NCBI RefSeq assembly: GCF_000703165.1
Contig: NZ_JNLQ01000002.1
Location: forward strand, 1,054,001 to 1,118,000
Direction of reading: 5' to 3'
Length of the DNA: 64,000 nucleotides
Origin: Butyrivibrio sp. AE3004
Lineage (GTDB): Bacteria; Bacillota; Clostridia; Lachnospirales; Lachnospiraceae
The position numbers and the translations under genes are program-made. Shown piece by piece: positions 1 to 64,000 of the stretch. Numbering within the stretch: position 1 is the first letter of the stretch; each line of letters opens with the position of its first letter. Under the pieces are notes generated by a model. That model saw only the letters and a list, made by a program, of their open reading frames with translations, was not told the origin of the DNA and made no database searches.

Positions 1-2
1 AA

Positions 3-396
3 TATTGCATCATATCAAAGGCTTTTAGTGATTCTGGATATTATATAACAAAAGCATTAGATGGTAATTATTTGCATCTTGTAGGTGTTAATACTTCTAT
101 GCCACCTGATACATTTTTTAAGAAATGTTTAAATAGGACACTTTCTGAAAACGACTTTGATTTCGTCAAAAGAGGTGTTGGCAAAAATGCATTAAAAGGT
201 ACTGTAAGAGAGAAAATACGTGTTTTGCCTAATATGGTTGAGATAATTCCCTGTTGATGCCATTTTAAAAAGAGCTAAAGAAGCTTCGAAATTTGATACT
301 CTTGTATATAAAAGCAATGTAGATTATTCATATGTTGATAATAATATTAAGGCATTGCTTTCGAATCAACTGATTTCGGATTTTTTTCAAGAATAA
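3..396 (+). pseudogene. 3' end of a frameshifted, unrecognised gene
   Basis: An open frame enters from the left edge and stops at the TGA at 255-257. From 253 onward a second frame continues with sensible protein sequence (VDAILKRAKEASKFDTLVYK) to a TAA at 394-396. Dropping one C from the CCC at 249-251 joins both halves into one continuous reading, EIIP-VDAILKR. So the sequence shows a +1 frameshift, either real decay or an assembly error. No family was recognised. The TTG at 72 is not a credible start because the frame is open to the edge. Confidence 0.55.
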
Positions 397-406
397 TAAC
401 ACCCAC

Positions 407-449
407 AAAGAAAGGCGAGACCCGTTTATGCGAGTCCCGCCTTCTTTAA
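407..449. terminator. bidirectional intrinsic terminator
   Basis: A near-perfect stem (AAGAAAGGCGAGACCCG pairing with CGAGTCCCGCCTTCTT around a 6-nt loop) lies between the convergent genes ending at 396 (+) and 540 (-). A-rich flanks on both sides give T-rich tails in either direction. Confidence 0.7.
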
Positions 450-539
450 ATTAGGCATTCCGAACTAAAATTTTGAAATGACAAATTAAATACCTAAATT
501 TTGCTTATTACTTTTTGTTAACCTTCCAAACAGTTAAAA

Positions 540-3221
540 TTACTTAGCGAGCTTAATTCTGTCCTTCTTGTAAGCCTTTGTCTTCTTGATCTTCTTGATG
601 TTGGCTTTCTTATTCTTGCCTGTAACCTTAACCTTTGTTCCCTTCTTAGCCTTGTTAAGAGAGTTAGCCATCTTCTGAGTGAGCTTAGCACCCTTGATGT
701 TGATCTTCTTAACACTGCTGCTTGCAAATGCTGCAGGATCGATAGACTTAACGTTAGCGCCGATAGTAACTGTCTTAACGTCTGATCCAGCGAATGCGTT
801 AGCATCGATAGAAGTTACCTTGTAATCGTTACCGGAAGCATCCTTAACAGTTGCAGGGATTGTGTAGCTTGAAGCGCCCTTTGTAACAGCAGCTGCTGTA
901 AGCTTAACTTCTGCAGCACCAGCAGTAGCATTAGTTACTACGAAGCCAGTCTCTGTGCCGTTAGCATCCTTAAGGTTAGAGTTAATAGGAGCGGGTGTGC
1001 CAGCAGTAGAACCGTCGGACTTCTTAGCTGCTTCTTCAGCGGCTGCCTTCTCGTCAGCTGCCTTCTTAGCTGCTTCATCGGCTGCCTTCTTTTCAGCTGC
1101 TTCCTTAGCTGCCTCAGCCTTAGCAACCTTTTCTGTTACAGACTTAAGTTCGTCATCAGTTGCACCAAGAGCCTTTGCTGCAACAACCGCATCATTAGCT
1201 GCCTTAATCTTATCTGCTGTAGGATCAGCTACAGCTGCGTCAGCTGCCTTATCAGCTGCGTCGATAGCGTCTGCTTTAGCTTTGTCGGCTGCGTTAGGAT
1301 CAATAACTTTTACGTTAATTGTTCCAGTAACTTCAGCGGATTCAAGTTTATTAGTAGTTGAATTCCTTACTTTGTACTCGCCCTTCACATCAATAGTAGT
1401 AGAACCAGCTTTTACGCCTTTGATGGTAATCTTACCTGTTGCAGTATCGACCTCTGCTGTAGCGATTGTTTTATCTGCAGAAGTTGCTGAATAAACTACC
1501 TTTGTCTCACTTGCTGTAGCACCAGCTGAAAGACTTGTATTATTTGTTGAAGCAGTTACTTCCTCAGATTTGTCAACAACGACATCAACACTTTCTTTTG
1601 AAAGTGCAATCTTATCGGTGTAACCAGTTGATGTGAAACTAACAGTTTCTCTATCTGTTCCGTCGGTGGTAGATGAAAGAAGAGTTGCAAGAGCAGCAGC
1701 GTCTTTCTTGCTATTTGCATATTTAATCCATGCTTCTGTATCTGTATGGAATGCATATACATTAATTCCTGAACTGGAATTACCTTTAGCAGTTACAGTT
1801 GTTGCAACACCTGTATCATCAGAAAGTGCAATTACGTCAGGATTAGCTGAAACCCATGCGAAATTTTGGCCAGGTGTAATAGTAGTATTGGATGCCTCTG
1901 CGACAAGATTATATGCTGTTGTATCTTTGTTATCGAATGCTCCAGCTGTAATCTTTTTGGTTATAGCTGCAGAACCTGTTCCCTTCTCGTATATAACAAC
2001 GCCCGTAGTAGCAGCTGGTAATGCAATAATCTCAACATCTATATCTGCTGTAGAAGTGTAAACCTTATTATCTATTGCATCTTTAATTGTATATTTAGCG
2101 GTAACTTTTGTCTTTCCAGCCTTTTTTGGTGTAAGAGTAGGAGTATCATGTTCAGCACCTGAAGTTGTTAATGTTGCAACCGAAGTGTCAGCTACCACGT
2201 ATGTTATAGCAGTAGTCCCAGCTGGATCAGCAGTTGTAACATCAGTAGTATCTTTGTTAATTGTCTTAGGTGTCGCACCTTGTTTGAAGGGAACCACCTT
2301 ACTACCTGACATAACGCCTACATTCAGTTCAATGTTAGCACCAGCAGTTCTTTTAGTTACATTATTAGCTACTATAAGTTTCCCGTTATCATCTTTTGTA
2401 TAGAATGCAATTTTTGATGCTTTTGTAGCTGAAGATTCACCTGATAATGACACAGATGCAGTATTGCTTCCTGAATTACTCTCGTCAGAAAAAGTGATTG
2501 TGGCAGAATCGGAGGATGTTCGTTTATCATCAGTCGCATTTACAGTGAATGTAGCAGTAAATTTACCATTATTTCCGGTTCCGCTTAGTGCAGAAATATC
2601 AGTCAAGGTAATAGAATCGGCCAATGTTCCAGTGATTTTTATTCCGCTCTTAATTGCTGCAAGCTGAGCATCTGTAAGTGGAGCCGCAGTCACGCTGCTG
2701 CACGCACCTTCTACCTCTATATCAGTTTCTGAGCCGAGCACAACCGTGTTCGTAGCACCCTTTGATATACTGGTCGTGTTAGGTGCGATAACAACAAGAG
2801 TGTCATCTGAATCTGCTGTTGCCGGAGCTAATTCCTTAGTAGTAGAAGACGCGGCTACAGTTGCAGCAAGCTTAATCTTAGCTTTATCGCCTACTTTTGC
2901 CGTAGAAGTGGTTGTGAAGGTAGCAGTAGCTGGACCTGTAGAAACTTCACTATTCGAGGTTATACCAAATATACCACTCGCATCACCGAGCACAATCTGT
3001 ATCTTATCGCCCGCGCCAAGAGTGTCATTAGTAGTCGCAGTCACGGTAGTCGGTACACCAACCTGAATTTTCTGCACATCAGTACTGTATGTTGTATTAG
3101 CCGTAAGAGACGTACCTGCCTGTGCAACAATACTTGCAAACGGAGTTGCTACTACGCTAAGATTACTTATAGCTAATGCTCCAGCAAGAGCATAAGCCCA
3201 GATCTTTTTGTTTTTCTTCAT
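540..3221 (-). CDS. secreted Big-domain/LRR-like surface (S-layer-type) protein
   Basis: 893 aa. I start at the ATG at 3221 (MKKNKKIWAYALAGALA), because the site AAAGGGGAA sits correctly before it and lies inside the first codons of the upstream ATG at 3239. A basic N-terminus and hydrophobic core form a Sec signal peptide, with probable cleavage after IVAQA. Residues about 35-640 are Thr/Ser/Ala/Val-rich beta sequence with bacterial Ig-like (Big_2) signatures such as PKKAGKTKVTAKY and GVKAGSTTIDVKG. About 645-745 is an Ala/Lys/Glu/Asp helical, probably coiled-coil, stretch. About 780-850 resembles BspA-type LRR_5 repeats (AFAGSDVKTVTIG, AFASSSVKKINIKG). The end is strongly basic (KKANIKKIKKTKAYKKD), possibly wall or glycan anchoring. 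A structural or adhesive cell-surface role is inferred. No SLH domain or LPXTG was seen. Confidence 0.8.
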   Translation of the reverse strand: MKKNKKIWAYALAGALAISNLSVVATPFASIVAQAGTSLTANTTYSTDVQKIQVGVPTTVTATTNDTLGAGDKIQIVLGDASGIFGITSNSEVSTGPATATFTTTSTAKVGDKAKIKLAATVAASSTTKELAPATADSDDTLVVIAPNTTSISKGATNTVVLGSETDIEVEGACSSVTAAPLTDAQLAAIKSGIKITGTLADSITLTDISALSGTGNNGKFTATFTVNATDDKRTSSDSATITFSDESNSGSNTASVSLSGESSATKASKIAFYTKDDNGKLIVANNVTKRTAGANIELNVGVMSGSKVVPFKQGATPKTINKDTTDVTTADPAGTTAITYVVADTSVATLTTSGAEHDTPTLTPKKAGKTKVTAKYTIKDAIDNKVYTSTADIDVEIIALPAATTGVVIYEKGTGSAAITKKITAGAFDNKDTTAYNLVAEASNTTITPGQNFAWVSANPDVIALSDDTGVATTVTAKGNSSSGINVYAFHTDTEAWIKYANSKKDAAALATLLSSTTDGTDRETVSFTSTGYTDKIALSKESVDVVVDKSEEVTASTNNTSLSAGATASETKVVYSATSADKTIATAEVDTATGKITIKGVKAGSTTIDVKGEYKVRNSTTNKLESAEVTGTINVKVIDPNAADKAKADAIDAADKAADAAVADPTADKIKAANDAVVAAKALGATDDELKSVTEKVAKAEAAKEAAEKKAADEAAKKAADEKAAAEEAAKKSDGSTAGTPAPINSNLKDANGTETGFVVTNATAGAAEVKLTAAAVTKGASSYTIPATVKDASGNDYKVTSIDANAFAGSDVKTVTIGANVKSIDPAAFASSSVKKINIKGAKLTQKMANSLNKAKKGTKVKVTGKNKKANIKKIKKTKAYKKDRIKLAK

Positions 3222-3239
3222 AAATTGTTCCCCTTTCAT

Positions 3240-3725
3240 AAAGAAATTTTAGTTTAGTTCGGAATTAACATTTCGTTAATGCCTGGTCTTACCCATTAAC
3301 TAAATTTTGTTAAATTCTTTTAACAAGCAAAACCCGACACTAACGGATTTTGCTAGATTTGAGGAAGGTTTAGAATCTCATTCATAAACGTTTAACTGCA
3401 ATTGTATGAGAGGAAGAAAAACGGAAACCTAGACGTAGAACGGGTTGCGCGAAATTGACGAAATGCTTAACGAAAAAACATTCAAAATAAAGACGCTGCA
3501 ATGTATTTAATATCGTAGATAAACAAACTATAATTATGATAGAAGCTTTACCTAGGATGAAGGGATAATAAGATACCTTGGAAAAATAGAAGAGTAGTTT
3601 TTGATTTAATCAATTTCCCAGTTCTTTTTTACAGGAACTCGTCGCAACGGATACTTTTTCATGATAAACTAATAGGGTAGGGGAATTCCCTTACTATTTA
3701 TAATTTTTTTCCGGAGGATACATAT
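3240..3725. other. 486-bp divergent intergenic region
   Basis: It separates the surface protein (-) from deoB (+). It holds the leader hairpin at 3327-3353, an inverted copy of sequence found beyond the 3' end of the surface gene (3247-3267 against 457-475), and a 16/18-matching palindrome centred on GGGAATTCCC at 3677-3694, about 30 bases before the deoB start. I see no ORF with a ribosome site in the remainder and could not assign a convincing -35/-10 pair. Confidence 0.5.
3327..3353 (-). promoter_or_regulatory. 10-bp hairpin in the leader of the surface-protein gene
   Basis: Read on the minus strand, GCAAAATCCG and CGGGTTTTGC pair fully (one G-U) around a 7-nt loop, about 105 bases before the start codon. 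There is no terminating T-run next to it, so mRNA stabilisation or regulation is more likely than termination. This is inference from structure only. Confidence 0.4.
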
Positions 3726-4877
3726 ATGGGAAGAATTTTTCTTATAGTACTTGATAGTTTTGGCGTCGGAGAAGAGCCTGATGCTGCAGAGTACGGAGAT
3801 TTTGATGTAAATACAATAAGGTCATGCGCTACCAGTGAGTATTTCAGCATGCCTAACATGGGAGCAATGGGACTGTTCAACATTGATGGCGTTGACTGCA
3901 GGCCGTCAGTCGATAATCCGACAGGTGCATATGCCAGATGCCAGGAGGCAAGTAAGGATAAGGACACTACTACAGGACACTGGGAGATTGCAGGCGTGAT
4001 ATCACCTAAGCCAATGCCGAAATTCCCTGACGGATTTCCGCAGGAGTTTCTTGATGCGTTCAGTAAGCGTGTCGGAAGAGGTGTGATATGTAATAAGCCT
4101 TATTCAGGAACTCAGGTTATAAATGATTACGGCGATGAGCATGTTAAGACAGGAGATCTTATCGTCTATACATCCGCAGACAGTGTGTTCCAGATTGCGG
4201 CACATGAGGATATAGTTCCTCTTGAAACTCTCTATGAGTATTGCCATATTGCAAGAGAGATGCTTCAGGGAGACCTTGGTGTTGGCCGTGTAATTGCTAG
4301 ACCTTTCGTTGGTACAAGTGGCAATTATACGAGAACTCCTCACAGACATGATTATTCACTTGAGCCTCCGAAGACAACCATGCTTGATCAGCTAAAGGCA
4401 GCAGGTAAGGATGTTCTCGGAGTTGGTAAGATAAGGGATATCTTTGAAGGTAAAGGCCTTACGGAGTTTGTTTTCTCCGAGAGCAATGCCGATGGAATTG
4501 AGAAGACACTTGCGTACATGGACAGAGATTTTGACGGACTCTGCTTCGTGAATCTGGTAGATTTCGATATGCTTTACGGACACAGAAGAGATATCGATGG
4601 CTATGCTAAGGCACTTAATTACTTTGACAGCAAGCTTCCCGAGATGGTCGCTAAGATGCGTGATGATGACATCATTATGATGACCGCTGATCACGGCTGC
4701 GATCCTGCATATCTTAAAACCACGGACCATACGAGAGAGTACATTCCTTTCATTATGTATGGTAAGAATGTTACACCGAAGAACCTCGGAACAAGGAGCA
4801 CTTTCGCTGATATCGGAGCCACTGTTCTCGACTACTTTGGAATCAAACCGGAGTTTGAAGGAACGTCAATGCTATAA
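3726..4877 (+). CDS. deoB: phosphopentomutase
   Basis: 383 aa, close to the usual 390-400. It interconverts (deoxy)ribose 1-phosphate and 5-phosphate in nucleoside salvage and breakdown. The alkaline-phosphatase-superfamily metal sites are visible: IVLDSFGVG with Asp10, KDKDTTTGHWE with the phosphorylated Thr near 81-83, and TADHGCDP plus TDHTRE near the C-terminus. The start follows CCGGAGG with good spacing. Only 16 bases separate it from the ECF transporter S component, so the two are probably cotranscribed. Confidence 0.95.
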   Translation: MGRIFLIVLDSFGVGEEPDAAEYGDFDVNTIRSCATSEYFSMPNMGAMGLFNIDGVDCRPSVDNPTGAYARCQEASKDKDTTTGHWEIAGVISPKPMPKFPDGFPQEFLDAFSKRVGRGVICNKPYSGTQVINDYGDEHVKTGDLIVYTSADSVFQIAAHEDIVPLETLYEYCHIAREMLQGDLGVGRVIARPFVGTSGNYTRTPHRHDYSLEPPKTTMLDQLKAAGKDVLGVGKIRDIFEGKGLTEFVFSESNADGIEKTLAYMDRDFDGLCFVNLVDFDMLYGHRRDIDGYAKALNYFDSKLPEMVAKMRDDDIIMMTADHGCDPAYLKTTDHTREYIPFIMYGKNVTPKNLGTRSTFADIGATVLDYFGIKPEFEGTSML

Positions 4878-4893
4878 AAAAAGGAGGAAAAGG

Positions 4894-5445
4894 ATGAAAA
4901 AACTAGGGGTAAAATCAATTGTAGCTATTGGTATCGGTGCGGCACTTTTCTTTGTACTTGGCAGATTCGTTGCAATCCCGAGTCCTGTGCCGAACACTAA
5001 CATTTCAATCCAGTATGGTCTGCTTGCATTTATCGCAGCTGTTTTCGGACCTATTCCGGGAGCTCTTGCAGGCCTGATCGGACACTTCTTTATTGACTTC
5101 AGCTATGGCTGGGGAGTGTGGTGGAGCTGGGTTATAGCTTCAGCAGTATTTGGCTGCCTCATGGGAATTGTGACCATGAAACTAAGGATAGATGAAGGCG
5201 AGTTCGGTACAAGGGGCATTATCACTTTTAACATTGGTCAGGCCATTGCACATGCTATTTCATGGATAGTTGTTGCACCTGTTCTGGACATCCTTATGTT
5301 CCAGGAACCTGCTAACAAGGTATTTCTTCAGGGCGTTACCGGCGCGATCATCAACATCATTACAACTGCTGTTGTTGGAACTATTCTTTGTATAGCTTAT
5401 TCCAAGGCAATCCCTAAGAAGGGCAGTCTTACACAAGAAAACTGA
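4894..5445 (+). CDS. ECF transporter substrate-binding (S) component, UPF0397 family
   Basis: 183 aa. Start at 4894, right after AAGGAGGAAAAGG. The longer upstream frame overlaps deoB and is rejected. The N-terminus MKKLGVKSIVAIGIGAALFFVLGRF and the segment AVFGPIPGALAGLIGHFFIDF are typical of UPF0397 (DUF1393) membrane proteins, with about five transmembrane helices. It binds a small molecule and docks on the ATPase/T-component module encoded next. The substrate of this family is not reliably known. Linkage to deoB hints at a nucleoside- or ribose-related compound, which is inference only. Confidence 0.85.
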   Translation: MKKLGVKSIVAIGIGAALFFVLGRFVAIPSPVPNTNISIQYGLLAFIAAVFGPIPGALAGLIGHFFIDFSYGWGVWWSWVIASAVFGCLMGIVTMKLRIDEGEFGTRGIITFNIGQAIAHAISWIVVAPVLDILMFQEPANKVFLQGVTGAIINIITTAVVGTILCIAYSKAIPKKGSLTQEN

Positions 5446-5449
5446 TCAT

Positions 5450-7174
5450 ATGAGTGAAAATATACTGGAATTTAAGAATCTTGGATTTAAATATAGGGCG
5501 CAGGCTAAGCCTACGCTCTTTAATATTGACCTGAAAATCAAAAAGGGTGAAAAACTTCTTATCGCAGGCCCGTCCGGCTGTGGCAAGTCCACTTTGGGGA
5601 GTCTTATAAACGGACTTATTCCATTTTCCTATAAGGGTGATATTACTGGCTATCTATTAATAAAAGGTAAAGATTCAAAGGAAATGTCAATCTTTGATAT
5701 ATCACATATCGTCGGAACTGTTCTTCAGGACAGTGATGCCCAGTTTGTAGGGATGACAGTTGCGGAAGATCTTGCTTTTGCATTGGAGAATGATTGTGTG
5801 CTTCTTCCCGATATGAAAAAGAGAGTGGATGAAGTAGCTACAATGCTGGACCTTAAGGATTTTCTGCTCCATGCGCCTGCTGAACTTTCCGGCGGACAAA
5901 AGCAGAGAGTCTCTGTGGGAGGTGTTCTGGCAAGTGACGTGGATCTCTTTTTATTTGATGAGCCTCTTGCTAATCTTGATCCCAAGACCGGAAAGCAGGC
6001 GATAGAGCTTATAGATGAACTTCAAAAGAAGACAGGTGCTGCTGTTGTTATAATTGAGCATCGACTTGAGGATGTTCTGCACAGGCATGTAGATAGAATT
6101 GTTTTGATGCAGGAAGGCCATATTGTTGCGGATGAAAGTCCTGATGAGCTCCTTTCAAAAGGGCTGCTTGCCGAATGCGGAGTAAGAGAGCCGCTGTATC
6201 TCACAGCTCTTAAATATGCAGGAGTAAGTATTGAGAAAAACATGCGTCCATCTTCTATTAATACGTTGCTCCTTTCAGAAGATAACAAAGAGCAGTTAAA
6301 GAAGTTTATGAAGGATGTTCACAAAGAGAAAAAAGCTTCTGCAAAGAAAGAACTTCTTGTGACAAAGAATCTTTCCTTTACTTATGAGAAGATGAAAAAG
6401 CGAGCTCTTAATAACATCACTACCGCGATATCCCAGGGAGAAATGGTGGCGATCGTCGGAACCAACGGAGCCGGGAAGTCCACTTTTTCCAAGGTAATCT
6501 GCGGTATGGAGAGGGAAGATGAAGGGCAGATATTTTTTGAAGGCAGCGATTTTTCCATGCTGTCAATCAAGGAGAGAGCGGCTTATGTGGGCTATGTGAT
6601 GCAAAATCCGAACCAGATGATCTCCAAGGTCATGATAATGGATGAAGTCGCTATGGGGCTAAGACTTCGGGGAGTTCCCGAGGAAGAGGTTCAGGAAAAG
6701 GTTATAAAGGCGCTCAAGATCTGCGGGCTCTATACGATGCGAAACTGGCCTATATCAGCGCTTTCCTATGGGCAGAAGAAGAGAGTTACCATATGCTCGA
6801 TTCTTGTACTTGAGCCAAAGGTTCTTATCCTGGATGAGCCCACTGCGGGACAGGATTACAGGCATTACACTAAGATAATGGAGTTTTTGAGACAGCTGAA
6901 CGAGCAGGGAATTACGATAATCATGATAACTCACGATATGCATCTTATGCTGGAGTATGCGGACAGAGGTATTGTCTTTTCCGGTGGTGAGATCATAGCG
7001 GATAAGACCTGCGCAGAGATTTTGACGGATTCAGAAATTGTCGACAGGGCAAGTCTCAAAGAGACAAGTCTTTATAATCTGGCAAAAATGTGCGGTATTG
7101 AGGATGGTGCCGGCTTTGTTCAGGACTTTATCGATTATGAGCGGGAAAATATGAGAGGATTATGCGATGAATAA
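5450..7174 (+). CDS. ECF transporter double ATPase (fused EcfA pair)
   Basis: 574 aa carrying two complete ABC ATPase halves in one chain. Half one has Walker A GPSGCGKST (near 40), signature LSGGQKQRV and Walker B FLFDEPLANLD. Half two has Walker A GTNGAGKST (near 336), signature LSYGQKKRV and Walker B LILDEPTAGQD. The fused arrangement is usual for dedicated (group I-like) ECF systems accompanied by UPF0397. It starts four bases after the S component and overlaps the T component gene by 8 bases, so the three form one operon and one complex. Confidence 0.92.
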   Translation: MSENILEFKNLGFKYRAQAKPTLFNIDLKIKKGEKLLIAGPSGCGKSTLGSLINGLIPFSYKGDITGYLLIKGKDSKEMSIFDISHIVGTVLQDSDAQFVGMTVAEDLAFALENDCVLLPDMKKRVDEVATMLDLKDFLLHAPAELSGGQKQRVSVGGVLASDVDLFLFDEPLANLDPKTGKQAIELIDELQKKTGAAVVIIEHRLEDVLHRHVDRIVLMQEGHIVADESPDELLSKGLLAECGVREPLYLTALKYAGVSIEKNMRPSSINTLLLSEDNKEQLKKFMKDVHKEKKASAKKELLVTKNLSFTYEKMKKRALNNITTAISQGEMVAIVGTNGAGKSTFSKVICGMEREDEGQIFFEGSDFSMLSIKERAAYVGYVMQNPNQMISKVMIMDEVAMGLRLRGVPEEEVQEKVIKALKICGLYTMRNWPISALSYGQKKRVTICSILVLEPKVLILDEPTAGQDYRHYTKIMEFLRQLNEQGITIIMITHDMHLMLEYADRGIVFSGGEIIADKTCAEILTDSEIVDRASLKETSLYNLAKMCGIEDGAGFVQDFIDYERENMRGLCDE

Positions 7175-7994
7175 TCTTTTTAATTATATAGACAGACAGT
7201 CTCCGATTCATGAGCTTACAGGTGCGACCAAGCTGGTATGCCTTCTTTTGTGGAGCCTTGCTGCGATGACGACCTATGATACAAGGCTTCTTGCTGTTTT
7301 GTCAGTACTTGGGATCGCACTTTTTCCTATAGGCAGGATAAAGCTGAAGGATGTAACCTTTATGCTGGTATTTACTTTGGTTTTTCTTGTGCTGAATACA
7401 GTGCTTGTGTATTTGTTTTCGCCGCGTCATGGCTGCGGAGTTTACGGAAGTACGACATTCCTCTTTGGGCTTTCGGGATATTTTGCCCCCACTGCAGAGC
7501 AGCTTTTTTTTCAGCTTAATTATATTCTGAAGTACTTTGCGACGATTCCGTTTGTGCTTTTGTTTGTCTGCACCACGAATCCCAGTGAATTTGCCGCATC
7601 ACTTAATAAGATAGGGGTCCCGTATTCAGTAGCCTATTCTGTGGCGCTGGCGCTTCGCTACATACCAGATATACAAAAGCAGTATCACGAGATCAGCCAG
7701 GCATCACAGGCCAGGGGAATAGAACTTAGTAAAAAGGCATCGCTTATAAATAGGCTTAAGGCTGCTTCAGCAATCCTGATCCCGCTGGTGCTCAGCAGTA
7801 TGGATAGAATAGAAGTTATCGCAAATGCTATGGAGCTTCGCTGCTTTGGAAAGAATAAAAAGCGAACCTGGTATATGGAGAAAAAATTCAGATGGGCCGA
7901 CTATCTCTGCATCCTTGTATGTGCGCTTCTCTTTGCGACATCACTTACGCTTACGCATATTAATGGAAGCAGATTCTACAATCCGTTCAGGTGA
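7167..7994 (+). CDS. ECF transporter transmembrane (T) component
   Basis: 275 aa, CbiQ/EcfT family, with about five to six membrane helices. The coupling region that contacts the ATPases is visible as ALRYIPDIQKQYHEISQASQARGIE. The second Ala-Arg-Gly-like signature is changed to MELRCFG, as in many T components of dedicated systems. The ATG overlaps the ATPase stop, indicating translational coupling. A strong terminator follows at 8032. Confidence 0.9.
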   Translation: MNNLFNYIDRQSPIHELTGATKLVCLLLWSLAAMTTYDTRLLAVLSVLGIALFPIGRIKLKDVTFMLVFTLVFLVLNTVLVYLFSPRHGCGVYGSTTFLFGLSGYFAPTAEQLFFQLNYILKYFATIPFVLLFVCTTNPSEFAASLNKIGVPYSVAYSVALALRYIPDIQKQYHEISQASQARGIELSKKASLINRLKAASAILIPLVLSSMDRIEVIANAMELRCFGKNKKRTWYMEKKFRWADYLCILVCALLFATSLTLTHINGSRFYNPFR

Positions 7995-8031
7995 GAAAAT
8001 ATAAATAGATTAAGTCAGTAATTGACTTTAC

Positions 8032-8070
8032 GCGCACCCTTCATTAAAATAGGTTGGGTGCGCTTTGTGT
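8032..8070 (+). terminator. intrinsic terminator of the deoB-ECF operon
   Basis: A perfect GCGCACCC/GGGTGCGC stem with a 16-nt loop is followed by TTTGTGT, 38 bases after the T component stop. A weaker AAGTCA/TGACTT hairpin precedes it at 8013-8029. Confidence 0.75.
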
Positions 8071-8204
8071 AGAGCACTTAGTGAGGTCTTTCACGAACTT
8101 AGTGCGAACCATGCAAGTCAACTTGGCGAGGTTTTGTCGAGCCTAGTTGAGCTTGTTGCGTAGAGCAGTATAGTAATTGTTAGGATTATTTGAAAGGTTT
8201 TAAG

Positions 8205-9806
8205 ATGAGTAACAACCAGATTACAGAAGAGATAAATAAGAGACGAACATTTGCAATTATTTCCCACCCCGATGCAGGTAAGACAACACTTACGGAGAAG
8301 TTCCTTCTCTATGGTGGAGCGATCAACCTTGCGGGTTCCGTTAAGGGTAAGGCGACAGCAAGACATGCCGTATCAGACTGGATGGAGATAGAGAAGCAGA
8401 GAGGTATTTCGGTTACATCTTCTGTACTTCAGTTTAACTTTGAGGATTGCTGTATCAATATTCTTGATACACCCGGACACCAGGATTTCTCAGAGGATAC
8501 ATACAGAACACTTATGGCTGCGGATTCAGCGGTCATGGTCATTGATGCCAGTAAGGGCGTTGAGCCTCAGACCAAGAAGCTTTTTAAGGTCTGCACGATG
8601 AGGCATATTCCGATTTTTACATTTATAAACAAGCTTGACAGAGATGCCATGGATACATATGAGCTGCTTGATGATATTGAGGATCATCTTGGAATAGCTA
8701 CGTGCCCTATGAATCTTCCTATCGGATCAGGTAAGAATTTCAAGGGAATCTATGATAGAAGTGAGAAACACGTTGTGACTTTCCAGGATACCATGAAGGG
8801 AACCAAGGAAGGTACTGAGACCATAATTCCTATGGATGACAGAGATCAGCTTATCGCTACCATTGGCGAAGAGGCTCTTGAAAATCTTGAGGGCGAGATC
8901 GAGCTTATGGACGGAGCAGGTGCAGAATTTGACCTTGACGAGGTTCGTGCCGGAAAGCTTACACCGGTATTTTTCGGTTCAGCACTTCAGAATTTCGGAG
9001 TTGAACTTTTCCTGCATAATTTCCTTCAGATGGCTACTCCGCCAAGCGGAAGAACAGCATCAGATGGCGAGGTCATTGATCCCTTGGAGCATGAATTCAC
9101 AGCCTTTGTATTTAAGATTCAGGCCAACATGAACAAGGCTCACAGAGACAGAGTTGCCTTCATGAGAATCTGCTCGGGACGCTATGATGCCGATAAGGAA
9201 GTTAAACATATCCAGTCCGGCAAGGTTTTCAGATTATCACAGCCTCAGCAGCTTATGGCAGATGAGAGGAAAATCTTAAGTGAGGCCTATGCAGGTGATA
9301 TAATGGGAGTGTTCGATCCGGGTATTTTTTCAATAGGTGATACCGTCTGCATGCCTAAGGATTCGGTAACCTATGAAGGTATTCCTACATTTGCTCCCGA
9401 ACACTTTGCAAGAGTACGACAGGTAGATACCATGAAACGTAAGCAGTTCGTCAAAGGTATCGAGCAGATAGCACAGGAAGGTGCAATTCAGATTTTCCAG
9501 GAATTTAATATGGGTATGGAGGAAATCATCGTAGGCGTTGTCGGTGTCCTCCAGTTTGATGTGCTTAAATTCAGACTTCAGAGTGAATATAATGTCGAAA
9601 TTATTCTGGATATGTTACCATATGAGTATATCCGATGGGTTGATAATGAGGATGTTGATATGAACTCACTTGTTGGAACTTCAGATATGAAGAAGATTAA
9701 GGATATGAATGGAAGACCGCTTCTTATCTTTATCAACGAGTGGAGCCCTCAGATGGTTATAGACAGAAACAAGGGACTTTCACTTAGTGAATTCAGGAAG
9801 AACTAA
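8205..9806 (+). CDS. prfC: peptide chain release factor 3
   Basis: 533 aa, the normal RF3 length. It is a cytosolic GTPase that recycles RF1/RF2 from the ribosome after termination. G motifs are in order: G1 SHPDAGKTTL (about 20-29), G2 RGISVTSS, G3 DTPGHQDF, G4 NKLDR, followed by EF-Tu-like domain 2 and the RF3 C-terminal domain (LQFDVLKFRLQSEYNVE). Start at 8205 (MSNNQITEEINKRRTF), preceded by GAAAGG; the TTG at 8190 would overlap that site. The next gene starts 4 bases after the stop. Confidence 0.95.
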   Translation: MSNNQITEEINKRRTFAIISHPDAGKTTLTEKFLLYGGAINLAGSVKGKATARHAVSDWMEIEKQRGISVTSSVLQFNFEDCCINILDTPGHQDFSEDTYRTLMAADSAVMVIDASKGVEPQTKKLFKVCTMRHIPIFTFINKLDRDAMDTYELLDDIEDHLGIATCPMNLPIGSGKNFKGIYDRSEKHVVTFQDTMKGTKEGTETIIPMDDRDQLIATIGEEALENLEGEIELMDGAGAEFDLDEVRAGKLTPVFFGSALQNFGVELFLHNFLQMATPPSGRTASDGEVIDPLEHEFTAFVFKIQANMNKAHRDRVAFMRICSGRYDADKEVKHIQSGKVFRLSQPQQLMADERKILSEAYAGDIMGVFDPGIFSIGDTVCMPKDSVTYEGIPTFAPEHFARVRQVDTMKRKQFVKGIEQIAQEGAIQIFQEFNMGMEEIIVGVVGVLQFDVLKFRLQSEYNVEIILDMLPYEYIRWVDNEDVDMNSLVGTSDMKKIKDMNGRPLLIFINEWSPQMVIDRNKGLSLSEFRKN

Positions 9807-9810
9807 AGTT

Positions 9811-11568
9811 ATGAAAAAAGACAGATGTTTTAAAAACTTAATAAGGAAGACATCTGTCTTTTTTGCATTTTTATGCATGGGGACGATGATCGCAGGTTGT
9901 GGCGATACGACTGCAAATGTGAAGGAATTCATACAGGAAAATAATCCGCTAAATAGCGCAGACTCTCTGAGTTTTGGAGCAGATAAAGATTCTGATGATG
10001 AAACTGAAGCTGTGGAAAGCGCTCAGGATGAGGAAAACCTTAACCTTGAGGAAGGCGGCTTCGACACGGATGCATTTTCCATGAGCAGAGAAGAATTCGA
10101 GCAGGGCAGTAGTGCTCATGCCGCAAATAAAAATGAATCGGATGACAGTACCAATGCTGCGGATGAAGATGAATCGGATGTCGGAATTGATGCTGCGAAT
10201 GAAAACTTAGAGAGAAATGATTCTAACGGCCGAAAGAATAGCAGCGATACTGATAATGTAGGAAGCAATGTTCAGGGCAGTAATGCCGTAGGCAATAACT
10301 CCGATTCTGCCGGCGAATCTACCATGGCATCAAACACAGCTTCTTCCGTTTTTGATCCTGACAAAGTAAACAAAGCCATCGATGACCTTATCACTCAGAT
10401 TGAGATAGAGACAGGCCGCACCGGCAGAAGAAAAAATGTTGAGGAGACCGATAAGAAATCCGGGAAGGATGCTACCACCTACTTTAGTGATACCTATCAG
10501 GAAGCACAGAGAGCATCCCTTGGTCTTTCTTCTGTGGATATTGAAGAACTCAAAAAAACGCAGGCAGGTAATTATGCCTTTGAGCATCTTACGAAAGAAG
10601 GACAGACTCTGTATGTGGAGCTTTTGAGAATAATTCAGAAGCGTGCTGAGGATGTGGTAGTATCAACTCTTGACGAAGAGGTACTTGATGTGGTCTGTCA
10701 GTTTGTGCTTGCAGATCACCCTGAGCTTTTTTACATGGATGGATATACCTACACCAGATATACGGTGGCGGGAGTTCTGAAAAAGATATCTTTTACGGGA
10801 AACTATATCTACAGCGATGAGGAGATCGCAGACAGATTAAACAGGATCAATGATTATGTAAATACATGTCTTTCGGAAGTACCTTCAGATGCTGATGACT
10901 ATACAAAAGTAAAGTATGTTTATGATTATCTGATCACTAATACGGAGTACGATGCCAAGGCTCCGGACAATCAGAATATCTGCTCGGTATTTTTATACGG
11001 CAGATCCGTGTGTCAGGGTTATGCCAAGGCAACACAGTATTTGCTTAATAAACTCGGGGTACCTACAACACTTGTCACAGGAAAAGTGAATGGGATAGGG
11101 CACGCCTGGAATCTGGTTCTTGTGGATGGCGAGTACACTTATGTTGATACGACATGGGGAGATTCTTCATACCAGAAGCTTGAAGCGGGAGATGACAATT
11201 CCCAAAAGCTGCCTCTGATAAATTATACATATCTTTGCTGCACAACTCAGGATATTGAGAAGACTCACGTTATAGCCGAGACTCTTCCGGTTCCGGAGTG
11301 CACTTCAATGAAAAACAATTATTATGTCAGAGAGGGCGAGTATTTCACAGAGGTTGACATGAATGCACTCGAAAACCTCTTTAAGAGAAGCTATGCCATA
11401 GGCAGTAATAATGTGACAATCAAGTGCAGCACCAAAAACATCTATGATGAATTTAAGAAAACTCTTTTTACGGATAAAACAGTTTTCAGATTAATGGAAG
11501 GCTCAAATAATACTGTTTCATATTCAAGCTTTGAGACGCAATACATACTCGTAATTTGGCTATATTGA
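9811..11568 (+). CDS. transglutaminase-like domain lipoprotein
   Basis: 585 aa. The signal peptide ends in a lipobox (MGTMIAGC), so it is a lipid-anchored extracellular protein. Residues about 30-190 are a low-complexity Asp/Glu/Ser/Asn linker of the kind that spans the wall. The C-terminal half carries a transglutaminase/cysteine-protease-like core: Cys401 in SVCQGYAKA, His431 in GIGHAWN and Asp446 in YVDTTWGD, the expected catalytic triad. A peptidoglycan- or protein-modifying surface role is inferred; the substrate is unknown. It starts only 4 bases after prfC and may share its transcript despite the unrelated function. Confidence 0.85.
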   Translation: MKKDRCFKNLIRKTSVFFAFLCMGTMIAGCGDTTANVKEFIQENNPLNSADSLSFGADKDSDDETEAVESAQDEENLNLEEGGFDTDAFSMSREEFEQGSSAHAANKNESDDSTNAADEDESDVGIDAANENLERNDSNGRKNSSDTDNVGSNVQGSNAVGNNSDSAGESTMASNTASSVFDPDKVNKAIDDLITQIEIETGRTGRRKNVEETDKKSGKDATTYFSDTYQEAQRASLGLSSVDIEELKKTQAGNYAFEHLTKEGQTLYVELLRIIQKRAEDVVVSTLDEEVLDVVCQFVLADHPELFYMDGYTYTRYTVAGVLKKISFTGNYIYSDEEIADRLNRINDYVNTCLSEVPSDADDYTKVKYVYDYLITNTEYDAKAPDNQNICSVFLYGRSVCQGYAKATQYLLNKLGVPTTLVTGKVNGIGHAWNLVLVDGEYTYVDTTWGDSSYQKLEAGDDNSQKLPLINYTYLCCTTQDIEKTHVIAETLPVPECTSMKNNYYVREGEYFTEVDMNALENLFKRSYAIGSNNVTIKCSTKNIYDEFKKTLFTDKTVFRLMEGSNNTVSYSSFETQYILVIWLY

Positions 11569-11602
11569 TGAATTATGCTTCGTTAAAACAAACGGTATTT
11601 CG

Positions 11603-11631
11603 TTGAATAATACCATTTCCAGTGATAAAAT
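11603..11631 (+). promoter_or_regulatory. sigma-A-type promoter for the channel gene
   Basis: TTGAAT and TAAAAT are separated by exactly 17 bases, about 65 bases before the start at 11697. A GGTATT/AATACC inverted repeat (11594-11614) overlaps the -35 and could be an operator. Confidence 0.55.
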
Positions 11632-11696
11632 AATCTTGCAGAAACGGATATCCGGCTAGTCGGATACAAAAATACGTTTAGAGTGGAGGAAATGGT

Positions 11697-12884
11697 ATGT
11701 TAGATTTTTCAAATTTTATGACGGGCATATTTGGGGGCCTGGGGAAAGTAATGGTGGCGCTTGTCATCCTTCTCATTGCGTATATCGTCGCATCGATTGC
11801 CAAATCACTTATAATCAAGCTCATGACACATACGAAGCTTGGCTTCATCGTATCGAGAGCTGACGGACAAAGACCCGGTGTGACAATAACCTACATAAGC
11901 AAGCTTGTCTATGTTCTTGTGTTTATGCTTTTTATTCCGGCAATTTTCGGAGCACTGGGGATTGACAGTATTTCTTCTCCCATAATGGGACTGCTTAATA
12001 CGATCTGGGGATACGCTCCTAACGTTGTGGCAGCGGTTATCGTTCTTTTTGTTGGTAATCTGATAGCAAGTGCAGTCAGAGGCCTTCTTGAACCACTGTT
12101 TGCAAAGCTTAAGGTTGATGAGCTTCAGACTAAGGCAGGCATCGAGGTTAAGGATACAGCAAGACTTTCATACACACTTGCTTATATCGTGTATGTTCTT
12201 ATAATGATTCCTGTTTTCATAGTTGCGCTCAACACTCTCAAGATTGAAGCCATAACTGAGCCGGCTGTGAACATGCTCACAATTGTAGTAAACTATATTC
12301 CTCGTGTTGTTGTAGCCTGCATGGTTGTATTTGTGGGATATCTTATCGGTAAATTCTCGGGAAATATAATTTCACAGCTCCTTGCTTCAACGGGCGTGGA
12401 TAAAAAGCTCACAGATGTGACGGACGGGAAGACAGAAAAATTTGTTTTGTCTAAGGTTACAGGCAAAATAGTGCAGGTGGTTATCAATATCATCTTTATT
12501 GTGCAGGGCTTTGCGGTTGTTGACTTAAAGCTCCTGACAGATATAGGCGCTGCTGTTATCAGCTATATGCCAAAGGTGCTTGCTGCTATTATAGTTCTTA
12601 CTCTTGCATATTTTGCGGGTATTCTTGCAGAGAAAGCTCTTAAGAAAAATGGCATGGACGGATATGCAATGATCTCAAAAGCGGTTATCTTTGTGATCGG
12701 TGTGTTCATGGTCTTAAACCAGCTTGGCATAGCAACCGTAATAGTGAATTCAGCATTCATAATCATTGTAGCTTCGCTTGCAATAGCATTTGCCATATCC
12801 TTTGGTTTTGGCGGCAGGAATTTTGCTGCAAGACAGCTTGATAAACTTGATAAGTACATTGAAGATAACAGTAAGAAAGAATAA
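11697..12884 (+). CDS. MscS-type/conserved TM-helix membrane channel protein
   Basis: 395 aa with GTGGAGG correctly spaced before ATG. The protein alternates hydrophobic helices with short loops and repeats a unit seen three to four times (GYAPNVVAAVIVLFVGNLIA, NYIPRVVVACMVVFVGYLIG, SYMPKVLAAIIVLTLAYFAG). This is the repeated TM_helix domain found in MscS/CmpX-like channels. The end (AISFGFGGRNFAARQLDKL) resembles the beginning of the MscS beta domain, but that domain is otherwise missing, so gating and conductance are not assured. A role in osmotic or membrane stress is inferred. Confidence 0.75.
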   Translation: MLDFSNFMTGIFGGLGKVMVALVILLIAYIVASIAKSLIIKLMTHTKLGFIVSRADGQRPGVTITYISKLVYVLVFMLFIPAIFGALGIDSISSPIMGLLNTIWGYAPNVVAAVIVLFVGNLIASAVRGLLEPLFAKLKVDELQTKAGIEVKDTARLSYTLAYIVYVLIMIPVFIVALNTLKIEAITEPAVNMLTIVVNYIPRVVVACMVVFVGYLIGKFSGNIISQLLASTGVDKKLTDVTDGKTEKFVLSKVTGKIVQVVINIIFIVQGFAVVDLKLLTDIGAAVISYMPKVLAAIIVLTLAYFAGILAEKALKKNGMDGYAMISKAVIFVIGVFMVLNQLGIATVIVNSAFIIIVASLAIAFAISFGFGGRNFAARQLDKLDKYIEDNSKKE

Positions 12885-12908
12885 TGAAAATTTAACTGAC
12901 AGATATGA

Positions 12909-12945
12909 CGGAGGGCAGACATAAAAAGTTGCCCTCCGCTTTTCT
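12909..12945 (+). terminator. intrinsic terminator after the channel gene
   Basis: A CGGAGGGCA/TGCCCTCCG stem with a 12-nt loop is followed by CTTTTC. Confidence 0.75.
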
Positions 12946-12957
12946 ATCTTGTATAAT
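12929..12957 (+). promoter_or_regulatory. promoter of the asp23-nusB-xseA housekeeping operon
   Basis: A consensus TATAAT at 12952-12957 stands 17 bases from TTGCCC at 12929. The -35 lies inside the 3' arm of the preceding terminator, so the two signals overlap. Confidence 0.55.
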
Positions 12958-12992
12958 TATAAGGATTTCAGTATGAAAGGAACGTGATTGCT

Positions 12993-13367
12993 ATGGAAAA
13001 AGAAGTACAGAATAATACACTTACAAAAGCAAAGGGTATTGGATCTGTTAAAATTGCTGACGACGTAGTTGCAAAGATTGCTGCACTTGCAGCGCTTGAG
13101 ATTGATGGCGTAAGCGCAATGGCAGGTAATTATACAAGTGAGACTATTGAGAAGGTTGGACCTATGAACCTTCAGAAGAGCTCCAAAATTTTCCTGAACA
13201 ATGGTAAGGTTCGCGTGGATATGTCCATACTTATGGATTACAGCTATAACATTCCCGCAACCAGCAAGAAGGTACAGGATAAGGTTAAGAACTCGATTGA
13301 GAGTATGACAGGACTTGAAGTAACTGACGTTAATGTCCGCATTGCCGGAATTACTATGCCGGAATAA
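12993..13367 (+). CDS. Asp23/Gls24 family envelope stress protein
   Basis: 124 aa from the ATG at 12993, which GAAAGGA serves at a normal distance; the GTG at 12984 is too close to it. The sequence shows the Asp23 pattern: IADDVVAKIAALAALEIDGVSAM and a C-terminal beta-alpha part ending VTDVNVRIAGITMPE. The family consists of small membrane-associated or cytosolic proteins tied to envelope homeostasis. Its position directly before nusB is standard in Clostridia. Confidence 0.9.
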   Translation: MEKEVQNNTLTKAKGIGSVKIADDVVAKIAALAALEIDGVSAMAGNYTSETIEKVGPMNLQKSSKIFLNNGKVRVDMSILMDYSYNIPATSKKVQDKVKNSIESMTGLEVTDVNVRIAGITMPE

Positions 13368-13385
13368 GAGGATGACAGAGATATT

Positions 13386-13784
13386 ATGAAAAGATCAGAA
13401 TTAAGAGAACAGGTTTTTCAGCTTCTTTTTCGTGTTGAATTTAATACGCCTGAGGAAATGAGAGAACAGGAAGACCTGTTCATTGAAACTAATGACCTGA
13501 ATATGAGTGAGAAGGATGTGAGCTATGTTAAGGAGCGTTATGAGAGCATAGCTGAGAAACTTCCTGAGATTGACAAGCTTATAAATGAAGTGACAACCGG
13601 ATGGGACACAGGCAGAATCGGTAAGGTTGAACTTGCTATCCTGAGACTTGCTGTTTATGAGATAAAGTTTGACGATTCAATTCCTACCGGAGTTGCAATT
13701 AACGAGGCGGTTGAGCTGTCTAAGAAGTTCGGACAGGATGGAGCTTCCTCCTTTGTAAACGGAGTGCTTGCAAAGTTTGCGTAA
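13386..13784 (+). CDS. nusB: transcription antitermination factor NusB
   Basis: 132 aa, all-helical. It binds boxA RNA with S10 (NusE) in rRNA antitermination. Typical marks are the N-terminal SELREQVFQLLFRVEF and the C-terminal AILRLAVYEIKFDDSIPTGVAINEAVELSKKFG...FVNGVLAKFA. The xseA start lies inside its last codons. Confidence 0.95.
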   Translation: MKRSELREQVFQLLFRVEFNTPEEMREQEDLFIETNDLNMSEKDVSYVKERYESIAEKLPEIDKLINEVTTGWDTGRIGKVELAILRLAVYEIKFDDSIPTGVAINEAVELSKKFGQDGASSFVNGVLAKFA

Positions 13785-14988
13785 CGAATATACTGTTGAG
13801 CAGATAAATAATTACATTAAAAATATGTTCAGGCAGGACTTTCTGCTCTCATCGCTAACTGTGAAGGGAGAGGTCAGTAACTGTAAATATCATTCCTCCG
13901 GTCACATCTACTTTACGCTTAAGGATGCGTCCGGAGCGATTTCATGTGTGATGTTCCGCGGAAGCAGGGCTGAGGGTCTGCATTTTGAGATGAAGGAAGG
14001 CCAGCAGGTCAAGGTGACCGGAACTATAGATGTTTTTGAACGTGATGGTAAGTACCAGCTCTATGCTAAGAAAATTCAATTAGATGGAGAAGGTGCTTTA
14101 TTTGAGCGTTTTGCTGCACTTAAAAAAGAACTGTCTGAGAGGGGAATGTTTGCTGCAGAGTACAAACAGGCTATTCCCAAATATATAAAGACTCTGGGAG
14201 TTGTTACTGCTCCCACAGGAGCTGCCGTGAGGGATATAATCAATATTTCTCAGAGAAGAAATCCCTATGTACAGATTTATCTGTACCCGGCAATTGTCCA
14301 GGGAGACCAGGCAAAAGAGAGCATTGTCAGAGGAATAGAAACACTTACAAAAATGGATGTGGACGTCATCATCGTGGGGCGAGGTGGCGGATCCATTGAG
14401 GATTTGTGGGCTTTTAATGAAGAGGTGGTTGCTGAGGCAATCTTTAACTGCCCTATACCTGTTATTTCAGCGGTCGGTCATGAGACTGACTGGACGATAG
14501 CGGATTTTGTCTCGGACCTTAGGGCACCTACACCTTCAGCTGCTGCTGAACTTGCGGTATATGAACTTGACCTTCTGCTTCACGATTTGGAAGCCTACAG
14601 GGATATTCTGACCCGCAGGATGAATGATAAAATTCGTATCTTACGGGATAAGGCTGCAAGTGACAGAAGGCTGCTGGAGCATCTTTCACCCGAGGCAAGA
14701 ATACGGGATCAGAGAATGAGAGCTGCTCAGGGTGAGGAACGCCTTATCAGACTTATGACGGATATGATACGTGATAAGAGGCATCTTCTTGATGTTAATA
14801 TAGAGCGGCTTAAGGCACTTAGTCCTCTTGATAAGCTGCAGTCCGGTTTTTCATATGTCTGTGATGAGGACGGCAGAAATATCAGGTCTATCGAAGGCGT
14901 AAAAGCCGGAGATGTGCTAGAGATAAATGTAATTGACGGAACTATTAAAACTGAAGTAATAGCTGCAAAGGAACGAACCTATGGCTAA
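13768..14988 (+). CDS. xseA: exodeoxyribonuclease VII large subunit
   Basis: About 406 aa, overlapping the nusB end. Two TTG starts are possible (13768 and 13777); GGAG at 13761-13764 sits close to the first and far from the second, so the exact start is uncertain by three codons. An N-terminal OB fold (VKGEVSNCKYHSSGHIYFTLKD) is followed by the catalytic region (APTGAAVRDI, VIIVGRGGGSIEDLWAFN, ISAVGHETD) and a helical C-terminus that binds XseB. It degrades single-stranded DNA to oligonucleotides in repair. Confidence 0.95.
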   Translation: MQSLRNEYTVEQINNYIKNMFRQDFLLSSLTVKGEVSNCKYHSSGHIYFTLKDASGAISCVMFRGSRAEGLHFEMKEGQQVKVTGTIDVFERDGKYQLYAKKIQLDGEGALFERFAALKKELSERGMFAAEYKQAIPKYIKTLGVVTAPTGAAVRDIINISQRRNPYVQIYLYPAIVQGDQAKESIVRGIETLTKMDVDVIIVGRGGGSIEDLWAFNEEVVAEAIFNCPIPVISAVGHETDWTIADFVSDLRAPTPSAAAELAVYELDLLLHDLEAYRDILTRRMNDKIRILRDKAASDRRLLEHLSPEARIRDQRMRAAQGEERLIRLMTDMIRDKRHLLDVNIERLKALSPLDKLQSGFSYVCDEDGRNIRSIEGVKAGDVLEINVIDGTIKTEVIAAKERTYG

Positions 14989-15223
14989 AAAAGCTGAAGA
15001 TATGGATAACGAACAGAAAAAGGATATTCCTGTAGAAGAAGCCTTTGATAAGGTTGATGCCACGATCAAGGCACTTGAACAAAGCGATATATCACTTGAG
15101 GATTCTTTTAAACTCTTTAAGGAAGGAATGGACCTTTTAAAATATTGCAATGACTCAATTGACAAGGTTGAGAAAAAGGTTCAGAAAGTAATGGCGGACG
15201 GCCGTACGGAGGATTTTGAATAA
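14981..15223 (+). CDS. xseB: exodeoxyribonuclease VII small subunit
   Basis: 80 aa with the family core VEEAFDKVDATIKALEQSDI and SLEDSFKLFKEGMDLLKYC. Several XseB copies decorate XseA helices. It overlaps xseA by 8 bases and shares TAATG with the next gene, so the three are translationally coupled. Confidence 0.95.
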   Translation: MAKKAEDMDNEQKKDIPVEEAFDKVDATIKALEQSDISLEDSFKLFKEGMDLLKYCNDSIDKVEKKVQKVMADGRTEDFE

Positions 15224-16143
15224 TGTCTGATTTTGACAGATTACTTGATGAAAAAGCTGCTGAGGCTGAGAAAATCGTAAAAAGCTTTTTGCCTTTAGAG
15301 GAAGGTTATCAGAAGACGGTAATTGAGGCTATGAACTATAGTGTTCTTGCAGGTGGAAAGAGAATAAGACCTGTCCTCATGATGGAGATGTTCAGAATCT
15401 TTTCAGGAAAATCAGAGGAGATCATTGCACCGTTCATGGCTGCCATGGAGATGATACATACCTACTCACTTGTTCATGATGATCTTCCTGCACTTGATAA
15501 TGATGAGTACAGAAGAGGCAGAAAAACAACTCATGTTGTTTACGGACCGGGTATGGCAACCATTGCAGGTGACGGCCTTTTAAACTATGCGTTTGAGACG
15601 GCAATAAAGGTATTTAACTGTAAGGAAGAATTACCTTTGTATGACGGAGAATTCAGCGACAGAAGGGCTGTTGCACTTAAGATTCTTGCAACGAAAGCCG
15701 GTATTTACGGAATGATAGGCGGACAGTGCGCTGACATTGAGGCTGAAGGTAAAGCCTGTGCGACAGAGGATGAACTCATTTTTATCCATGAAAACAAGAC
15801 CGCAGCACTTCTTGAGAGCAGTATGATGATAGGCGCTCTTCTTGCAGGTGCGGATAGTGCGACGCTTAAAGAGATTGAACAGGCTGCCCGCAAAATCGGC
15901 GTAGCTTTTCAGATACAGGACGATGTCCTTGATGTAACAGGCGACGAGGCAGAACTGGGAAAGCCTGTGGGCTCTGATGAGAAAAATGAGAAGACTACCT
16001 ATGTGACTCTTCATGGTATTGAAGAATCAAAGAGGGAAGTAGAGAGACTTTCCGATGAAGCAATCGGAATATTGTCTGAATTTGAAGGAGCAGATACATT
16101 CCTTATTCCACTTGTGAAGTGGATGATAACACGTAATAAGTAA
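15223..16143 (+). CDS. ispA: polyprenyl (farnesyl/geranylgeranyl) diphosphate synthase
   Basis: 306 aa. It has both Asp-rich magnesium motifs, DDLPALDND (first, DDx4D) and DDVLDVTGD (second), plus the GGKRIRP substrate loop. It condenses IPP with allylic diphosphates; chain length (C15 or C20) cannot be decided from sequence alone. The operon position between xseB and dxs is standard. The product feeds quinone, cell-wall carrier and any prenylation pathway. Confidence 0.93.
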   Translation: MSDFDRLLDEKAAEAEKIVKSFLPLEEGYQKTVIEAMNYSVLAGGKRIRPVLMMEMFRIFSGKSEEIIAPFMAAMEMIHTYSLVHDDLPALDNDEYRRGRKTTHVVYGPGMATIAGDGLLNYAFETAIKVFNCKEELPLYDGEFSDRRAVALKILATKAGIYGMIGGQCADIEAEGKACATEDELIFIHENKTAALLESSMMIGALLAGADSATLKEIEQAARKIGVAFQIQDDVLDVTGDEAELGKPVGSDEKNEKTTYVTLHGIEESKREVERLSDEAIGILSEFEGADTFLIPLVKWMITRNK

Positions 16144-16200
16144 GTGCTGTTCCAAGGGTACGAAAATACTTTTCAGCTAGGCTGGAGGATGAGGGCTGAC

Positions 16201-18069
16201 ATGTTAATTGATAGTATCAATAAGCCAAATGATATAAAGAAAATACCTGCGAACAAGTTAAATGAACTCGCTCAGGAAATCAGAGAGTTTTTTATAGAAA
16301 AAATAAGTGTTACAGGGGGGCATCTTGCCTCCAATCTCGGAGTGGTTGAGCTTACAATGGCGCTTCATCTTGAACTTGATCTGCCAAAGGACAAGATCAT
16401 ATGGGACGTTGGACACCAGTCCTACACCCATAAGCTTCTTACCGGACGAAAGGATGGTTTTGACTCACTTAGGAAATTCGGAGGAATGAGTGGTTTCCCA
16501 AAGAGAAGTGAATCGGACTGCGACTGCTTTGACACAGGTCATAGTTCAACCAGTTTGTCAGCAGGACTCGGTATGGTCAGAGCAAGACAGCTTTCAGATG
16601 AAAACTTCACTATAGTTTCCGTTATAGGAGACGGATCTCTGACAGGCGGACTTGCATATGAAGCTTTGAATAATGCAGCTAAGCTGGATACGAACTTTAT
16701 AATGGTTCTTAATGACAATGAGATGTCCATATCGGAGAACGTTGGAGGTATGGCAAAATACCTTAATGTAGTCCGCACAAATGAGGGATATCTGAATCTT
16801 AGAGATGACATTTATAATTCTCTGAAGAATTCCAGCCCCAAGATGGTAAAGGGGATAAGAAGGGCGAAGAACAGCTTTAAACAGCTCTTTGTACCCGGTA
16901 TGGTATTTGAGAATCTTGGAATAACATATCTCGGACCTATAGACGGACATAATATTTCCGCTATGAGAGCGGCGATTCGTGAGGCCAAGAAGGTTCGTAA
17001 GGCAGTTATGATTCATGTTGTTACGAAAAAGGGTAAGGGTTATGAACCCGCTGAGAGACATCCTGCAAGATTCCATGGTACGGAGCCTTTCCTCATTGAG
17101 AACGGTATACCCAGAAATCCCAGAACGGTAGCAAACTACCAGGATATTTTCAGTACCGTAATGTGTAAGATAGGTGAGCGTAATCCGGAGGTCGTAGCAA
17201 TAACCGCTGCCATGGCGGACGGAACAGGCCTTAAGAGATTCAGGAATATGTATCCCAAGAGATTTTTTGATGCGGGGATCGCGGAAGAACATGCGGTTAC
17301 CTTTGCAGCAGGTCTTGCAGTTGGCGGATATCATCCTGTTTTTGCGGTTTACAGTTCATTTTTACAAAGAGCATACGACCAGATGATCGAGGACGTTTGT
17401 CTACAGAACCTTCCCGTTACTTTTGCAATAGACAGGGCGGGACTTGTAGGCAGTGATGGTGAGACTCATCAGGGAATTTTTGATCTGTCTTATCTTTCAA
17501 GTATGCCTAATATGCATGTCATGGCACCTAAAAATAAATGGGAGCTTTCCGACATGATGAAGTTCGCTATACAGTTTAACGGACCGACGGCGATAAGATA
17601 TCCAAGGGGAACTGCCTACGACGGACTTGAGGAATTCCGTGAGCCTATCGTTATGGGAAAAGCGGAGCCGATCTACAAAGAGAGAGACATTGTTCTTTTG
17701 GCTGTAGGCAGCATGGTCAAGACTGCAGAACAGGTAAGGGAGATCCTTATAGAAAAGGGCTACAACTGCTCACTTACAAATGCCAGATTTGTTAAGCCTG
17801 TAGATGTTGACTATATCAGGGAAGCATCCAAGAAGCATAAGCTTATGGTGACCATGGAAGAGAACATTGAAAACGGTGGCTTCGGAGATCAGGTAAGACG
17901 CTTTATTGCAGATGAAGAGATTGATATTAAGCAGCTGACTATCGCGCTTCCCGATACTTTTGTGACACATGGCTCCTGTGATCAGTTATATAAGGCGCTT
18001 GGCATAGACGCACAGTCTATAGCTAAAAAGGTTATTAGAAAATACGAGGAAATATTAGTAAATGGCTAA
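16201..18069 (+). CDS. dxs: 1-deoxy-D-xylulose-5-phosphate synthase
   Basis: 622 aa from the ATG at 16201 (MLIDSINKPNDIKKI), the expected N-terminus for the family, preceded by GGAGG and GAGGG. The GTG at 16144 would add 19 unlikely residues. It is the first enzyme of the MEP isoprenoid pathway, joining pyruvate and glyceraldehyde 3-phosphate with thiamine diphosphate. Visible motifs are IWDVGHQSYTHKLLTGR, the ThDP motif VIGDGSLTGG...NDNEMSIS, and the transketolase part AGIAEEHAVTFAAGLA and AIDRAGLVGSDGETHQG. Confidence 0.96.
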   Translation: MLIDSINKPNDIKKIPANKLNELAQEIREFFIEKISVTGGHLASNLGVVELTMALHLELDLPKDKIIWDVGHQSYTHKLLTGRKDGFDSLRKFGGMSGFPKRSESDCDCFDTGHSSTSLSAGLGMVRARQLSDENFTIVSVIGDGSLTGGLAYEALNNAAKLDTNFIMVLNDNEMSISENVGGMAKYLNVVRTNEGYLNLRDDIYNSLKNSSPKMVKGIRRAKNSFKQLFVPGMVFENLGITYLGPIDGHNISAMRAAIREAKKVRKAVMIHVVTKKGKGYEPAERHPARFHGTEPFLIENGIPRNPRTVANYQDIFSTVMCKIGERNPEVVAITAAMADGTGLKRFRNMYPKRFFDAGIAEEHAVTFAAGLAVGGYHPVFAVYSSFLQRAYDQMIEDVCLQNLPVTFAIDRAGLVGSDGETHQGIFDLSYLSSMPNMHVMAPKNKWELSDMMKFAIQFNGPTAIRYPRGTAYDGLEEFREPIVMGKAEPIYKERDIVLLAVGSMVKTAEQVREILIEKGYNCSLTNARFVKPVDVDYIREASKKHKLMVTMEENIENGGFGDQVRRFIADEEIDIKQLTIALPDTFVTHGSCDQLYKALGIDAQSIAKKVIRKYEEILVNG

Positions 18070-18952
18070 AGAAAGACTGGATGTAATTCTGGTTTCCAGA
18101 GGGCTTGCACCCTCAAGAGAAAAGGCAAAGGCTGTCATTATGGCAGGAGATGTCTTTGTAAACGGACAAAGGGAAGACAAACCCGGAACATCCTTTGATG
18201 AATCCAAAATAACATCGCTTGAAGTAAAGGGAGATCAGCTTCCATATGTGAGCAGAGGCGGGCTTAAGCTTGAAAAGGCTATGAAGAGTTTTGAGCTTAG
18301 TCTTGATGGTTTTGTATGTATGGATATCGGGGCTTCCACCGGAGGATTTACAGACTGCATGCTTCAGAACGGAGCATCCAAGGTGTACTCTGTTGATGTG
18401 GGACACGGTCAGCTTGCCTGGAAACTCAGGTCCGATGAGCGTGTTGTCTGTATGGAAAAGACGAATTTCAGATATCTGACAAGGGATGATATTGATGATG
18501 ATCTGGATTTTGCATCGGTGGATGTTTCCTTTATATCACTTACAAAAATTCTGATTCCCGCAAGAAAGCTTCTTAAGGATGGCGGCGAGATGGTGTGCCT
18601 CATAAAGCCTCAGTTTGAAGCCGGCAGGGAAAAGGTCGGAAAAAAAGGCGTTGTAAGGGAACCTGAAATCCACGAAGAGGTCATTTGCAAAGTAATAGAT
18701 TTTGCCGACATAATCGGATTTAAAGTTTTGAACCTTGATTTTTCACCGGTTAGGGGACCGGAAGGAAATATAGAATATCTGCTTCACATTAAAAAGGATG
18801 AGAGCAAAAATGATGAAGTCAGTGAGATAAATGAAGGCACGGGACTACATCTTCTCTCTGAAAAAATTGAGGCAAAGAATGGTTTTTCAACCGAGCAGGA
18901 AATGAAAAACCTGATAGAGGAGACGGTTAAAAAAGCGCACGGGGAGCTATAA
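18062..18952 (+). CDS. tlyA: TlyA family rRNA (cytidine-2'-O)-methyltransferase
   Basis: 296 aa. An N-terminal S4 RNA-binding domain (about 1-65, RLDVILVSRGLAPSREKAKA) precedes a FtsJ-like SAM methyltransferase (CMDIGASTGGFTDCML, CLIKPQFEAGREKVGKKGVV). The family modifies 16S and/or 23S rRNA riboses. About 50 residues after the core are Glu/Lys/Asn-rich and longer than usual. It overlaps the dxs end by 8 bases. Confidence 0.93.
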   Translation: MAKERLDVILVSRGLAPSREKAKAVIMAGDVFVNGQREDKPGTSFDESKITSLEVKGDQLPYVSRGGLKLEKAMKSFELSLDGFVCMDIGASTGGFTDCMLQNGASKVYSVDVGHGQLAWKLRSDERVVCMEKTNFRYLTRDDIDDDLDFASVDVSFISLTKILIPARKLLKDGGEMVCLIKPQFEAGREKVGKKGVVREPEIHEEVICKVIDFADIIGFKVLNLDFSPVRGPEGNIEYLLHIKKDESKNDEVSEINEGTGLHLLSEKIEAKNGFSTEQEMKNLIEETVKKAHGEL

Positions 18953-18956
18953 AACT

Positions 18957-19811
18957 ATGAAGCGGTTTTTTATTATCACCAATAGGAACAAAGATCCCAA
19001 GATGAAGGAGACCTTACGTATCAGAGAGTATCTGGAAGCTCACGGGGGACAGTGTAAGGTTGCCGAAATGGAGAAAAACTCCGGAGAAAATGACAGCAGT
19101 GAGTATTTGTGTGAGGTTCCGGATAATTATGAATGCTGTATTGTTCTCGGCGGAGACGGCACAATGCTGCAGGCAGCAGGGAATGTGCGAGAGAAGAATC
19201 TTCCCATCATAGGTGTTAATCTCGGAACTCTTGGCTATATGGCAGAGGTAGAGCTCTCCGAGGTTGAAGAAGCGATGGATAAGCTTCTTAATGATGAGTA
19301 CGAGATAGAAGACCGCATGATGCTTCAGGGAGTTCCCTGTCAGGGAGAAGATAAAGGTGTAGGAACCTATGCTCTAAATGACATCGTAATCGCGAGATGT
19401 TCATCACTCCAGGTATACAATTTCAATGTATTTGTAAACGATATGCCGCTCACAAGTTATCAGGCTGATGGAATTATCGTATCCACGCCCACAGGGTCTA
19501 CGGCATATAATATGTCTGCGGGTGGTCCTATTGTGGATCCCAAGGCGCAGATTCTGCTTCTGACACCCATCTGTTCACATAATGCATATGCGCGTACTAT
19601 CGTGTTGTCTGAACATGACAGGGTTACAATTGAGATAGGAAAAGGAAGAGGCGGAAATATACAAAAGCTTGAAGCCTCATTTGACGGCGGAAAGAGAATG
19701 ATGATGCAAAGCGGCGATAAAATAGATATTACTGCCGCAAAAGAAGTTACAAGGATTCTGAAAATCAGCAAAGAGAGCTTTTTGAACATTTTGAGGAAAA
19801 AACTCGTATGA
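18957..19811 (+). CDS. nadK: NAD kinase
   Basis: 284 aa. It phosphorylates NAD to NADP. Visible are the GGDGTMLQAA nucleotide loop, NLGTLGYMAEVE, the NDIVIAR region and PTGSTAYNMSAGGP. It starts 4 bases after tlyA, and argR begins inside its last codons. Confidence 0.95.
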   Translation: MKRFFIITNRNKDPKMKETLRIREYLEAHGGQCKVAEMEKNSGENDSSEYLCEVPDNYECCIVLGGDGTMLQAAGNVREKNLPIIGVNLGTLGYMAEVELSEVEEAMDKLLNDEYEIEDRMMLQGVPCQGEDKGVGTYALNDIVIARCSSLQVYNFNVFVNDMPLTSYQADGIIVSTPTGSTAYNMSAGGPIVDPKAQILLLTPICSHNAYARTIVLSEHDRVTIEIGKGRGGNIQKLEASFDGGKRMMMQSGDKIDITAAKEVTRILKISKESFLNILRKKLV

Positions 19812-20254
19812 AGAAAAAACGACAGAACAAATTAATTGAAATTATTCAGAACAATGTAATAGAAACACAGGAGCAGATAGCGGATATGCTTAATGCTTCT
19901 GGGTACAAGGTAACACAGGCGACGGTTTCAAGAGATATCAGAGAGCTTCGTCTTACAAAGAGAGCGACTTCCGATGGAAGACATAAATATGTCTATCTTC
20001 AGGACACTGCTTCGATGAACGACAAGTATGCGGATGTTTTGAGAGCCGGTTATATCAGCATGGATAGTGCACAGAACATTCTCGTTATACGCACGGTTTC
20101 CGGTATGGCGATGGCGGTTGCTGCGGCTCTTGATGCTCTTGAATTTGAAGAGGTAGTAGGATGTATTGCAGGTGATGATACTATCATGGCTGCAATACGT
20201 ACAAATGATGACGTTCAGAAGGTAATGAACAGACTGAACGAGATGATCGGATAA
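19808..20254 (+). CDS. argR: arginine repressor ArgR/AhrC
   Basis: 148 aa. An N-terminal winged helix (IIQNNVIETQEQIADMLNASG, VTQATVSRDIRELRL) is followed by the hexamerisation and arginine-binding domain (GCIAGDDTIMAAIR). Members repress arginine synthesis and activate catabolism. Placement before recN is conserved in Firmicutes. Confidence 0.94.
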   Translation: MKKKRQNKLIEIIQNNVIETQEQIADMLNASGYKVTQATVSRDIRELRLTKRATSDGRHKYVYLQDTASMNDKYADVLRAGYISMDSAQNILVIRTVSGMAMAVAAALDALEFEEVVGCIAGDDTIMAAIRTNDDVQKVMNRLNEMIG

Positions 20255-20309
20255 TAAAAACAACATTTCCTTAGTTTGCCCGAAGAAGCACAAAAGGAAA
20301 GAGGTAAAT

Positions 20310-22019
20310 ATGTTATACAGTCTACATGTAAAAAATCTTGCACTTATAAACGAGCAGGAGGTCGAGTTTAAAAACGGTCTTAATATTATGAGTGGTGAGA
20401 CCGGAGCCGGAAAATCGGTTATCATAGGTAGCGTTAATCTTGCACTCGGAGCCAAAGCTGATAGTGGAATGATCCGCACAGGTGCAGAATATGCTCTGAT
20501 AGAGCTGAGCTTTGGAATAACTGATGAGACACAGCAAAAGAGCCTTAAGGAGCTGGATATTCCTGTTGATGAAGACGGAACACTGATACTTCAGAGAAAG
20601 ATCATGGAAGGAAGAAGTGTCTGTAAGGCAAACGGAGAAACCGTAAGCGCAAGGCAGCTGAGAGAGCTTTCTAATATTCTGATAAATATTCACGGACAAA
20701 ATGATAACCAGGAGCTTTTGCATAAGAAAAAACATCTTGAGATACTTGATGATTTTTCCGGTGAAGAGCTTTCAAAGTTAAAAGATGAATGCGCTGATGC
20801 ATACAAAGAGTGGAAGGATATCCTAAAGAGTCTCGAAGAAACTAATCTTGATGAAAGAGAAAGAGAGAGACAAAAGGATCTTGCAAGCTTTGAGTTCAAC
20901 GAGATAAATGAAGCCGATCCTCAGATTGGTGAGGATGAAAACCTTGAAAACAAATATAAGAGAATGGTTAATTCAAGGAAAATTGCCGAGGCAGCGGGTA
21001 TTGCCGCAGAGGCTACCGGCGCCGGCGAGTCCAATGAGAGTGCAGCTGACGCGATCGGCAGAGCAGTAAGAGAACTGTCTTTGGTAAGCAGCTATGATGA
21101 AAAGGCTGATGAACTGTTGTCACAGCTCTCTGATATCGATAATTTGTTATCGGATTTCAGACATGCCATCTCTTCATATATAAGCGAATTGGAATTCGAT
21201 GCAGAAGACTTTGCACAGACAGAGGACAGACTTAATGTAATAAATCACTTAAAGGATAAATACGGCGGAAGTATTGAAGCTGTCCTAAAGTACAGGGATG
21301 AGAAGGAAGAGGAACTAAGTAAACTTGAGGATCTTGGTGCTTACAGGGAAAAGCTGATTTCCGACGAGAAAAAGTATCATGAAAAGGTCCTTTTGTTGTG
21401 CACAAAGATATCTGACCTCAGAAAAAAGAATGCGGATATTTTATCAGAGCTGCTTAGGAAAGCTTTAGTTGACTTAAATTTCATTGATGTCAGATTTGAG
21501 ATAGAGGTAAGACCTGACGAAGAAAAGATTTCCGCTATAGGATTTGATGATGTTGAATTTATGATTTCCACCAATCCGGGAGAGAAGATAAGACCTCTTG
21601 ATCAGGTAGCAAGCGGAGGTGAGCTTTCAAGAATCATGCTTGCCATTAAGACGGTTGTAGCGGATAAGGATGAAATCGATACACTTATTTTTGATGAAAT
21701 AGATGCCGGAATAAGCGGTCAGACAGCCTGGAAGGTATCTGAGAAGCTCGGACTCCTTGCAAAGGAACATCAGATAATCTGTATCACACATCTGCCGCAG
21801 ATCGCAGCGATGGCAGATAATCATTATGAGATTGCCAAGGGAACTCACAAGGAAGACGGACAGGAAAGAACCGTTACAAGAATCCGAATGCTTGGTGAAG
21901 ATGAGAGAGTTTCAGAGCTTGCGAGAATGCTTGGCGGTGCGCAGATAACAGATTCTACACTTGAAAACGCAAGAGAGATGATGCGCCAGGCGGATGATGT
22001 TAAGAATAATATCAGATAA
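20310..22019 (+). CDS. recN: DNA repair protein RecN
   Basis: 569 aa SMC-like ATPase for double-strand-break repair. Walker A is GETGAGKSVIIG (about 31-42), the middle is long helical coiled coil (about 150-360), the ABC signature is QVASGGELSRIMLAIK and Walker B is TLIFDEIDAGISG, followed by ITHLPQIAAMAD. Start at 20310 after AAAGGAAAGAGG. Confidence 0.95.
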   Translation: MLYSLHVKNLALINEQEVEFKNGLNIMSGETGAGKSVIIGSVNLALGAKADSGMIRTGAEYALIELSFGITDETQQKSLKELDIPVDEDGTLILQRKIMEGRSVCKANGETVSARQLRELSNILINIHGQNDNQELLHKKKHLEILDDFSGEELSKLKDECADAYKEWKDILKSLEETNLDERERERQKDLASFEFNEINEADPQIGEDENLENKYKRMVNSRKIAEAAGIAAEATGAGESNESAADAIGRAVRELSLVSSYDEKADELLSQLSDIDNLLSDFRHAISSYISELEFDAEDFAQTEDRLNVINHLKDKYGGSIEAVLKYRDEKEEELSKLEDLGAYREKLISDEKKYHEKVLLLCTKISDLRKKNADILSELLRKALVDLNFIDVRFEIEVRPDEEKISAIGFDDVEFMISTNPGEKIRPLDQVASGGELSRIMLAIKTVVADKDEIDTLIFDEIDAGISGQTAWKVSEKLGLLAKEHQIICITHLPQIAAMADNHYEIAKGTHKEDGQERTVTRIRMLGEDERVSELARMLGGAQITDSTLENAREMMRQADDVKNNIR

Positions 22020-22037
22020 AGGAGCAATCCAATACAC

Positions 22038-22676
22038 ATGACACTAGATTACGATGATCTTTTAAACAGTATAATGGCGAGTCTTGACAGGACTAAGCAG
22101 GTTGAGGTCACTGAGATCCCTAATATTGATCTTTATATGGATCAGCTTCTTACTTTCATGGAGGAGAGTCTTCGAAGATCCGCAAGACATCCCGGTGTTG
22201 ATAAGATACTTACCAAGACCATGATAAACAATTATGCCAAAAATGATCTTTTGCCCCCTCCGATCAAAAAGAAGTACTCGAAGGATCATATTATACTTTT
22301 GATGTTCATATATTATTACAAAAACATCCTTTCCTTCAGCGACATACAGACTCTGTTTGAGCCTTTGTACAAGAGATTCGGTGATGACTATGCCACCATA
22401 AATCTTAAGGATATTTATACGACAATATATGACGAGCAGGATGAAATAGTAGCTACGCTTAAAAAGGACATCGAAAGAAAATTTAAAGTGGCACAGGAAT
22501 CATTTCCAAATGCAGAAGGGGACGACAAGCGGGAGCTTCAGACTTTTAATTTTATCTCACTTTTGTCTTATGATGTTTTTATGAAGATGCTTCTCATAGA
22601 GAATATTCTTGATCATGTTGAAGAAGAGCGTCATAAAAACGATCCTCAAAGAGAATCGAAAAAACGCAAGAAATAA
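22038..22676 (+). CDS. DUF1836 family protein
   Basis: 212 aa, cytosolic and helix-rich. The pattern GVDKILTKTMINNYAKNDLLPPPIKKKYSKDHI resembles the MerR-like helix-turn-helix of DUF1836, so DNA binding is possible. The function is unknown. It sits 18 bases after recN. The last 17 codons plus stop belong to a 54-bp tandem duplication; in the second copy the stop is a Leu codon, so the ancestral protein probably ended KKRKK-LFFSEGEL at 22757 or nearby. Confidence 0.75.
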   Translation: MTLDYDDLLNSIMASLDRTKQVEVTEIPNIDLYMDQLLTFMEESLRRSARHPGVDKILTKTMINNYAKNDLLPPPIKKKYSKDHIILLMFIYYYKNILSFSDIQTLFEPLYKRFGDDYATINLKDIYTTIYDEQDEIVATLKKDIERKFKVAQESFPNAEGDDKRELQTFNFISLLSYDVFMKMLLIENILDHVEEERHKNDPQRESKKRKK

Positions 22677-22733
22677 TTTGAGCGTCATAAAAGCAATCCT
22701 CAAAGGGAATCGAAGAAACGCAAGAAATTATTT
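22626..22733 (+). repeat. 54-bp tandem duplication at the 3' end of the DUF1836 gene
   Basis: Two copies (22626-22679 and 22680-22733) differ at about six positions. The unit is 18 codons, so the duplication is in frame. Copy one carries AAATAATTT (stop) where copy two has AAATTATTT. Confidence 0.9.
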
Positions 22734-22847
22734 TTTTCAGAAGGAGAATTGTAAGATTACTATCCTGAAAATGGTGTAAATGTGGTGTAATAACAAAGAT
22801 GAAAGGCAAGGGAGTCGCTTAAATAGTGACTCTCAGAAAGATTTTTA

Positions 22848-25301
22848 ATGAGTATTTACGATACGCTAAACAGTGAACAAAAAAAGGCGGTTCTACAGAC
22901 AGACGGTCCGGTTCTGATACTTGCGGGAGCAGGTTCGGGAAAGACCAGAGTGCTGACTCACAGAATCGCTTATTTAATTGATGAATGCGGTGTTAATCCG
23001 TGGAACATTCTTGCCATAACCTTCACTAACAAGGCTGCAGGTGAAATGCGTGAGCGTGTTGACAAAATTGTAGGCTTTGGCTCGGAGAGCATTTGGGTGG
23101 CAACTTTTCATTCCACCTGTGTGAGAATTCTTAGAAGATATGCCGACAAACTCGGATATGACAACAATTTCACCATCTACGATTCGGATGATTCCAAATC
23201 TGTTCTCAAGGATATCTGCAAGAGATACCAGCTCGAAACTATGCAGCTTAAGCTTCGCGGAATACAGACTGCGATATCACATGCGAAGGACAACTGCGTG
23301 GATGCAAATGAATATGCGCTGACTCAGGGGGCGGATTTTAGAAAGCAGAAGATAGCCAAGGCATACATAGAGTACGAGAATACTTTAAAAAAGAACAATG
23401 CAATGGATTTTGATGATCTGCTTTTAAATACCGTCAAGCTTTTCAGACAGGAGCATGAGATTTTAAAGCAGTATCAGGAACGCTTCCGTTACATAATGGT
23501 GGATGAGTATCAGGATACTAACAATGTTCAGTTTGAGTTTGTAAGGCTACTTGCTGACAGATATAAAAATCTTTGCGTAGTAGGTGACGATGACCAGAGT
23601 ATTTACAGATTCCGTGGTGCGAACATCAGAAACATACTTGATTTTGAAAAGGTATATCCTGATGCAACGGTAATAAAGCTTGAGCAGAATTACAGGTCAA
23701 CCCAGTGCATTCTTGATGCAGCAAATGCGGTGATTAAAAACAACTACGGAAGAAAAGATAAGGCACTCTGGACTGATGAAGGAAAGGGAGAGCTTGTCAG
23801 ATTAAAGCAGGTAAATCAGGCACCCGAGGAGGCTGAATTTATTGCCTCTGAGATAGGAAAGCTAAAGAAAACCGGCAAGGCAGATTATAGGGATATAGCT
23901 GTTTTATACAGAACGAATGCACAGTCCAGACTTATAGAGGAACGCTTTGTTTATGAGGGAATTCCCTATGACCTTGTTGGTGGCGTTAATTTCTACGGAA
24001 GGCGTGAGATAAAGGATCTTTTGGCATATCTGAAAACAATTGATTCAGGTGCGGATGATCTTTCAGTCAGAAGAATAATAAATGTGCCCAAGCGAGGTAT
24101 TGGCGCAACCAGCATTTCTCATGTGCAGGACTACGCCGACAGAATAAATATCAGTTTTCTTAAGGCATGTGCGGAAGCTGACATGATTCCGGGACTTAAT
24201 AAGACGGCGCAGGCGAAATGTAAAGCTTTCGCTGAGATGATAAGAGTTTTCAGGGCTTTTTCAAAAGAAGCAAGGCTCGATCAGCTGCTTCAGCATGTTA
24301 TTAAGGAAATAGGATATATTGATTATCTTTATACGCTTGACGACCTTGATAATACCGAGGACAACGACAGAGCGCAGAACGTGGATGAACTTATTTCCAA
24401 GATGGCTTCATATGAGGAGAAGGAAGACGAGCCGACACTTACAGGTTTTCTTGAAGAAGTCGCACTTGTAGCTGATATAGATAATGTGTCGGAGGATGAC
24501 GACAAGGTTTTACTGATGACGCTTCACAGTGCCAAGGGTCTTGAATTTGATCATGTCTATCTTGCAGGTATGGAGGAAAATGTCTTTCCGAGCTTTATGA
24601 CTCTTATGAATGAAGATAACGATCCGGAAGGGCTTGAGGAAGAAAGACGCCTTGCTTATGTTGGAATAACAAGGGCCAAAAAGCATCTCACACTTACCTG
24701 TGCGAAGAGCAGGATGAACAGAGGTCAGCTTGAATATAACAGGATCAGCAGATTTGTATCTGAGATTCCCGAGAACCTCTTAGAGAAGGTTGGCTACGCC
24801 GAAGCTCAATATCTGTTTGACGGTGGTGAATCAATTGATGACGACGATGATATTGATATTGAGACAGGTCGTATTTTCAAAAAGAAGATGGATTTTTCAA
24901 AGCCTGCTTATGGCATGAATAACACGCCTTCAGCGCTGAGAAGAAGTGCATATGCAGGAACCGGGGCAGCAGTTCAGCCGGCATACGGAAAACCTGTAGC
25001 AAAGCCTGCACCTCCTAAAAAGAGAGCAGTACCAAAGGATAAGCCGTTTATTGCAGGTGCAGCAAGCACTCACAGTAAAGCGGCTCTTGGAAAACCAGGC
25101 CTCTCCGGCCTTTCAAAGGGAATGCCCTCCGCAGCGGCACTGGAATACGGAGTCGGTGACAGAGTGGTACATGTTAAATTTGGACTGGGGACAGTACTTG
25201 ATATAGTTAAAGAGCCACGGGATTATAAGGTTACTATCAACTTTGATGATTATGGCCAGAAAATCATGTTTGCGGCTTTTGCTAAACTAAAAAAAGTATA
25301 A
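22848..25301 (+). CDS. pcrA: ATP-dependent DNA helicase UvrD/PcrA
   Basis: 817 aa superfamily 1A helicase for repair and replication restart. Motifs in order: Walker A AGAGSGKTR, VDEYQDTN (motif II), VGDDDQSIYRFRGA (III), TLHSAKGLEFDHVYLAGMEENVFP (V) and EEERRLAYVGITRAKK (VI). An Ala/Pro/Lys-rich linker (about 690-770) leads to a C-terminal Tudor-like RNA-polymerase-binding domain (VGDRVVHVKFGLGTVLDI). Confidence 0.95.
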   Translation: MSIYDTLNSEQKKAVLQTDGPVLILAGAGSGKTRVLTHRIAYLIDECGVNPWNILAITFTNKAAGEMRERVDKIVGFGSESIWVATFHSTCVRILRRYADKLGYDNNFTIYDSDDSKSVLKDICKRYQLETMQLKLRGIQTAISHAKDNCVDANEYALTQGADFRKQKIAKAYIEYENTLKKNNAMDFDDLLLNTVKLFRQEHEILKQYQERFRYIMVDEYQDTNNVQFEFVRLLADRYKNLCVVGDDDQSIYRFRGANIRNILDFEKVYPDATVIKLEQNYRSTQCILDAANAVIKNNYGRKDKALWTDEGKGELVRLKQVNQAPEEAEFIASEIGKLKKTGKADYRDIAVLYRTNAQSRLIEERFVYEGIPYDLVGGVNFYGRREIKDLLAYLKTIDSGADDLSVRRIINVPKRGIGATSISHVQDYADRINISFLKACAEADMIPGLNKTAQAKCKAFAEMIRVFRAFSKEARLDQLLQHVIKEIGYIDYLYTLDDLDNTEDNDRAQNVDELISKMASYEEKEDEPTLTGFLEEVALVADIDNVSEDDDKVLLMTLHSAKGLEFDHVYLAGMEENVFPSFMTLMNEDNDPEGLEEERRLAYVGITRAKKHLTLTCAKSRMNRGQLEYNRISRFVSEIPENLLEKVGYAEAQYLFDGGESIDDDDDIDIETGRIFKKKMDFSKPAYGMNNTPSALRRSAYAGTGAAVQPAYGKPVAKPAPPKKRAVPKDKPFIAGAASTHSKAALGKPGLSGLSKGMPSAAALEYGVGDRVVHVKFGLGTVLDIVKEPRDYKVTINFDDYGQKIMFAAFAKLKKV

Positions 25302-25395
25302 ACTTTACTAATTCGATAGAATGTAAAAAAGTAAATGTTATAATATATTTATCATGCGTATTAACTATTAACAGTATCTTGGAAAGGGGACAGTA

Positions 25396-25662
25396 ATGGA
25401 TAAAAACAGAATTGAAGAACTTCTTGAAATGACAAGGATTAATGAGCTTCTGGCTAAGAAGGAAGCAGCAAATGCTAAAAAGCCTGCAAATATTATTTTG
25501 TGGTGCCTTGCGGTTTTCGGTGCAGTAGCAGCTGTTGCAACAATCGCTTACTTAGTATTTAACTATATGATGCCCGAGTACGAGGACGATTTTGACTATG
25601 ATGATGACGATTTCGACGATTTTGATGATGACGATTTCGTTGATCTGGATTTGGAGAAATGA
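25396..25662 (+). CDS. small single-pass membrane protein with acidic tail
   Basis: 88 aa. The N-terminal helix is charged (MDKNRIEELLEMTRINELLAKKEA), one transmembrane helix follows (about 36-60), and the tail is almost only Asp, Phe and Glu (DDDDFDDFDDDDF). GGAAAGGGG precedes ATG, and TATAAT lies at 25339-25344 with a poor -35. Function unknown. Its stop overlaps the rlmD start. Confidence 0.7.
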   Translation: MDKNRIEELLEMTRINELLAKKEAANAKKPANIILWCLAVFGAVAAVATIAYLVFNYMMPEYEDDFDYDDDDFDDFDDDDFVDLDLEK

Positions 25663-27338
25663 AGAAAAAAGATATCGTAACGGGAAGAATTGTTCGTGTT
25701 GAATTTCCGAACAAAGGAATAATGGAGACTCCTGAAGGGAAGGTTATTGTAAAGAATACACTTCCCGGTCAGAAGGTTTCCTGTGTAATTATAAAGAACA
25801 GAAATGGCAGAGCAGAAGGCAGGCTCCTCGAAATTCTCGAAGAGCCTATTGATGCTATAGACAGTCCCTGCATTCACTTTGGCAAATGTGGTGGATGCAG
25901 TTATCTTACCATGCCTTATGTCAAGGAGCTTGGACTTAAGGAACAGCAGGTAAGAAGAATACTTAATCCTATTCTGGAGAATCAGACACAAAGCTATACG
26001 TGGGAAGGAATAAAGACCAGCCCCGTTAAATTTGCTTACAGAAATAAGATGGAATTTACATTCGGAGATGAGGAGCTTGGCGGGCCTCTCACTCTTGGCA
26101 TGCATAAAAGAAACAGCATGCATGATATCGTAAGTGTTACCGGATGCAGAATCGTTGATGATGACTATAATCAGATTCTAAGCGCAACCATATCATATTT
26201 TGGTGAGCTATATAAAAACGGAAAAATATCGTTCTATCATAGAATGAAGCAGATAGGGTATCTCAGACATCTTCTTGTGAGAAAGGCTGTTAAAACAGGG
26301 GATATCCTTATAGATATTGTTACAACTACTCAGGAAGACCATGATCTGTCGGATTATAAGGAGATGCTCCTTACTCTTGACCTGTCGGGACATATCGTAG
26401 GCATACTTCATACGAAAAATGATTCCAAGGCAGATGCCATCATAGATGAAGGAACAACTATCCTTTATGGACAGGATTATTTCTTTGAAGAACTTTTAGG
26501 GTTAAAGTTCAGAATAACTCCTTTTTCATTTTTCCAGACAAACTCTCTTAGCGCGGAGGTCCTTTACGGCACAGTACGTGAATATATCGACGGCCTCTAC
26601 GACAACACGACCGAGGATCCCGGAGATAAGATCATCTTTGACCTGTATTGCGGAACAGGAACAATTGCCCAGATTATTGCTCCTGTTGCCAACAAAGTTA
26701 TCGGCGTTGAGATTGTAGAAGAAGCAGTTACTGCAGCAAAGGAAAATGCTTCAAGAAATCACCTGATGGATTGCGAGTTCATCGCCGGAGACGTATTGAA
26801 GGTCCTGGACGAGATTGAAGACAAACCCAATCTCATTATTCTTGATCCACCCCGTGAAGGCATCAACCCCAAAGCTCTAAAGAAAATCATAGATTACGGC
26901 GTTAAGCATATGATTTACGTGAGCTGCAAACCCACTTCCCTTGCTCGTGATCTTGAGATACTCGCCGAAGGCGGATATTATGTCCAGCGAGCAGTAGCAG
27001 TGGATCAATTCCCCTGGACGAATCATGTTGAGACGGTCGTCTTGCTTTCCAAGGGCGAGATACCCAGTAAGAAAGTTAAGGTAGAAATATCGTTAGAGGG
27101 CATGGATACTGATGGTTTCAAGGATGGAGCTACCTACGATGAGATAAGAGATTGGGTACAGGAAAAGTATGGTATACATGTTACTAACCTGAATATAGCC
27201 CAGATCAAGAGAAAGAACGGAATTATTGAAAGAGAGAACTATAATAAGCCGAAGTCAGAGGATAGCAGGCAGTCGGAAACAACTCCGGAAAAGGAGAAGG
27301 CTATTACTGAGGCGCTGAAGCATTTTAATATGATATAA
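25659..27338 (+). CDS. rlmD: 23S rRNA (uracil-5-)-methyltransferase RlmD/RumA type
   Basis: 559 aa, longer than the usual 450. A TRAM domain (about 1-60) is followed by a 4Fe-4S site CIHFGKCGGC (CX5CX2C) with the fourth Cys in VTGCRIV. SAM motifs are FDLYCGTGTIAQII and LDPPREG, and the nucleophile Cys is in VSCKPTSLARD. The extra C-terminal 80 residues (TYDEIRDWVQEKYGIHVTNL onward) look like an additional small domain, common in relatives of this lineage. The ATG overlaps the preceding stop (ATGA). Confidence 0.93.
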   Translation: MKKKDIVTGRIVRVEFPNKGIMETPEGKVIVKNTLPGQKVSCVIIKNRNGRAEGRLLEILEEPIDAIDSPCIHFGKCGGCSYLTMPYVKELGLKEQQVRRILNPILENQTQSYTWEGIKTSPVKFAYRNKMEFTFGDEELGGPLTLGMHKRNSMHDIVSVTGCRIVDDDYNQILSATISYFGELYKNGKISFYHRMKQIGYLRHLLVRKAVKTGDILIDIVTTTQEDHDLSDYKEMLLTLDLSGHIVGILHTKNDSKADAIIDEGTTILYGQDYFFEELLGLKFRITPFSFFQTNSLSAEVLYGTVREYIDGLYDNTTEDPGDKIIFDLYCGTGTIAQIIAPVANKVIGVEIVEEAVTAAKENASRNHLMDCEFIAGDVLKVLDEIEDKPNLIILDPPREGINPKALKKIIDYGVKHMIYVSCKPTSLARDLEILAEGGYYVQRAVAVDQFPWTNHVETVVLLSKGEIPSKKVKVEISLEGMDTDGFKDGATYDEIRDWVQEKYGIHVTNLNIAQIKRKNGIIERENYNKPKSEDSRQSETTPEKEKAITEALKHFNMI

Positions 27339-27345
27339 AACACAG

Positions 27346-27384
27346 ACACACATTGGAAAAGAGGATCCAATGTGTGTTTTTTTG
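27346..27384 (+). terminator. intrinsic terminator after rlmD
   Basis: An ACACACATTGG/CCAATGTGTGT stem with a 10-nt loop is followed by seven T. Confidence 0.85.
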
Positions 27385-27487
27385 TACAACATGATATTTA
27401 TACATTTTTTACAAAAGGAATAAACGCAAAATGGTAAAATAAAGCTGTGTGTATTAGTAAAAATGGTAATCAGAAAGGAGCAAATTA

Positions 27488-28528
27488 ATGGGAAATAAGG
27501 GACTAAGATTATTGTTTACTATTCTTTTGATAATGGCGGTAGCATTTCCTTCGAAAATTACTGCTAAGGCAGTAAAAGTTCTGCCTTTCACAAGTCCTTT
27601 GGATTACTCGCTTTCTGATAACTGGCTGTATGATGGTGCTTATCCAGAGAATTCCGTGGATGTCTTTATTGTTGCGCCAACAGTAGATACCAGCAGTGAG
27701 AGCAATTCGGCTATTACACCAAAATACAAAACAAAATTCAGAAATGCCATGAATCAGCAACAGGCCATTTATGCAAAGACAGCAAGGATATATGCTCCGT
27801 ACTATAGGCAGGCTTCCATTAATGTTTATGCCATGGAAGATTCTGCGGCAAAAGAGCAGGCAATGAAGAATGCATATATGGACGTATCAGCGGCGTTTAA
27901 GTATTACATAGAACATAAGAATAACGGCAAACCGCTTATTCTTGCAGGCTTCTCACAGGGGGCAGATATGTGCTACAGGCTCCTTGAAGAATACTATGGC
28001 GGAAGTGAAGAAAGAGCTATAAATCTTAGAGAAAATCTGATTGCTGTATATGCAATAGGATGGAGCATGACGGAAGATATGATAGCGAAGTATCCGCAGA
28101 TAGTTCCTGCAAAGGAAGAGACTGATACCGGTGTTGTAATAAGTTTTGACTGTGAGGATGGAACTGTTACAGATTCTATGGTTATACCTGCAGGAACAAA
28201 GGCAATATCAATCAATCCTCTTAACTGGAGAACGGATAGTACAGTGGCTTCTAAAAAGCTTAATAAAGGAACTGTTACTCAGGATAGCAAGACGGGTGCG
28301 ATTCTTTCCGTGGAAGCGGGAAAGTACGGTGCATATATTGACCCGGTAAGAGGTTCACTTGTAGTAACGGGTATTGATACCAGTCAGTATCCTAAAGTTC
28401 TTGATATTTTCCCTGATGGAAGCCTTCATCTTTATGATAATTTCCTTTTCTTTGTAAATCTTCAGGAGAATGTACAGAAACGAACAGAAAGTTTTATTCA
28501 GAAAAAGGTTTCTTCAAATGCTGCCTGA
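27488..28528 (+). CDS. secreted DUF3089 alpha/beta-hydrolase-like protein
   Basis: 346 aa. The signal peptide is MGNKGLRLLFTILLIMAVAFP with cleavage near TAKA. The nucleophile elbow GFSQGAD (Ser near 165) and the beginning SDNWLYDGAYPENSVDVFIVAPTVD match DUF3089, a lipase/esterase-like family. Extracellular ester hydrolysis is inferred; the substrate is unknown. RBS AAAGGAG. Its last 31 bases overlap the convergent minus-strand gene at 28498. Confidence 0.8.
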   Translation: MGNKGLRLLFTILLIMAVAFPSKITAKAVKVLPFTSPLDYSLSDNWLYDGAYPENSVDVFIVAPTVDTSSESNSAITPKYKTKFRNAMNQQQAIYAKTARIYAPYYRQASINVYAMEDSAAKEQAMKNAYMDVSAAFKYYIEHKNNGKPLILAGFSQGADMCYRLLEEYYGGSEERAINLRENLIAVYAIGWSMTEDMIAKYPQIVPAKEETDTGVVISFDCEDGTVTDSMVIPAGTKAISINPLNWRTDSTVASKKLNKGTVTQDSKTGAILSVEAGKYGAYIDPVRGSLVVTGIDTSQYPKVLDIFPDGSLHLYDNFLFFVNLQENVQKRTESFIQKKVSSNAA

Positions 28529-29541
28529 AGAAGGAAATAACACTTTGCCGGGACAAGCTTAGTATTATCCCAGCGTATCTTAAACCACTTCGGGCGAAAG
28601 CCCAAATGGAAAGGTGCTAAAGAGCCATCCTTAAGTTCAACAGGAACTGACCTTTCAAAGGTAAATTCACCAAGCAACCGGCTTTTTTCTTCGGCCAATC
28701 CATATTTTCTCATCATATCAAGTATTTGCAAGGCAGCTCCCTTTTCAAAAGACTTTCTGATAGATTTTTCAGAACGCTCCTTTAGCATAATTTCAATAGA
28801 AAAGATTTTCCCCATGGTCCCATCCGGATATATATCAAATTGATAACCAAAACCAGCCGGTTCAATCCTTAGAACCTCTGTAATCTGAGATATCATTGTT
28901 TGGTCAAAGGCTGTGAATCCCACTTTGTCGAATATATCCTTTATATGGGATGGATCCTCTTTGCATGATATTACTTCATCTTTCTGTAAGTATCCGCAGA
29001 CACGAAGCGGTGCTTCAGGTCTTTCCCGAAACAGTCCAAAATAAGCCGGTTCCCAGTTTTTAGGAAGACTTTTTCTCATATCATCATACAGATGAAGGCG
29101 TTCTTTTTCTCCTAACAGCTCAAAGAAACGAGTTACAAGGAGTGGATTATTCCTTGGTTCAAAATGGACGGCAACCGGAGGAACAATGGTTTTCTCTGTG
29201 TCTAATTCAAAGCCAAAGCCTACATCCGGATATATCTTTTGAGTGTCTGCGATGTAGTTGATAAGTTCATCATAGCCGATGGCAAGAGGTGAATCAATCT
29301 GCATATTTCTTTCAAGATCACTATATAAAAAGGTCACCGAGAGAGAGGGATCTCCCATTAACGGAAATTCAAAGTATAATTCAGGAAAACTATTCCCCAA
29401 TAAAAAAGCCGGTGCCATTTGCCTTACTCTTTTCAGGGAATCTCCAAAGAACATTCTGTCCATACCGCATTTCTCGGTATAGATACAAAGTGTCTCAAAT
29501 GATTCTGCAAATGTGGGTGTCTTCAATTTTTTACCTCTCAT
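28498..29541 (-). CDS. putative ABBA-fold prenyltransferase-like tailoring protein
   Basis: 347 aa, soluble, last gene of the minus-strand peptide operon. It starts 5 bases after the ATP-grasp stop. I cannot assign a family with certainty. The chain shows repeated helix/beta-hairpin units: ELYFEFPLMG, PPVAVHFEP, AYFGLFRERPEAPLRVCGYL, GYQFDIYPDGTMGKIFSIEI and PKWFKIRWDNTKLVPAKCYF. That alternation and the final K-I...AK-Y pattern recall the PT-barrel enzymes that prenylate peptides (LynF/TruF/PatF type). If so, it would use a prenyl diphosphate to modify Tyr or Trp of the peptide at 36829. The enzyme call is inference; the presence of a real gene is well supported. Confidence 0.45.
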   Translation of the reverse strand: MRGKKLKTPTFAESFETLCIYTEKCGMDRMFFGDSLKRVRQMAPAFLLGNSFPELYFEFPLMGDPSLSVTFLYSDLERNMQIDSPLAIGYDELINYIADTQKIYPDVGFGFELDTEKTIVPPVAVHFEPRNNPLLVTRFFELLGEKERLHLYDDMRKSLPKNWEPAYFGLFRERPEAPLRVCGYLQKDEVISCKEDPSHIKDIFDKVGFTAFDQTMISQITEVLRIEPAGFGYQFDIYPDGTMGKIFSIEIMLKERSEKSIRKSFEKGAALQILDMMRKYGLAEEKSRLLGEFTFERSVPVELKDGSLAPFHLGFRPKWFKIRWDNTKLVPAKCYFLLQAAFEETFF

Positions 29542-29546
29542 ATTCT

Positions 29547-29882
29547 TTACTGCACAAGTCTGCCTTGTTTCTGATTATTGGAAAGAGTTCTTTCAAAGAA
29601 GTAATCATCTAGAATCTGATCTGTCAAATCTCTGAAGTATGGCTGAGCTGTCACAATTTGTACTCCCACATCAGGTTTCGCGTTGTATTCAAGCATTACA
29701 GGATTTCCTTCTGTATCAACAGTGAAATCCCATCCGATCAGTTTTAAATGAGGTATCTGAGTATGCGCGCTGGCAACTGCGTCACATACTTTGCTATAAA
29801 ACGGAATTGAATATCCTTTATTAAATATACCCATGCTCTCAGCATCAAAAAAACCTTTCCCCTTGATATAGACAGTTGTATC
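29547..29882 (-). pseudogene. C-terminal part of the disrupted ATP-grasp gene
   Basis: Gene sequence proper runs from the IS66 boundary to the stop at 29547. It encodes DTTVYIKGKGFFDAESMGIF, then LIGWDFTVDTEGNPVMLEYN, the C-terminal catalytic segment of sugar-transfer-associated ATP-grasp proteins (PF14397-like; the Asp and Glu/Asn bind Mg-ATP). The apparent ORF extends to 29924 only because it reads into the IS end. Without its N-terminal half this fragment cannot be active. Confidence 0.85.
29875..29882. repeat. left 8-bp target site duplication of the IS66 element
   Basis: GTTGTATC here is repeated at 34637-34644. IS66 elements generate 8-bp duplications. Keeping one copy and removing everything between restores the ATP-grasp reading frame exactly. 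Confidence 0.93.
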
Positions 29883-29905
29883 GTAAGCGCGAAATAATCC
29901 GGCGG
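29883..29905 (+). repeat. IS66 left terminal inverted repeat
   Basis: It begins GTAAGCGCG, as is usual for IS66. It matches the reverse complement of the right end at 22 of 23 positions. Its minus-strand sequence also contains the full 13-nt intron target TATTTCGCGCTTA. Confidence 0.93.
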
Positions 29906-30017
29906 ATGTGAATGCGTCCCACAATCACTCATAATGGATTTGAACTATAAACTACATTTTAGTGTGAACACTTGAACTTATGAACTTCATTTTGGTGTCA
30001 CATGGAAAGGATAGCTT

Positions 30018-30419
30018 ATGTCAGATCCCAAGCATTATCGTACTAAAGATGAGTGGTTCAAGCTCGTCCAGGAGTGCCGTAAAAGCGGTTTATCGGACGC
30101 TCAATGGTGCGCATTAAATGGTATCAGCCGTCATTCATTAAACACTGCTATCAAAAGGCTGCGGAAATGTTCTTATGCAATTCCTCCTCGCAGCGCTGAT
30201 GATATATATCACCTGGCCATTCCAAAACAGGATGTGGTCAAAGTGGATATCGTTCCTGATATCCAGCCGCCACAGAAGATCATTCCTGAGGCGGCACCGC
30301 ACATTGACAATTCACATATGATAGAGATAAGTCTTGGAGATGTACATATTTCTCTCTGTAACGGAGCTGATCCGGATCTTGTAACCAGGACTCTCTCAGC
30401 CTTAAGGAGCTTCGTATGA
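30018..30419 (+). CDS. tnpA: IS66 accessory protein TnpA
   Basis: 133 aa. An N-terminal helix-turn-helix (RTKDEWFKLVQECRKSGLSDAQWCALNGISRHSLNTAIKRL) is the OrfA type needed for IS66 transposition. The C-terminal part ends DPDLVTRTLSALRSFV, the common IS66 OrfA pattern. ATG overlap with tnpB follows. Confidence 0.9.
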   Translation: MSDPKHYRTKDEWFKLVQECRKSGLSDAQWCALNGISRHSLNTAIKRLRKCSYAIPPRSADDIYHLAIPKQDVVKVDIVPDIQPPQKIIPEAAPHIDNSHMIEISLGDVHISLCNGADPDLVTRTLSALRSFV

Positions 30420-30760
30420 TCGGCGATATAACAGCTGCAGATGAGATATACATTGTCTGCGGCTACACTGACATGAGAAAGTCTATCGATGGCCTCTGTG
30501 CCATAATCGAAGACAAGCTCCACATGGATCCAAGAAGCAGGGCTCTGTATCTCTTCTGTGGGAGAAGGGCTGACAGGTTCAAGATGCTTCTTTGGGAGCC
30601 GGACGGATTCATACTGTTCTACAAAAGACTATCCGCCGAACAGGGACGATACCGCTGGCCAAGAAACAAGGATGAAGTACGCAACCTGACCTGGCGCGAG
30701 TTCGACTGGCTTCTCTCAGGTATCGATATAGAGCAACCTAAGGCCATTAGAGCCTCTTAA
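30416..30760 (+). CDS. tnpB: IS66 accessory protein TnpB (Orf2)
   Basis: 114 aa, complete. The family signature is plain: YIVCGYTDMRKSIDGLCAII, ALYLFCGRRADRFKMLLWEPDGFILFYKRLSAEQGRYRWP. It starts within the tnpA stop (ATGA) for coupled translation. Confidence 0.93.
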   Translation: MIGDITAADEIYIVCGYTDMRKSIDGLCAIIEDKLHMDPRSRALYLFCGRRADRFKMLLWEPDGFILFYKRLSAEQGRYRWPRNKDEVRNLTWREFDWLLSGIDIEQPKAIRAS

Positions 30761-30910
30761 GGTCTGTGTATCAGTTTTTGTGCATAATTCTGAAATCGCC
30801 TTATATCGGATTAATTAGATGCCGGTTTTCAGATCACTTTGGCACTTTTACCGATATTAATTGCCTTGTAAGTCTGATAAAATCTATATATCAGATGTAA
30901 GGAGGCTGTC

Positions 30911-32578
30911 GTGGCGAGAGATTCCAAGGACCAGCAGCTCATTGAGCTGAAGGACACTGTGAAAGAACTGAATACCACCATCAGAAATCTCAACGCACTC
31001 ATTGAGGCTGCTAACAAACGCGAAGAGGAGCATCTTCTGAAAGAGCAGGAACATATCGAAAGAGAAAAAGTCCTGCAGGAACAGATAGATTACCTCACCA
31101 AGAAACTCTTTGGCAGATCAAGTGAGAAACATGATGATTTTGAGGGACAGCTGAATCTCTTCAATGAAGCCGAAACTCTAAAGGCTGATCCTGATCCCGA
31201 GGAACAGGAATTCACCACCGTCGAGAAACATACCCGCAAGAAAAAATCCAAGATGTCTGATAAGTTTGCAGGCCTCCCTGTCCAGGAGGTTATTCTTGAT
31301 GTTCCTGAAGATGAGCGCATCTGCGATGTCTGTGGCACTCCTCTTGAGAGGATTGGGAAAGAATTTCTTCGCAGAGAGATCGAATTCATTAAGCCAAGTA
31401 TCAAGATCATTGATTACTACAGTGTCAGCTATGGATGTCCTAACTGCAAGATAAATGCTGAGGTCCCGTACATCGTAAGAGGACGCGACGGTCAGGCACA
31501 TATGCTGCACGGCATGGCATCTGCCGGAACAGTTGCGTGGGTAATGTATCAGAAGTATGTTAACTCTCTTCCTCTTTACAGACAGGAAAAAGACTTCAAG
31601 ATGTACGGAGCCGAAATCTGCAGAGGAACCATTGCCAACTGGATAATCAATAACGCTGAAGAGTTCTTCAAGCCTATGTGCAATTACTTCCAGAGAAAGC
31701 TTGTTGCCGGAAGATATGCAATGGCAGACGAAACGCCCGTACAGGTGCTCAAAGAACCAGGGCGCAGGGCTGAATCAAGGTCGTACATGTGGGTTTTCCG
31801 TTCGGGAGAGTTTGATCCGGAGCAGATAGTTCTGTTCCACTATTCTCCGACACGGGCTGGAGATACTGCAAAGGAGTTCCTTGAAGGATTCCACGGGTAC
31901 CTTATGACTGACGGGTACAGTGGATACAATAAGCTCAGGGACTGCACGAGGAATTCCTGCTGGGCGCACATAAGAAGGTATCTTATAGATGCCATTCCCA
32001 AAGGTAAGGAATACGATCACAGCCAGCCGGCAGTACAGGGACTTGCCTATGTCGACAAGCTCTTCGAGATGGAACGGAAAATCCATGAAAAGAAGGGCTC
32101 TGATTTCGATGCCATAAAGAAGTTCCGCCTTGAAAAGGAGAAACCTGTACTTGACGGTTTCTGGAACTGGCTTGACTGCCAGACTGCAATAAAGAATTCC
32201 AGGATGTACAAAGCCCTTGTTTACATCCAAAACAGAAGACCGTTCCTCGAAACCTATCTTGAGGATGGTGGCTGCAGTTTCAATAACAACACTTCCGAGA
32301 GAAGCTGCAAGGCCTTTGTTACTGGCCGCAAGAACTGGCTGTTTTCAGACTCAGTTGATGGCGCAGAGGCAAGTGCTCTTACTTATTCCATTGTTGAAAC
32401 AGCTAAGGCAAATGGCGTTGATGTTTATTACTACCTGAAATATCTTCTCATGAAGTGTCCAACATCTCTTACCAGCGATGAAGATCTTGAGAAGCTCTGC
32501 CCATGGCATCCTGAATGCAAGGAAGCCCTGGATGAACTTCACAGACAGCATCAGAAAGCGATCTTCGACGCAATGTAA
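30911..32578 (+). CDS. tnpC: IS66 transposase TnpC
   Basis: 555 aa with a GTG start after AAGGAGG. An N-terminal coiled coil (about 1-75, with the leucine-rich LKDTVKELNTTIRNLNALI) precedes a zinc-ribbon-like CDVCGTPLERIG and CPNC pair. The DDE_Tnp_IS66 core follows: MADETPVQV, LMTDGYSGYNKL, CWAHIRRYLIDA, and NNNTSERSCKAFVTGRKNWLFSDS near the third acidic residue. Nothing looks broken, so the element may still move, subject to its split right end. Confidence 0.94.
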   Translation: MARDSKDQQLIELKDTVKELNTTIRNLNALIEAANKREEEHLLKEQEHIEREKVLQEQIDYLTKKLFGRSSEKHDDFEGQLNLFNEAETLKADPDPEEQEFTTVEKHTRKKKSKMSDKFAGLPVQEVILDVPEDERICDVCGTPLERIGKEFLRREIEFIKPSIKIIDYYSVSYGCPNCKINAEVPYIVRGRDGQAHMLHGMASAGTVAWVMYQKYVNSLPLYRQEKDFKMYGAEICRGTIANWIINNAEEFFKPMCNYFQRKLVAGRYAMADETPVQVLKEPGRRAESRSYMWVFRSGEFDPEQIVLFHYSPTRAGDTAKEFLEGFHGYLMTDGYSGYNKLRDCTRNSCWAHIRRYLIDAIPKGKEYDHSQPAVQGLAYVDKLFEMERKIHEKKGSDFDAIKKFRLEKEKPVLDGFWNWLDCQTAIKNSRMYKALVYIQNRRPFLETYLEDGGCSFNNNTSERSCKAFVTGRKNWLFSDSVDGAEASALTYSIVETAKANGVDVYYYLKYLLMKCPTSLTSDEDLEKLCPWHPECKEALDELHRQHQKAIFDAM

Positions 32579-32710
32579 TCTTTATCATATGTGAATTGTC
32601 AAGGTGCTCCAGTCTCTTATGAGGCTGGGGTATATTTTATGGGCAAAAACCCTTGTACCTGTTAACATGCCTTGCGGGATAGCGCAACCCGCCGGAATAT
32701 TTCGCGCTTA
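32579..32710 (+). other. IS66 right end with two hairpins
   Basis: Non-coding. It holds a CCAGTCTC/GAGGCTGG hairpin (32610-32630), a GCGGG/CCCGC hairpin (32674-32692) and the right inverted repeat, which ends TTCGCGCTTA at the intron junction. Confidence 0.6.
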
Positions 32711-33236
32711 GTGCGCCCAGCAAAGGGCATGGCATTTAATGGGTGGAAATCCCATTTGGAAAGGTCTAGCCAACCACCAATAGCGACCTTGAACATGCGT
32801 TGGTAACAGCGTAGGTTAAGCGTAGGAAGTTAGGCGATAGGGTCATAAGGCATGTTAGCCCCGAAATAAATTAAGATGGTGTGCCGACGTAATTAAGCGA
32901 TGCGGAAGGCAACACGCGTGCAATTGCTAATGGCGAAGATTGCCGCGACGCCACGGGGTTGAGAGTCAGCCATGTCGCACAATGGTGTCATGTCAACTGG
33001 GGAGAGCCTGTGACTTCCATATCAGGGCAAGTGTGAAGCCCCTAATGTATAAGTGGTATGCCCGACAACTCACGAAGGAGGGCAAATGAGTCATAGGCAG
33101 TCGGATGGCCGCATAGTACCGATGAAGGAGGGTAATGCCTCTGGAGGGAAGGCGAGAAAGGGCTATACCTCTAAGCTCTGCCATGCAAAGCTATATCTTT
33201 GAGGAAACATTATCCATACACAGAGGTGGAACAATA

Positions 33237-34535
33237 ATGTTAACGAAATTGGAGAGAATATCGCAATTATCAAAAGAAAACCCTGAAATGGTCTTTACTT
33301 CCATTGGACATCTCATTGACAAGGAAATGTTAATGGAATGTCACAATAAGATGGAAAAGGATAAAGCCGTAGGAATCGACGGAGTAACAAAAGAGGAATA
33401 CGGGAATAATCTTGATGAGAACCTTGATAGGCTAATAGCGAGTCTGAAGAAGAAATCATATAGGCCACAACCTGCAAAGAGAGTTGAGATACCAAAGGGA
33501 AATGGAAAGACCAGACCTTTAAGTATCTACTGTTATGAAGATAAGCTGGTACAAGAAGCGCTTAGGCGCATATTGGAAGCAGTCTTTGAACCTCATTTCT
33601 ATGAGGAGATGATGGGATTCAGGAACGGCCGTAGCTGTCATATGGCACTAAGAAAACTAAATTCTATGATTGAGAAACAGAAGACAAACTATATACTTGA
33701 CGCCGATATTAAAGGGTTCTTCGACCATATCGACCATAGATGGGCAGTCAAATTTGTAGAGTCAAGGATTAAAGACCCGAACGTTATACGACTGGTTAGG
33801 CGGATGCTGAAATCAGGGATAATAAAGGACTTTCAATATGAGGAAACAGAAGAAGGTAGTGGACAAGGGTCGGTCTGTTCACCTGTCATAGCAAATATAT
33901 ACATGCATTACGTATTTCTGTGGTGGTTTAATGATGTTGTTAAGCCACAGTTGAGAGGCTATGCAGGGGCGGTAGTTTATGCGGATGACTTTGTTGTATG
34001 CTTTCAGTACAAAGATGAAGCTGAACAATTCTACAAAAGGCTGAAACACAGAATGGAATACTTTGGACTGGAACTGGAAGAAAGCAAGAGTCGACTGATT
34101 GAATTCGGTAGATTTGCCGAAAGAGACAGGCGAAACAGAGGGCAGGGAAAACCTGAAACCTTCGACTTTCTGGGTTTTACACACTACTGTTCCAAGAGTC
34201 GGAACGGGAAGTTCAGGGTGAAGAGGAAGACTAGCAAGAAAAAGTTCACAAAGAAATGCAAAGAAGTCAATCGATGGTTGGCTGATATGAGAACCTTGCC
34301 GTTACAGGAAATCATTAAGAGAGTGAACAGCATGCTAGTTGGATATTTCCATTACTACGGGATCACTGACAACTCAAAGGCTATATCTGATTTTAAATAT
34401 ATAGTACGAAAGCTTCTGTTCAAGTGGCTTAACCGCAGAAGCCAGCGGCGAAGTTATAACTGGGGCCAGTTCAACGATATGTTGAGAGACTACCCCCTTG
34501 CAACGCCCAGAACGTACGTCAGTATCTATGAATGA
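33237..34535 (+). CDS. ltrA: group II intron reverse transcriptase/maturase
   Basis: 432 aa from the ATG at 33237, preceded by GAGGTGG. RT motifs include PKGNGKTRPLSIYCYEDKLVQ, MMGFRNGRSC, LDADIKGFFDHID, GSGQGSVCSPVIANIYMHY and the catalytic AVVYADDFVV. Domain X (maturase) is in the C-terminal third (KFTKKCKEVNRWL...YYGITDN). No HNH endonuclease follows, so it is an RT-X protein of the endonuclease-lacking kind, which homes using nicks or replication-fork primers. Confidence 0.94.
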   Translation: MLTKLERISQLSKENPEMVFTSIGHLIDKEMLMECHNKMEKDKAVGIDGVTKEEYGNNLDENLDRLIASLKKKSYRPQPAKRVEIPKGNGKTRPLSIYCYEDKLVQEALRRILEAVFEPHFYEEMMGFRNGRSCHMALRKLNSMIEKQKTNYILDADIKGFFDHIDHRWAVKFVESRIKDPNVIRLVRRMLKSGIIKDFQYEETEEGSGQGSVCSPVIANIYMHYVFLWWFNDVVKPQLRGYAGAVVYADDFVVCFQYKDEAEQFYKRLKHRMEYFGLELEESKSRLIEFGRFAERDRRNRGQGKPETFDFLGFTHYCSKSRNGKFRVKRKTSKKKFTKKCKEVNRWLADMRTLPLQEIIKRVNSMLVGYFHYYGITDNSKAISDFKYIVRKLLFKWLNRRSQRRSYNWGQFNDMLRDYPLATPRTYVSIYE

Positions 34536-34562
34536 TGGTTGTTGAATAATTTACTTTGCAAG

Positions 34563-34635
34563 GAGCCGGATGCGAGAAAGACGCACGTCCGGTTCTGTAG
34601 AGGGATAAGGGGAGAAATCCCCTTATCTACTCGAC
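34563..34635 (+). ncRNA. group II intron domains V and VI
   Basis: Domain V is the canonical ~33-nt hairpin with the AGC catalytic triad at its base. Domain VI has a 9-bp stem and the bulged adenosine candidate at 34629. These form the catalytic core of the ribozyme. Confidence 0.9.
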
Positions 34636-34636
34636 C

Positions 34637-34644
34637 GTTGTATC
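34637..34644. repeat. right 8-bp target site duplication of the IS66 element
   Basis: GTTGTATC, identical to 29875-29882, directly after the last IS base at 34636. Confidence 0.93.
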
Positions 34645-35454
34645 AAGTTGCCCACCGTCCTGGATACGAGACGCCGGTGAACCAATAATACAATACTTAC
34701 GTCCTTCTCCGGGAATCCGGATTACCTCTGAAATAATGGTCACCTTACTATTTAAAAACAACGAATCGATGCGAATTGTGCAGACACCACTATTACACAG
34801 GTGTGAAAGTTCCTCATGCTGATGTACTTTCTCCTGTACTATAAAGTTAGCTCCCATCTCATCAAAGAAACGAAGGTAGTCCTTAAGAGTTCTCCCTTGG
34901 GGTGTAATAGCCCGTACACCTTGGGCTTTTGATGTATAAAGAGACTCTTTAAAAAATAAAGTCTCTCCGTCTTCAATACATATCCGAGCAGCTTTGGTTT
35001 TATCAATAAGTCTTCCGTCCGTATCATAGAATTCACCGGAAATCCTGCTGCAAACAGTCACAGGCTGTTTAATATCCGGGAGCATCCTGGCAAATATGCA
35101 TTTATCAGCCAGAGCTTCGCCAAACTGAAGATTGTTTAAGTATGGAAGGAGTTCAAAATAGTAGAAATCATCCGGAATAAATCGCGGATCAGATACATTT
35201 CCTCTTCCTCCATAATAGTCGAACCAGAGCCTCTTAGGTTTTTGGTCATATATACTCCAATAAGGAAGAATGCACTCCTCGTAGTCACAATAAAACCTGT
35301 CACTGCCAAGATTATCAAGGTATTTGTTTACGTTATCCTCAAGTTCTGATGAAATCCAGTGCCTTTTAGCTTTAATTGCAGCTTCAAGAGCACTTTCATA
35401 TTCTTCCTTATTGCTTTTGGGGTATTCATATTCTCCGGCATTAAATCTAAGCAT
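34637..35454 (-). pseudogene. N-terminal part of the disrupted sugar-transfer-type ATP-grasp gene
   Basis: It starts at ATG 35454 (MLRFNAGEYEYPKS), 54 bases after the glycosyltransferase stop, and is cut at the IS66 site. It encodes the ATP-grasp N and central regions (DGRLIDKTKAARICIEDGET, LFFKESLYTSKAQGVRAITP, ANFIVQEKVHQHEELSHLCN, VCTIRIDSLF), typical of PF14397. Joined to 29547-29874 with one target copy, the gene is 1146 nt (381 aa), in frame across the junction (GGQLD-TTVYIKGKG). The family ligates carboxylates to amines or hydroxyls using ATP; in a peptide locus it could tailor or crosslink the core. The present strain should lack the activity. Confidence 0.88.
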
Positions 35455-35508
35455 CTCAGTCTTTGCAATTTCCTGAAGACATATTTCCTTTCCGACATCG
35501 TTCTCATA

Positions 35509-36825
35509 TCAGTTATCTAACCTGGTATGTGTACCGAAGGCTGGAATAAACACAACATTTTTATCCCTAAGCCAGGAATTATTAGAAAAAATAAGCTTCG
35601 TTCTGTGAATATGAAAACCAGCGGTAATAATCGCTATGCGCAGATCTTCCTTATTCTTTTGCTTGCCTGTAGCCAAATCCTTCCGGATCAAAGATGCGGA
35701 ATACTCAAGATTATGCCTGGTATTCCTGGAATATTTTTCCACAAGGATCCTATTGTCAGGAATTCCTTTTTCCAGAAGATGCTTCCGCATGTGCTCAGCT
35801 TCCGTTAAAACTCCATCTATACTTGGGTTTCCGCCGCTTAAGATAAAGACAGTATCAGAATCAGCACCTCCTATTTCAAATGCTTTTTCTGCCCTGTAAG
35901 CACAGTTTGAACTTCCTAGCACAAGAATATAATCAAATCTGCCCTTATAGTCATCCATCTTTCCAAAAATCAGGTTGTTGATCTTTGAAAGATTTTCTTT
36001 TTTTTCATCAGGAAAAGCTTGGAATCTTCCAAGCATATGTCTGATCTCGTTTGAGAGATCGTTGCCTGCAAATTCTGCTTTTTCCGGCACTGAAGTCTTA
36101 CATGAAAGGCTTATGAAGCACTGCATCTTAGCTTTATGCAGCATCATGATAATGTCATAATAATCAGATAAAGATCTGTTTGACGCAGAATTCGTATTCC
36201 TCTGAATGTAATTGAACATCTTAATCGAAGAAGTAACGATACTCCTACACTTTTTTATATAGTCGTAGTTAAAGAGTCTGTCCTCTCCGAATGACAGACT
36301 CTCTCTGAATCTGATGCTAAATCTGTCTAGAATGTCTCTGCGATAAAGCTTGTTGCATGCAGAATAAACCAGCAGATGCCTCATTCGGATGTAGTCATCT
36401 GCAAAGTCTGAAGGATTTTCGTATACATGATCCCGGAGCCAAAAAGGAATTCTCTGCCCATCCGCCTCTATGCGATCATAGCCCAAAACATACAGATCCT
36501 TTTTACTCTCCAAAAGAACTTTACATTCTTCAAAAAAAGCCGGTTTCAAAGTATCGTCACAGTCAAGGAAAGCTACATAATCGCCTGTGGCATATTCAAT
36601 ACCCGTATTACGGGCAATGGAAACTCCTCTATGTGAAAGATAATGAATTTGGATCTGCTCAGATATCCCCTCAAATTCACCAAGGCATAAAGCGGTCTCG
36701 TCATCCGATCCGTCATCAATAACGATGACTTCATATTCCTCCGTAATCCGGTCCAGCACAGATGCCAAGGTCTCTCTAAGATAACCTGCACGATTATACG
36801 TCGGAAGTATCAGTGAAAGTCTCAT
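35509..36825 (-). CDS. family 2 glycosyltransferase fused to a DUF218/YdcF-like domain
   Basis: 438 aa. The N-terminal GT-A part has LILPTYNRAGYLRETL, the nucleotide-sugar DDGS (37-40) and the metal-binding DCDD (88-91); it runs to about residue 250. From about 295 a YdcF/DUF218 fold follows: YILVLGSSNCAYRAEKA, FILSGGNPSIDGVLTEAEHM, ILVEKYSRNTRHNLEYS, IAIITAGFHIHRTKLIF. This combination is unusual. The gene begins 3 bases after the precursor peptide stop, so the enzyme probably glycosylates that peptide or a linked product. No signal peptide or membrane helix, so it acts in the cytosol. Confidence 0.82.
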   Translation of the reverse strand: MRLSLILPTYNRAGYLRETLASVLDRITEEYEVIVIDDGSDDETALCLGEFEGISEQIQIHYLSHRGVSIARNTGIEYATGDYVAFLDCDDTLKPAFFEECKVLLESKKDLYVLGYDRIEADGQRIPFWLRDHVYENPSDFADDYIRMRHLLVYSACNKLYRRDILDRFSIRFRESLSFGEDRLFNYDYIKKCRSIVTSSIKMFNYIQRNTNSASNRSLSDYYDIIMMLHKAKMQCFISLSCKTSVPEKAEFAGNDLSNEIRHMLGRFQAFPDEKKENLSKINNLIFGKMDDYKGRFDYILVLGSSNCAYRAEKAFEIGGADSDTVFILSGGNPSIDGVLTEAEHMRKHLLEKGIPDNRILVEKYSRNTRHNLEYSASLIRKDLATGKQKNKEDLRIAIITAGFHIHRTKLIFSNNSWLRDKNVVFIPAFGTHTRLDN

Positions 36826-36828
36826 ATT

Positions 36829-37008
36829 TCACTGCCATTTTCCTTTCCCATCATAATCACCATCCCAGATGCCTCCTCCTGATAAAAGGTCCATCTCATC
36901 ATCTGTCAATTCATATCCTTCAGATTGGGCGAGTTTTAAAAGTTCTTCGGGTGTTTTACATTTTTTGGCCATTTCTTTTTGTTCAGGTGTTAGATCTTTA
37001 AATCTCAT
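36829..37008 (-). CDS. Nif11-type RiPP precursor peptide
   Basis: 59 aa, with AGGAGG six bases before ATG. The leader (1-46) has the Nif11/TIGR03798 C-terminal pattern: KTPEELLKLAQSEGYELT then DDEMDLLSGGG, ending in a double-glycine protease site. The core that would remain is IWDGDYDGKGKWQ: two Trp, one Tyr, three Asp and Lys, all good targets for tailoring, but no Cys, Ser or Thr, which argues against lanthionine or thiazole formation. It is the first gene of the minus-strand operon with glycosyltransferase, ATP-grasp and the PT-like gene. No leader peptidase/exporter is seen nearby. Confidence 0.82.
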   Translation of the reverse strand: MRFKDLTPEQKEMAKKCKTPEELLKLAQSEGYELTDDEMDLLSGGGIWDGDYDGKGKWQ

Positions 37009-37043
37009 AGCATTCCTCCTGTTGCTTTTGTCATATTATTTAC

Positions 37044-37084
37044 TAAAAGTGTATTGAAATGAGCGTTCCGCATGTGTGAATAAT
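37044..37084 (-). promoter_or_regulatory. shared promoter element, copy before the RiPP precursor
   Basis: On the minus strand TTATTCACACATGCGGAACG continues with CTC and, 15 bases from the start of GAACGC, a -10-like TACACT. The same block occurs at 37165 (+) and 39981 (+). It lies about 36 bases before the precursor start. An activator site overlapping the -35 is inferred. Confidence 0.65.
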
Positions 37085-37164
37085 GAAGCAATAATAGCTT
37101 GTTTTATAGAAAGTCTATAGTTAGTTTATGAATAATTTATGAAATATAGAGAATATGCTAACAA

Positions 37165-37200
37165 TAATTCACACATAGCGAACGCTCGGCTATGTAGAAT
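37165..37200 (+). promoter_or_regulatory. shared promoter element, copy before the 97-aa gene
   Basis: TAATTCACACATAGCGAACG followed by CTC and TAGAAT at the same distance as in the other two copies. It is in inverted orientation to the copy at 37044-37084, so one 270-base region drives both directions. Confidence 0.62.
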
Positions 37201-37278
37201 ATTTTTTGTCAGAAAAAACAGGTACATGATTGCCAAAGGGCAGCAAAAATACAAACTTAAATTAAAAGGAGGCCTACA

Positions 37279-37572
37279 ATGAACCAAGCAGAAGCATTAA
37301 AAGAATTACAGTCAAACGAGCAGCAGGCAAAGCAGTTCAATATGGTTGCAGCATTCATGAATGAAGCTGTCAGAAACAATATGCCGGTGTTTATGAAGCT
37401 GGTACAGTTCGATGTCCTTAAAGCAATCCAGGAAAAGGCAGTTGAGGATAAGGTTGCAGGTGAAAACACCAGTGAAAAGCAGCTTACAGAGGCCCTTGAT
37501 AGTTTACTTGGACAGATCAACAAGGATCTGGAAGCCCAAATTATTAAGAAGTTTGAAGAACTGAAGAAGTAA
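37279..37572 (+). CDS. 97-aa helical protein of unknown function
   Basis: AAAGGAGG precedes the ATG. The protein is soluble, charged and almost wholly helical (NEQQAKQFNMVAAFMNEAVR, TEALDSLLGQINKDLEAQII), with no Cys and no double-glycine site. No family recognised. It is divergent from the RiPP operon and shares the promoter element with it, so an immunity, chaperone or co-regulated role is possible but unproven. A strong terminator follows. Confidence 0.7.
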   Translation: MNQAEALKELQSNEQQAKQFNMVAAFMNEAVRNNMPVFMKLVQFDVLKAIQEKAVEDKVAGENTSEKQLTEALDSLLGQINKDLEAQIIKKFEELKK

Positions 37573-37589
37573 TAGAAACCAGGCAATTA

Positions 37590-37626
37590 AAAAACTGCCA
37601 TCACTTTTGACTGGTGGCAGTTTTTA
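37590..37626 (+). terminator. intrinsic terminator after the 97-aa gene
   Basis: An AAAAACTGCCA/TGGCAGTTTTT stem encloses a partly paired loop, ending in a T-run. Confidence 0.85.
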
Positions 37627-37676
37627 GTTTGCAAAAAAGCGTATGAAGATAGTTTGGAAAAGAAATACATGCAAAA

Positions 37677-37685
37677 TGTTATAAT
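37677..37685 (+). promoter_or_regulatory. extended -10 promoter for the acyltransferase-like gene
   Basis: TGTTATAAT gives a consensus -10 with the TG extension, 43 bases before ATG 37728. The best -35 (TTGGAA at 37654) is 20 bases away, weaker than usual. Confidence 0.45.
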
Positions 37686-37727
37686 GAACTTGGGCAGTAA
37701 TATAAGGGTTATGGAAAGGAATCTTCT

Positions 37728-38999
37728 ATGAAGTATGATTATGATAGTTATATGTTTTATGAGTATTCCAAAAACTTCGCATTTACCGTAAGAATCAGGG
37801 TAAGACTTAAAGACAGGATAGACGGAGAGATTCTGGAGGATGCTGCTAAAAAAGCATTTAAGCGTTTCCCTTATTTCAATAAAAAGGTAATGATTGATGA
37901 GGAAGGCGGATATGTTCTCCTTGATAATGATAAGCCTATAGTGGTGACAAAAGAATCCCCCAAACCCGTTGTCCTTGGCGGTAATGATGCAAATGATCAA
38001 TTCTTTTTGATAACCTATGAGGATAGAGATATCTTTTTTAATTTCAGCCACTGCTTTTGCGGAGGCTTTGGGGCGATGTTCTGGATAAAGACAACGCTTT
38101 GGCAATATCTTTCGGATAAAACAGGAGACACCTTTAGTGCAGAGGGATTAAAACTGCCGGGAAGCCCATTGGAAGAAGGCGAAATGGCACTTCCGGATGT
38201 GAATGCATTTCCTGAAGATGCACCTATCACGGAATACAAAGGCGGAAATTCGTTTGTTCCTATCGGAGAGTACCTGGCTTATTACCTCAATCCTTTTTCG
38301 GGAGATGCTACATATTTTCCGATTGAGATAGATCTTAAAAAGCTGATGAGCTACGCCAAGAGTAACGATGGAAGTCCCAATTCTATCGTTGCAGCCTTTA
38401 TGTTTAAAGCACTTCGAAAGGTATGGGCAGACAATAAGAAGGCAACTGAGATTTCAGCCCGAATTTCAATGAATTATAATGCTGATGTAGGGTGCCCTAA
38501 TACCTACAGAGATCTTGTTCGTCAGCTCCATGTAAAATACAAGAATGAAATGCTGGACTGGCCTATCAGCAAGATCAGTACTGTGACCAGGGCAGGTATG
38601 TTTCTTCAGATGGAACCGGAAGTAAGCTTTAAGGAATATAAGACAGTAGTAGAGCATAGAGAAAATATCGACAGGCCAAAGACTCACAAGGGAAAATGCA
38701 AGTATGCATCGAACAATTCTCTCCTTAGAAAAGGTATTGCAGACTCATATACCGTAAGCTACACAGGCAGGATTGATTGGGGGAATATGGCGGATTATAT
38801 CGAATCAATCTATAACATAACCGACGGTCATCTGATGCTGGAGATGAATGCAATACAGGATAAACTGTTCCTCAATTTCCAACAGGTTAATAAGAAAAGA
38901 GAATATCTGGATGCATTTGTAGAAGAACTAAAGGCAGAGGGTATTGAAGTAAAAGTTGGGCCGATGCAGTATAAAAAGCTGCCAAGGCTTAAATTATAA
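37728..38999 (+). CDS. condensation/alcohol-acyltransferase-like protein (degenerate motif)
   Basis: 423 aa, CoA-dependent acyltransferase superfamily (chloramphenicol acetyltransferase, NRPS condensation fold) by layout: an N-terminal beta-rich substrate half and the histidine motif near residue 108, here FNFSHCFCGGFGAMF. The usual HxxxDG is HCFCGG, so the structural Asp is lost. It is a paralog of the gene at 55626, which keeps HGLCDG; both share the YDYD/YNVR-VRLKD-IDG opening and overall length. Substrate unknown; activity is doubtful for this copy. Confidence 0.65.
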   Translation: MKYDYDSYMFYEYSKNFAFTVRIRVRLKDRIDGEILEDAAKKAFKRFPYFNKKVMIDEEGGYVLLDNDKPIVVTKESPKPVVLGGNDANDQFFLITYEDRDIFFNFSHCFCGGFGAMFWIKTTLWQYLSDKTGDTFSAEGLKLPGSPLEEGEMALPDVNAFPEDAPITEYKGGNSFVPIGEYLAYYLNPFSGDATYFPIEIDLKKLMSYAKSNDGSPNSIVAAFMFKALRKVWADNKKATEISARISMNYNADVGCPNTYRDLVRQLHVKYKNEMLDWPISKISTVTRAGMFLQMEPEVSFKEYKTVVEHRENIDRPKTHKGKCKYASNNSLLRKGIADSYTVSYTGRIDWGNMADYIESIYNITDGHLMLEMNAIQDKLFLNFQQVNKKREYLDAFVEELKAEGIEVKVGPMQYKKLPRLKL

Positions 39000-39038
39000 T
39001 TGTTGTTGACATGAATAATAGCAAAAATGGAGATGCCA

Positions 39039-39521
39039 ATGGTTATAAAAGTACCTGAAGGAACTGTGATAATGCATGAAGGTGAAGCCAATATGGATAT
39101 GTACAAGATTATATCCGGTAATGTTGAGCTTTACAGGGGCTATGAAACCAAGGATGAGGCAATAATAGGTATAAAATCTAAAGATGATTATTTCGGAGAA
39201 ATGGGGCTTCTCACAGGTGGAAAGCCAGCCATTTATACCGTGGTGACGTACTCTGATGTGCTTCTTCTTAGAATTACCGAAAAGGATATAGATGACTTCA
39301 TTCTTAAGAACCATGTCGATGTTCTCAGAATCATGCAGGGCATGGCCAATTCTATGTATAACATCAAGTTCAGCATGGACATGATCATTGATGATATGGC
39401 CAAGGAGGGCAATAGCGCAAAGCTAAAAGATTTTAAGGGCTTTTACTCCAAACAGCTTGCCATGTATAATGCTTTCAAGATGATAGATTCCTCTTCAAAA
39501 AAAATAGATAAAAAAGCATAA
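39039..39521 (+). CDS. stand-alone cyclic-nucleotide-binding domain protein
   Basis: 160 aa from ATG 39039, which has GGAG six bases upstream; an ATG at 39027 without a site is the alternative. The CRP-like beta-roll is clear (VPEGTVIMHEGEANMDMYKIISGNVELY, DDYFGEMGLLTGGKPAIYTVVT). The phosphate-binding cassette reads GEMGLLTGGKPAIYT, lacking the Arg-Ala seen in cAMP binders. There is no DNA-binding domain after it, only a helical tail, so it may sense a ligand and act through a partner. Confidence 0.75.
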   Translation: MVIKVPEGTVIMHEGEANMDMYKIISGNVELYRGYETKDEAIIGIKSKDDYFGEMGLLTGGKPAIYTVVTYSDVLLLRITEKDIDDFILKNHVDVLRIMQGMANSMYNIKFSMDMIIDDMAKEGNSAKLKDFKGFYSKQLAMYNAFKMIDSSSKKIDKKA

Positions 39522-39552
39522 AAATTGGAGCTCAGACGGGCTCCAATTTTTT
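39521..39552. terminator. bidirectional intrinsic terminator
   Basis: AAAATTGGAGC/GCTCCAATTTTTT with an 8-nt loop. T-runs exist in both directions. Confidence 0.82.
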
Positions 39553-39624
39553 ATGCTTTTTCCAACACCAAATTACTACAGCAGCAATTAGTACTGCACT
39601 GATTGTTATTAAATAGCGTATAAA
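39532..39624 (-). pseudogene. possible remnant of a membrane-protein C-terminus
   Basis: The minus-strand frame reads FFIRYLITISAVLIAAVVIW then CWKKHKKLEPV and stops. This is a clean transmembrane helix with a basic end, but it has no start codon and is cut off near the SPASM fragment. It may be the tail of a lost gene. Confidence 0.3.
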
Positions 39625-39633
39625 AAATATAGA

Positions 39634-39915
39634 ATGTTTCCTAATATGCTACAAACACCATTAGAAGAGATTCTTGACTCAGACTCACTGTACATGGATA
39701 TAGTTAATTACAGAGTAAGTGATTTTATGGAGCACAATACGGATTGCAGAGAATGTGAGTACCGGACAATGTGTTGCGGAGGCTGCCGGGCCGTGGCCTT
39801 GAATACAACTCCTGATGACTATTTAGGTAAAGATATGGTCGCATGTGAGTTTTTTAGAGGTGGATGGAAGAAAAGAGTTGACGAGCTGCTTAATAAACTT
39901 GGAGTTGGAGCTTAA
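39634..39915 (+). pseudogene. C-terminal SPASM fragment of a radical SAM maturase
   Basis: 93 codons that encode only the SPASM end of a radical SAM protein: LEEILDSDSLYMDIVNYRVS, then the cluster-binding CRECEYRTMCCGGCRA and MVACEFFRGGWKKRVDELL. The CX3CX5C style Cys spacing for an auxiliary Fe-S cluster is intact, but the CX3CX2C radical SAM core is missing. The apparent ATG is an internal Met. Such enzymes often mature RiPPs, so this may be debris from a larger version of the neighbouring locus. Confidence 0.8.
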
Positions 39916-39980
39916 CAATAGTATTTGAGGATTTTTTGATTTTATAAAAATTTTACAATAAGTAGTCAAAATCTTTACAT

Positions 39981-40016
39981 TTATTCACACATACGGAACG
40001 CTTGGTTCTATACACT
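39981..40016 (+). promoter_or_regulatory. shared promoter element, copy before the 4-TM gene
   Basis: TTATTCACACATACGGAACG followed by CTT and, at the same spacing as the other copies, TACACT. It lies about 50 bases before the start at 40065. Confidence 0.65.
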
Positions 40017-40064
40017 CTATATTAAAGAAGCTTGCAGAAAGCACCATTTAAGGAGGAAAGCATC

Positions 40065-40505
40065 ATGAGTATTGAAACAAGTAATAAGATATTAAAAGTA
40101 ACGGGTATTATCACTTTGATCTTTGGAATTCTCGGTGTGATTGCGGGAATCGTACTTATCATAGGAGCACGTGCTCTTGGCACTGTTGCTGATGTAGCAC
40201 CTGGCGAAGAGGAAGCAGCAGCTGCAGTTGGTATGGGGGCGACATCTCTTATTGTTGGTATAATTTTATTGATATCCAGTATAGTTGAGATTCTTGAGGG
40301 ATGGTTCTCAGTTAGGGCTTCAAAGGACAACGCCAAAATCATGCCGGCATGGATATTTGCAATTTTGGGAGTTATAGGCAGTATTGGAACTCTCATATCA
40401 ACCATTGGAGATGATGCAAAAGGTGTTGTCGGTGCAATAGTTGGTGTTGCACTTTCTATACTGATCTTTATAGCTGCCAATACGATAAAGAAATCAAATG
40501 GGTAA
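40065..40505 (+). CDS. 146-aa four-helix membrane protein
   Basis: Start at 40065 after AGGAGGAAAGCATC. Four hydrophobic helices: KVTGIITLIFGILGVIAGIV, ATSLIVGIILLISSIVEI, IMPAWIFAILGVIGSIG, VVGAIVGVALSILIFIAAN. No family assigned with confidence. It is controlled by the same promoter element as the RiPP precursor, so immunity or membrane-stress protection against the peptide is a reasonable guess. Confidence 0.7.
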   Translation: MSIETSNKILKVTGIITLIFGILGVIAGIVLIIGARALGTVADVAPGEEEAAAAVGMGATSLIVGIILLISSIVEILEGWFSVRASKDNAKIMPAWIFAILGVIGSIGTLISTIGDDAKGVVGAIVGVALSILIFIAANTIKKSNG

Positions 40506-40535
40506 TATTGTGTAACAATTAATGATGACAAAAAT

Positions 40536-40586
40536 GGGCGTTTACCAGATGTGGAATTAATACATAGGGGAAACGCCCTGTGTTTT
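40536..40586 (+). terminator. intrinsic terminator after the 4-TM gene
   Basis: GGGCGTTT/AAACGCCC with a 27-nt loop, followed by TGTGTTTT. Confidence 0.6.
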
Positions 40587-40729
40587 ACTAAAGATTCGAT
40601 ATTTAAACCTAGGAACGGGGAAATGTATATCAGATTGACAGAAAAAGCAGTCCTTGCTGGTAAGTGGGTGTGCCACTGGATCCACAATAACTAAATACTA
40701 AATGATTGACGATTTAAAGTGTCAATGTT

Positions 40730-40741
40730 GTACAATTGTAC
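40730..40741. promoter_or_regulatory. perfect 12-bp palindrome in the two-component promoter region
   Basis: GTACAATTGTAC sits between TTGACG (40706) and a TATGATAAT -10-like box (40742-40750), just before the sensor operon. Operator role is inferred. Confidence 0.4.
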
Positions 40742-40771
40742 TATGATAATTAGATCATAGAGGTGATTCTT

Positions 40772-41524
40772 TTGAAAGGTTTAGTGGCATCGAATTTTAG
40801 GCGAATACATAAAGGGCTGCTATTTGATATTATTATTATGATGGTAAGTCCTTTATTAATATTGTTGTTTGGGCAGCTCCTCAATTATCAGATGATTGAT
40901 GACGGGTATGCTGCAAGTGAGATTACTATGAGCAGCGTGACGCAGTATTCCAGCGTGACTACAAAGTTTCTCTATGTAATTGAAATCTTCAGGTACTGTG
41001 GGTCAGCGCTTTGCTATTTACTTGTTATAAGCGGACTCGATGAGGTATTAAAACTTTCTGCCTCGTATAATAATTCCAGAAGAGGCTTTCTTACGCTGAT
41101 CCTGGTAAATGCAATTGCACTTACAATTAAAATAGTATCTTTGATAACCGGTGAAGGGGACTTCTATGCATGGTCTGAATCGCTGTATGCAGTTATAGAT
41201 TTTCTGATAAAGATAGTCCTTGGAGCCTCTTTATTTATGTTGCTTCGTGGAAACATGGATGTGCTTCGCAGCATAGGAGAGGAAGTGGCAGTGTATCGAA
41301 ATCAGACCCTCTCTATGAGAGTTGCTATTTCTTTTCCTATACTCGGAATCGTAATTCTAGCTGACCATTTTGCTCCGGAAATGCCGTTGGGGTTCACAGT
41401 AGTCGTTTTTGTTTTTATGGTTTTTGTCTGGATATATACGTTTATAGCATATTTACGGGGATGTTTATGTGCCAGGGAAGTAGCAAGGATAGTTTCTGTT
41501 ATCTCTGAAGAGGTCATATCATGA
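40772..41524 (+). CDS. multi-pass membrane protein of the sensor operon
   Basis: 250 aa from TTG 40772, which AGAGG serves at 8 bases; the GTG at 40763 overlaps that site. About six hydrophobic helices with few conserved features. No family recognised. It overlaps the kinase gene by 4 bases (ATGA), so it is probably a membrane partner in signal detection or a third member of the regulatory unit. Confidence 0.65.
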   Translation: MKGLVASNFRRIHKGLLFDIIIMMVSPLLILLFGQLLNYQMIDDGYAASEITMSSVTQYSSVTTKFLYVIEIFRYCGSALCYLLVISGLDEVLKLSASYNNSRRGFLTLILVNAIALTIKIVSLITGEGDFYAWSESLYAVIDFLIKIVLGASLFMLLRGNMDVLRSIGEEVAVYRNQTLSMRVAISFPILGIVILADHFAPEMPLGFTVVVFVFMVFVWIYTFIAYLRGCLCAREVARIVSVISEEVIS

Positions 41525-42618
41525 ATGCAATAATAGCTTGCAATTTGATACTGGACAGCTGCGGTATATTGATCCTGCTGCTTCTTCTGATACCGGCATA
41601 TGTTAAGAAAAATATCGGCGAAAAGAATAATCTTAGAGGGCGATTTCTTATATATGCCATGGCGGTCCATTACTATGTCTTATTTATCAATCTGATAGGG
41701 AACCTATGTATATTTTTTGCCGATGCGAAGCAGGTTGAGATTGTATGTGACGCAATGTCGCGAATTTTTATATATTTTTCTGTTGCGATAATAGCAGTAA
41801 GTATATTTTGCGATGAGAATAGTAATCTAACAATTCCTCATGGATGTGATATTCCGGTAAGGCAGATAGCATGCATGGTAATTCCAATGATATTTGCTTT
41901 CTGCATATCTCTTTTTCTCCCTAAACTGCATTTATACTCTGTTGCATGGTCTGTTTCACTTAATCTGATCTACTATATGAACCTTATAGATACGCAGGAG
42001 CGGCTTGAAGAGGAAGAGAGAAAGCTTGAGTTATCCAGGGCGGCTCAGATGGCAATTCAGATGCAGCCTCATTTTGTTTTTAATACGTTGTCTTCCATTA
42101 AAACATTATGTCGTACAGATCCGGAGGCTGCAGAAGAAAGCATTGATAATCTGGCAGGGTATCTTAGGGGCAATATTGATGCGCTTTCCTGTGAGGGCTT
42201 GATACCCTTTGACGAAGAGATGCGACATATTCATCAGTACGTAGCATTGGAGCATGCCGATCCGTCACAGAGTTTTTCTTTTGATTATGAGCTTAATGTC
42301 AGGGATTTTTCCGTACCACCATTATGTGTTCAAACCTTGGTAGAAAATGCGGTAAAGCATGGAGCACTTGTGCATCGCGATGGTACTGGAAAAGTGTTTA
42401 TGTCTACGGATATGTTGGGTGATTATATTCAGATTGTTATTACTGATAATGGACCTGAACATGTGGACCTGACTGATGCTCAGAAGCAGAAAAAAGGAAT
42501 TGGTATCAGTAATACAAAGAAACGCCTTCAGGCACTATGTGATGGGAGCTTGTCAATCAGTTCAGATAGTCAGGGAACAAAGGTGGTAATAATGATTCCA
42601 CAAAAGGGGAGGAAGTAA
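41521..42618 (+). CDS. LytS/AgrC-like sensor histidine kinase
   Basis: 365 aa. Five or so N-terminal membrane helices (1-155), a short helical linker (TQERLEEEERKLELSRAAQM), then a His_kinase (PF06580) domain with the phosphoacceptor His184 in MQPHFVFNTLSSIKTLC. The ATPase part has N box TLVENAVKHGAL and G boxes DNGP and GIGISNTKKRL. It phosphorylates the response regulator encoded directly after it (0-base gap). Confidence 0.88.
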   Translation: MNAIIACNLILDSCGILILLLLLIPAYVKKNIGEKNNLRGRFLIYAMAVHYYVLFINLIGNLCIFFADAKQVEIVCDAMSRIFIYFSVAIIAVSIFCDENSNLTIPHGCDIPVRQIACMVIPMIFAFCISLFLPKLHLYSVAWSVSLNLIYYMNLIDTQERLEEEERKLELSRAAQMAIQMQPHFVFNTLSSIKTLCRTDPEAAEESIDNLAGYLRGNIDALSCEGLIPFDEEMRHIHQYVALEHADPSQSFSFDYELNVRDFSVPPLCVQTLVENAVKHGALVHRDGTGKVFMSTDMLGDYIQIVITDNGPEHVDLTDAQKQKKGIGISNTKKRLQALCDGSLSISSDSQGTKVVIMIPQKGRK

Positions 42619-43458
42619 ATGTACACGCTCACTGTAGATGACCGCGAACTGACGGTCAAACTATTGCTTTCGATATTGCGAAAACTTGATCCGAAAGGAA
42701 CACATATAGGTGCCACAAGTCCTGAAGAGGCACTTAGACAGATAAAAGACCGACAAGTTGATGTAGCATTTCTTGATGTTGAAATGCCGGGGGAGGTTAA
42801 TGGCCTTGACCTGGGACGAAGGCTTAGGCAGATTTACCCAAAGCTTAACATTGTCATTATCACAGGACATAAGGAATATGCCATAGAAGCTTTTGAACTG
42901 GACGCAAGCGGGTACTTGCTTAAACCTATAACCGAAGGCGCAGTGGAGCATCAACTGTCAGTGCTGAGATTTGAACAGGAGAATAAGGAAGAGGGAAAGC
43001 CAGGGGGAAAGGTTAGAATCAGATGTTTTGGTACTTTTGAGGTTTTCCATAACGGAGTTCCGGTAGACTTTTCTTATTCCAAGAGTAAGGAACTTCTTGC
43101 CTGTCTGGTGGATCGACATGGAGCTATGTGTTCTAATGATACAATGATTGGTTGCCTCTGGCCGGATGAACCGGCTAATCAACAGACCAAGGCAAGAATA
43201 AGAAAATATGTTAAGGATCTGAGGGATACGTTTGCCTCAGTTGGTATAGAGGACATTATACGACATAAAGACCGTGTGGGTGTAGGAATTGATATTTCTA
43301 AGGTGGACTGTGATTATTACAGGTTTCTGGAGGGTGATCCGGGAGTAACCCATGCTTTTAATGGTAAATACATGATTCAATATTCTTTTGCTGAAGAAAC
43401 AAGAGCTGAGCTTAATCGGCATAAGCAGGATTTTAATGAAGAGTCATCGATAGAATAG
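42619..43458 (+). CDS. response regulator with SARP/BTAD-like output domain
   Basis: 279 aa. The receiver (1-120) has DD at 7-8, phosphoacceptor Asp53 in AFLDVEMPG, Thr in VIITGH and Lys102 in LLKPI. The output (about 130-275) is a winged helix of the SARP/BTAD kind (IRCFGTFEVFHNGVPVDFSY, KELLACLVDRHGAMCSNDTMIGCLWPDE, RIRKYVKDLRDTF) rather than the LytTR domain that LytS-type kinases usually serve. It is the best local candidate to bind the repeated promoter element near 37044, 37165 and 39981. Confidence 0.85.
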   Translation: MYTLTVDDRELTVKLLLSILRKLDPKGTHIGATSPEEALRQIKDRQVDVAFLDVEMPGEVNGLDLGRRLRQIYPKLNIVIITGHKEYAIEAFELDASGYLLKPITEGAVEHQLSVLRFEQENKEEGKPGGKVRIRCFGTFEVFHNGVPVDFSYSKSKELLACLVDRHGAMCSNDTMIGCLWPDEPANQQTKARIRKYVKDLRDTFASVGIEDIIRHKDRVGVGIDISKVDCDYYRFLEGDPGVTHAFNGKYMIQYSFAEETRAELNRHKQDFNEESSIE

Positions 43459-43508
43459 AAAAATGTGAAATCTGAAAGATTAGCGTATGAGCAGAAAGGA
43501 TCAGGGCT

Positions 43509-44402
43509 ATGGAAGAGAAAAAGATTATGACAATGCCAATGAAATTCTTTTGGAGCGTAGTTATTGTCTGTATTCTTGGTATAATTATTGGTTCGGTATG
43601 GGATTTTAACATCAATGTGGCACTTGCCAATAAAACTGATATTGGAGCTTTTTTTGCAACATACGGTTCCTACTTTTCTTACTGTCTGTATCCGGCTGCC
43701 GGAGCATGTTTTTTTGTGGGACTAAAGAAAAAAGGTGAGAAATATAACATGCTGGCATGGGTGCTTGTTATTTTGTGCTGGTTTATGGCTGTATATTATT
43801 CAAACAGTTACAACGGAAAAACTGTAAGAGCTCTTTTTAACTATACAGCAGGTGAAAGCTCACCGTTTCTTTCGATTCTAAGCTGGCTGTTCTGGGCGGT
43901 GCTTTATGGATGGGTGCCTTTTGTAGTAGTAAGGCTCCTTAACGATGCAGATCCGGATAAGCTTATTGCGGTAGGAGCTGCCATCATTGTAGCCGGTATT
44001 GCAGCTGATAATGTAAATCTATGGCTTAAGCAGGTCGGTTCAAGACCCAGATACAAATACCTGATAACTCTTGATGATCCCATGAGTAAATTCAGGAACT
44101 GGTGGCAGATGATACCTAATCTGGCAGGAAGTGATGACAGCTTCAAGAGCTGGCCTAGTGGAAACATGACTATAGCCAGTATGATGTTTGCGCTTCCGAT
44201 GCTGACTGATGTATTTAAAAACAGGAGCGAAAGAAAGAACATAGTAGCTTTTGTGATCGCTTGCATATTTGTAATAGTCTATGGATATAACCGCATTCAT
44301 ATGACCAATCATTTTTTGACTGATGTATGTTTTGGAACACTCATCACATATCTGATCTATAGTGTGATAAGCACGGCATTCATGAAGGCAGCTAAATCAT
44401 GA
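43509..44402 (+). CDS. PAP2-family membrane phosphatase
   Basis: 297 aa with about eight hydrophobic segments. The phosphatase motifs are present with changes: KQVGSRPRYKY (motif 1), WPSGNMT in place of PSGH (motif 2; His replaced by Asn), and NRIHMTNHFLTDV (motif 3). The motif-2 His normally acts as acid/base, so activity may be altered. Likely substrates are undecaprenyl or phosphatidate phosphates. RBS GAAAGGA. Confidence 0.78.
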   Translation: MEEKKIMTMPMKFFWSVVIVCILGIIIGSVWDFNINVALANKTDIGAFFATYGSYFSYCLYPAAGACFFVGLKKKGEKYNMLAWVLVILCWFMAVYYSNSYNGKTVRALFNYTAGESSPFLSILSWLFWAVLYGWVPFVVVRLLNDADPDKLIAVGAAIIVAGIAADNVNLWLKQVGSRPRYKYLITLDDPMSKFRNWWQMIPNLAGSDDSFKSWPSGNMTIASMMFALPMLTDVFKNRSERKNIVAFVIACIFVIVYGYNRIHMTNHFLTDVCFGTLITYLIYSVISTAFMKAAKS

Positions 44403-44429
44403 TTATAAAAAGTGTAGGGGTAGTGGAAA

Positions 44430-44990
44430 ATGAATCTTTTCATTAATGCATGTGTAAGAACAGAATCCAGAACTGAAAAGATCGCGGAAAAACTGCTTGA
44501 AAAGCTTGGTGAAAAAGCAGACAAAGTCAGACTGTCAGAAGTTGCATTTCCGTTAACCAGCGAGGATTTCCTTAGAAAAAGAGATAATTACATAAAAGAA
44601 AAGGATTATAGTGATCCATATTTTGATCTGGCAAAACAGTTCGCCAAAGCAGACATGATTGTTATAGCTGCACCTTATTGGGATTTGTCTTTTCCTGCAG
44701 TGCTTAAGCTATATATAGAACATATCAATGTTCTGGGAATAACCTTTGAGTATTCGTCCGAAGGTATACCTATTGGCTTGTGTAAGGCCAAAAAGCTTTA
44801 TTACGTAATGACTGCAGGCGGCTATTATGTACCGGAAGAGTATGGATTTGGATATATAAAAGCGCTCGCAGAAAACTACTATGGCATAAAGGATGTGGAG
44901 CTAATTAAAGCGACAGGTCTCGATATACAAGGAAATGATGCGGAGATGATACTACAAAAATGTATTAGCAATTTGCATGTTGATATATAA
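44430..44990 (+). CDS. flavodoxin-fold NAD(P)H-dependent oxidoreductase
   Basis: 186 aa of the Flavodoxin_2/azoreductase group: N-terminal INACVRTESRTEKIAEKLL (FMN phosphate site), MIVIAAPYWDLSFPAVLKLYIEHINVLGITFEY, and YYVMTAGGYY. It is expected to reduce quinones, azo or nitro compounds in the cytosol. Confidence 0.83.
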   Translation: MNLFINACVRTESRTEKIAEKLLEKLGEKADKVRLSEVAFPLTSEDFLRKRDNYIKEKDYSDPYFDLAKQFAKADMIVIAAPYWDLSFPAVLKLYIEHINVLGITFEYSSEGIPIGLCKAKKLYYVMTAGGYYVPEEYGFGYIKALAENYYGIKDVELIKATGLDIQGNDAEMILQKCISNLHVDI

Positions 44991-45067
44991 AGCACTCTGA
45001 GTGCGTAACATCGATTTTGCTTATATAAGCATATGCTGACGCCAATCTTTTTTATGAGGTAAACCTT

Positions 45068-47413
45068 TTGGGAATATGTGATTTTAGCTCTGTGATACAG
45101 ACAATAAAAGAGTATATCAGCGATTCAAGGGAACTTAGCCAGACCGATCTGCTTTATGAAGTGTTTGCAACATTTATAAATGATGAAGAGAACTCAGGCT
45201 ATGACTTTGATATAGCTCTTGTATGTAAATGGTTTAACGGCCAGAAGGCTCTGACGCCTAAGATATCCAGGTATTATCAGGAACATCAAATGGAAGATGT
45301 TCTTATAAATGATATCAGAGAAAATGTTGTTCCCTTGTTTTATGATGCGTCCATGTGCGCAGAAAAAACATATGATCTTCTTATGCTTGATGATACGATC
45401 TCAGGTACCATGAAGGCGCACATTACAGAACAGTTTCCGCGCTCTGATCCTGAGGGGATAGCGAGACTCATAGGTAGGACTCTTTACTTCACACTTCAGC
45501 GGAATTTCATAAAACACACGGATGATACAATGCTTTCAATTGCAGAGGGGAAGCTTTCTCCTGCTGTTTCCACATATATAATAGGCAGCAATCCGCCTTT
45601 ACCATGTAAATACTTTGTTGGTAGGCAAGCTGAGATTAAGAATATCAGGGATGTCCTGACTGGTTCAGGGAAGGTTTTCCTGCATGGTATAGCAGGCATG
45701 GGCAAGAGTGAGACGGCGAAGGCTTATGCAAAGACCTACAGAAAAGAATACACAAATCAGATCTATATATTCTATTCAGGAAGTCTTCAAAGAGACATTG
45801 CATCACTTGAATTTGTTAATGATCCTTTTGATGCAACAGAAGAAGAGCTGTTCAGGCAGCATAACAGGTTTCTCAGAACTCTTAAGGAAGATACCCTGCT
45901 CATCATTGACAATTTTAATATCGAATCAGATCCCGATCCCATCCTGGCAGTTGTAATGAAATATTCATGCCATGTTCTTTTAACAACAAGAAATCTTATA
46001 AGTGGCGGAGAAAGCATCTATCTGGATGAGCTGGATCTTGGTGCCCAGGAAGCACTTATGCAGAACCTTTATAAAGATGCTGCAGATCATGAGCATGCAA
46101 TCTCGAGTATCATATTTAACGTGCAAAATCATACCTTTGCAATAGAACTTGCTGCAAGGATGCTGCAGAAAGGGATAATGACACCTGAAGAACTCAGTGA
46201 GAGGTTGTTCTTTGCACCGGTGGATATGTCATCATCTGATAAGATAAAGGTGTCCAAGGACGGCGAGACTGAAAAAGCCACCTATGCAGATCATATCAGG
46301 ACACTGTTTGGCCTATACAAACTGGCACCGGAATATCATGATATACTGCGTTGTATGACTCTCATGCCTGAGAAAGGGGCATCTAAGAAATATTTTGCAA
46401 GATGGATGGGAATTACCAATCTTAATCCTGTGTCCGAGCTTATTGAAATAGGGCTGATCCATGAAGGTGAAGGTCACCGGATAAGTATCCATGGGATAAT
46501 ACAGAAACTCATTATAGCTGAGCTTAAGCCAAGCATAAGCGGTTGTAAAAACTTTTTGGAAAATATCCAGTATGACTGCACTCTTCATGGAAATGATGAA
46601 CCTGATTATTATGATGCTATTCCTGAGGTGATCGACAAGGCTATATTGAGTCTTACTTGCGATGAGCCCATGCTCCTACTCAGGGTTGTGGAAGATGCAT
46701 ATGCATATTTTGACAGACCGAACACTTATGTTGATATGTCATTCTGGCTTTCTTTCATGGAAAGCATGATAGAAAAAGAAGGCATCGGTGATGTCAGGGA
46801 CAGGATTCTCCTGCTGGATTATAAAGCGTCCCAGGCAAGGGATGATGATGATAATGGAGAAGCCCTGAAATATGAGAAAGAAGCGGCATCGCTTATAACG
46901 GAAGTTACTGCGGATAATGCGCTGCTGTATTCAAATGTACATGCAAATCTTGGAACACTTTATTGTATGAGGGGCGAACTTGATAATGCACGTCCGCACA
47001 TCGAAGAAGGTATCAGGATTTTGAAGGAGTTTGATCTTCTGTATATGCATGACGCAATACCACAGACCTGCTTGTTTGCACAGCTGCAGGCAGCGTATGG
47101 CAATGTAGATGCAGCGCTTGGCATCTTAAAAAAGGCAGGGAAAGTCGTAGCAAGAGAAATTTCCGTATACTCAACAGACTATGCAAATATAGAAGAGACC
47201 ATTGGAAGCATCCTTGCATCTGCAGGGAAAACAAGGGATGCAATAGATCACTTTAGAAATGTCCTAAAGGCTTATGCTGAAATATACGAATATGATCCTG
47301 AATGCCTGTGCAGGATATGCGAAAGACTATGCACTTACTTTCCGAAGCCGGATGATGCAAGGTTTTCGTTATTGGATAATGCAAGAAGCCTTTGTGATAA
47401 AAAGTTGGGATAA
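45068..47413 (+). CDS. NB-ARC (STAND) ATPase with TPR-like C-terminus
   Basis: 781 aa from TTG 45068, preceded by TGAGGT. An N-terminal helical region of about 180 residues has no recognised enzyme motif. The NB-ARC core follows: FVGRQAEIKNIRDVL, P-loop FLHGIAGMGKSETAKAYAK (near 207), Walker B TLLIIDNFN, sensor VLLTTRN, then the winged-helix part (HDILRCMTLMPEKGASKKYFARWMGI). The C-terminal 250 residues show TPR-like pairs (VHANLGTLYCMRGELDNARPHIEEGI). STAND proteins act as ligand-triggered switches in signalling and antiviral defence. It sits at the edge of the mobilizable element and may be its cargo. Confidence 0.8.
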   Translation: MGICDFSSVIQTIKEYISDSRELSQTDLLYEVFATFINDEENSGYDFDIALVCKWFNGQKALTPKISRYYQEHQMEDVLINDIRENVVPLFYDASMCAEKTYDLLMLDDTISGTMKAHITEQFPRSDPEGIARLIGRTLYFTLQRNFIKHTDDTMLSIAEGKLSPAVSTYIIGSNPPLPCKYFVGRQAEIKNIRDVLTGSGKVFLHGIAGMGKSETAKAYAKTYRKEYTNQIYIFYSGSLQRDIASLEFVNDPFDATEEELFRQHNRFLRTLKEDTLLIIDNFNIESDPDPILAVVMKYSCHVLLTTRNLISGGESIYLDELDLGAQEALMQNLYKDAADHEHAISSIIFNVQNHTFAIELAARMLQKGIMTPEELSERLFFAPVDMSSSDKIKVSKDGETEKATYADHIRTLFGLYKLAPEYHDILRCMTLMPEKGASKKYFARWMGITNLNPVSELIEIGLIHEGEGHRISIHGIIQKLIIAELKPSISGCKNFLENIQYDCTLHGNDEPDYYDAIPEVIDKAILSLTCDEPMLLLRVVEDAYAYFDRPNTYVDMSFWLSFMESMIEKEGIGDVRDRILLLDYKASQARDDDDNGEALKYEKEAASLITEVTADNALLYSNVHANLGTLYCMRGELDNARPHIEEGIRILKEFDLLYMHDAIPQTCLFAQLQAAYGNVDAALGILKKAGKVVAREISVYSTDYANIEETIGSILASAGKTRDAIDHFRNVLKAYAEIYEYDPECLCRICERLCTYFPKPDDARFSLLDNARSLCDKKLG

Positions 47414-47441
47414 ATATGTTTTCATAAAAAATGCAAAAAGC

Positions 47442-47468
47442 CAATTGTCGGTCAATTGTTGGTCAATG
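47442..47468 (+). repeat. short 11-bp direct repeats at the left part of the mobile element
   Basis: CAATTGTCGGT, CAATTGTTGGT and a partial CAATG in direct tandem. They resemble small iterons or a partition-type centromere, near the ParM/ParR genes. Confidence 0.4.
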
Positions 47469-47508
47469 CATAGCGATTCTATGTGTTTTATCCTTATAAT
47501 GGATCGAG

Positions 47509-47538
47509 TGGTATCAAAAGAGTTCCACATTGATACCA
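47509..47538. promoter_or_regulatory. 9-bp inverted repeat downstream of a TATAAT box
   Basis: TGGTATCAA and TTGATACCA are separated by 12 bases, starting 9 bases after TATAAT (47495-47500). TGGTATCAAA recurs at 49187 before the DUF3847 gene, which suggests one regulator acts on both. Confidence 0.5.
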
Positions 47539-47569
47539 AATCTGCTTGATCCGGAAAGGTGGTCAAAAG

Positions 47570-47695
47570 ATGACCGGTATATTTACAACTGAATATTTTG
47601 GAACTTACATCAAAGAGATTGGGAATGCAGATTTCCTGGTCTCTTTTTTCGTATGGTCCGGCAATACTGAAGGAAAGGAGATAACTGCGAAATGA
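47570..47695 (+). CDS. possible 41-aa peptide coupled to parM
   Basis: ATG 47570 preceded by GGAAAGG. Reads MTGIFTTEYFGTYIKEIGNA then DFLVSFFVWSGNTEGKEITA-K and stops at TGA 47693, overlapping the parM ATG (ATGA). A terminator-like hairpin (AAAGAGA/TCTCTTT then TTTT, 47612-47650) lies within it, so this could instead be an attenuated leader. No family recognised. Confidence 0.35.
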   Translation: MTGIFTTEYFGTYIKEIGNADFLVSFFVWSGNTEGKEITAK

Positions 47696-48618
47696 AGGAG
47701 CATGGAGAAATTGTAGTCATCGGCATTGACCATGGCTATGGAAACATCAAAACAGCATCAACATGCACTCCTACTGGTATCACTGCTTATGATACTGAGC
47801 CGATTTTTTCGGAAAACATTCTGGAATACAAAGGCATCTATTATCGCATCGGTGACACCCATAAAGAGTTTGTTGATAACAAGGTATCTGATGAAGACTA
47901 CTATTTTCTGACACTAATGGCAATAGCCCGTGAACTGCATACAGCGCATCTGTATGAAGCAAAAGTGCATCTGGCTGTAGGACTGCCACTTACATGGATA
48001 TACAGGCAGAAGGAAGAATTCAGACAGTACATGCTTAAGAATGAGTATGCTGAGTTTAAGTGGAACAGCGAACTATACAAAGTGCATATTACGGGCTGCT
48101 CTGTATATCCCCAGGGATACCCTGCTATTATAGGAAAGATTAATGACAGCCTGGGACTGAATCTTCTTGCTGATATTGGGAACGGAACCATGAATCTCAT
48201 TTTTCTTAATGGGAAAAAGCCAGATGAAAAGCGGAGTTTCACCGAAAAACTTGGAGTAAACCAGTGTGTCATAGCTGTAAGAGATGCTGTATCTAAAGAA
48301 TTCCAGACCACAATTGATGAGCGTGTGATTCAGCAGGTTTTAAGGAAAAACGAAGCTGATATTTCAACTGCATATCTTGAGGTGATCAGAAATACCGCCA
48401 GGGAATATGCGGGGAAGGTATTCACTGCCCTTAGGGAACACGAGTATAACCCTGATCTTATGAGGCTCTATATCGTAGGTGGAGGAGGGTGTATCATTAA
48501 GAACTTTGGAAATTATGATGCTTCCAGAGTGACGATCATTGATGATATCTGTGCAACGGCCAAGGGCTATGAACTGCTGGCGTATCTTAGCCTTAACAGA
48601 AAGAAGGAATGTGCATGA
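47692..48618 (+). CDS. parM: ParM/StbA-like actin-type ATPase
   Basis: 308 aa. Actin-fold nucleotide motifs: phosphate-1 GIDHGYGNIKT, phosphate-2 LLADIGNGTMNL and adenosine LYIVGGGGCIIK. Such proteins polymerise to segregate plasmids or excised circular elements. RBS AAGGAG. The stop overlaps the next gene start (ATGA), as expected for a ParM-adaptor pair. Confidence 0.88.
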   Translation: MKEHGEIVVIGIDHGYGNIKTASTCTPTGITAYDTEPIFSENILEYKGIYYRIGDTHKEFVDNKVSDEDYYFLTLMAIARELHTAHLYEAKVHLAVGLPLTWIYRQKEEFRQYMLKNEYAEFKWNSELYKVHITGCSVYPQGYPAIIGKINDSLGLNLLADIGNGTMNLIFLNGKKPDEKRSFTEKLGVNQCVIAVRDAVSKEFQTTIDERVIQQVLRKNEADISTAYLEVIRNTAREYAGKVFTALREHEYNPDLMRLYIVGGGGCIIKNFGNYDASRVTIIDDICATAKGYELLAYLSLNRKKECA

Positions 48619-49052
48619 GTGAAAATGTAAAAAGCACAAATCTTCGCTTCAATCTTGATAAGGCTGCGGATAAAAAGGCCTGGGAGTATCTGCAGACAAT
48701 GGATAAAGAAGAATTCCGCTCATACAGCCATGCCGTTGCCGTGAGCGTCAATTATTTCTTTGACAGATACTATAAGGCAAAAGATGATCCCTATCTGGAG
48801 ACCAGGGAAAAAGAAGAAAGATTTGTACAAAAGATCGTGGAAGCGGTGGAGCATGCCTTAGGGAATGTTCTGCCGTTATTTTTGTCCGGCTATGCTGCTG
48901 CTTTATGCACAGCAGCACAGGATGGAACGATGATCATTCCAAAAAGTACGGCAGGAATAGCTGCTGAGGACAGCGCAGATAACAGCGGGACTGATGAGGC
49001 AGATATTGAAGTAAATCCTGAAGACATCCCATGGGACTATCTTGATGGATGA
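48615..49052 (+). CDS. ParR-like adaptor protein
   Basis: 145 aa from ATG 48615. The N-terminal 50 residues (STNLRFNLDKAADKKAWEYL, YSHAVAVSVNYFFDRYY) fit a ribbon-helix-helix DNA-binding fold. The tail is acidic (DEADIEVNPEDIPWDYLDG), suitable for contacting ParM filaments. Function is inferred mainly from coupling to the ParM-like gene. Confidence 0.65.
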   Translation: MSENVKSTNLRFNLDKAADKKAWEYLQTMDKEEFRSYSHAVAVSVNYFFDRYYKAKDDPYLETREKEERFVQKIVEAVEHALGNVLPLFLSGYAAALCTAAQDGTMIIPKSTAGIAAEDSADNSGTDEADIEVNPEDIPWDYLDG

Positions 49053-49083
49053 TATTTGTAGTACCAGACACTTCATACTTTTG

Positions 49084-49166
49084 GCACCAATACTGACTGA
49101 AATCAGCGGATTTGGACACCTGCTTTCTGATCCCCAAATTCAGTCAGAGCGTATTGGTGCTTTTTT
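49084..49166 (+). terminator. long two-part hairpin with T-run
   Basis: GCACCAATAC pairs with GTATTGGTGC, and inside it TGACTGAA with TTCAGTCA and ATCAG with CTGAT, then six T. It terminates the parM-parR transcript; its 77-nt length is large for a simple terminator. Confidence 0.75.
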
Positions 49167-49233
49167 AATGACAAGAAACAGCAAAGTGGTATCAAACCGG
49201 TACTTCTGCAACAATTTAGAAAGGACAAAAATC

Positions 49234-49464
49234 ATGAGTGATAACGAAAACAATGTAATGACACCGGAAGAAAAAGCAGCTATTCAGGCAAGACATCGCA
49301 TGGAACAGGCTGAGAACAGAGACAGGGCAAGGGAAAACAAAGCAAAGGTAAAGCGCCATATAGATATGGGCAGGATACTGGAAAAAGCGTTTCCTGCATC
49401 ACAGTATATGACAATGGAAGAGCTTGAGGATTACCTTACAGAGCTCTTTAAGCTTGCCTCATAG
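49234..49464 (+). CDS. small DUF3847-like mobilization-associated protein
   Basis: 76 aa from ATG 49234, after GAAAGG. Charged helix (EEKAAIQARHRMEQAENRDR) then KVKRHIDMGRILEKAFPASQ and MTMEELEDYLTELFKLAS. Very similar small proteins precede MobA/L relaxases in Clostridia elements. Possibly an oriT accessory factor. Confidence 0.65.
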   Translation: MSDNENNVMTPEEKAAIQARHRMEQAENRDRARENKAKVKRHIDMGRILEKAFPASQYMTMEELEDYLTELFKLAS

Positions 49465-49483
49465 GAACTAAGAAACATGACAT

Positions 49484-49560
49484 AAGCTTCCCTTCGAAAA
49501 GAAGGGCGCACTTACTCACCACCTGCCCTTGGCAGGTGGTGGCGTGCGCTCTACGAGGTC
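49484..49560 (-). other. candidate oriT of MOBQ type
   Basis: On the minus strand GTAAGTGCGCCCT (49503-49515) closely resembles the RSF1010-family nic region GTAAATGCGCCCT. It is flanked by a CCCTTC/GAAGGG hairpin (49490-49506) on one side and by an 11-bp stem CACCACCTGCC/GGCAGGTGGTG plus outer GCGCAC/GTGCGC on the other. The relaxase gene starts 67 bases further on. Confidence 0.7.
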
Positions 49561-49626
49561 AAAAGCTTTACGGCCAGGAAAGAACTCCTTTCCTGGCTTT
49601 TCCATTTATATCAGGAGATTGACACA

Positions 49627-51369
49627 ATGAACTATTTTCATCTTGAAGCAAAAGTGATAAGCCGCGGAGCTGGGCGTTCTGCTGTAGCATCATCGGCCTA
49701 TGCATCCTGCAGCGAGCTTTATAACGATTATGACGGCGTGACACATGACTACCGCAAGAAAACCGGACTTGTTCATAGTGAAGTCATGTTACCGCCAATG
49801 GCCCCTGCAGAATGGGCAGACAGAGAAAAACTGTGGAATGCAGTTGAAAAAGTTGAGAAAACAAGAGACAGCCGACTGTCAAGAGAACTTGTCGTAGCCC
49901 TTCCAAGGGAGCTGGATTCTGCGGTCTGGGTAGAGATGCTTGAGAAATATCTTAATGAAGAATGCGTATCAAAAGGGATGTGTGCAGATTTCAGCATTCA
50001 TGATGTGAACAAGTACAATCCGCATGCTCACATAATGCTTACCATGCGTCCTCTTAACGATGATGGCTCATGGCAGGCAAAGACCCAGAAGGAATACGTC
50101 TGTTATAATGATGGTGTTGAAAAAGGCTTTACTGCTGATGAATTCAAAACCGCGAAGGATCTTGGATGGGAGAAGCAGTATCTCTACAGCATCCCAGGTA
50201 AGAAAAAGAAGATATATCTAACTCCGGCTCAGGCTGCCACTATCGAAGGTTCCAAGAGGACATCCAAGTATCCCAAGAGTTCAAAATATGGAAGACAGAA
50301 TCCCATATGCGAGGAATGGAACAGCGACAGGCAGCTGCAGACCTGGCGAAAGTCATGGGAAGATATCATAAACAGCTATCAGGAAAGATATGGCATAGCT
50401 GAGCGGGTTAGCTGCGAGAGCCATGCCGCAAGGGGCATCAAGGAACAGCCGACTATACACGAAGGTTATTATGCAAGGAACATGGAAAAAGAAGGGCTTG
50501 TATCCGACAGATGCGAGATAAACCGCCAGATCAAGTCTGATAACAGCCTTCTTCGAAAACTTCAGAAGGAAGTAAAGGCATACTCAAAAGCTGCCTCAGA
50601 CAATATCCCGGCAATTGCTTCAAAGCTTGAAAAGTTCTTTAAAAGCCTTGTTGTTTACACTTTTCAGCTGCATCTGAAGAAGAAACAGAAAAAGGCAGCC
50701 GAGAAAAGGCTTGGTGAACTGAAAGAACTAAAGACAATCTATGAAGACTGTACCGCAAAGATAAGCTCCCGGGCTGAAGAGCGGAAAGAATTCAACGGAA
50801 AGCTTAAGAACTTGAAACCATATCAAAAGGTTAAGTTTATCAAATACACAAGTCATGTGACTGTACTCACAGAAGAAATTGAGGAAATTAAGAGCGAAAG
50901 GGCTGCTGCACTTTCCAGATATGGTATGCCCGATGGTACGAGGATCACGGACATTCGAAAGGCAATCAAGGAAGCTGAAGGCATAGTGGAAAAGCTGGGT
51001 GGTCAGATACCTGAAATCAAAAAGTCCAAAGAAGATACTCTTGAAAAATATAAGGACGAGATCCACGCTCTCAGCTCAGATATGTTTGTTCAGATTTCTG
51101 AGGAAAGAACAAAAGTACATTCTGAATATGAGGACGAATCAAGGCAGTTACTGAAGGACAGCCTCAAGGCATCATTTGATAAGGATCTTTTTGATAAGAC
51201 TACCAAAGAAGTAAATGCAGAGCTTTCAGAAATTGAGCCATCTGTAATGCCTGAGATGGAGCACAAGAGGAGATCTCTTGTAGCTGATCTTAGGGCAGAT
51301 AAGGAGCTTGCAGCAAGAACGCCCAGAAAGGTCAAGGAAAAGGATAAAGATAAGGGCATGTCACTGTAG
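49627..51369 (+). CDS. mobA: MobA/MobL family relaxase
   Basis: 580 aa. The relaxase domain (1-about 200) has the expected N-terminus NYFHLEAKVISRGAGRSAVASSAYASC, the RELVVALPREL segment and the metal-binding histidines in YNPHAHIMLTMR. It nicks oriT and leads the strand into a conjugation channel supplied by another element. The remaining 380 residues are Lys/Glu-rich coiled coil without a helicase or primase motif. Confidence 0.92.
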   Translation: MNYFHLEAKVISRGAGRSAVASSAYASCSELYNDYDGVTHDYRKKTGLVHSEVMLPPMAPAEWADREKLWNAVEKVEKTRDSRLSRELVVALPRELDSAVWVEMLEKYLNEECVSKGMCADFSIHDVNKYNPHAHIMLTMRPLNDDGSWQAKTQKEYVCYNDGVEKGFTADEFKTAKDLGWEKQYLYSIPGKKKKIYLTPAQAATIEGSKRTSKYPKSSKYGRQNPICEEWNSDRQLQTWRKSWEDIINSYQERYGIAERVSCESHAARGIKEQPTIHEGYYARNMEKEGLVSDRCEINRQIKSDNSLLRKLQKEVKAYSKAASDNIPAIASKLEKFFKSLVVYTFQLHLKKKQKKAAEKRLGELKELKTIYEDCTAKISSRAEERKEFNGKLKNLKPYQKVKFIKYTSHVTVLTEEIEEIKSERAAALSRYGMPDGTRITDIRKAIKEAEGIVEKLGGQIPEIKKSKEDTLEKYKDEIHALSSDMFVQISEERTKVHSEYEDESRQLLKDSLKASFDKDLFDKTTKEVNAELSEIEPSVMPEMEHKRRSLVADLRADKELAARTPRKVKEKDKDKGMSL

Positions 51370-51444
51370 TGTCACAGAAGAAATCATATTATTTACAGGC
51401 ATGGCAGGTGCAGTATTGGAACTTGCCAGCTTGGGAAAGGAGGA

Positions 51445-51681
51445 ATGATGAAAAAGTACTATGATAACAGGGAAGATAACATTGCTTTTGAGAGATGGGT
51501 AGATGTTACTGCAAGACTGATGGTGAAGTACGGCCCAGGGTTGCTTAAGAGGTTGGAGAAGGAAAACATGGTCTTGTATATGATAGATTACGAGTTCTGC
51601 ACGGATGGGGCAGAATCAGATTCTTGCACAAATGATCGTGATGTTGTACTTGGCTATTCTTATGTAGTAAGTGCTGCCTGA
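51445..51681 (+). CDS. 78-aa hypothetical protein
   Basis: Strong AAAGGAGG before ATGATG. Reads DNREDNIAFERWVDVTARLM and VKYGPGLLKRLEKENM; soluble, mixed alpha/beta. No family recognised. Followed by the twin-operator region of the HTH gene. Confidence 0.6.
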   Translation: MMKKYYDNREDNIAFERWVDVTARLMVKYGPGLLKRLEKENMVLYMIDYEFCTDGAESDSCTNDRDVVLGYSYVVSAA

Positions 51682-51689
51682 CAACAATG

Positions 51690-51745
51690 AATTACACGTT
51701 GTGTACAAGAATTATTTATGGTAAACTTATACACAACGTGTAATT
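51690..51745. promoter_or_regulatory. twin palindromic operators in a 16-bp perfect inverted repeat
   Basis: AATTACACGTTGTGTA (51690) and TACACAACGTGTAATT (51730) are exact reverse complements, 24 bases apart. Each arm is itself a palindrome, TACAC-N3-GTGTA. This is the classical arrangement for cooperative binding of a dimeric repressor, here surely the adjacent HTH protein. Confidence 0.75.
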
Positions 51746-51761
51746 GAGAAAGGGGCATCTC

Positions 51762-51968
51762 ATGGATGATAAAGCGAAAAAAATAAAAGAACTACGCGAA
51801 AGTACTGGTATGAACCGCAAGGAATTCTGCGAGTATTTTAATATTCCTTACAGGACTGTTACTGAGTGGGAGCGTGATATGAGGCATGCACCTGATTATG
51901 TTGTGAGGCTTTTGGAGTATTACATAAGGATGGAAAAACTGCTGAAAAAGGATGATGAGAAGGAATAA
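51762..51968 (+). CDS. helix-turn-helix repressor (XRE-like)
   Basis: 68 aa from ATG 51762 after AAAGGGG. KIKELRESTGMNRKEFCEYF and NIPYRTVTEWERDMRHAPDY form a typical XRE HTH, with a short helical tail for dimerisation. It probably autoregulates via the operators just upstream and controls recombinase or mobilization genes. Confidence 0.85.
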   Translation: MDDKAKKIKELRESTGMNRKEFCEYFNIPYRTVTEWERDMRHAPDYVVRLLEYYIRMEKLLKKDDEKE

Positions 51969-51990
51969 TTGTCTTGGAATCAGTATGTTT

Positions 51991-52055
51991 AAACAGGTCG
52001 AAATCGACCTGTTTATAATCTGAATGATCCTAAACCCCTTGAATTCGAGGGGTTT
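51991..52055. other. two consecutive perfect hairpins
   Basis: AAACAGGTCG/CGACCTGTTT (loop AAAT, 51991-52014) and AAACCCCT/AGGGGTTT (52032-52055). Neither is followed by a clear T-run on the plus strand. They lie between the HTH gene and the next CDS; a terminator plus leader element is likely. Confidence 0.5.
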
Positions 52056-52074
52056 AAAAGAAGTGAGGAGCAAT

Positions 52075-52644
52075 ATGGAAAAAGGAAACAAATCAAGAAA
52101 TGTATCTGTAATTAAGGATGCAGATGGAAACAGCATTGTCATGATAAATGACATTATCTTTAAGGGTAAGCGAAGCCTGAACTGGGAAGATGTCGAACAG
52201 TATCTTAAAGATTATGTGGGAGAGTTTTACTCAATAGCAGAGGATGGAGAAATCATATATATTGGGACAACTCTTCCAGGGGAATATGCCGGATCTGTTT
52301 ATACCAAGAAGCTGAAAGGTGCGGTTGCTAAAGCTAAGGCAAATGCTGCACAGGGAATACCGGAAATGATTGAAATAGCTACGAATGGGGTGTTCGAAGA
52401 AAACAGGAAGAAAAAGCATGGCCGTGATGCTAAGAATGGATGGTATAGGTATGACACTCGTTTTGGATTACCAATCTATGGTGAAGATGATGAAATCACA
52501 GGATACAATATTTTTCACGCCAGACTATTGATAAGACATGCAGGCAGTGGGAAGAAATATCTATATGATGTTATGGAAATAAAAAAAGAAACGAGCAAGT
52601 CCTGTCAGGCCGAAGCCCTACCCGGTGAAAAACCCATTTCTTAA
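52075..52644 (+). CDS. conserved mobile-element protein of unknown function
   Basis: 189 aa from ATG 52075 (site GTGAGGAG). It has an N-terminal domain (VMINDIIFKGKRSLNWEDVE, YSIAEDGEIIYIGTTLPGEY) and a second part with conserved-looking polar residues (NAAQGIPEMIEIATNGVFEE, KKKHGRDAKNGWYRYDTRFG, HARLLIRHAGSGKKYLYDV). The latter recalls polyvalent-protein nuclease-like domains carried by phages and elements, but I cannot name a family with certainty. It may be a toxin, nuclease or anti-defence factor. Confidence 0.65.
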   Translation: MEKGNKSRNVSVIKDADGNSIVMINDIIFKGKRSLNWEDVEQYLKDYVGEFYSIAEDGEIIYIGTTLPGEYAGSVYTKKLKGAVAKAKANAAQGIPEMIEIATNGVFEENRKKKHGRDAKNGWYRYDTRFGLPIYGEDDEITGYNIFHARLLIRHAGSGKKYLYDVMEIKKETSKSCQAEALPGEKPIS

Positions 52645-52705
52645 TCCTTATCTTAAATAGGTTTGTTACAGTTGTCAACAGAAAAATGGAGGGAGATGAC
52701 AATTT

Positions 52706-54409
52706 ATGACAAAGACTAAGAAAACTAAGTGTTACATATATACAAGAGTATCCACCGCTATTCAGGTTGATGGATACTCTCTGGAAGCTCAGAAAGAAAA
52801 AATCAGAAAGTATGCGGAATACCAGGATATGGAAATTGCAGGCGAGTATTCTGATGAAGGATTCTCCGGCAAGAACATAAAGGGCAGGCATGAATTTCAG
52901 AGAATGCTTAATGATATCGAAGATTGCAAGGACGGGGTAAAATACGTCCTTGTTTTCAAGTTGTCGAGATTTGGAAGAAATGCTGCGGATATTCTTAATT
53001 CATTGCAGCTTATGCAGGACTTTGGTGTAAACCTTATCTGTGTAGAAGATAGCATCGACAGCTCGAAGGAGGCCGGAAAGCTTCTTATATCAATCCTTGC
53101 TGCTGTAGCTGAGATGGAGCGTGAGAATATAAGAGTTCAGACAATGGCAGGTCGTGAGCAGAAGGCTCGTGAAGGCAAATGGAACGGAGGTTTTGCCCCT
53201 TATGGCTACAAGCTTGTTGAAGGCGGGCTTGAGATAGCAGATGATGAGGTGGAGATCATTAAGCTGATCTATGATCGTTATATTCACACTAATTCCGGTA
53301 TCAATGGTGTGGCAAGCTATCTTAACATTCATGGATACACGAAGAAACTTCGTCAGAACAACACCATATCAGGCTTTTCATCCAGTTTTGTAAAGGATGT
53401 TTTGGATAATCCGGTTTATATGGGGAAAATTGCATATGGAAGACGCAAGACAGAGAAGAAGATAGGCACACGTAACGAGATGCATGTGGTGGAGCAGTCA
53501 GAGTTCCCTATCTACGAGGGTGCTCACGAAGCCATTATTTCTGAAGAGGACTGGAATCTTGCTCAGGCTAAGAGAAAGGAAAATGCATATGTACGGCAGA
53601 AGGTTCATGACATTGATCATGCTCACATCCTATCAGGTATATTGAAATGCCCGTGTTGTGGCAAAAGCCTCTATGGAAATATAGCCAAGGCTCATAGCAA
53701 GGATAACAAGACCAGGTATTATTACTATTGTAAGAATACTCTTGGTGCAACAGGACACAAGTGTACTTTCAGGCTGAACATTGAGCAGAATGAAATGAAT
53801 AATCTAGTCGCATCCATCATATCAGCAATGGTAAAGGATGATCAATTCAAGAGTGCTATCAAGGAAAAGATTGGAAATGCTGTGGATACAGAGGAACTTG
53901 AGAATGAGAAAGATGTTCTCAGGGGGCAGCTTAAGCAGGCTGTTGGCACAAAGAATCGACTGGCAAAGCAGATGGATTGCCTCGATGTTGATGATCCGCA
54001 CTATGACAGGAAAGTTTCAGATCTGCAGAGCCGTTATGATGAGCAGTATGATATTATAGAGGATATAGAGAACCAGATTGATGAAGTACAGAAGCAGATA
54101 GACAGTATCGTGCAGGAAAATCTGTCTGGAACAAGTGTCTACAATCTCCTGCTTGCGTTCAATAAACTCTATAAGGACTTTACCGAAGCTGAGCAGAAGG
54201 AATTCATGAGAGCGTTCATTGACAGGATAGACATCTATCCGGAAAAGCCTGCTAAAGGCTGCTGGGTAAAGAATATAGTCTTCAATTTCCCCGTTCCGAT
54301 AAATGGTAGGAATGTTAGAGAATTGTCCTTGGAAAATGAAACAATACTCGAGACGGTATGCTTGTTGTCCAAACTAAATGATATAAAACAAGCAATAAAT
54401 GCGATGTAA
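52706..54409 (+). CDS. large serine recombinase (integrase)
   Basis: 567 aa. The resolvase domain has catalytic Ser16 in YIYTRVSTAIQ, with LVFKLSRFGRN and AVAEMERENIRVQTMAGREQKA. Then come a recombinase domain (NGGFAPYGYKLVEGGLEI, DNPVYMGKIAYGRRK), a zinc ribbon (CPCCGKSLYGN...CKNTLGATGHKC) and a coiled coil (about 400-480). It integrates and excises the element. RBS GGAGGGAG. Confidence 0.94.
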   Translation: MTKTKKTKCYIYTRVSTAIQVDGYSLEAQKEKIRKYAEYQDMEIAGEYSDEGFSGKNIKGRHEFQRMLNDIEDCKDGVKYVLVFKLSRFGRNAADILNSLQLMQDFGVNLICVEDSIDSSKEAGKLLISILAAVAEMERENIRVQTMAGREQKAREGKWNGGFAPYGYKLVEGGLEIADDEVEIIKLIYDRYIHTNSGINGVASYLNIHGYTKKLRQNNTISGFSSSFVKDVLDNPVYMGKIAYGRRKTEKKIGTRNEMHVVEQSEFPIYEGAHEAIISEEDWNLAQAKRKENAYVRQKVHDIDHAHILSGILKCPCCGKSLYGNIAKAHSKDNKTRYYYYCKNTLGATGHKCTFRLNIEQNEMNNLVASIISAMVKDDQFKSAIKEKIGNAVDTEELENEKDVLRGQLKQAVGTKNRLAKQMDCLDVDDPHYDRKVSDLQSRYDEQYDIIEDIENQIDEVQKQIDSIVQENLSGTSVYNLLLAFNKLYKDFTEAEQKEFMRAFIDRIDIYPEKPAKGCWVKNIVFNFPVPINGRNVRELSLENETILETVCLLSKLNDIKQAINAM

Positions 54410-54436
54410 TGCGAGTTATTGCTATGATATGATAAG

Positions 54437-54472
54437 GACATGTGTTTTCTTGATGGGAGCACATGTCTTTTA
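54437..54472 (+). terminator. intrinsic terminator after the recombinase
   Basis: GACATGTG/CACATGTC with a 15-nt loop, followed by TTTTAT. Confidence 0.7.
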
Positions 54473-54488
54473 TGTTGGAGGAATAGCA

Positions 54489-55103
54489 ATGATAATAGCA
54501 TTACTTACAATGGATGATTTTTCAACTGGGAATACGCCTTCAATAGTGGATTATCTGGAAGAAAAGAATATACCTGTAATCATGTTCGCGTGGGGACAGA
54601 ATGTTGAACGCAATCATGATGAGGCTTTATATGCGGTAAAAAAGGGAATTATTATCGGTAATCACAGCTATACGCATCCTCATTTTTCTGAGATTTCTTT
54701 TGATGAAGGAGTTAAAGAGATTGAAAAATGTGAGAGTGTACTGGATGAATTGTATAAAGAAGCCGGAGTCCGGAGAAAATACAAGCCGTTTCGATTTCCT
54801 TATGGAGATAAAGGTGGAGAAAATAAAGAAATTTTCCAAAATTATCTGGTTGAGCACAGCTTTGATAAAGTTGATGATACGAATATTCCTTATTCATGGT
54901 GGAAAGAAAATGGACTTGATAAGGATATAGATACATTTTGGACTTATGATTTTGCTGAATATAATATCAGACCTGACAGCTATCACATTTTGCTGCTTCA
55001 TTCTCATGATGAAACTGAGGAGATGGTGCCCGGATACTATAAGAAGATACTTGATGAATGTCTTGCTAAAGGCATTGAATTTGTGACTCCGGATTTTCTA
55101 TGA
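54489..55103 (+). CDS. polysaccharide deacetylase-family protein
   Basis: 204 aa from ATG 54489 (GGAGG). NodB-like layout: LTMDDFSTGNTPSIVDYLEE (motif 1; usual T-F-D-D is T-M-D-D), GNHSYTHPHFSEIS (motif 2, metal His-x3-His), RFPYGDKGGENK (motif 3) and ILLLHSHD (motif 5). It has no signal peptide, so it would act inside the cell or on an unusual substrate. Chitooligosaccharide- or peptidoglycan-type deacetylation is typical of the family. Confidence 0.85.
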   Translation: MIIALLTMDDFSTGNTPSIVDYLEEKNIPVIMFAWGQNVERNHDEALYAVKKGIIIGNHSYTHPHFSEISFDEGVKEIEKCESVLDELYKEAGVRRKYKPFRFPYGDKGGENKEIFQNYLVEHSFDKVDDTNIPYSWWKENGLDKDIDTFWTYDFAEYNIRPDSYHILLLHSHDETEEMVPGYYKKILDECLAKGIEFVTPDFL

Positions 55104-55625
55104 AATTGCCGATAAATATGCGTGTTATAAACTTCCTGAATTATGGCATTTGGAGGAATAAAAATGGGGAACTCAAATATTGAACTAAAGCGTATGCGGA
55201 ATATATGCTGAATGAAATACAGAACTGAAAGCAAACGTGATGAAAAGCATGATATTGAGGAGACTTTTATATGAAGAATGTTGATATTTTGGGGGCAAAT
55301 CGTTTTGAAACATACAGCAAAGTAAGAGACTGTTTACTTGATAGCACAGTTACAACAACCTCGCTGAAGACCGTTACCTCTACGCTTTTTGAAACTGCAC
55401 TCTCGGGCAGACATGCTTCGAATTAGGTTGGTTATTTTGCGGGCGATGTTCTAGTATATGAAATCTTTATGCTTTTTTTAGATTACCCTCAGTCTGGTTA
55501 TAGTAATATTGAAACATAGTAAGAAATTGAAAGAAAAGAGTATTTTGCGAGGCTATGACACAGAATAACAGATAATGGAACATTCTACAAAGCATAAAGA
55601 ATAGCAAATATGAGGGTTGAGTGAT
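55104..55625 (+). other. 522-bp region with only short reading frames
   Basis: Holds a 15-codon frame with a good site (GGAGG, ATG 55164) and the 51-codon frame described next; both look like gene remnants or small peptides. The rest is AT-rich with no hairpin followed by a T-run that I would call a terminator. Confidence 0.5.
55271..55426 (+). CDS. possible 51-aa small protein
   Basis: ATG 55271 preceded by TTGAGGAG. Reads MKNVDILGANRFETYSKVRD then CLLDSTVTTTSLKTVTSTLF and ETALSGRHASN. Thr/Ser-rich middle, one Cys; no signal peptide. No family recognised. Could be a true small gene, a peptide precursor or a leftover of a longer gene. Confidence 0.35.
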   Translation: MKNVDILGANRFETYSKVRDCLLDSTVTTTSLKTVTSTLFETALSGRHASN

Positions 55626-56894
55626 ATGAAAAAGATAACTGCCGGCGACATAATGCATGTTTACGGAGGCTTTGGACAGGAATCAGATTACAATGTAAGA
55701 CTGGTTATTAGATTAAAAGATGAGATTGACGGCAATATGCTGCAGGAAGCGGTAGCATCAGCTGCCGGACGTTATCCGTACCTTCTTCTAAAAATGAAGC
55801 GTAATGATAATGAAATCTATTACGAGGAGAACAATGAGCCTATAGCTGTCCTTAACACAAAGAAGAGAGTGACCCTTGGTGCAGAAGAAACGGGATATCA
55901 CATGTGGGCAGTCTGCTACTTTGAAGATAAGATATACCTCGATTTTTATCATGGACTTTGTGATGGGACAGGAATGTACATGGTTTTGTCCACGATACTC
56001 TATTATTACACCAAGCTGAGGTATGGGGATGTTGAAAGCGAGGGAATCAGGACTCTTGATGATGAGATTGAGCCCGAGGAGTATATTGATCCGCAGGATC
56101 TTTTGCCTGAGATTGATATAAGCAATATTCCTACCCCACAACTTGAGCCTGCTTTTTCATTGATTGAAGACGGAGGCCTTACGCCCTGCGAACAGAAGCT
56201 ATATGATGTTGTGATTCCCGAAAAGGACTTTTTAAAGTTTTCATCAGCCAATGATGCAAGTCCCGGAGTAATGGTGTCAATACTGATTGCACGCACGATT
56301 GATAAGCTTTTCCCTGAGAGAAATAAAGGAATAATGGGGTCCTATGTTATTAACGCCAGACCAATGCTGCATGCTCCAAAGACACATCATAACTGTGTGA
56401 GTACAGTTTTCTTTGATTATTCCGGTAAAATCAGGAAAATGCCCTTTGACAGACAGTGTACAGTATATCGAGGAAAAACTTTCATACAAAGTGAAGAGGA
56501 GAGGATACAGAAGGCGATGACCGTTGGTTCTTCCAGGAATAAGGCAATTGCCAAAGCAACTCCGCAAGTAGAGGCAAAGATGCAGACCTATGGAATGATG
56601 CTATCAAAAGGCAGAAAACTGTTTACGTGCATGGTAAGTTATGTCGGAAAATGGAAATATCCATCTGTTGGAAAATATATAAAGGAATTTTGGACACATG
56701 TACCAAACGCAAATGGATTTCTGGTTGAGATAGCGGCAGTAAATGGAAAGATTTTTATGACAATGCATCAAAACTTTGAGGAAGACATTTTGGTAAGGGC
56801 TTTTGAAAAAGAGCTAACAGAGAACGGAATAAGCTTTGAAACTACTGAAATGTTAAACGATGTGGCGCATATGGATCTACCTGAAAAGGTATAA
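55626..56894 (+). CDS. condensation/alcohol-acyltransferase-like protein
   Basis: 422 aa from ATG 55626; GAGGG is at the right distance, and the upstream TTG is too close. The catalytic motif is intact: FYHGLCDGTGMYM (HxxxDG), followed by the second half with SPGVMVSILIARTIDKLFPE and GSYVINARPMLHAPKTHHNC (bridge region). CoA- or carrier-dependent acyl transfer is expected. It is a paralog of the degenerate gene at 37728. Confidence 0.72.
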   Translation: MKKITAGDIMHVYGGFGQESDYNVRLVIRLKDEIDGNMLQEAVASAAGRYPYLLLKMKRNDNEIYYEENNEPIAVLNTKKRVTLGAEETGYHMWAVCYFEDKIYLDFYHGLCDGTGMYMVLSTILYYYTKLRYGDVESEGIRTLDDEIEPEEYIDPQDLLPEIDISNIPTPQLEPAFSLIEDGGLTPCEQKLYDVVIPEKDFLKFSSANDASPGVMVSILIARTIDKLFPERNKGIMGSYVINARPMLHAPKTHHNCVSTVFFDYSGKIRKMPFDRQCTVYRGKTFIQSEEERIQKAMTVGSSRNKAIAKATPQVEAKMQTYGMMLSKGRKLFTCMVSYVGKWKYPSVGKYIKEFWTHVPNANGFLVEIAAVNGKIFMTMHQNFEEDILVRAFEKELTENGISFETTEMLNDVAHMDLPEKV

Positions 56895-56967
56895 GAAATC
56901 CTGATGAATTTGACTTAAAAAAGTGCAATAAAGAGGGTATTTCTTTTTAAATCAGTGAACCGGTCCT

Positions 56968-57000
56968 CAAAAAGTTATACCAAAAAAATCTAACTTTTTG
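56968..57000 (+). promoter_or_regulatory. 10-bp hairpin in the leader of the methyltransferase-STAS gene
   Basis: CAAAAAGTTA/TAACTTTTTG with a 13-nt loop ends 35 bases before the start codon. The 3' arm ends in five T, so it may terminate or attenuate transcription into the operon. Confidence 0.5.
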
Positions 57001-57035
57001 TGGTTACCGCACAGACAAACTGGAGGTTAAAACAG

Positions 57036-58328
57036 ATGACAACTGACAAAGAACTATTTGAACGTGCTAACCCGGTTTCAAAGACAGCAGTAACAACACT
57101 GTCTCAGAGGGCAGCTGCAGGATATGAGAAGGCTGCAGAGATCCTTAAGAGACTTAATGTTGATATGGACTATTACAAAAACAGTGCCGTTACAGATGAG
57201 CGTATCAGAGACGTTGGGATACTCATACACGAGCTTAGGCATGTTGCGATGAACAGGACAATTGAAGAAAGTGGAATAAATACAATTTTTGATCTGCCGT
57301 GTGGTTATTCGCAGCGAGTTTTTGAAATGCTTGATCTCGGAAAGACCTATGTGGGTGGTGACCTTCCGGCGGTAATCGACAGTTTTTTACCCGTTGTAAA
57401 TGAGATGCTTACGGATGAGGAGAAAAAGAGGGCTTCCTTTAAGGTGGTTGATGTTACAAGCTATGAATCACTGGAAAAGGCTGTTGAACATATTGACGGA
57501 CCAATCTGCATAACTATGGAAGGTCTTACGCCGTATCTGAACAAGGAAGAAAAGAAAAGGCTGTTTGCCAACATGAAGCGGCTGCTCGCTGCAAAAGGCG
57601 GCTGCTGGCTTGCCGCAGATGCTGAGACAATGGCATATTATCGTGCCGGAATAGGAACCTTTGCAAAGACCAAAGAAGAAGGACAGCAGATGCTGAATGC
57701 GTTTTTGACAGCATTTAACAGTCAGTCCGACTCAGATATTATGGGAACTATTCTGGTTGAAAGAAAAGGCGAAAAAAGCTCATCCGATCTAAACGGCGGA
57801 TTTGATCTGAATGTAGTTGAAAAGGTATATAATTCGTACGGCCTAAATGTTGAGCGGATACCATATTATCGCGACGATATTGAACTGAAGATGTTCTCAA
57901 AGCTTACACCGGAGCAGATTGCCAGGCTTAAGACATTCATTAAGGATGTACACATTTGGAAGATTACTTCTAATCCTGATGTGTCATTTGATGATTCTAC
58001 GCAAAACTCGTATGAGGAAGGCGATTTTTCATCTACCTTCCGGAATGCGTCAGGCAAACTGCATATAAAGCTTAACGGACGGGTTGATTCATTAACGGCA
58101 CCTGCTTTCCTGAAGGCCTGGGAAGAGGAATTTGGTAATAATAAGGTTGATTCGGTGATAATAGACTGCGCAGACCTTCAGTATATATCCTCAGCAGGAC
58201 TAAGAGTTCTGCTCATAATAAAAAAGGCTCTTCCAGACAATGAGCTCATTCTTCATAATGTTGATGAGCCTATCATGGATATACTTGATACCACAGGTTT
58301 TTCAGACCTGTTTACAGTAGCAGACTGA
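57036..58328 (+). CDS. LCM-like methyltransferase fused to a STAS domain
   Basis: 430 aa from ATG 57036, after TGGAGG. The N-terminal 300 residues look like a leucine-carboxyl/O-methyltransferase (TIFDLPCGYSQRVFEML as SAM loop, TYVGGDLPAVIDSF, CITMEGLTPYLNKEEKKRLF). The C-terminal 90 are a STAS anti-sigma-antagonist domain (LHIKLNGRVDSLTAPAFLKA, VIIDCADLQYISSAGLRVLL; the Ser in ISSAG is the usual phosphorylation site). A PP2C phosphatase gene follows, the normal partner of STAS proteins, so this fusion may tie methyl transfer to a phospho-switch. Confidence 0.82.
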   Translation: MTTDKELFERANPVSKTAVTTLSQRAAAGYEKAAEILKRLNVDMDYYKNSAVTDERIRDVGILIHELRHVAMNRTIEESGINTIFDLPCGYSQRVFEMLDLGKTYVGGDLPAVIDSFLPVVNEMLTDEEKKRASFKVVDVTSYESLEKAVEHIDGPICITMEGLTPYLNKEEKKRLFANMKRLLAAKGGCWLAADAETMAYYRAGIGTFAKTKEEGQQMLNAFLTAFNSQSDSDIMGTILVERKGEKSSSDLNGGFDLNVVEKVYNSYGLNVERIPYYRDDIELKMFSKLTPEQIARLKTFIKDVHIWKITSNPDVSFDDSTQNSYEEGDFSSTFRNASGKLHIKLNGRVDSLTAPAFLKAWEEEFGNNKVDSVIIDCADLQYISSAGLRVLLIIKKALPDNELILHNVDEPIMDILDTTGFSDLFTVAD

Positions 58329-58444
58329 CAAGTACATCATCATAAGTCCGAAAGAGCATTAAATTATTAACAAAGCATCGTAATAATGTGAAGTAAATGA
58401 AAGAATGGGAAACTGTTTTTCACAAGAGTGAAGGAAGGAAAAAA

Positions 58445-60253
58445 ATGGATAAGAGTACCTCTTCAAACAGGAAAAAAAGTAGCCTTGTTAAATTATTCAT
58501 AGTGGTATTTGTGCTCTTTGCGTTGGGAACATTTTTGGTAAATGAGACTATGACCTATCTTGCTCAGACACAATCATACCATGAGGAGTGTGTGGCTGAT
58601 TTAAGAAGGCTTACCACACATCTGAGCAAGCTGATCCAGAATGAGGGGGACGAGTTTATCAATCTGAAAGCCTGGTACAAGGAGCATCCAGACATGGTGC
58701 AGGTCCCTGTCGATTTTAGGAGCGACCTTCCTGTAGCTCAGATGGCCTTCTATGATTATATTGCGGAAAAATATCCCGGGAAAAACTATGGAACAAACCT
58801 TTCATTTGACGAGCTTGATCTGGAAGGTCAAAGGCTGTATGTGAATTATTCCTTTGATTATTGGTTCACCATTTTCTTTGATGCTGTAGATGATTTTGAA
58901 TTAAGCTATGTGTATTTTATCTATCCTGAGAATGAACAGGAACTCAAGATGAACTACATGTTCGATCCAACTATGGAAACGACAACGACTGCGGATGGCA
59001 GGGAAATTTTAAAGCTGGGTGATGTCGTCTATGAGGATCCGGCAATTCATAAGTACATGTGGGAAGCCTGGAATACAGGCGTGACTCAGGATGGCTTTGA
59101 TTCGCTGGATAATAATTTCGGGCATGTCTATACCTATTGCGTTCCCCTTGTGATAAATGGAGAAAAGGTTGGACTTATCTGTTCTGAGATCAGTGTTGAA
59201 TATGTCAATTCCGAAATATGGTCCAACGTGGTAAAACAGGGTATTGTGACAGCTGTTGTTTTGATACTGTTTACTGTTGTTTTGTATATGCTTCTCAGTA
59301 AGGAAATTTTGGAGCGTATTATCAGGGTTGAACAGGGAATTAATGAGTATTCTGAGAAAAAAGATCCTGCTTTATCCGAGAGCATAATCAAACATGCCGG
59401 CAGGATGGATGAAATCGGTGTTCTTGCCACGAGCTTTGGAAGCATGATCACAGAGCTTGAAGAGCATATGATTAATCTTCAGAAGGTAACAGCGGAGAAG
59501 GAACGTATTGACGCGGATCTTAGTATAGCCAATAAAATCCAGGCTGATATGCTTCCTAAGATTTTCCCGGCATTTCCGGATAGGACCGATATCGATATCT
59601 ACGCTACCATGGATCCTGCGAAAGAGGTGGGTGGAGACTTCTACGATTTCTTTTTGATTGATGATACACATCTTGCGCTTGTTATAGCGGATGTATCAGG
59701 GAAAGGCGTTCCGGCAGCCCTTTTCATGGTAATTGCAAAGACACTTATTAAGAACCGTCTGCAGACCGGTGAAGCTCCGGCAGAAGCATTAGCGCATGTT
59801 AATAATCAGCTGTGCGAAGGAAATGACGCTGAGCTCTTTGTTACGGTATGGGCTGCGGTTATCGATCTTAAGACAGGAGATGCACTGGAAGTAAATGCAG
59901 GTCACGAGTATCCTGCAATCAGAAGGCGTGGTGGCTCTTACGAGCTTGTAAAGACAAAGCATTCACCTGCCGTGGCTACTATTGAAGGCCTTAAATTCAG
60001 ACAGACAGAGTTTCATATGAATCCGGGAGACAGTCTTTATGTTTATACGGATGGTGTTACAGAAGCCACCGATACTCAAAATGAACTGTTTGGCGAGCAG
60101 AGAGTTCTTGATGCACTTAACCGTAATCCGGATGCAGCTCCGAGAGATCTATTGCCGGCTATGAAGAAAGAAATCGACGATTTTGTAGGAGAGGCACCTC
60201 AGTTTGACGATATTACAATGCTTGGTTTCGTTTATTTCGGAGAGGGCAAATAA
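58445..60253 (+). CDS. membrane-bound PP2C (RsbU/SpoIIE-type) serine phosphatase
   Basis: 602 aa from ATG 58445 (GAAGGAAGG before it). One N-terminal membrane helix (about 15-35), an extracellular sensor of about 240 residues, a second helix (VVLILFTVVLYMLL), a HAMP-like linker, then the PP2C domain (DLSIANKIQADMLPKIFP, MDPAKEVGGDFYDFFLID, LVIADVSGKGVPAALFM, YTDGVTEATD, FDDITMLGF). Metal-binding Asp residues are all present. It should dephosphorylate the STAS protein encoded just upstream in response to an external signal. Confidence 0.9.
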   Translation: MDKSTSSNRKKSSLVKLFIVVFVLFALGTFLVNETMTYLAQTQSYHEECVADLRRLTTHLSKLIQNEGDEFINLKAWYKEHPDMVQVPVDFRSDLPVAQMAFYDYIAEKYPGKNYGTNLSFDELDLEGQRLYVNYSFDYWFTIFFDAVDDFELSYVYFIYPENEQELKMNYMFDPTMETTTTADGREILKLGDVVYEDPAIHKYMWEAWNTGVTQDGFDSLDNNFGHVYTYCVPLVINGEKVGLICSEISVEYVNSEIWSNVVKQGIVTAVVLILFTVVLYMLLSKEILERIIRVEQGINEYSEKKDPALSESIIKHAGRMDEIGVLATSFGSMITELEEHMINLQKVTAEKERIDADLSIANKIQADMLPKIFPAFPDRTDIDIYATMDPAKEVGGDFYDFFLIDDTHLALVIADVSGKGVPAALFMVIAKTLIKNRLQTGEAPAEALAHVNNQLCEGNDAELFVTVWAAVIDLKTGDALEVNAGHEYPAIRRRGGSYELVKTKHSPAVATIEGLKFRQTEFHMNPGDSLYVYTDGVTEATDTQNELFGEQRVLDALNRNPDAAPRDLLPAMKKEIDDFVGEAPQFDDITMLGFVYFGEGK

Positions 60254-61720
60254 ATGACCTATAACTATAGTGTGAGCAGGATGGCAGCCCTTTGCAGGCA
60301 GAGAAACGAAACCGTTATGGCAAGCTATGCCTATGGCGGGGTGAACTTGGACACATTTGTATTATTGCAGGCAAAGAAAGTGATACACAACAGGCAGGTT
60401 AGAGCGCTCATCGAGGCTGATGATTACGAAGAATCTGTCTTGTCACTGACAAAAGAGCTTCTTGGCGATGATGCGGCTAAAGAGATGAAGACATCTCTTG
60501 AAAAGAAAGTGATATGCAGTGCAGACCACCATGGTTCACTATACTGCTCGCAGTTTCTGCAGGGGGACATGCTTTTTGCTCTTTTGCTTGAAAAGCTTGG
60601 AGAAAAAAATCCGGCAGTGCCCATATTGGCAGCAGGTCAGGTGGAGCTTGAAAACTCTACCTATTCACGGGGAATCTGCGCTTACTCTTTGCGTGATAAT
60701 AAGCAGTTTATACCTATTTTTCCTGCAAAATACAGTGTTCAGCTGGCATCTCATGCTGAGCCTGTTTCACAGGAAATGGTGGAACGCTTTAAAAAGCGTC
60801 TTGGAGATGCTAAGGTTACGGAAATACAAAAACGAACATTAAACGAAATATGTACTGATATATATGAAAACGATGAAATAAGAAATGCAAAGGATTTTTC
60901 ATCTCAGACAACTTTGATAGGACAGAAACTGATACCCCGCCTATTTACAGACAAGGCTCCGATGTTTACATATCTGGAAATGGAGACGGTAGTACAACCT
61001 CTTTTGCTAAAAGAGCTGGAAGATGAATCATCGATTGTTTATAAGTTTCTTTATGACAGAAACATCAGAGAAAAGGTAGTACGGGAAAAGTTTGAAGACG
61101 GGTTATCTCTTGGAGACCTTCTTTTTAGAGCAGCGGATGAAAAAGGCAGAAAGATTATGCTAAGCCTTAATGAAGACGGTACTTTGACGGGAAGGGACTG
61201 GAGGAAGGAACCTGTTAGTTTTAGCACAAAGAAAGATGATCTTACTGCTCTTTTTAAAGAGAAGAAAGTGTTCCCCGGTGTGTTTACAGAGGCGCTCATT
61301 CTTTTCTTTGAGAGAGGTATAACCTGGATGGGCGGTATGTTTCAGGCTTCCTATCTTCCTAAGTGGCAGGAGATGCTTACCAGGGTTTTGGAAAAGTCTG
61401 AGCTTACGAAGGAAGCTGAAGTGATTTCAGCCTACGATTGCACGGGATATATATGCGGTCCCATGTTTTTGCTACACGGTGGAGATGATTTTGCTACAAC
61501 AACAGGACCTGTAGAGCTATGGGGGAATCCGATTTCTTTTGAAAGGGTAAGAGAGCTTTCAATGAAGACCGGACTTTGGGATGCTCATATGATCGGCCTT
61601 TCGGAAATGTATTTTGACCTGGTACTAAGGGATGAGAGAGAGTCTGAGTGGTACAGGAAAATTGCAGAGGAAGTTTTCAGGATTTATCCGGGTAATGTGG
61701 TGACTAATGAGAGAAGATAA
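60254..61720 (+). CDS. 488-aa protein of unknown function
   Basis: ATG directly after the phosphatase stop (GGAGAGGG upstream), overlapping the racemase-like gene by 14 bases. Soluble, no membrane helix. Notable stretches are CSADHHGSLYCSQFLQGDML near 95-115, AAGQVELENSTYSRGICAYS, and LYDRNIREKVVREKFEDGLS. The conserved-looking His-His-Gly and Asp residues could be catalytic, but I recognise no family. Position implies a joint pathway with the racemase-like enzyme. Confidence 0.7.
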   Translation: MTYNYSVSRMAALCRQRNETVMASYAYGGVNLDTFVLLQAKKVIHNRQVRALIEADDYEESVLSLTKELLGDDAAKEMKTSLEKKVICSADHHGSLYCSQFLQGDMLFALLLEKLGEKNPAVPILAAGQVELENSTYSRGICAYSLRDNKQFIPIFPAKYSVQLASHAEPVSQEMVERFKKRLGDAKVTEIQKRTLNEICTDIYENDEIRNAKDFSSQTTLIGQKLIPRLFTDKAPMFTYLEMETVVQPLLLKELEDESSIVYKFLYDRNIREKVVREKFEDGLSLGDLLFRAADEKGRKIMLSLNEDGTLTGRDWRKEPVSFSTKKDDLTALFKEKKVFPGVFTEALILFFERGITWMGGMFQASYLPKWQEMLTRVLEKSELTKEAEVISAYDCTGYICGPMFLLHGGDDFATTTGPVELWGNPISFERVRELSMKTGLWDAHMIGLSEMYFDLVLRDERESEWYRKIAEEVFRIYPGNVVTNERR

Positions 61721-62837
61721 AGCGGCATGGATGGAGATTTACGGCGACGCTTTAGCCTATAACATAGGTGTAGTGCGCAGTCGTCTAAAAGAGAATACAA
61801 AGATTTGTGCGGTCATCAAGGGAAACGCCTACGGGCATGGACTTATTGGTGTTAAAAAGCTGCTGTCTGCAGGTAAGATGTCTGATATGACAGCTGTGGG
61901 AAAAGTCAGTGAGATGCAGCGTGTTTTCAGAAAGACCGAGGATGACGGCTTAGATGTACTTCTTATCGGCATGGCTGATGACAAAGAAATCGAGTGCCTT
62001 CTTAAAAAGATAGGAGAAAAGGCATGCCACGCTGTATTCTCCATCTACAATATGCGGCAATTTGAAGCATTAAATTCACTGGGAATAAAACTTGGGAAAA
62101 AAATAAGAGTACACATTCGTGTTGACGTATGGGATTCCGGAATGGGCCTTGGATATGACTGCTTTAAGGAATCTGAAAACGAACTTTTTGAGGCAGAAGG
62201 AATTGATGTTTGCGGTTTATACGGGCATCTTTATTCTGCTTACAGTAACGACAGGAAGGAAATCTTTAAAGAGCTTCAGGATTTTGACGAGCTGGTAAAC
62301 GGTATCAGCGATGAACATAGAAAGGCTATTATAGTGCATGTCCTTAATTCATCGCTTGTTTTTACTTTCCCCGAATATTCTTATGATATGGTCAGAGTCG
62401 GAACAGCTATGTATGGTCTTAGCTGTGGTGCTGAAGGTCTATTGAAGCCTGCCATGAAAATATGTACCAGGATTTTTGATGTACGTGAGATAGATGGGGC
62501 AATTCCTCTTAACTATCAGGCGGCAGATAATAAATCCGGTAAAAGAAAAATAGCAAGAGCCATGATCGGTTACTGTGATTGTCCGCTTCTTCTTACACAG
62601 AACAATGTACGGATAAGGATACATGATAAGGTCTATCCTCTTGCTGATGAAAGCTGCATGGATAATCTTTGCATTGATGTTACGGGAAGCGATGATGTGG
62701 CTGTGGGCGATACCGGAATTTTACTTGGTGAAAACGGTGTAACCGAGGAAAGTATCCTCCTTCGAAATCACCTTGATTATGTGCATGGAGACTGGCTGAC
62801 CATAACTGCGGAAAGATTGGAAAAGGTATACATATGA
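61707..62837 (+). CDS. alanine racemase-like PLP enzyme
   Basis: 376 aa. The fold-type III PLP barrel is clear: CAVIKGNAYGHG with the PLP Lys38, RVDVWDSGMGLGYD in place of the usual K-x-DTGMGRLG, VRVGTAMYGL, and in the C-terminal domain MIGYCDC (catalytic Tyr region, normally GYADG) and DESCMDNLCIDVTG. The several changes suggest a substrate other than alanine, as in amino-acid racemases that are operon-specific. Confidence 0.82.
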   Translation: MREDKAAWMEIYGDALAYNIGVVRSRLKENTKICAVIKGNAYGHGLIGVKKLLSAGKMSDMTAVGKVSEMQRVFRKTEDDGLDVLLIGMADDKEIECLLKKIGEKACHAVFSIYNMRQFEALNSLGIKLGKKIRVHIRVDVWDSGMGLGYDCFKESENELFEAEGIDVCGLYGHLYSAYSNDRKEIFKELQDFDELVNGISDEHRKAIIVHVLNSSLVFTFPEYSYDMVRVGTAMYGLSCGAEGLLKPAMKICTRIFDVREIDGAIPLNYQAADNKSGKRKIARAMIGYCDCPLLLTQNNVRIRIHDKVYPLADESCMDNLCIDVTGSDDVAVGDTGILLGENGVTEESILLRNHLDYVHGDWLTITAERLEKVYI

Positions 62838-64000
62838 TGAAAAAAACAAGATTTCTTTGCGTCTTATTTGTCATACTGATGGTGTTTTCTATAATCCCCT
62901 ATGGCAGTGTGAGGGCAGCGGAGGTTAGTGGTGACAGAACAGATACTTTTCTTGAGACAGCTCCCAATGTACCGAAGGGAACTCCGAAGAGGAGATTTTG
63001 TATCGTTTCATATGATGAATATATACCCTTTAGCAAACAGCTTTATTATATTCTTTCAGGACTTGAGAGCCTTGGATGGATAAAGGAAAACAGTATCCCG
63101 TTTACAGCTGAGGACATTGAAAAAAAGAAAATATACGTGGATGAAATGTACGGGCTATTGCAGGAAGCAGATATTGGTGACTACATCGAGTTTTCGGAAG
63201 GAGCCTGCTATTATCTTGCCTATGAGGATGAAGACAAAATTGCTTCGGATATTAAGAAGCGTGTAAACGATGGAGATATTGATTTTATTATAACTACGGG
63301 TACCAGTGCAGGAGTTTTTGTAAAAGAACTTGGGCTTAAGGTGCCTATGGTAGACTTTTCAGCTACTGATCCCGTTTCATCCGGAATTATCGATTCTGCA
63401 ACCGAAGGGACGGGAAGCCCTTATGTGTGGGCACAGGTCGAGCCGTCTTTGCCCCTCAGACAGCTTAAATACTATCATTCCCTAAAGGCTTTTGACCACC
63501 TTGGAGTGATCATTTACGGTGATGAGACAATTTCAGGTGTGCCGGATATTGAGGCTTCATCTAAGGAAGTCGGTTTTTCAATCGTTAAGTACAATATCGA
63601 CGAGCAGCCAAGAGAGACAGCAGAGGAAAGAGATGCGTACTACAAAATGGTAGAAGACAAATTCCGCAAGATGGCAGAGGAAGATATTGATGCTTTTTTC
63701 CTTACGGTTGATCTTATCAATGATATGGAATATCTGATGCCATGTCTTAAATATCTGTACGATAAAAAAATCCCTGTATATCTTATGGATGATGTGTCTG
63801 TTATTGAGTCCGGCGCACTTATGCTTATATCGGCAAATGATATGGAAAACGTAGGACTTTTTGTGGCAGATGTAATTGCCAGGACTTTAAACGGCGCTGA
63901 GGTTGGGAGTCTGCCCTGCGTTTATACAAGTGCACCGAGTATTTATGTAAACTATGAAATTGCCAGAGAAATAGGCTATCCTTTGTCTTTTGAGTTCCTG
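62834..64000 (+). CDS. secreted ABC-type substrate-binding protein (incomplete at right edge)
   Basis: 389 codons up to the window end. ATG 62834 overlaps the racemase stop (ATGA). The signal peptide is MMKKTRFLCVLFVILMVFSI, with cleavage near VRAA. The body matches the ABC_sub_bind (PF04392) periplasmic-binding type: SYDEYIPFSKQLYYILSGLE, DFIITTGTSAGVFVKELGLK, VPMVDFSATDPVSSGII, FDHLGVIIYGDE. Probably binds an amino acid or related ligand; in this operon it may deliver a signal to the phosphatase sensor or serve a transporter beyond the edge. Confidence 0.85.
   Translation, partial: MMKKTRFLCVLFVILMVFSIIPYGSVRAAEVSGDRTDTFLETAPNVPKGTPKRRFCIVSYDEYIPFSKQLYYILSGLESLGWIKENSIPFTAEDIEKKKIYVDEMYGLLQEADIGDYIEFSEGACYYLAYEDEDKIASDIKKRVNDGDIDFIITTGTSAGVFVKELGLKVPMVDFSATDPVSSGIIDSATEGTGSPYVWAQVEPSLPLRQLKYYHSLKAFDHLGVIIYGDETISGVPDIEASSKEVGFSIVKYNIDEQPRETAEERDAYYKMVEDKFRKMAEEDIDAFFLTVDLINDMEYLMPCLKYLYDKKIPVYLMDDVSVIESGALMLISANDMENVGLFVADVIARTLNGAEVGSLPCVYTSAPSIYVNYEIAREIGYPLSFEFL

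Follow-up and report, generated by a model that had tools for sequence, protein, structure and literature searches.

One tight minus-strand operon of Butyrivibrio sp. AE3004 encodes a precursor with a Nif11 leader, a GT2-DUF218 protein and a 347-aa enzyme of no assigned family. It appears to represent a family of leader-guided, Trp-prenylated RiPPs, with the precursor and the 347-aa enzyme, a predicted peptide prenyltransferase (PT), at its centre; we give this reading a probability of about 0.7. We computed the fold of the enzyme, its conserved residues, its co-occurrence with Nif11 peptides, the Trp pattern of the cores and the breakage of the cluster. In the pathway that we infer, from reaction, prenyl donor, site and timing to export in trans and biological role, the Nif11 leader would present the core to the ABBA-fold enzyme, which would use a prenyl diphosphate as donor and attach its prenyl group to the indole ring of Trp48, three residues past Gly-Gly. 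A C39/NHLM exporter encoded elsewhere in the genome would cleave after Gly-Gly and export the product, with the GT2-DUF218 protein and the broken ATP-grasp as local accessories. The 347-aa family would represent a new prenyltransferase family paired with Nif11 peptides having Trp near the core start. The prediction is sharp: a single Trp, close to the cleavage site, with the leader required.

Organization and state of the window locus

The window, that is, the whole stretch of DNA analysed, spans 64,000 nucleotides and includes the following features:

28498..29541, minus strand: predicted ABBA-fold peptide PT, 347 aa, new sequence family (no Pfam/NCBIfam match; AlphaFold2 model; fold comparison; 74 homologues)
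29547..29924, minus strand: ATP-grasp C-part (PF14397, 55.6 bits; 40% identity to an unbroken relative across its residues 297-383)
30018..32578, plus strand: IS66-type element genes (ORFs; Pfam TnpB_IS66, DDE_Tnp_IS66)
30018-30419, plus strand: IS66 first ORF (ORF call alone)
30416-30760, plus strand: IS66 TnpB (Pfam TnpB_IS66)
30911-32578, plus strand: IS66 TnpC (Pfam DDE_Tnp_IS66)
32711..34635, plus strand: group II intron (Rfam RF02005 and RF00029; 5' end read by eye from GTGCG)
32746-32967 and 34561-34635, plus strand: group II intron RNA domains (Rfam)
33135-34535, plus strand: intron reverse transcriptase/maturase (Pfam RVT_1 and GIIM)
34627..35454, minus strand: ATP-grasp N-part (PF14397, 28.7 bits, below the cut-off of 31.4; 34% identity to an unbroken relative across its residues 10-241)
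35509..36825, minus strand: GT2-DUF218 fusion, 438 aa (Pfam PF00535 and PF02698; 3 bases past the precursor stop)
36829..37008, minus strand: precursor gene, 59 aa (ORF; leader of Nif11 type, L(X)4M motif, Gly-Gly)
36832..36873, minus strand: precursor core GIWDGDYDGKGKWQ (translation; after Gly44-Gly45)
36874..37008, minus strand: precursor leader, residues 1-45, ending in Ser-Gly-Gly (translation; similar to leaders at PT loci)
39634..39915, plus strand: SPASM-domain remnant of a radical-SAM enzyme (TIGR04085, 28.7 bits, cut-off 27; 2.6 kb from the precursor), of uncertain membership in the cluster

The precursor scores above the cut-off of the Pfam Nif11 profile (27.9 bits versus 23.8) and below that of NCBIfam leader_Nif11 (21.2 bits versus 32.3); AGGAGG lies directly 5' of its ATG, and the leader motif LTDDEM...SGG combines an L(X)4L-like motif with the Gly-Gly cleavage site. 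The Nif11 domain, Gly44-Gly45 and a conserved leader with varying cores among relatives agree with the sequence-only reading, which had recognized a RiPP-type precursor with a Nif11-type leader and a double-glycine site; the GT2-DUF218 gene that it placed 3 bases downstream is likewise borne out by ORF positions and both Pfam domains. Trp occupies core positions 3 and 13. The translated core contains no Cys, Ser or Thr and a Pfam scan detected no lanthionine synthetase among nine window proteins, so that, as had been argued from core composition, lanthionines are not indicated. The same scan, general rather than cyanobactin-directed, revealed no PatA/PatG-type proteases among the window neighbours.

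Leaving the insertion aside, the operon gaps measure 3, 54 and 5 bases. The ATP-grasp gene (ATPgrasp_ST, PF14397), previously taken for an intact member of the operon, is split by the IS66 genes and the group II intron into two parts with 4,702 bases (4.7 kb) between them. The intron is antisense to the ATP-grasp gene and therefore cannot be spliced out of its transcript, and the insertion may separate the PT from the operon promoter. The window cluster is thus partly broken, and it is probably decaying, because near-copies bear further lesions.

That the locus is already a dead relic, with product and enzymes nonfunctional here whatever the family does elsewhere, is a serious possibility, which we nevertheless place somewhat below even odds. 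Besides the interrupted ATP-grasp gene, this possibility is favoured by Butyrivibrio sp. VCD2006 (G090), in which the same site fuses window position 28944 to 41653, with the precursor, GT, ATP-grasp and PT N-part gone, and in which a profile search yielded no Nif11 match. It is also favoured by three public near-copies, namely, P0077 with a shortened precursor, P0075 with a changed core end and P0001 with a different, shorter N-part of the PT. However, the window retains intact reading frames for the precursor, the GT and the PT, and its PT keeps the residues common to the other rows of the alignment. Death of this copy does not compete with the family-level reading of a prenylated RiPP.

A predicted prenyltransferase family associated with Nif11 peptides

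The 347-aa enzyme, correctly left unassigned by the sequence-only reading, matches no family in Pfam or NCBIfam at E ≤ 1. Its AlphaFold2 model (pLDDT 94.5) displays the ABBA aromatic-prenyltransferase fold, a repeated alpha-beta-beta-alpha barrel, and the closest folds are tryptophan/indole prenyltransferases, in line with the PT-like nature suggested earlier; a paralogue supports the same fold assignment. Judging from the model, the enzyme is prenyltransferase-like and represents a new, unnamed sequence family, for which 74 homologues were found and whose profile matched no solved structure at the sequence level. The second PT of locus L027 gave no family match at E ≤ 0.01. Glu, Arg, Lys and Tyr residues, candidates for the catalytic Glu and the diphosphate-binding residues of ABBA enzymes, are invariant in a sequence alignment of 18 PTs from two divergent subfamilies.

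We compared 53 loci of the family, many on short contigs; Lachnospiraceae bacterium AC2029 and Olsenella intestinalis KCTC 25379 are among its named members. In L026, L028, L030, L045 and L048, the PT and a peptide gene are spaced by 6-41 bases, and elsewhere the PT is sometimes accompanied by a radical-SAM/SPASM protein, by exporters of the NHLM type or by another PT, which stands in tandem with the first in L027 and L045; a compact set in G297 comprises a precursor with the core INWLCEQDLNCLTR, a radical SAM protein and the PT. NHLM-like exporters are found in seven loci (two ABC1 above the cut-off and five ABC2 at 695-707 bits, just below 709.4). A similarity count had given nine, from which L016 (importer-like) and L029 (unsupported) were removed; accordingly, a peptide, maturase or exporter is nearby in 25, not 27, of the 53 loci and none is near in 28. 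Of the 259 neighbours listed, 226 were scanned and the 25 commonest families considered, so that rare neighbours may be missed; lanthionine synthetases are absent from the 25 commonest of 120 and of 98 families.

The pairing of the enzyme with a Nif11 precursor recurs in other genomes; the full four-gene set, as discussed below, was not found again in the genomes examined. Judged by the refuting condition set in the sequence-only reading, the four-gene class falls and the pair stands. In one Coriobacteriia group, with the PT present in 38 of 140 genomes, Nif11 peptides are encoded in 36/38 PT genomes versus 10/102 PT-free ones; in Lachnospiraceae, the corresponding values are 3/3 (the AE3004 genome included) and 9/296. 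Nif11 matches are missing from two PT genomes and number up to 24 in a single genome. Both groups were picked around a genome known to carry the PT and consist of related genomes, so these statistics overstate independence.

Among relatives at PT loci, the leader is conserved and the cores vary, as anticipated for precursor homologues by the sequence-only reading, while core starts are alike; the 125 retained leaders all fit a loose L(X)4L-like pattern, and dozens of short Trp-bearing peptides are tied to the PT family. A first count of early Trp, based on a profile trained on PT-locus leaders (111/125 versus 0/29), was replaced. The comparison set of 29 came from two genomes, and matches without Gly-Gly at the profile end had been discarded, 5 of them on the PT-free side and 16 distinct ones on the PT side, where early Trp was present in some and missing in others; for these reasons, we recounted by a fixed rule with more genomes. 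Under this pattern rule, hand-written after both sets had been seen and admitting some non-precursor frames on both sides, Trp lies within six residues after Gly-Gly in 97 of the 134 PT-genome cores (missing in 37) versus 7 of the 78 cores of PT-free genomes; the window precursor is excluded, and PT-side sequences are a subset of all matches, best first. Per genome, at least one core has Trp among its first three residues in 37/46 PT genomes versus 3/25 PT-free ones (or 4 if G100, whose identical core was counted once, is restored; 10 cores have no assigned genome). The rule was given 35 PT-free genomes, 25 of which yielded cores and 10 none; 7 of 10 PT-free Coriobacteriia genomes with Nif11 were included. 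The 19 phylum-level controls are PT-negative by search, an empty result that is weak alone, but the query found the PT in other genomes. As for exceptions, four of five G297 cores, which are encoded at another locus apart from the PT, lack early Trp, and one Trp-early peptide type is present in four PT-free Coriobacteriia genomes.

A broader version, for which we see slightly less than an even chance, is a large, so far unnamed class of leader-guided prenylated RiPPs among the Coriobacteriia and Clostridia of rumen and gut, in which an ABBA PT, often with a second divergent copy alongside (possibly a two-subunit enzyme), would prenylate the early Trp of many genome-scattered precursors, and a radical-SAM protein would further modify those cores that contain Cys. 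If so, a single PT would act on an entire peptide library and yield lipidated products, much as one LanM serves the prochlorosins.

Alternatively, the enzyme could prenylate free Trp or some other small-molecule indole, with the Nif11 peptides being chance neighbours or sharing an exporter. This is favoured by the closest folds, tryptophan and indole prenyltransferases, and by the 38 of 53 PT loci that have no peptide within 5 kb of the PT. Bacterial enzymes of that kind (CymD, MpnD, PriB and 5-/6-DMATS), at 10-12% identity to the 347-aa enzyme in the fold matches, use the free amino acid or small indoles as substrates. Nevertheless, the linkage of the 347-aa family to RiPP precursors, through genome co-occurrence, the Trp pattern and the closely spaced peptide genes in five loci, renders this alternative unlikely.

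The glycosyltransferase and ATP-grasp genes

A conserved four-gene pathway yielding a glycosylated, ligated and prenylated peptide, as the sequence-only reading envisaged, accords with the tight spacing in the window but is very unlikely, given that the ATP-grasp gene is broken and the 53 PT loci contain no close GT-DUF218 or ATP-grasp relative (one weak GT match, L012). GT2-DUF218 proteins are widespread (234 at E ≤ 1e-40, both domains in nearly all of 120 listed). A survey of 299 Lachnospiraceae genomes gave GT matches (E ≤ 1e-50) for three genomes and ATP-grasp matches (E ≤ 1e-15) for four, AE3004 included in each case; the other genomes are not PT genomes, the nearest relatives lie in other contexts, and only G469 encodes Nif11 peptides, on contigs other than that of its GT. 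The window ATP-grasp matches the sugar-transfer-associated type (PF14397) rather than a graspetide-type ligase. Of the modifications proposed for the core, aromatic prenylation gains indirect support for Trp, whereas for glycosylation and ligation we found none, and the two genes are most likely local or accessory.

Comparison with known systems

No described class with this gene set was found among the papers listed by literature searches, in keeping with the earlier impression. According to PMC12715784, the prenylated lanthipeptide pathway of MppC/MppE from Moorena producens similarly involves an ABBA-type prenyltransferase, a Nif11-like leader with L(X)4L, a core Trp acceptor and a leader requirement, shown for MppC; for the present family, the last two are our proposal, and the two enzymes are compared by description. 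MppE is, however, first macrocyclised by a LanM (PMC12715784), whereas no lanthionine synthetase is among the 25 commonest neighbour families of the PT and radical SAM proteins occur instead at some PT loci. Cyanobactin prenyltransferases (PatF, PirF, KgpF and others), described as acting without a leader (PMC12715784), differ in precursor and gene set. PMC10853753 presents ComQ and PalQ as tryptophan prenyltransferases modifying Trp of ribosomal peptides; unlike the predicted PT, PalQ belongs to the isoprene-synthase superfamily, not ABBA, and PalX combines an NHLP-type leader with a Trp at the C terminus. In the literature consulted, ABBA enzymes that prenylate peptides are cyanobacterial. 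A separate PT family of anaerobic rumen bacteria would, if the proposed reading is true, extend the known lipidated peptides by a class from a livestock-relevant ecosystem and provide new tools for attaching prenyl groups to Trp.

Haft et al. reportedly described in 2010 Nif11/NHLP RiPP precursors together with NHLM exporters. The precursors considered here share the leader type and Gly-Gly site, and some relatives are accompanied by members of the ABC1, ABC2 and HlyD exporter families (TIGR03796, TIGR03797 and TIGR03794), whereas the prenyltransferase partner and the early core Trp set them apart.

The cluster and its state in Butyrivibrio

Features in and around the cluster in the window are as follows:

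36829-37008, minus strand: ORF for the 59-aa precursor (Nif11 domain, 27.9 bits versus a Pfam cut-off of 23.8)
35509-36825, minus strand: GT2-DUF218 protein
34627-35454 and 29547-29924, minus strand: ATP-grasp gene in two parts, with 4,702 bases between them
29924-34627, plus strand: insertion interrupting the ATP-grasp gene, made up of IS66 genes and then a group II intron
28498-29541, minus strand: 347-aa protein, the predicted prenyltransferase (PT)
39634-39915, plus strand, near the cluster: remnant of a radical-SAM peptide maturase that retains the SPASM domain but not the radical-SAM part

The Nif11 score bears out the sequence-only reading of a Nif11-leader precursor with a double-glycine site, and the core, GIWDGDYDGKGKWQ, directly follows Gly-Gly. 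The precursor, GT2-DUF218 and 347-aa genes of the operon are likewise present as first read; the ATP-grasp gene, by contrast, is interrupted, its two parts matching residues 10-241 and 297-383 of one whole relative. The insertion also separates PT from the operon start; promoter-like matches there number 22 against 19.9 expected, no excess over chance. A 22-nt inverted repeat (29884-29905/32689-32710) lies on both sides of the IS66 part.

Stretches of Butyrivibrio sp. VCD2006 as long as 2,754 bases match the window at 99.6% identity, and in this genome the flanks are joined from window position 28944 to 41653; a Nif11 search of that genome gave no match. Among public near-copies, which sit on short contigs where assembly error is possible, one precursor is truncated after the leader, one has a different core end, and one PT has a different N-terminus. 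Together, the joined flanks of VCD2006, the altered near-copies and the broken ATP-grasp gene suggest that the locus is decaying in Butyrivibrio, or is repeatedly inserted into.

The GT2-DUF218 and ATP-grasp genes had been taken as parts of the set; here they are regarded as local accessories. Proteins of the GT2-DUF218 type are numerous (234 at E ≤ 1e-40), and the nearest Lachnospiraceae relatives adjoin, as judged by eye, housekeeping- and efflux-like genes rather than RiPP genes, as do the ATP-grasp relatives. The best relatives of both are found in a single genome, G450, on separate contigs, and this genome is in neither the PT nor the Nif11 list of 299 Lachnospiraceae genomes. Glycosylation of the product is possible but unsupported.

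Elsewhere in the window, an actin-like protein, a MobA/MobL relaxase and a large serine recombinase form an apparent mobilisable element (47692-54409). Two proteins of ~424 aa (37728-38999 and 55617-56894) start alike and appear condensation- or acetyltransferase-like by eye; a Pfam scan gave no match for either.

Distribution and neighbourhood of the predicted prenyltransferase

A scan of genome contigs yielded 53 PT loci, by title mostly from ruminant Coriobacteriia, with some from Clostridia; a single-sequence search of 36 other genomes of the window's genus, several of them incomplete, gave 0 matches. Within the 140-genome family centred on G064, the uncultured Coriobacteriaceae genome carrying locus L008, PT matches occur in 38 genomes (a few being fragments) and Nif11 in 46, with both in 36. 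The corresponding numbers for the 299 Lachnospiraceae genomes are 3, 12 and 3, the last including the window's own genome. The Fisher p-values for co-occurrence (7e-22 and 5e-5, respectively) are both too small, since the genomes are related by descent and the groups were built around selected centres. Nif11 is also present in 28 of the 30 genomes reached via PT loci.

At least one of a peptide, a maturase or an NHLM-like exporter lies near PT in 25 of the 53 loci, and none of these in 28. Specifically, a Nif11 peptide is found within 5 kb in 15 loci, a radical-SAM protein similar to maturases within 5 kb in 11, and, in nine, an ABC gene picked out by similarity lies no more than 8 kb away, NHLM-like in seven cases; 14 loci carry a tandem prenyltransferase. 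The radical-SAM proteins exceed the SPASM model cut-off and also match several maturase models, but there with scores short of the equivalog cut-offs. Locus L170 represents a whole unit: PT and a radical-SAM/SPASM protein accompany ABC2, ABC1 and HlyD, each of which exceeds its NHLM equivalog cut-off, and a precursor is encoded on the opposite strand. L172 resembles it, its ABC2 falling slightly below the cut-off. For the window's genome, the exporter lies outside the window in one NHLM-like operon ~590 kb away (L190), with ABC1 above the NHLM cut-off and ABC2 just under it. This operon has two Gly-Gly peptides of its own.

Tryptophan in the precursor cores

With a leader profile built from PT loci, some rows dropped and only two genomes on the PT-free side, Trp falls within core residues 1-6 in 111 of 125 distinct PT-genome cores (96 within residues 1-3) versus 0 of 29 PT-free cores. 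Under one fixed pattern rule, with 25 PT-free genomes, the counts are 97/134 versus 7/78 for residues 1-6 and 80/134 versus 3/78 for residues 1-3. The three PT-free exceptions in residues 1-3 are one Gly-Gly peptide type, the sole such control type, from four Coriobacteriia genomes (L183, L185, L186 and L189), with a core starting WVHDYGFG. Among long, often zinc-ribbon-like cores, early Trp occurs in 34 of 39 from PT genomes and in none of those from PT-free G469. The latter, a Lachnospiraceae genome (L173-L181) absent from the PT genomes among the 299 searched, encodes ~25 distinct Nif11 peptides, mostly with such cores and none with early Trp.

The window core matches the pattern, with Trp at position 3. 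Of 77 short Trp cores, 73 contain Cys as well. The lack of Cys in the window core may be the reason why the window has no radical-SAM gene apart from the SPASM remnant.

Proposed route and relation to known systems

The leader would bind the PT enzyme and the core Trp would enter its barrel, where the prenyl diphosphate would be ionised and the indole then alkylated; a C39 exporter would cleave after Gly-Gly. Leader binding, Trp prenylation and C39 cleavage are probably the working route of this family. The closest demonstrated case we found is MppC, an ABBA enzyme that geranylates Trp in a peptide with a Nif11 leader and depends on that leader (PMC12715784). A signal or an antimicrobial role for the product is a guess.

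Among the matches listed for open PubMed Central papers, none reports this PT family. The words prenyl and Nif11 are absent from the main text of a 2026 survey of rumen bacteriocins (word search), as are Nif11 and MppC from passages of a 2026 review on peptide prenylation. As a Nif11 precursor, the peptide is ordinary. What is new is the PT enzyme family and the fact that ABBA enzymes are paired here with early-Trp Nif11 peptides; the system is a variation within the prenylated RiPPs rather than a kind of its own.
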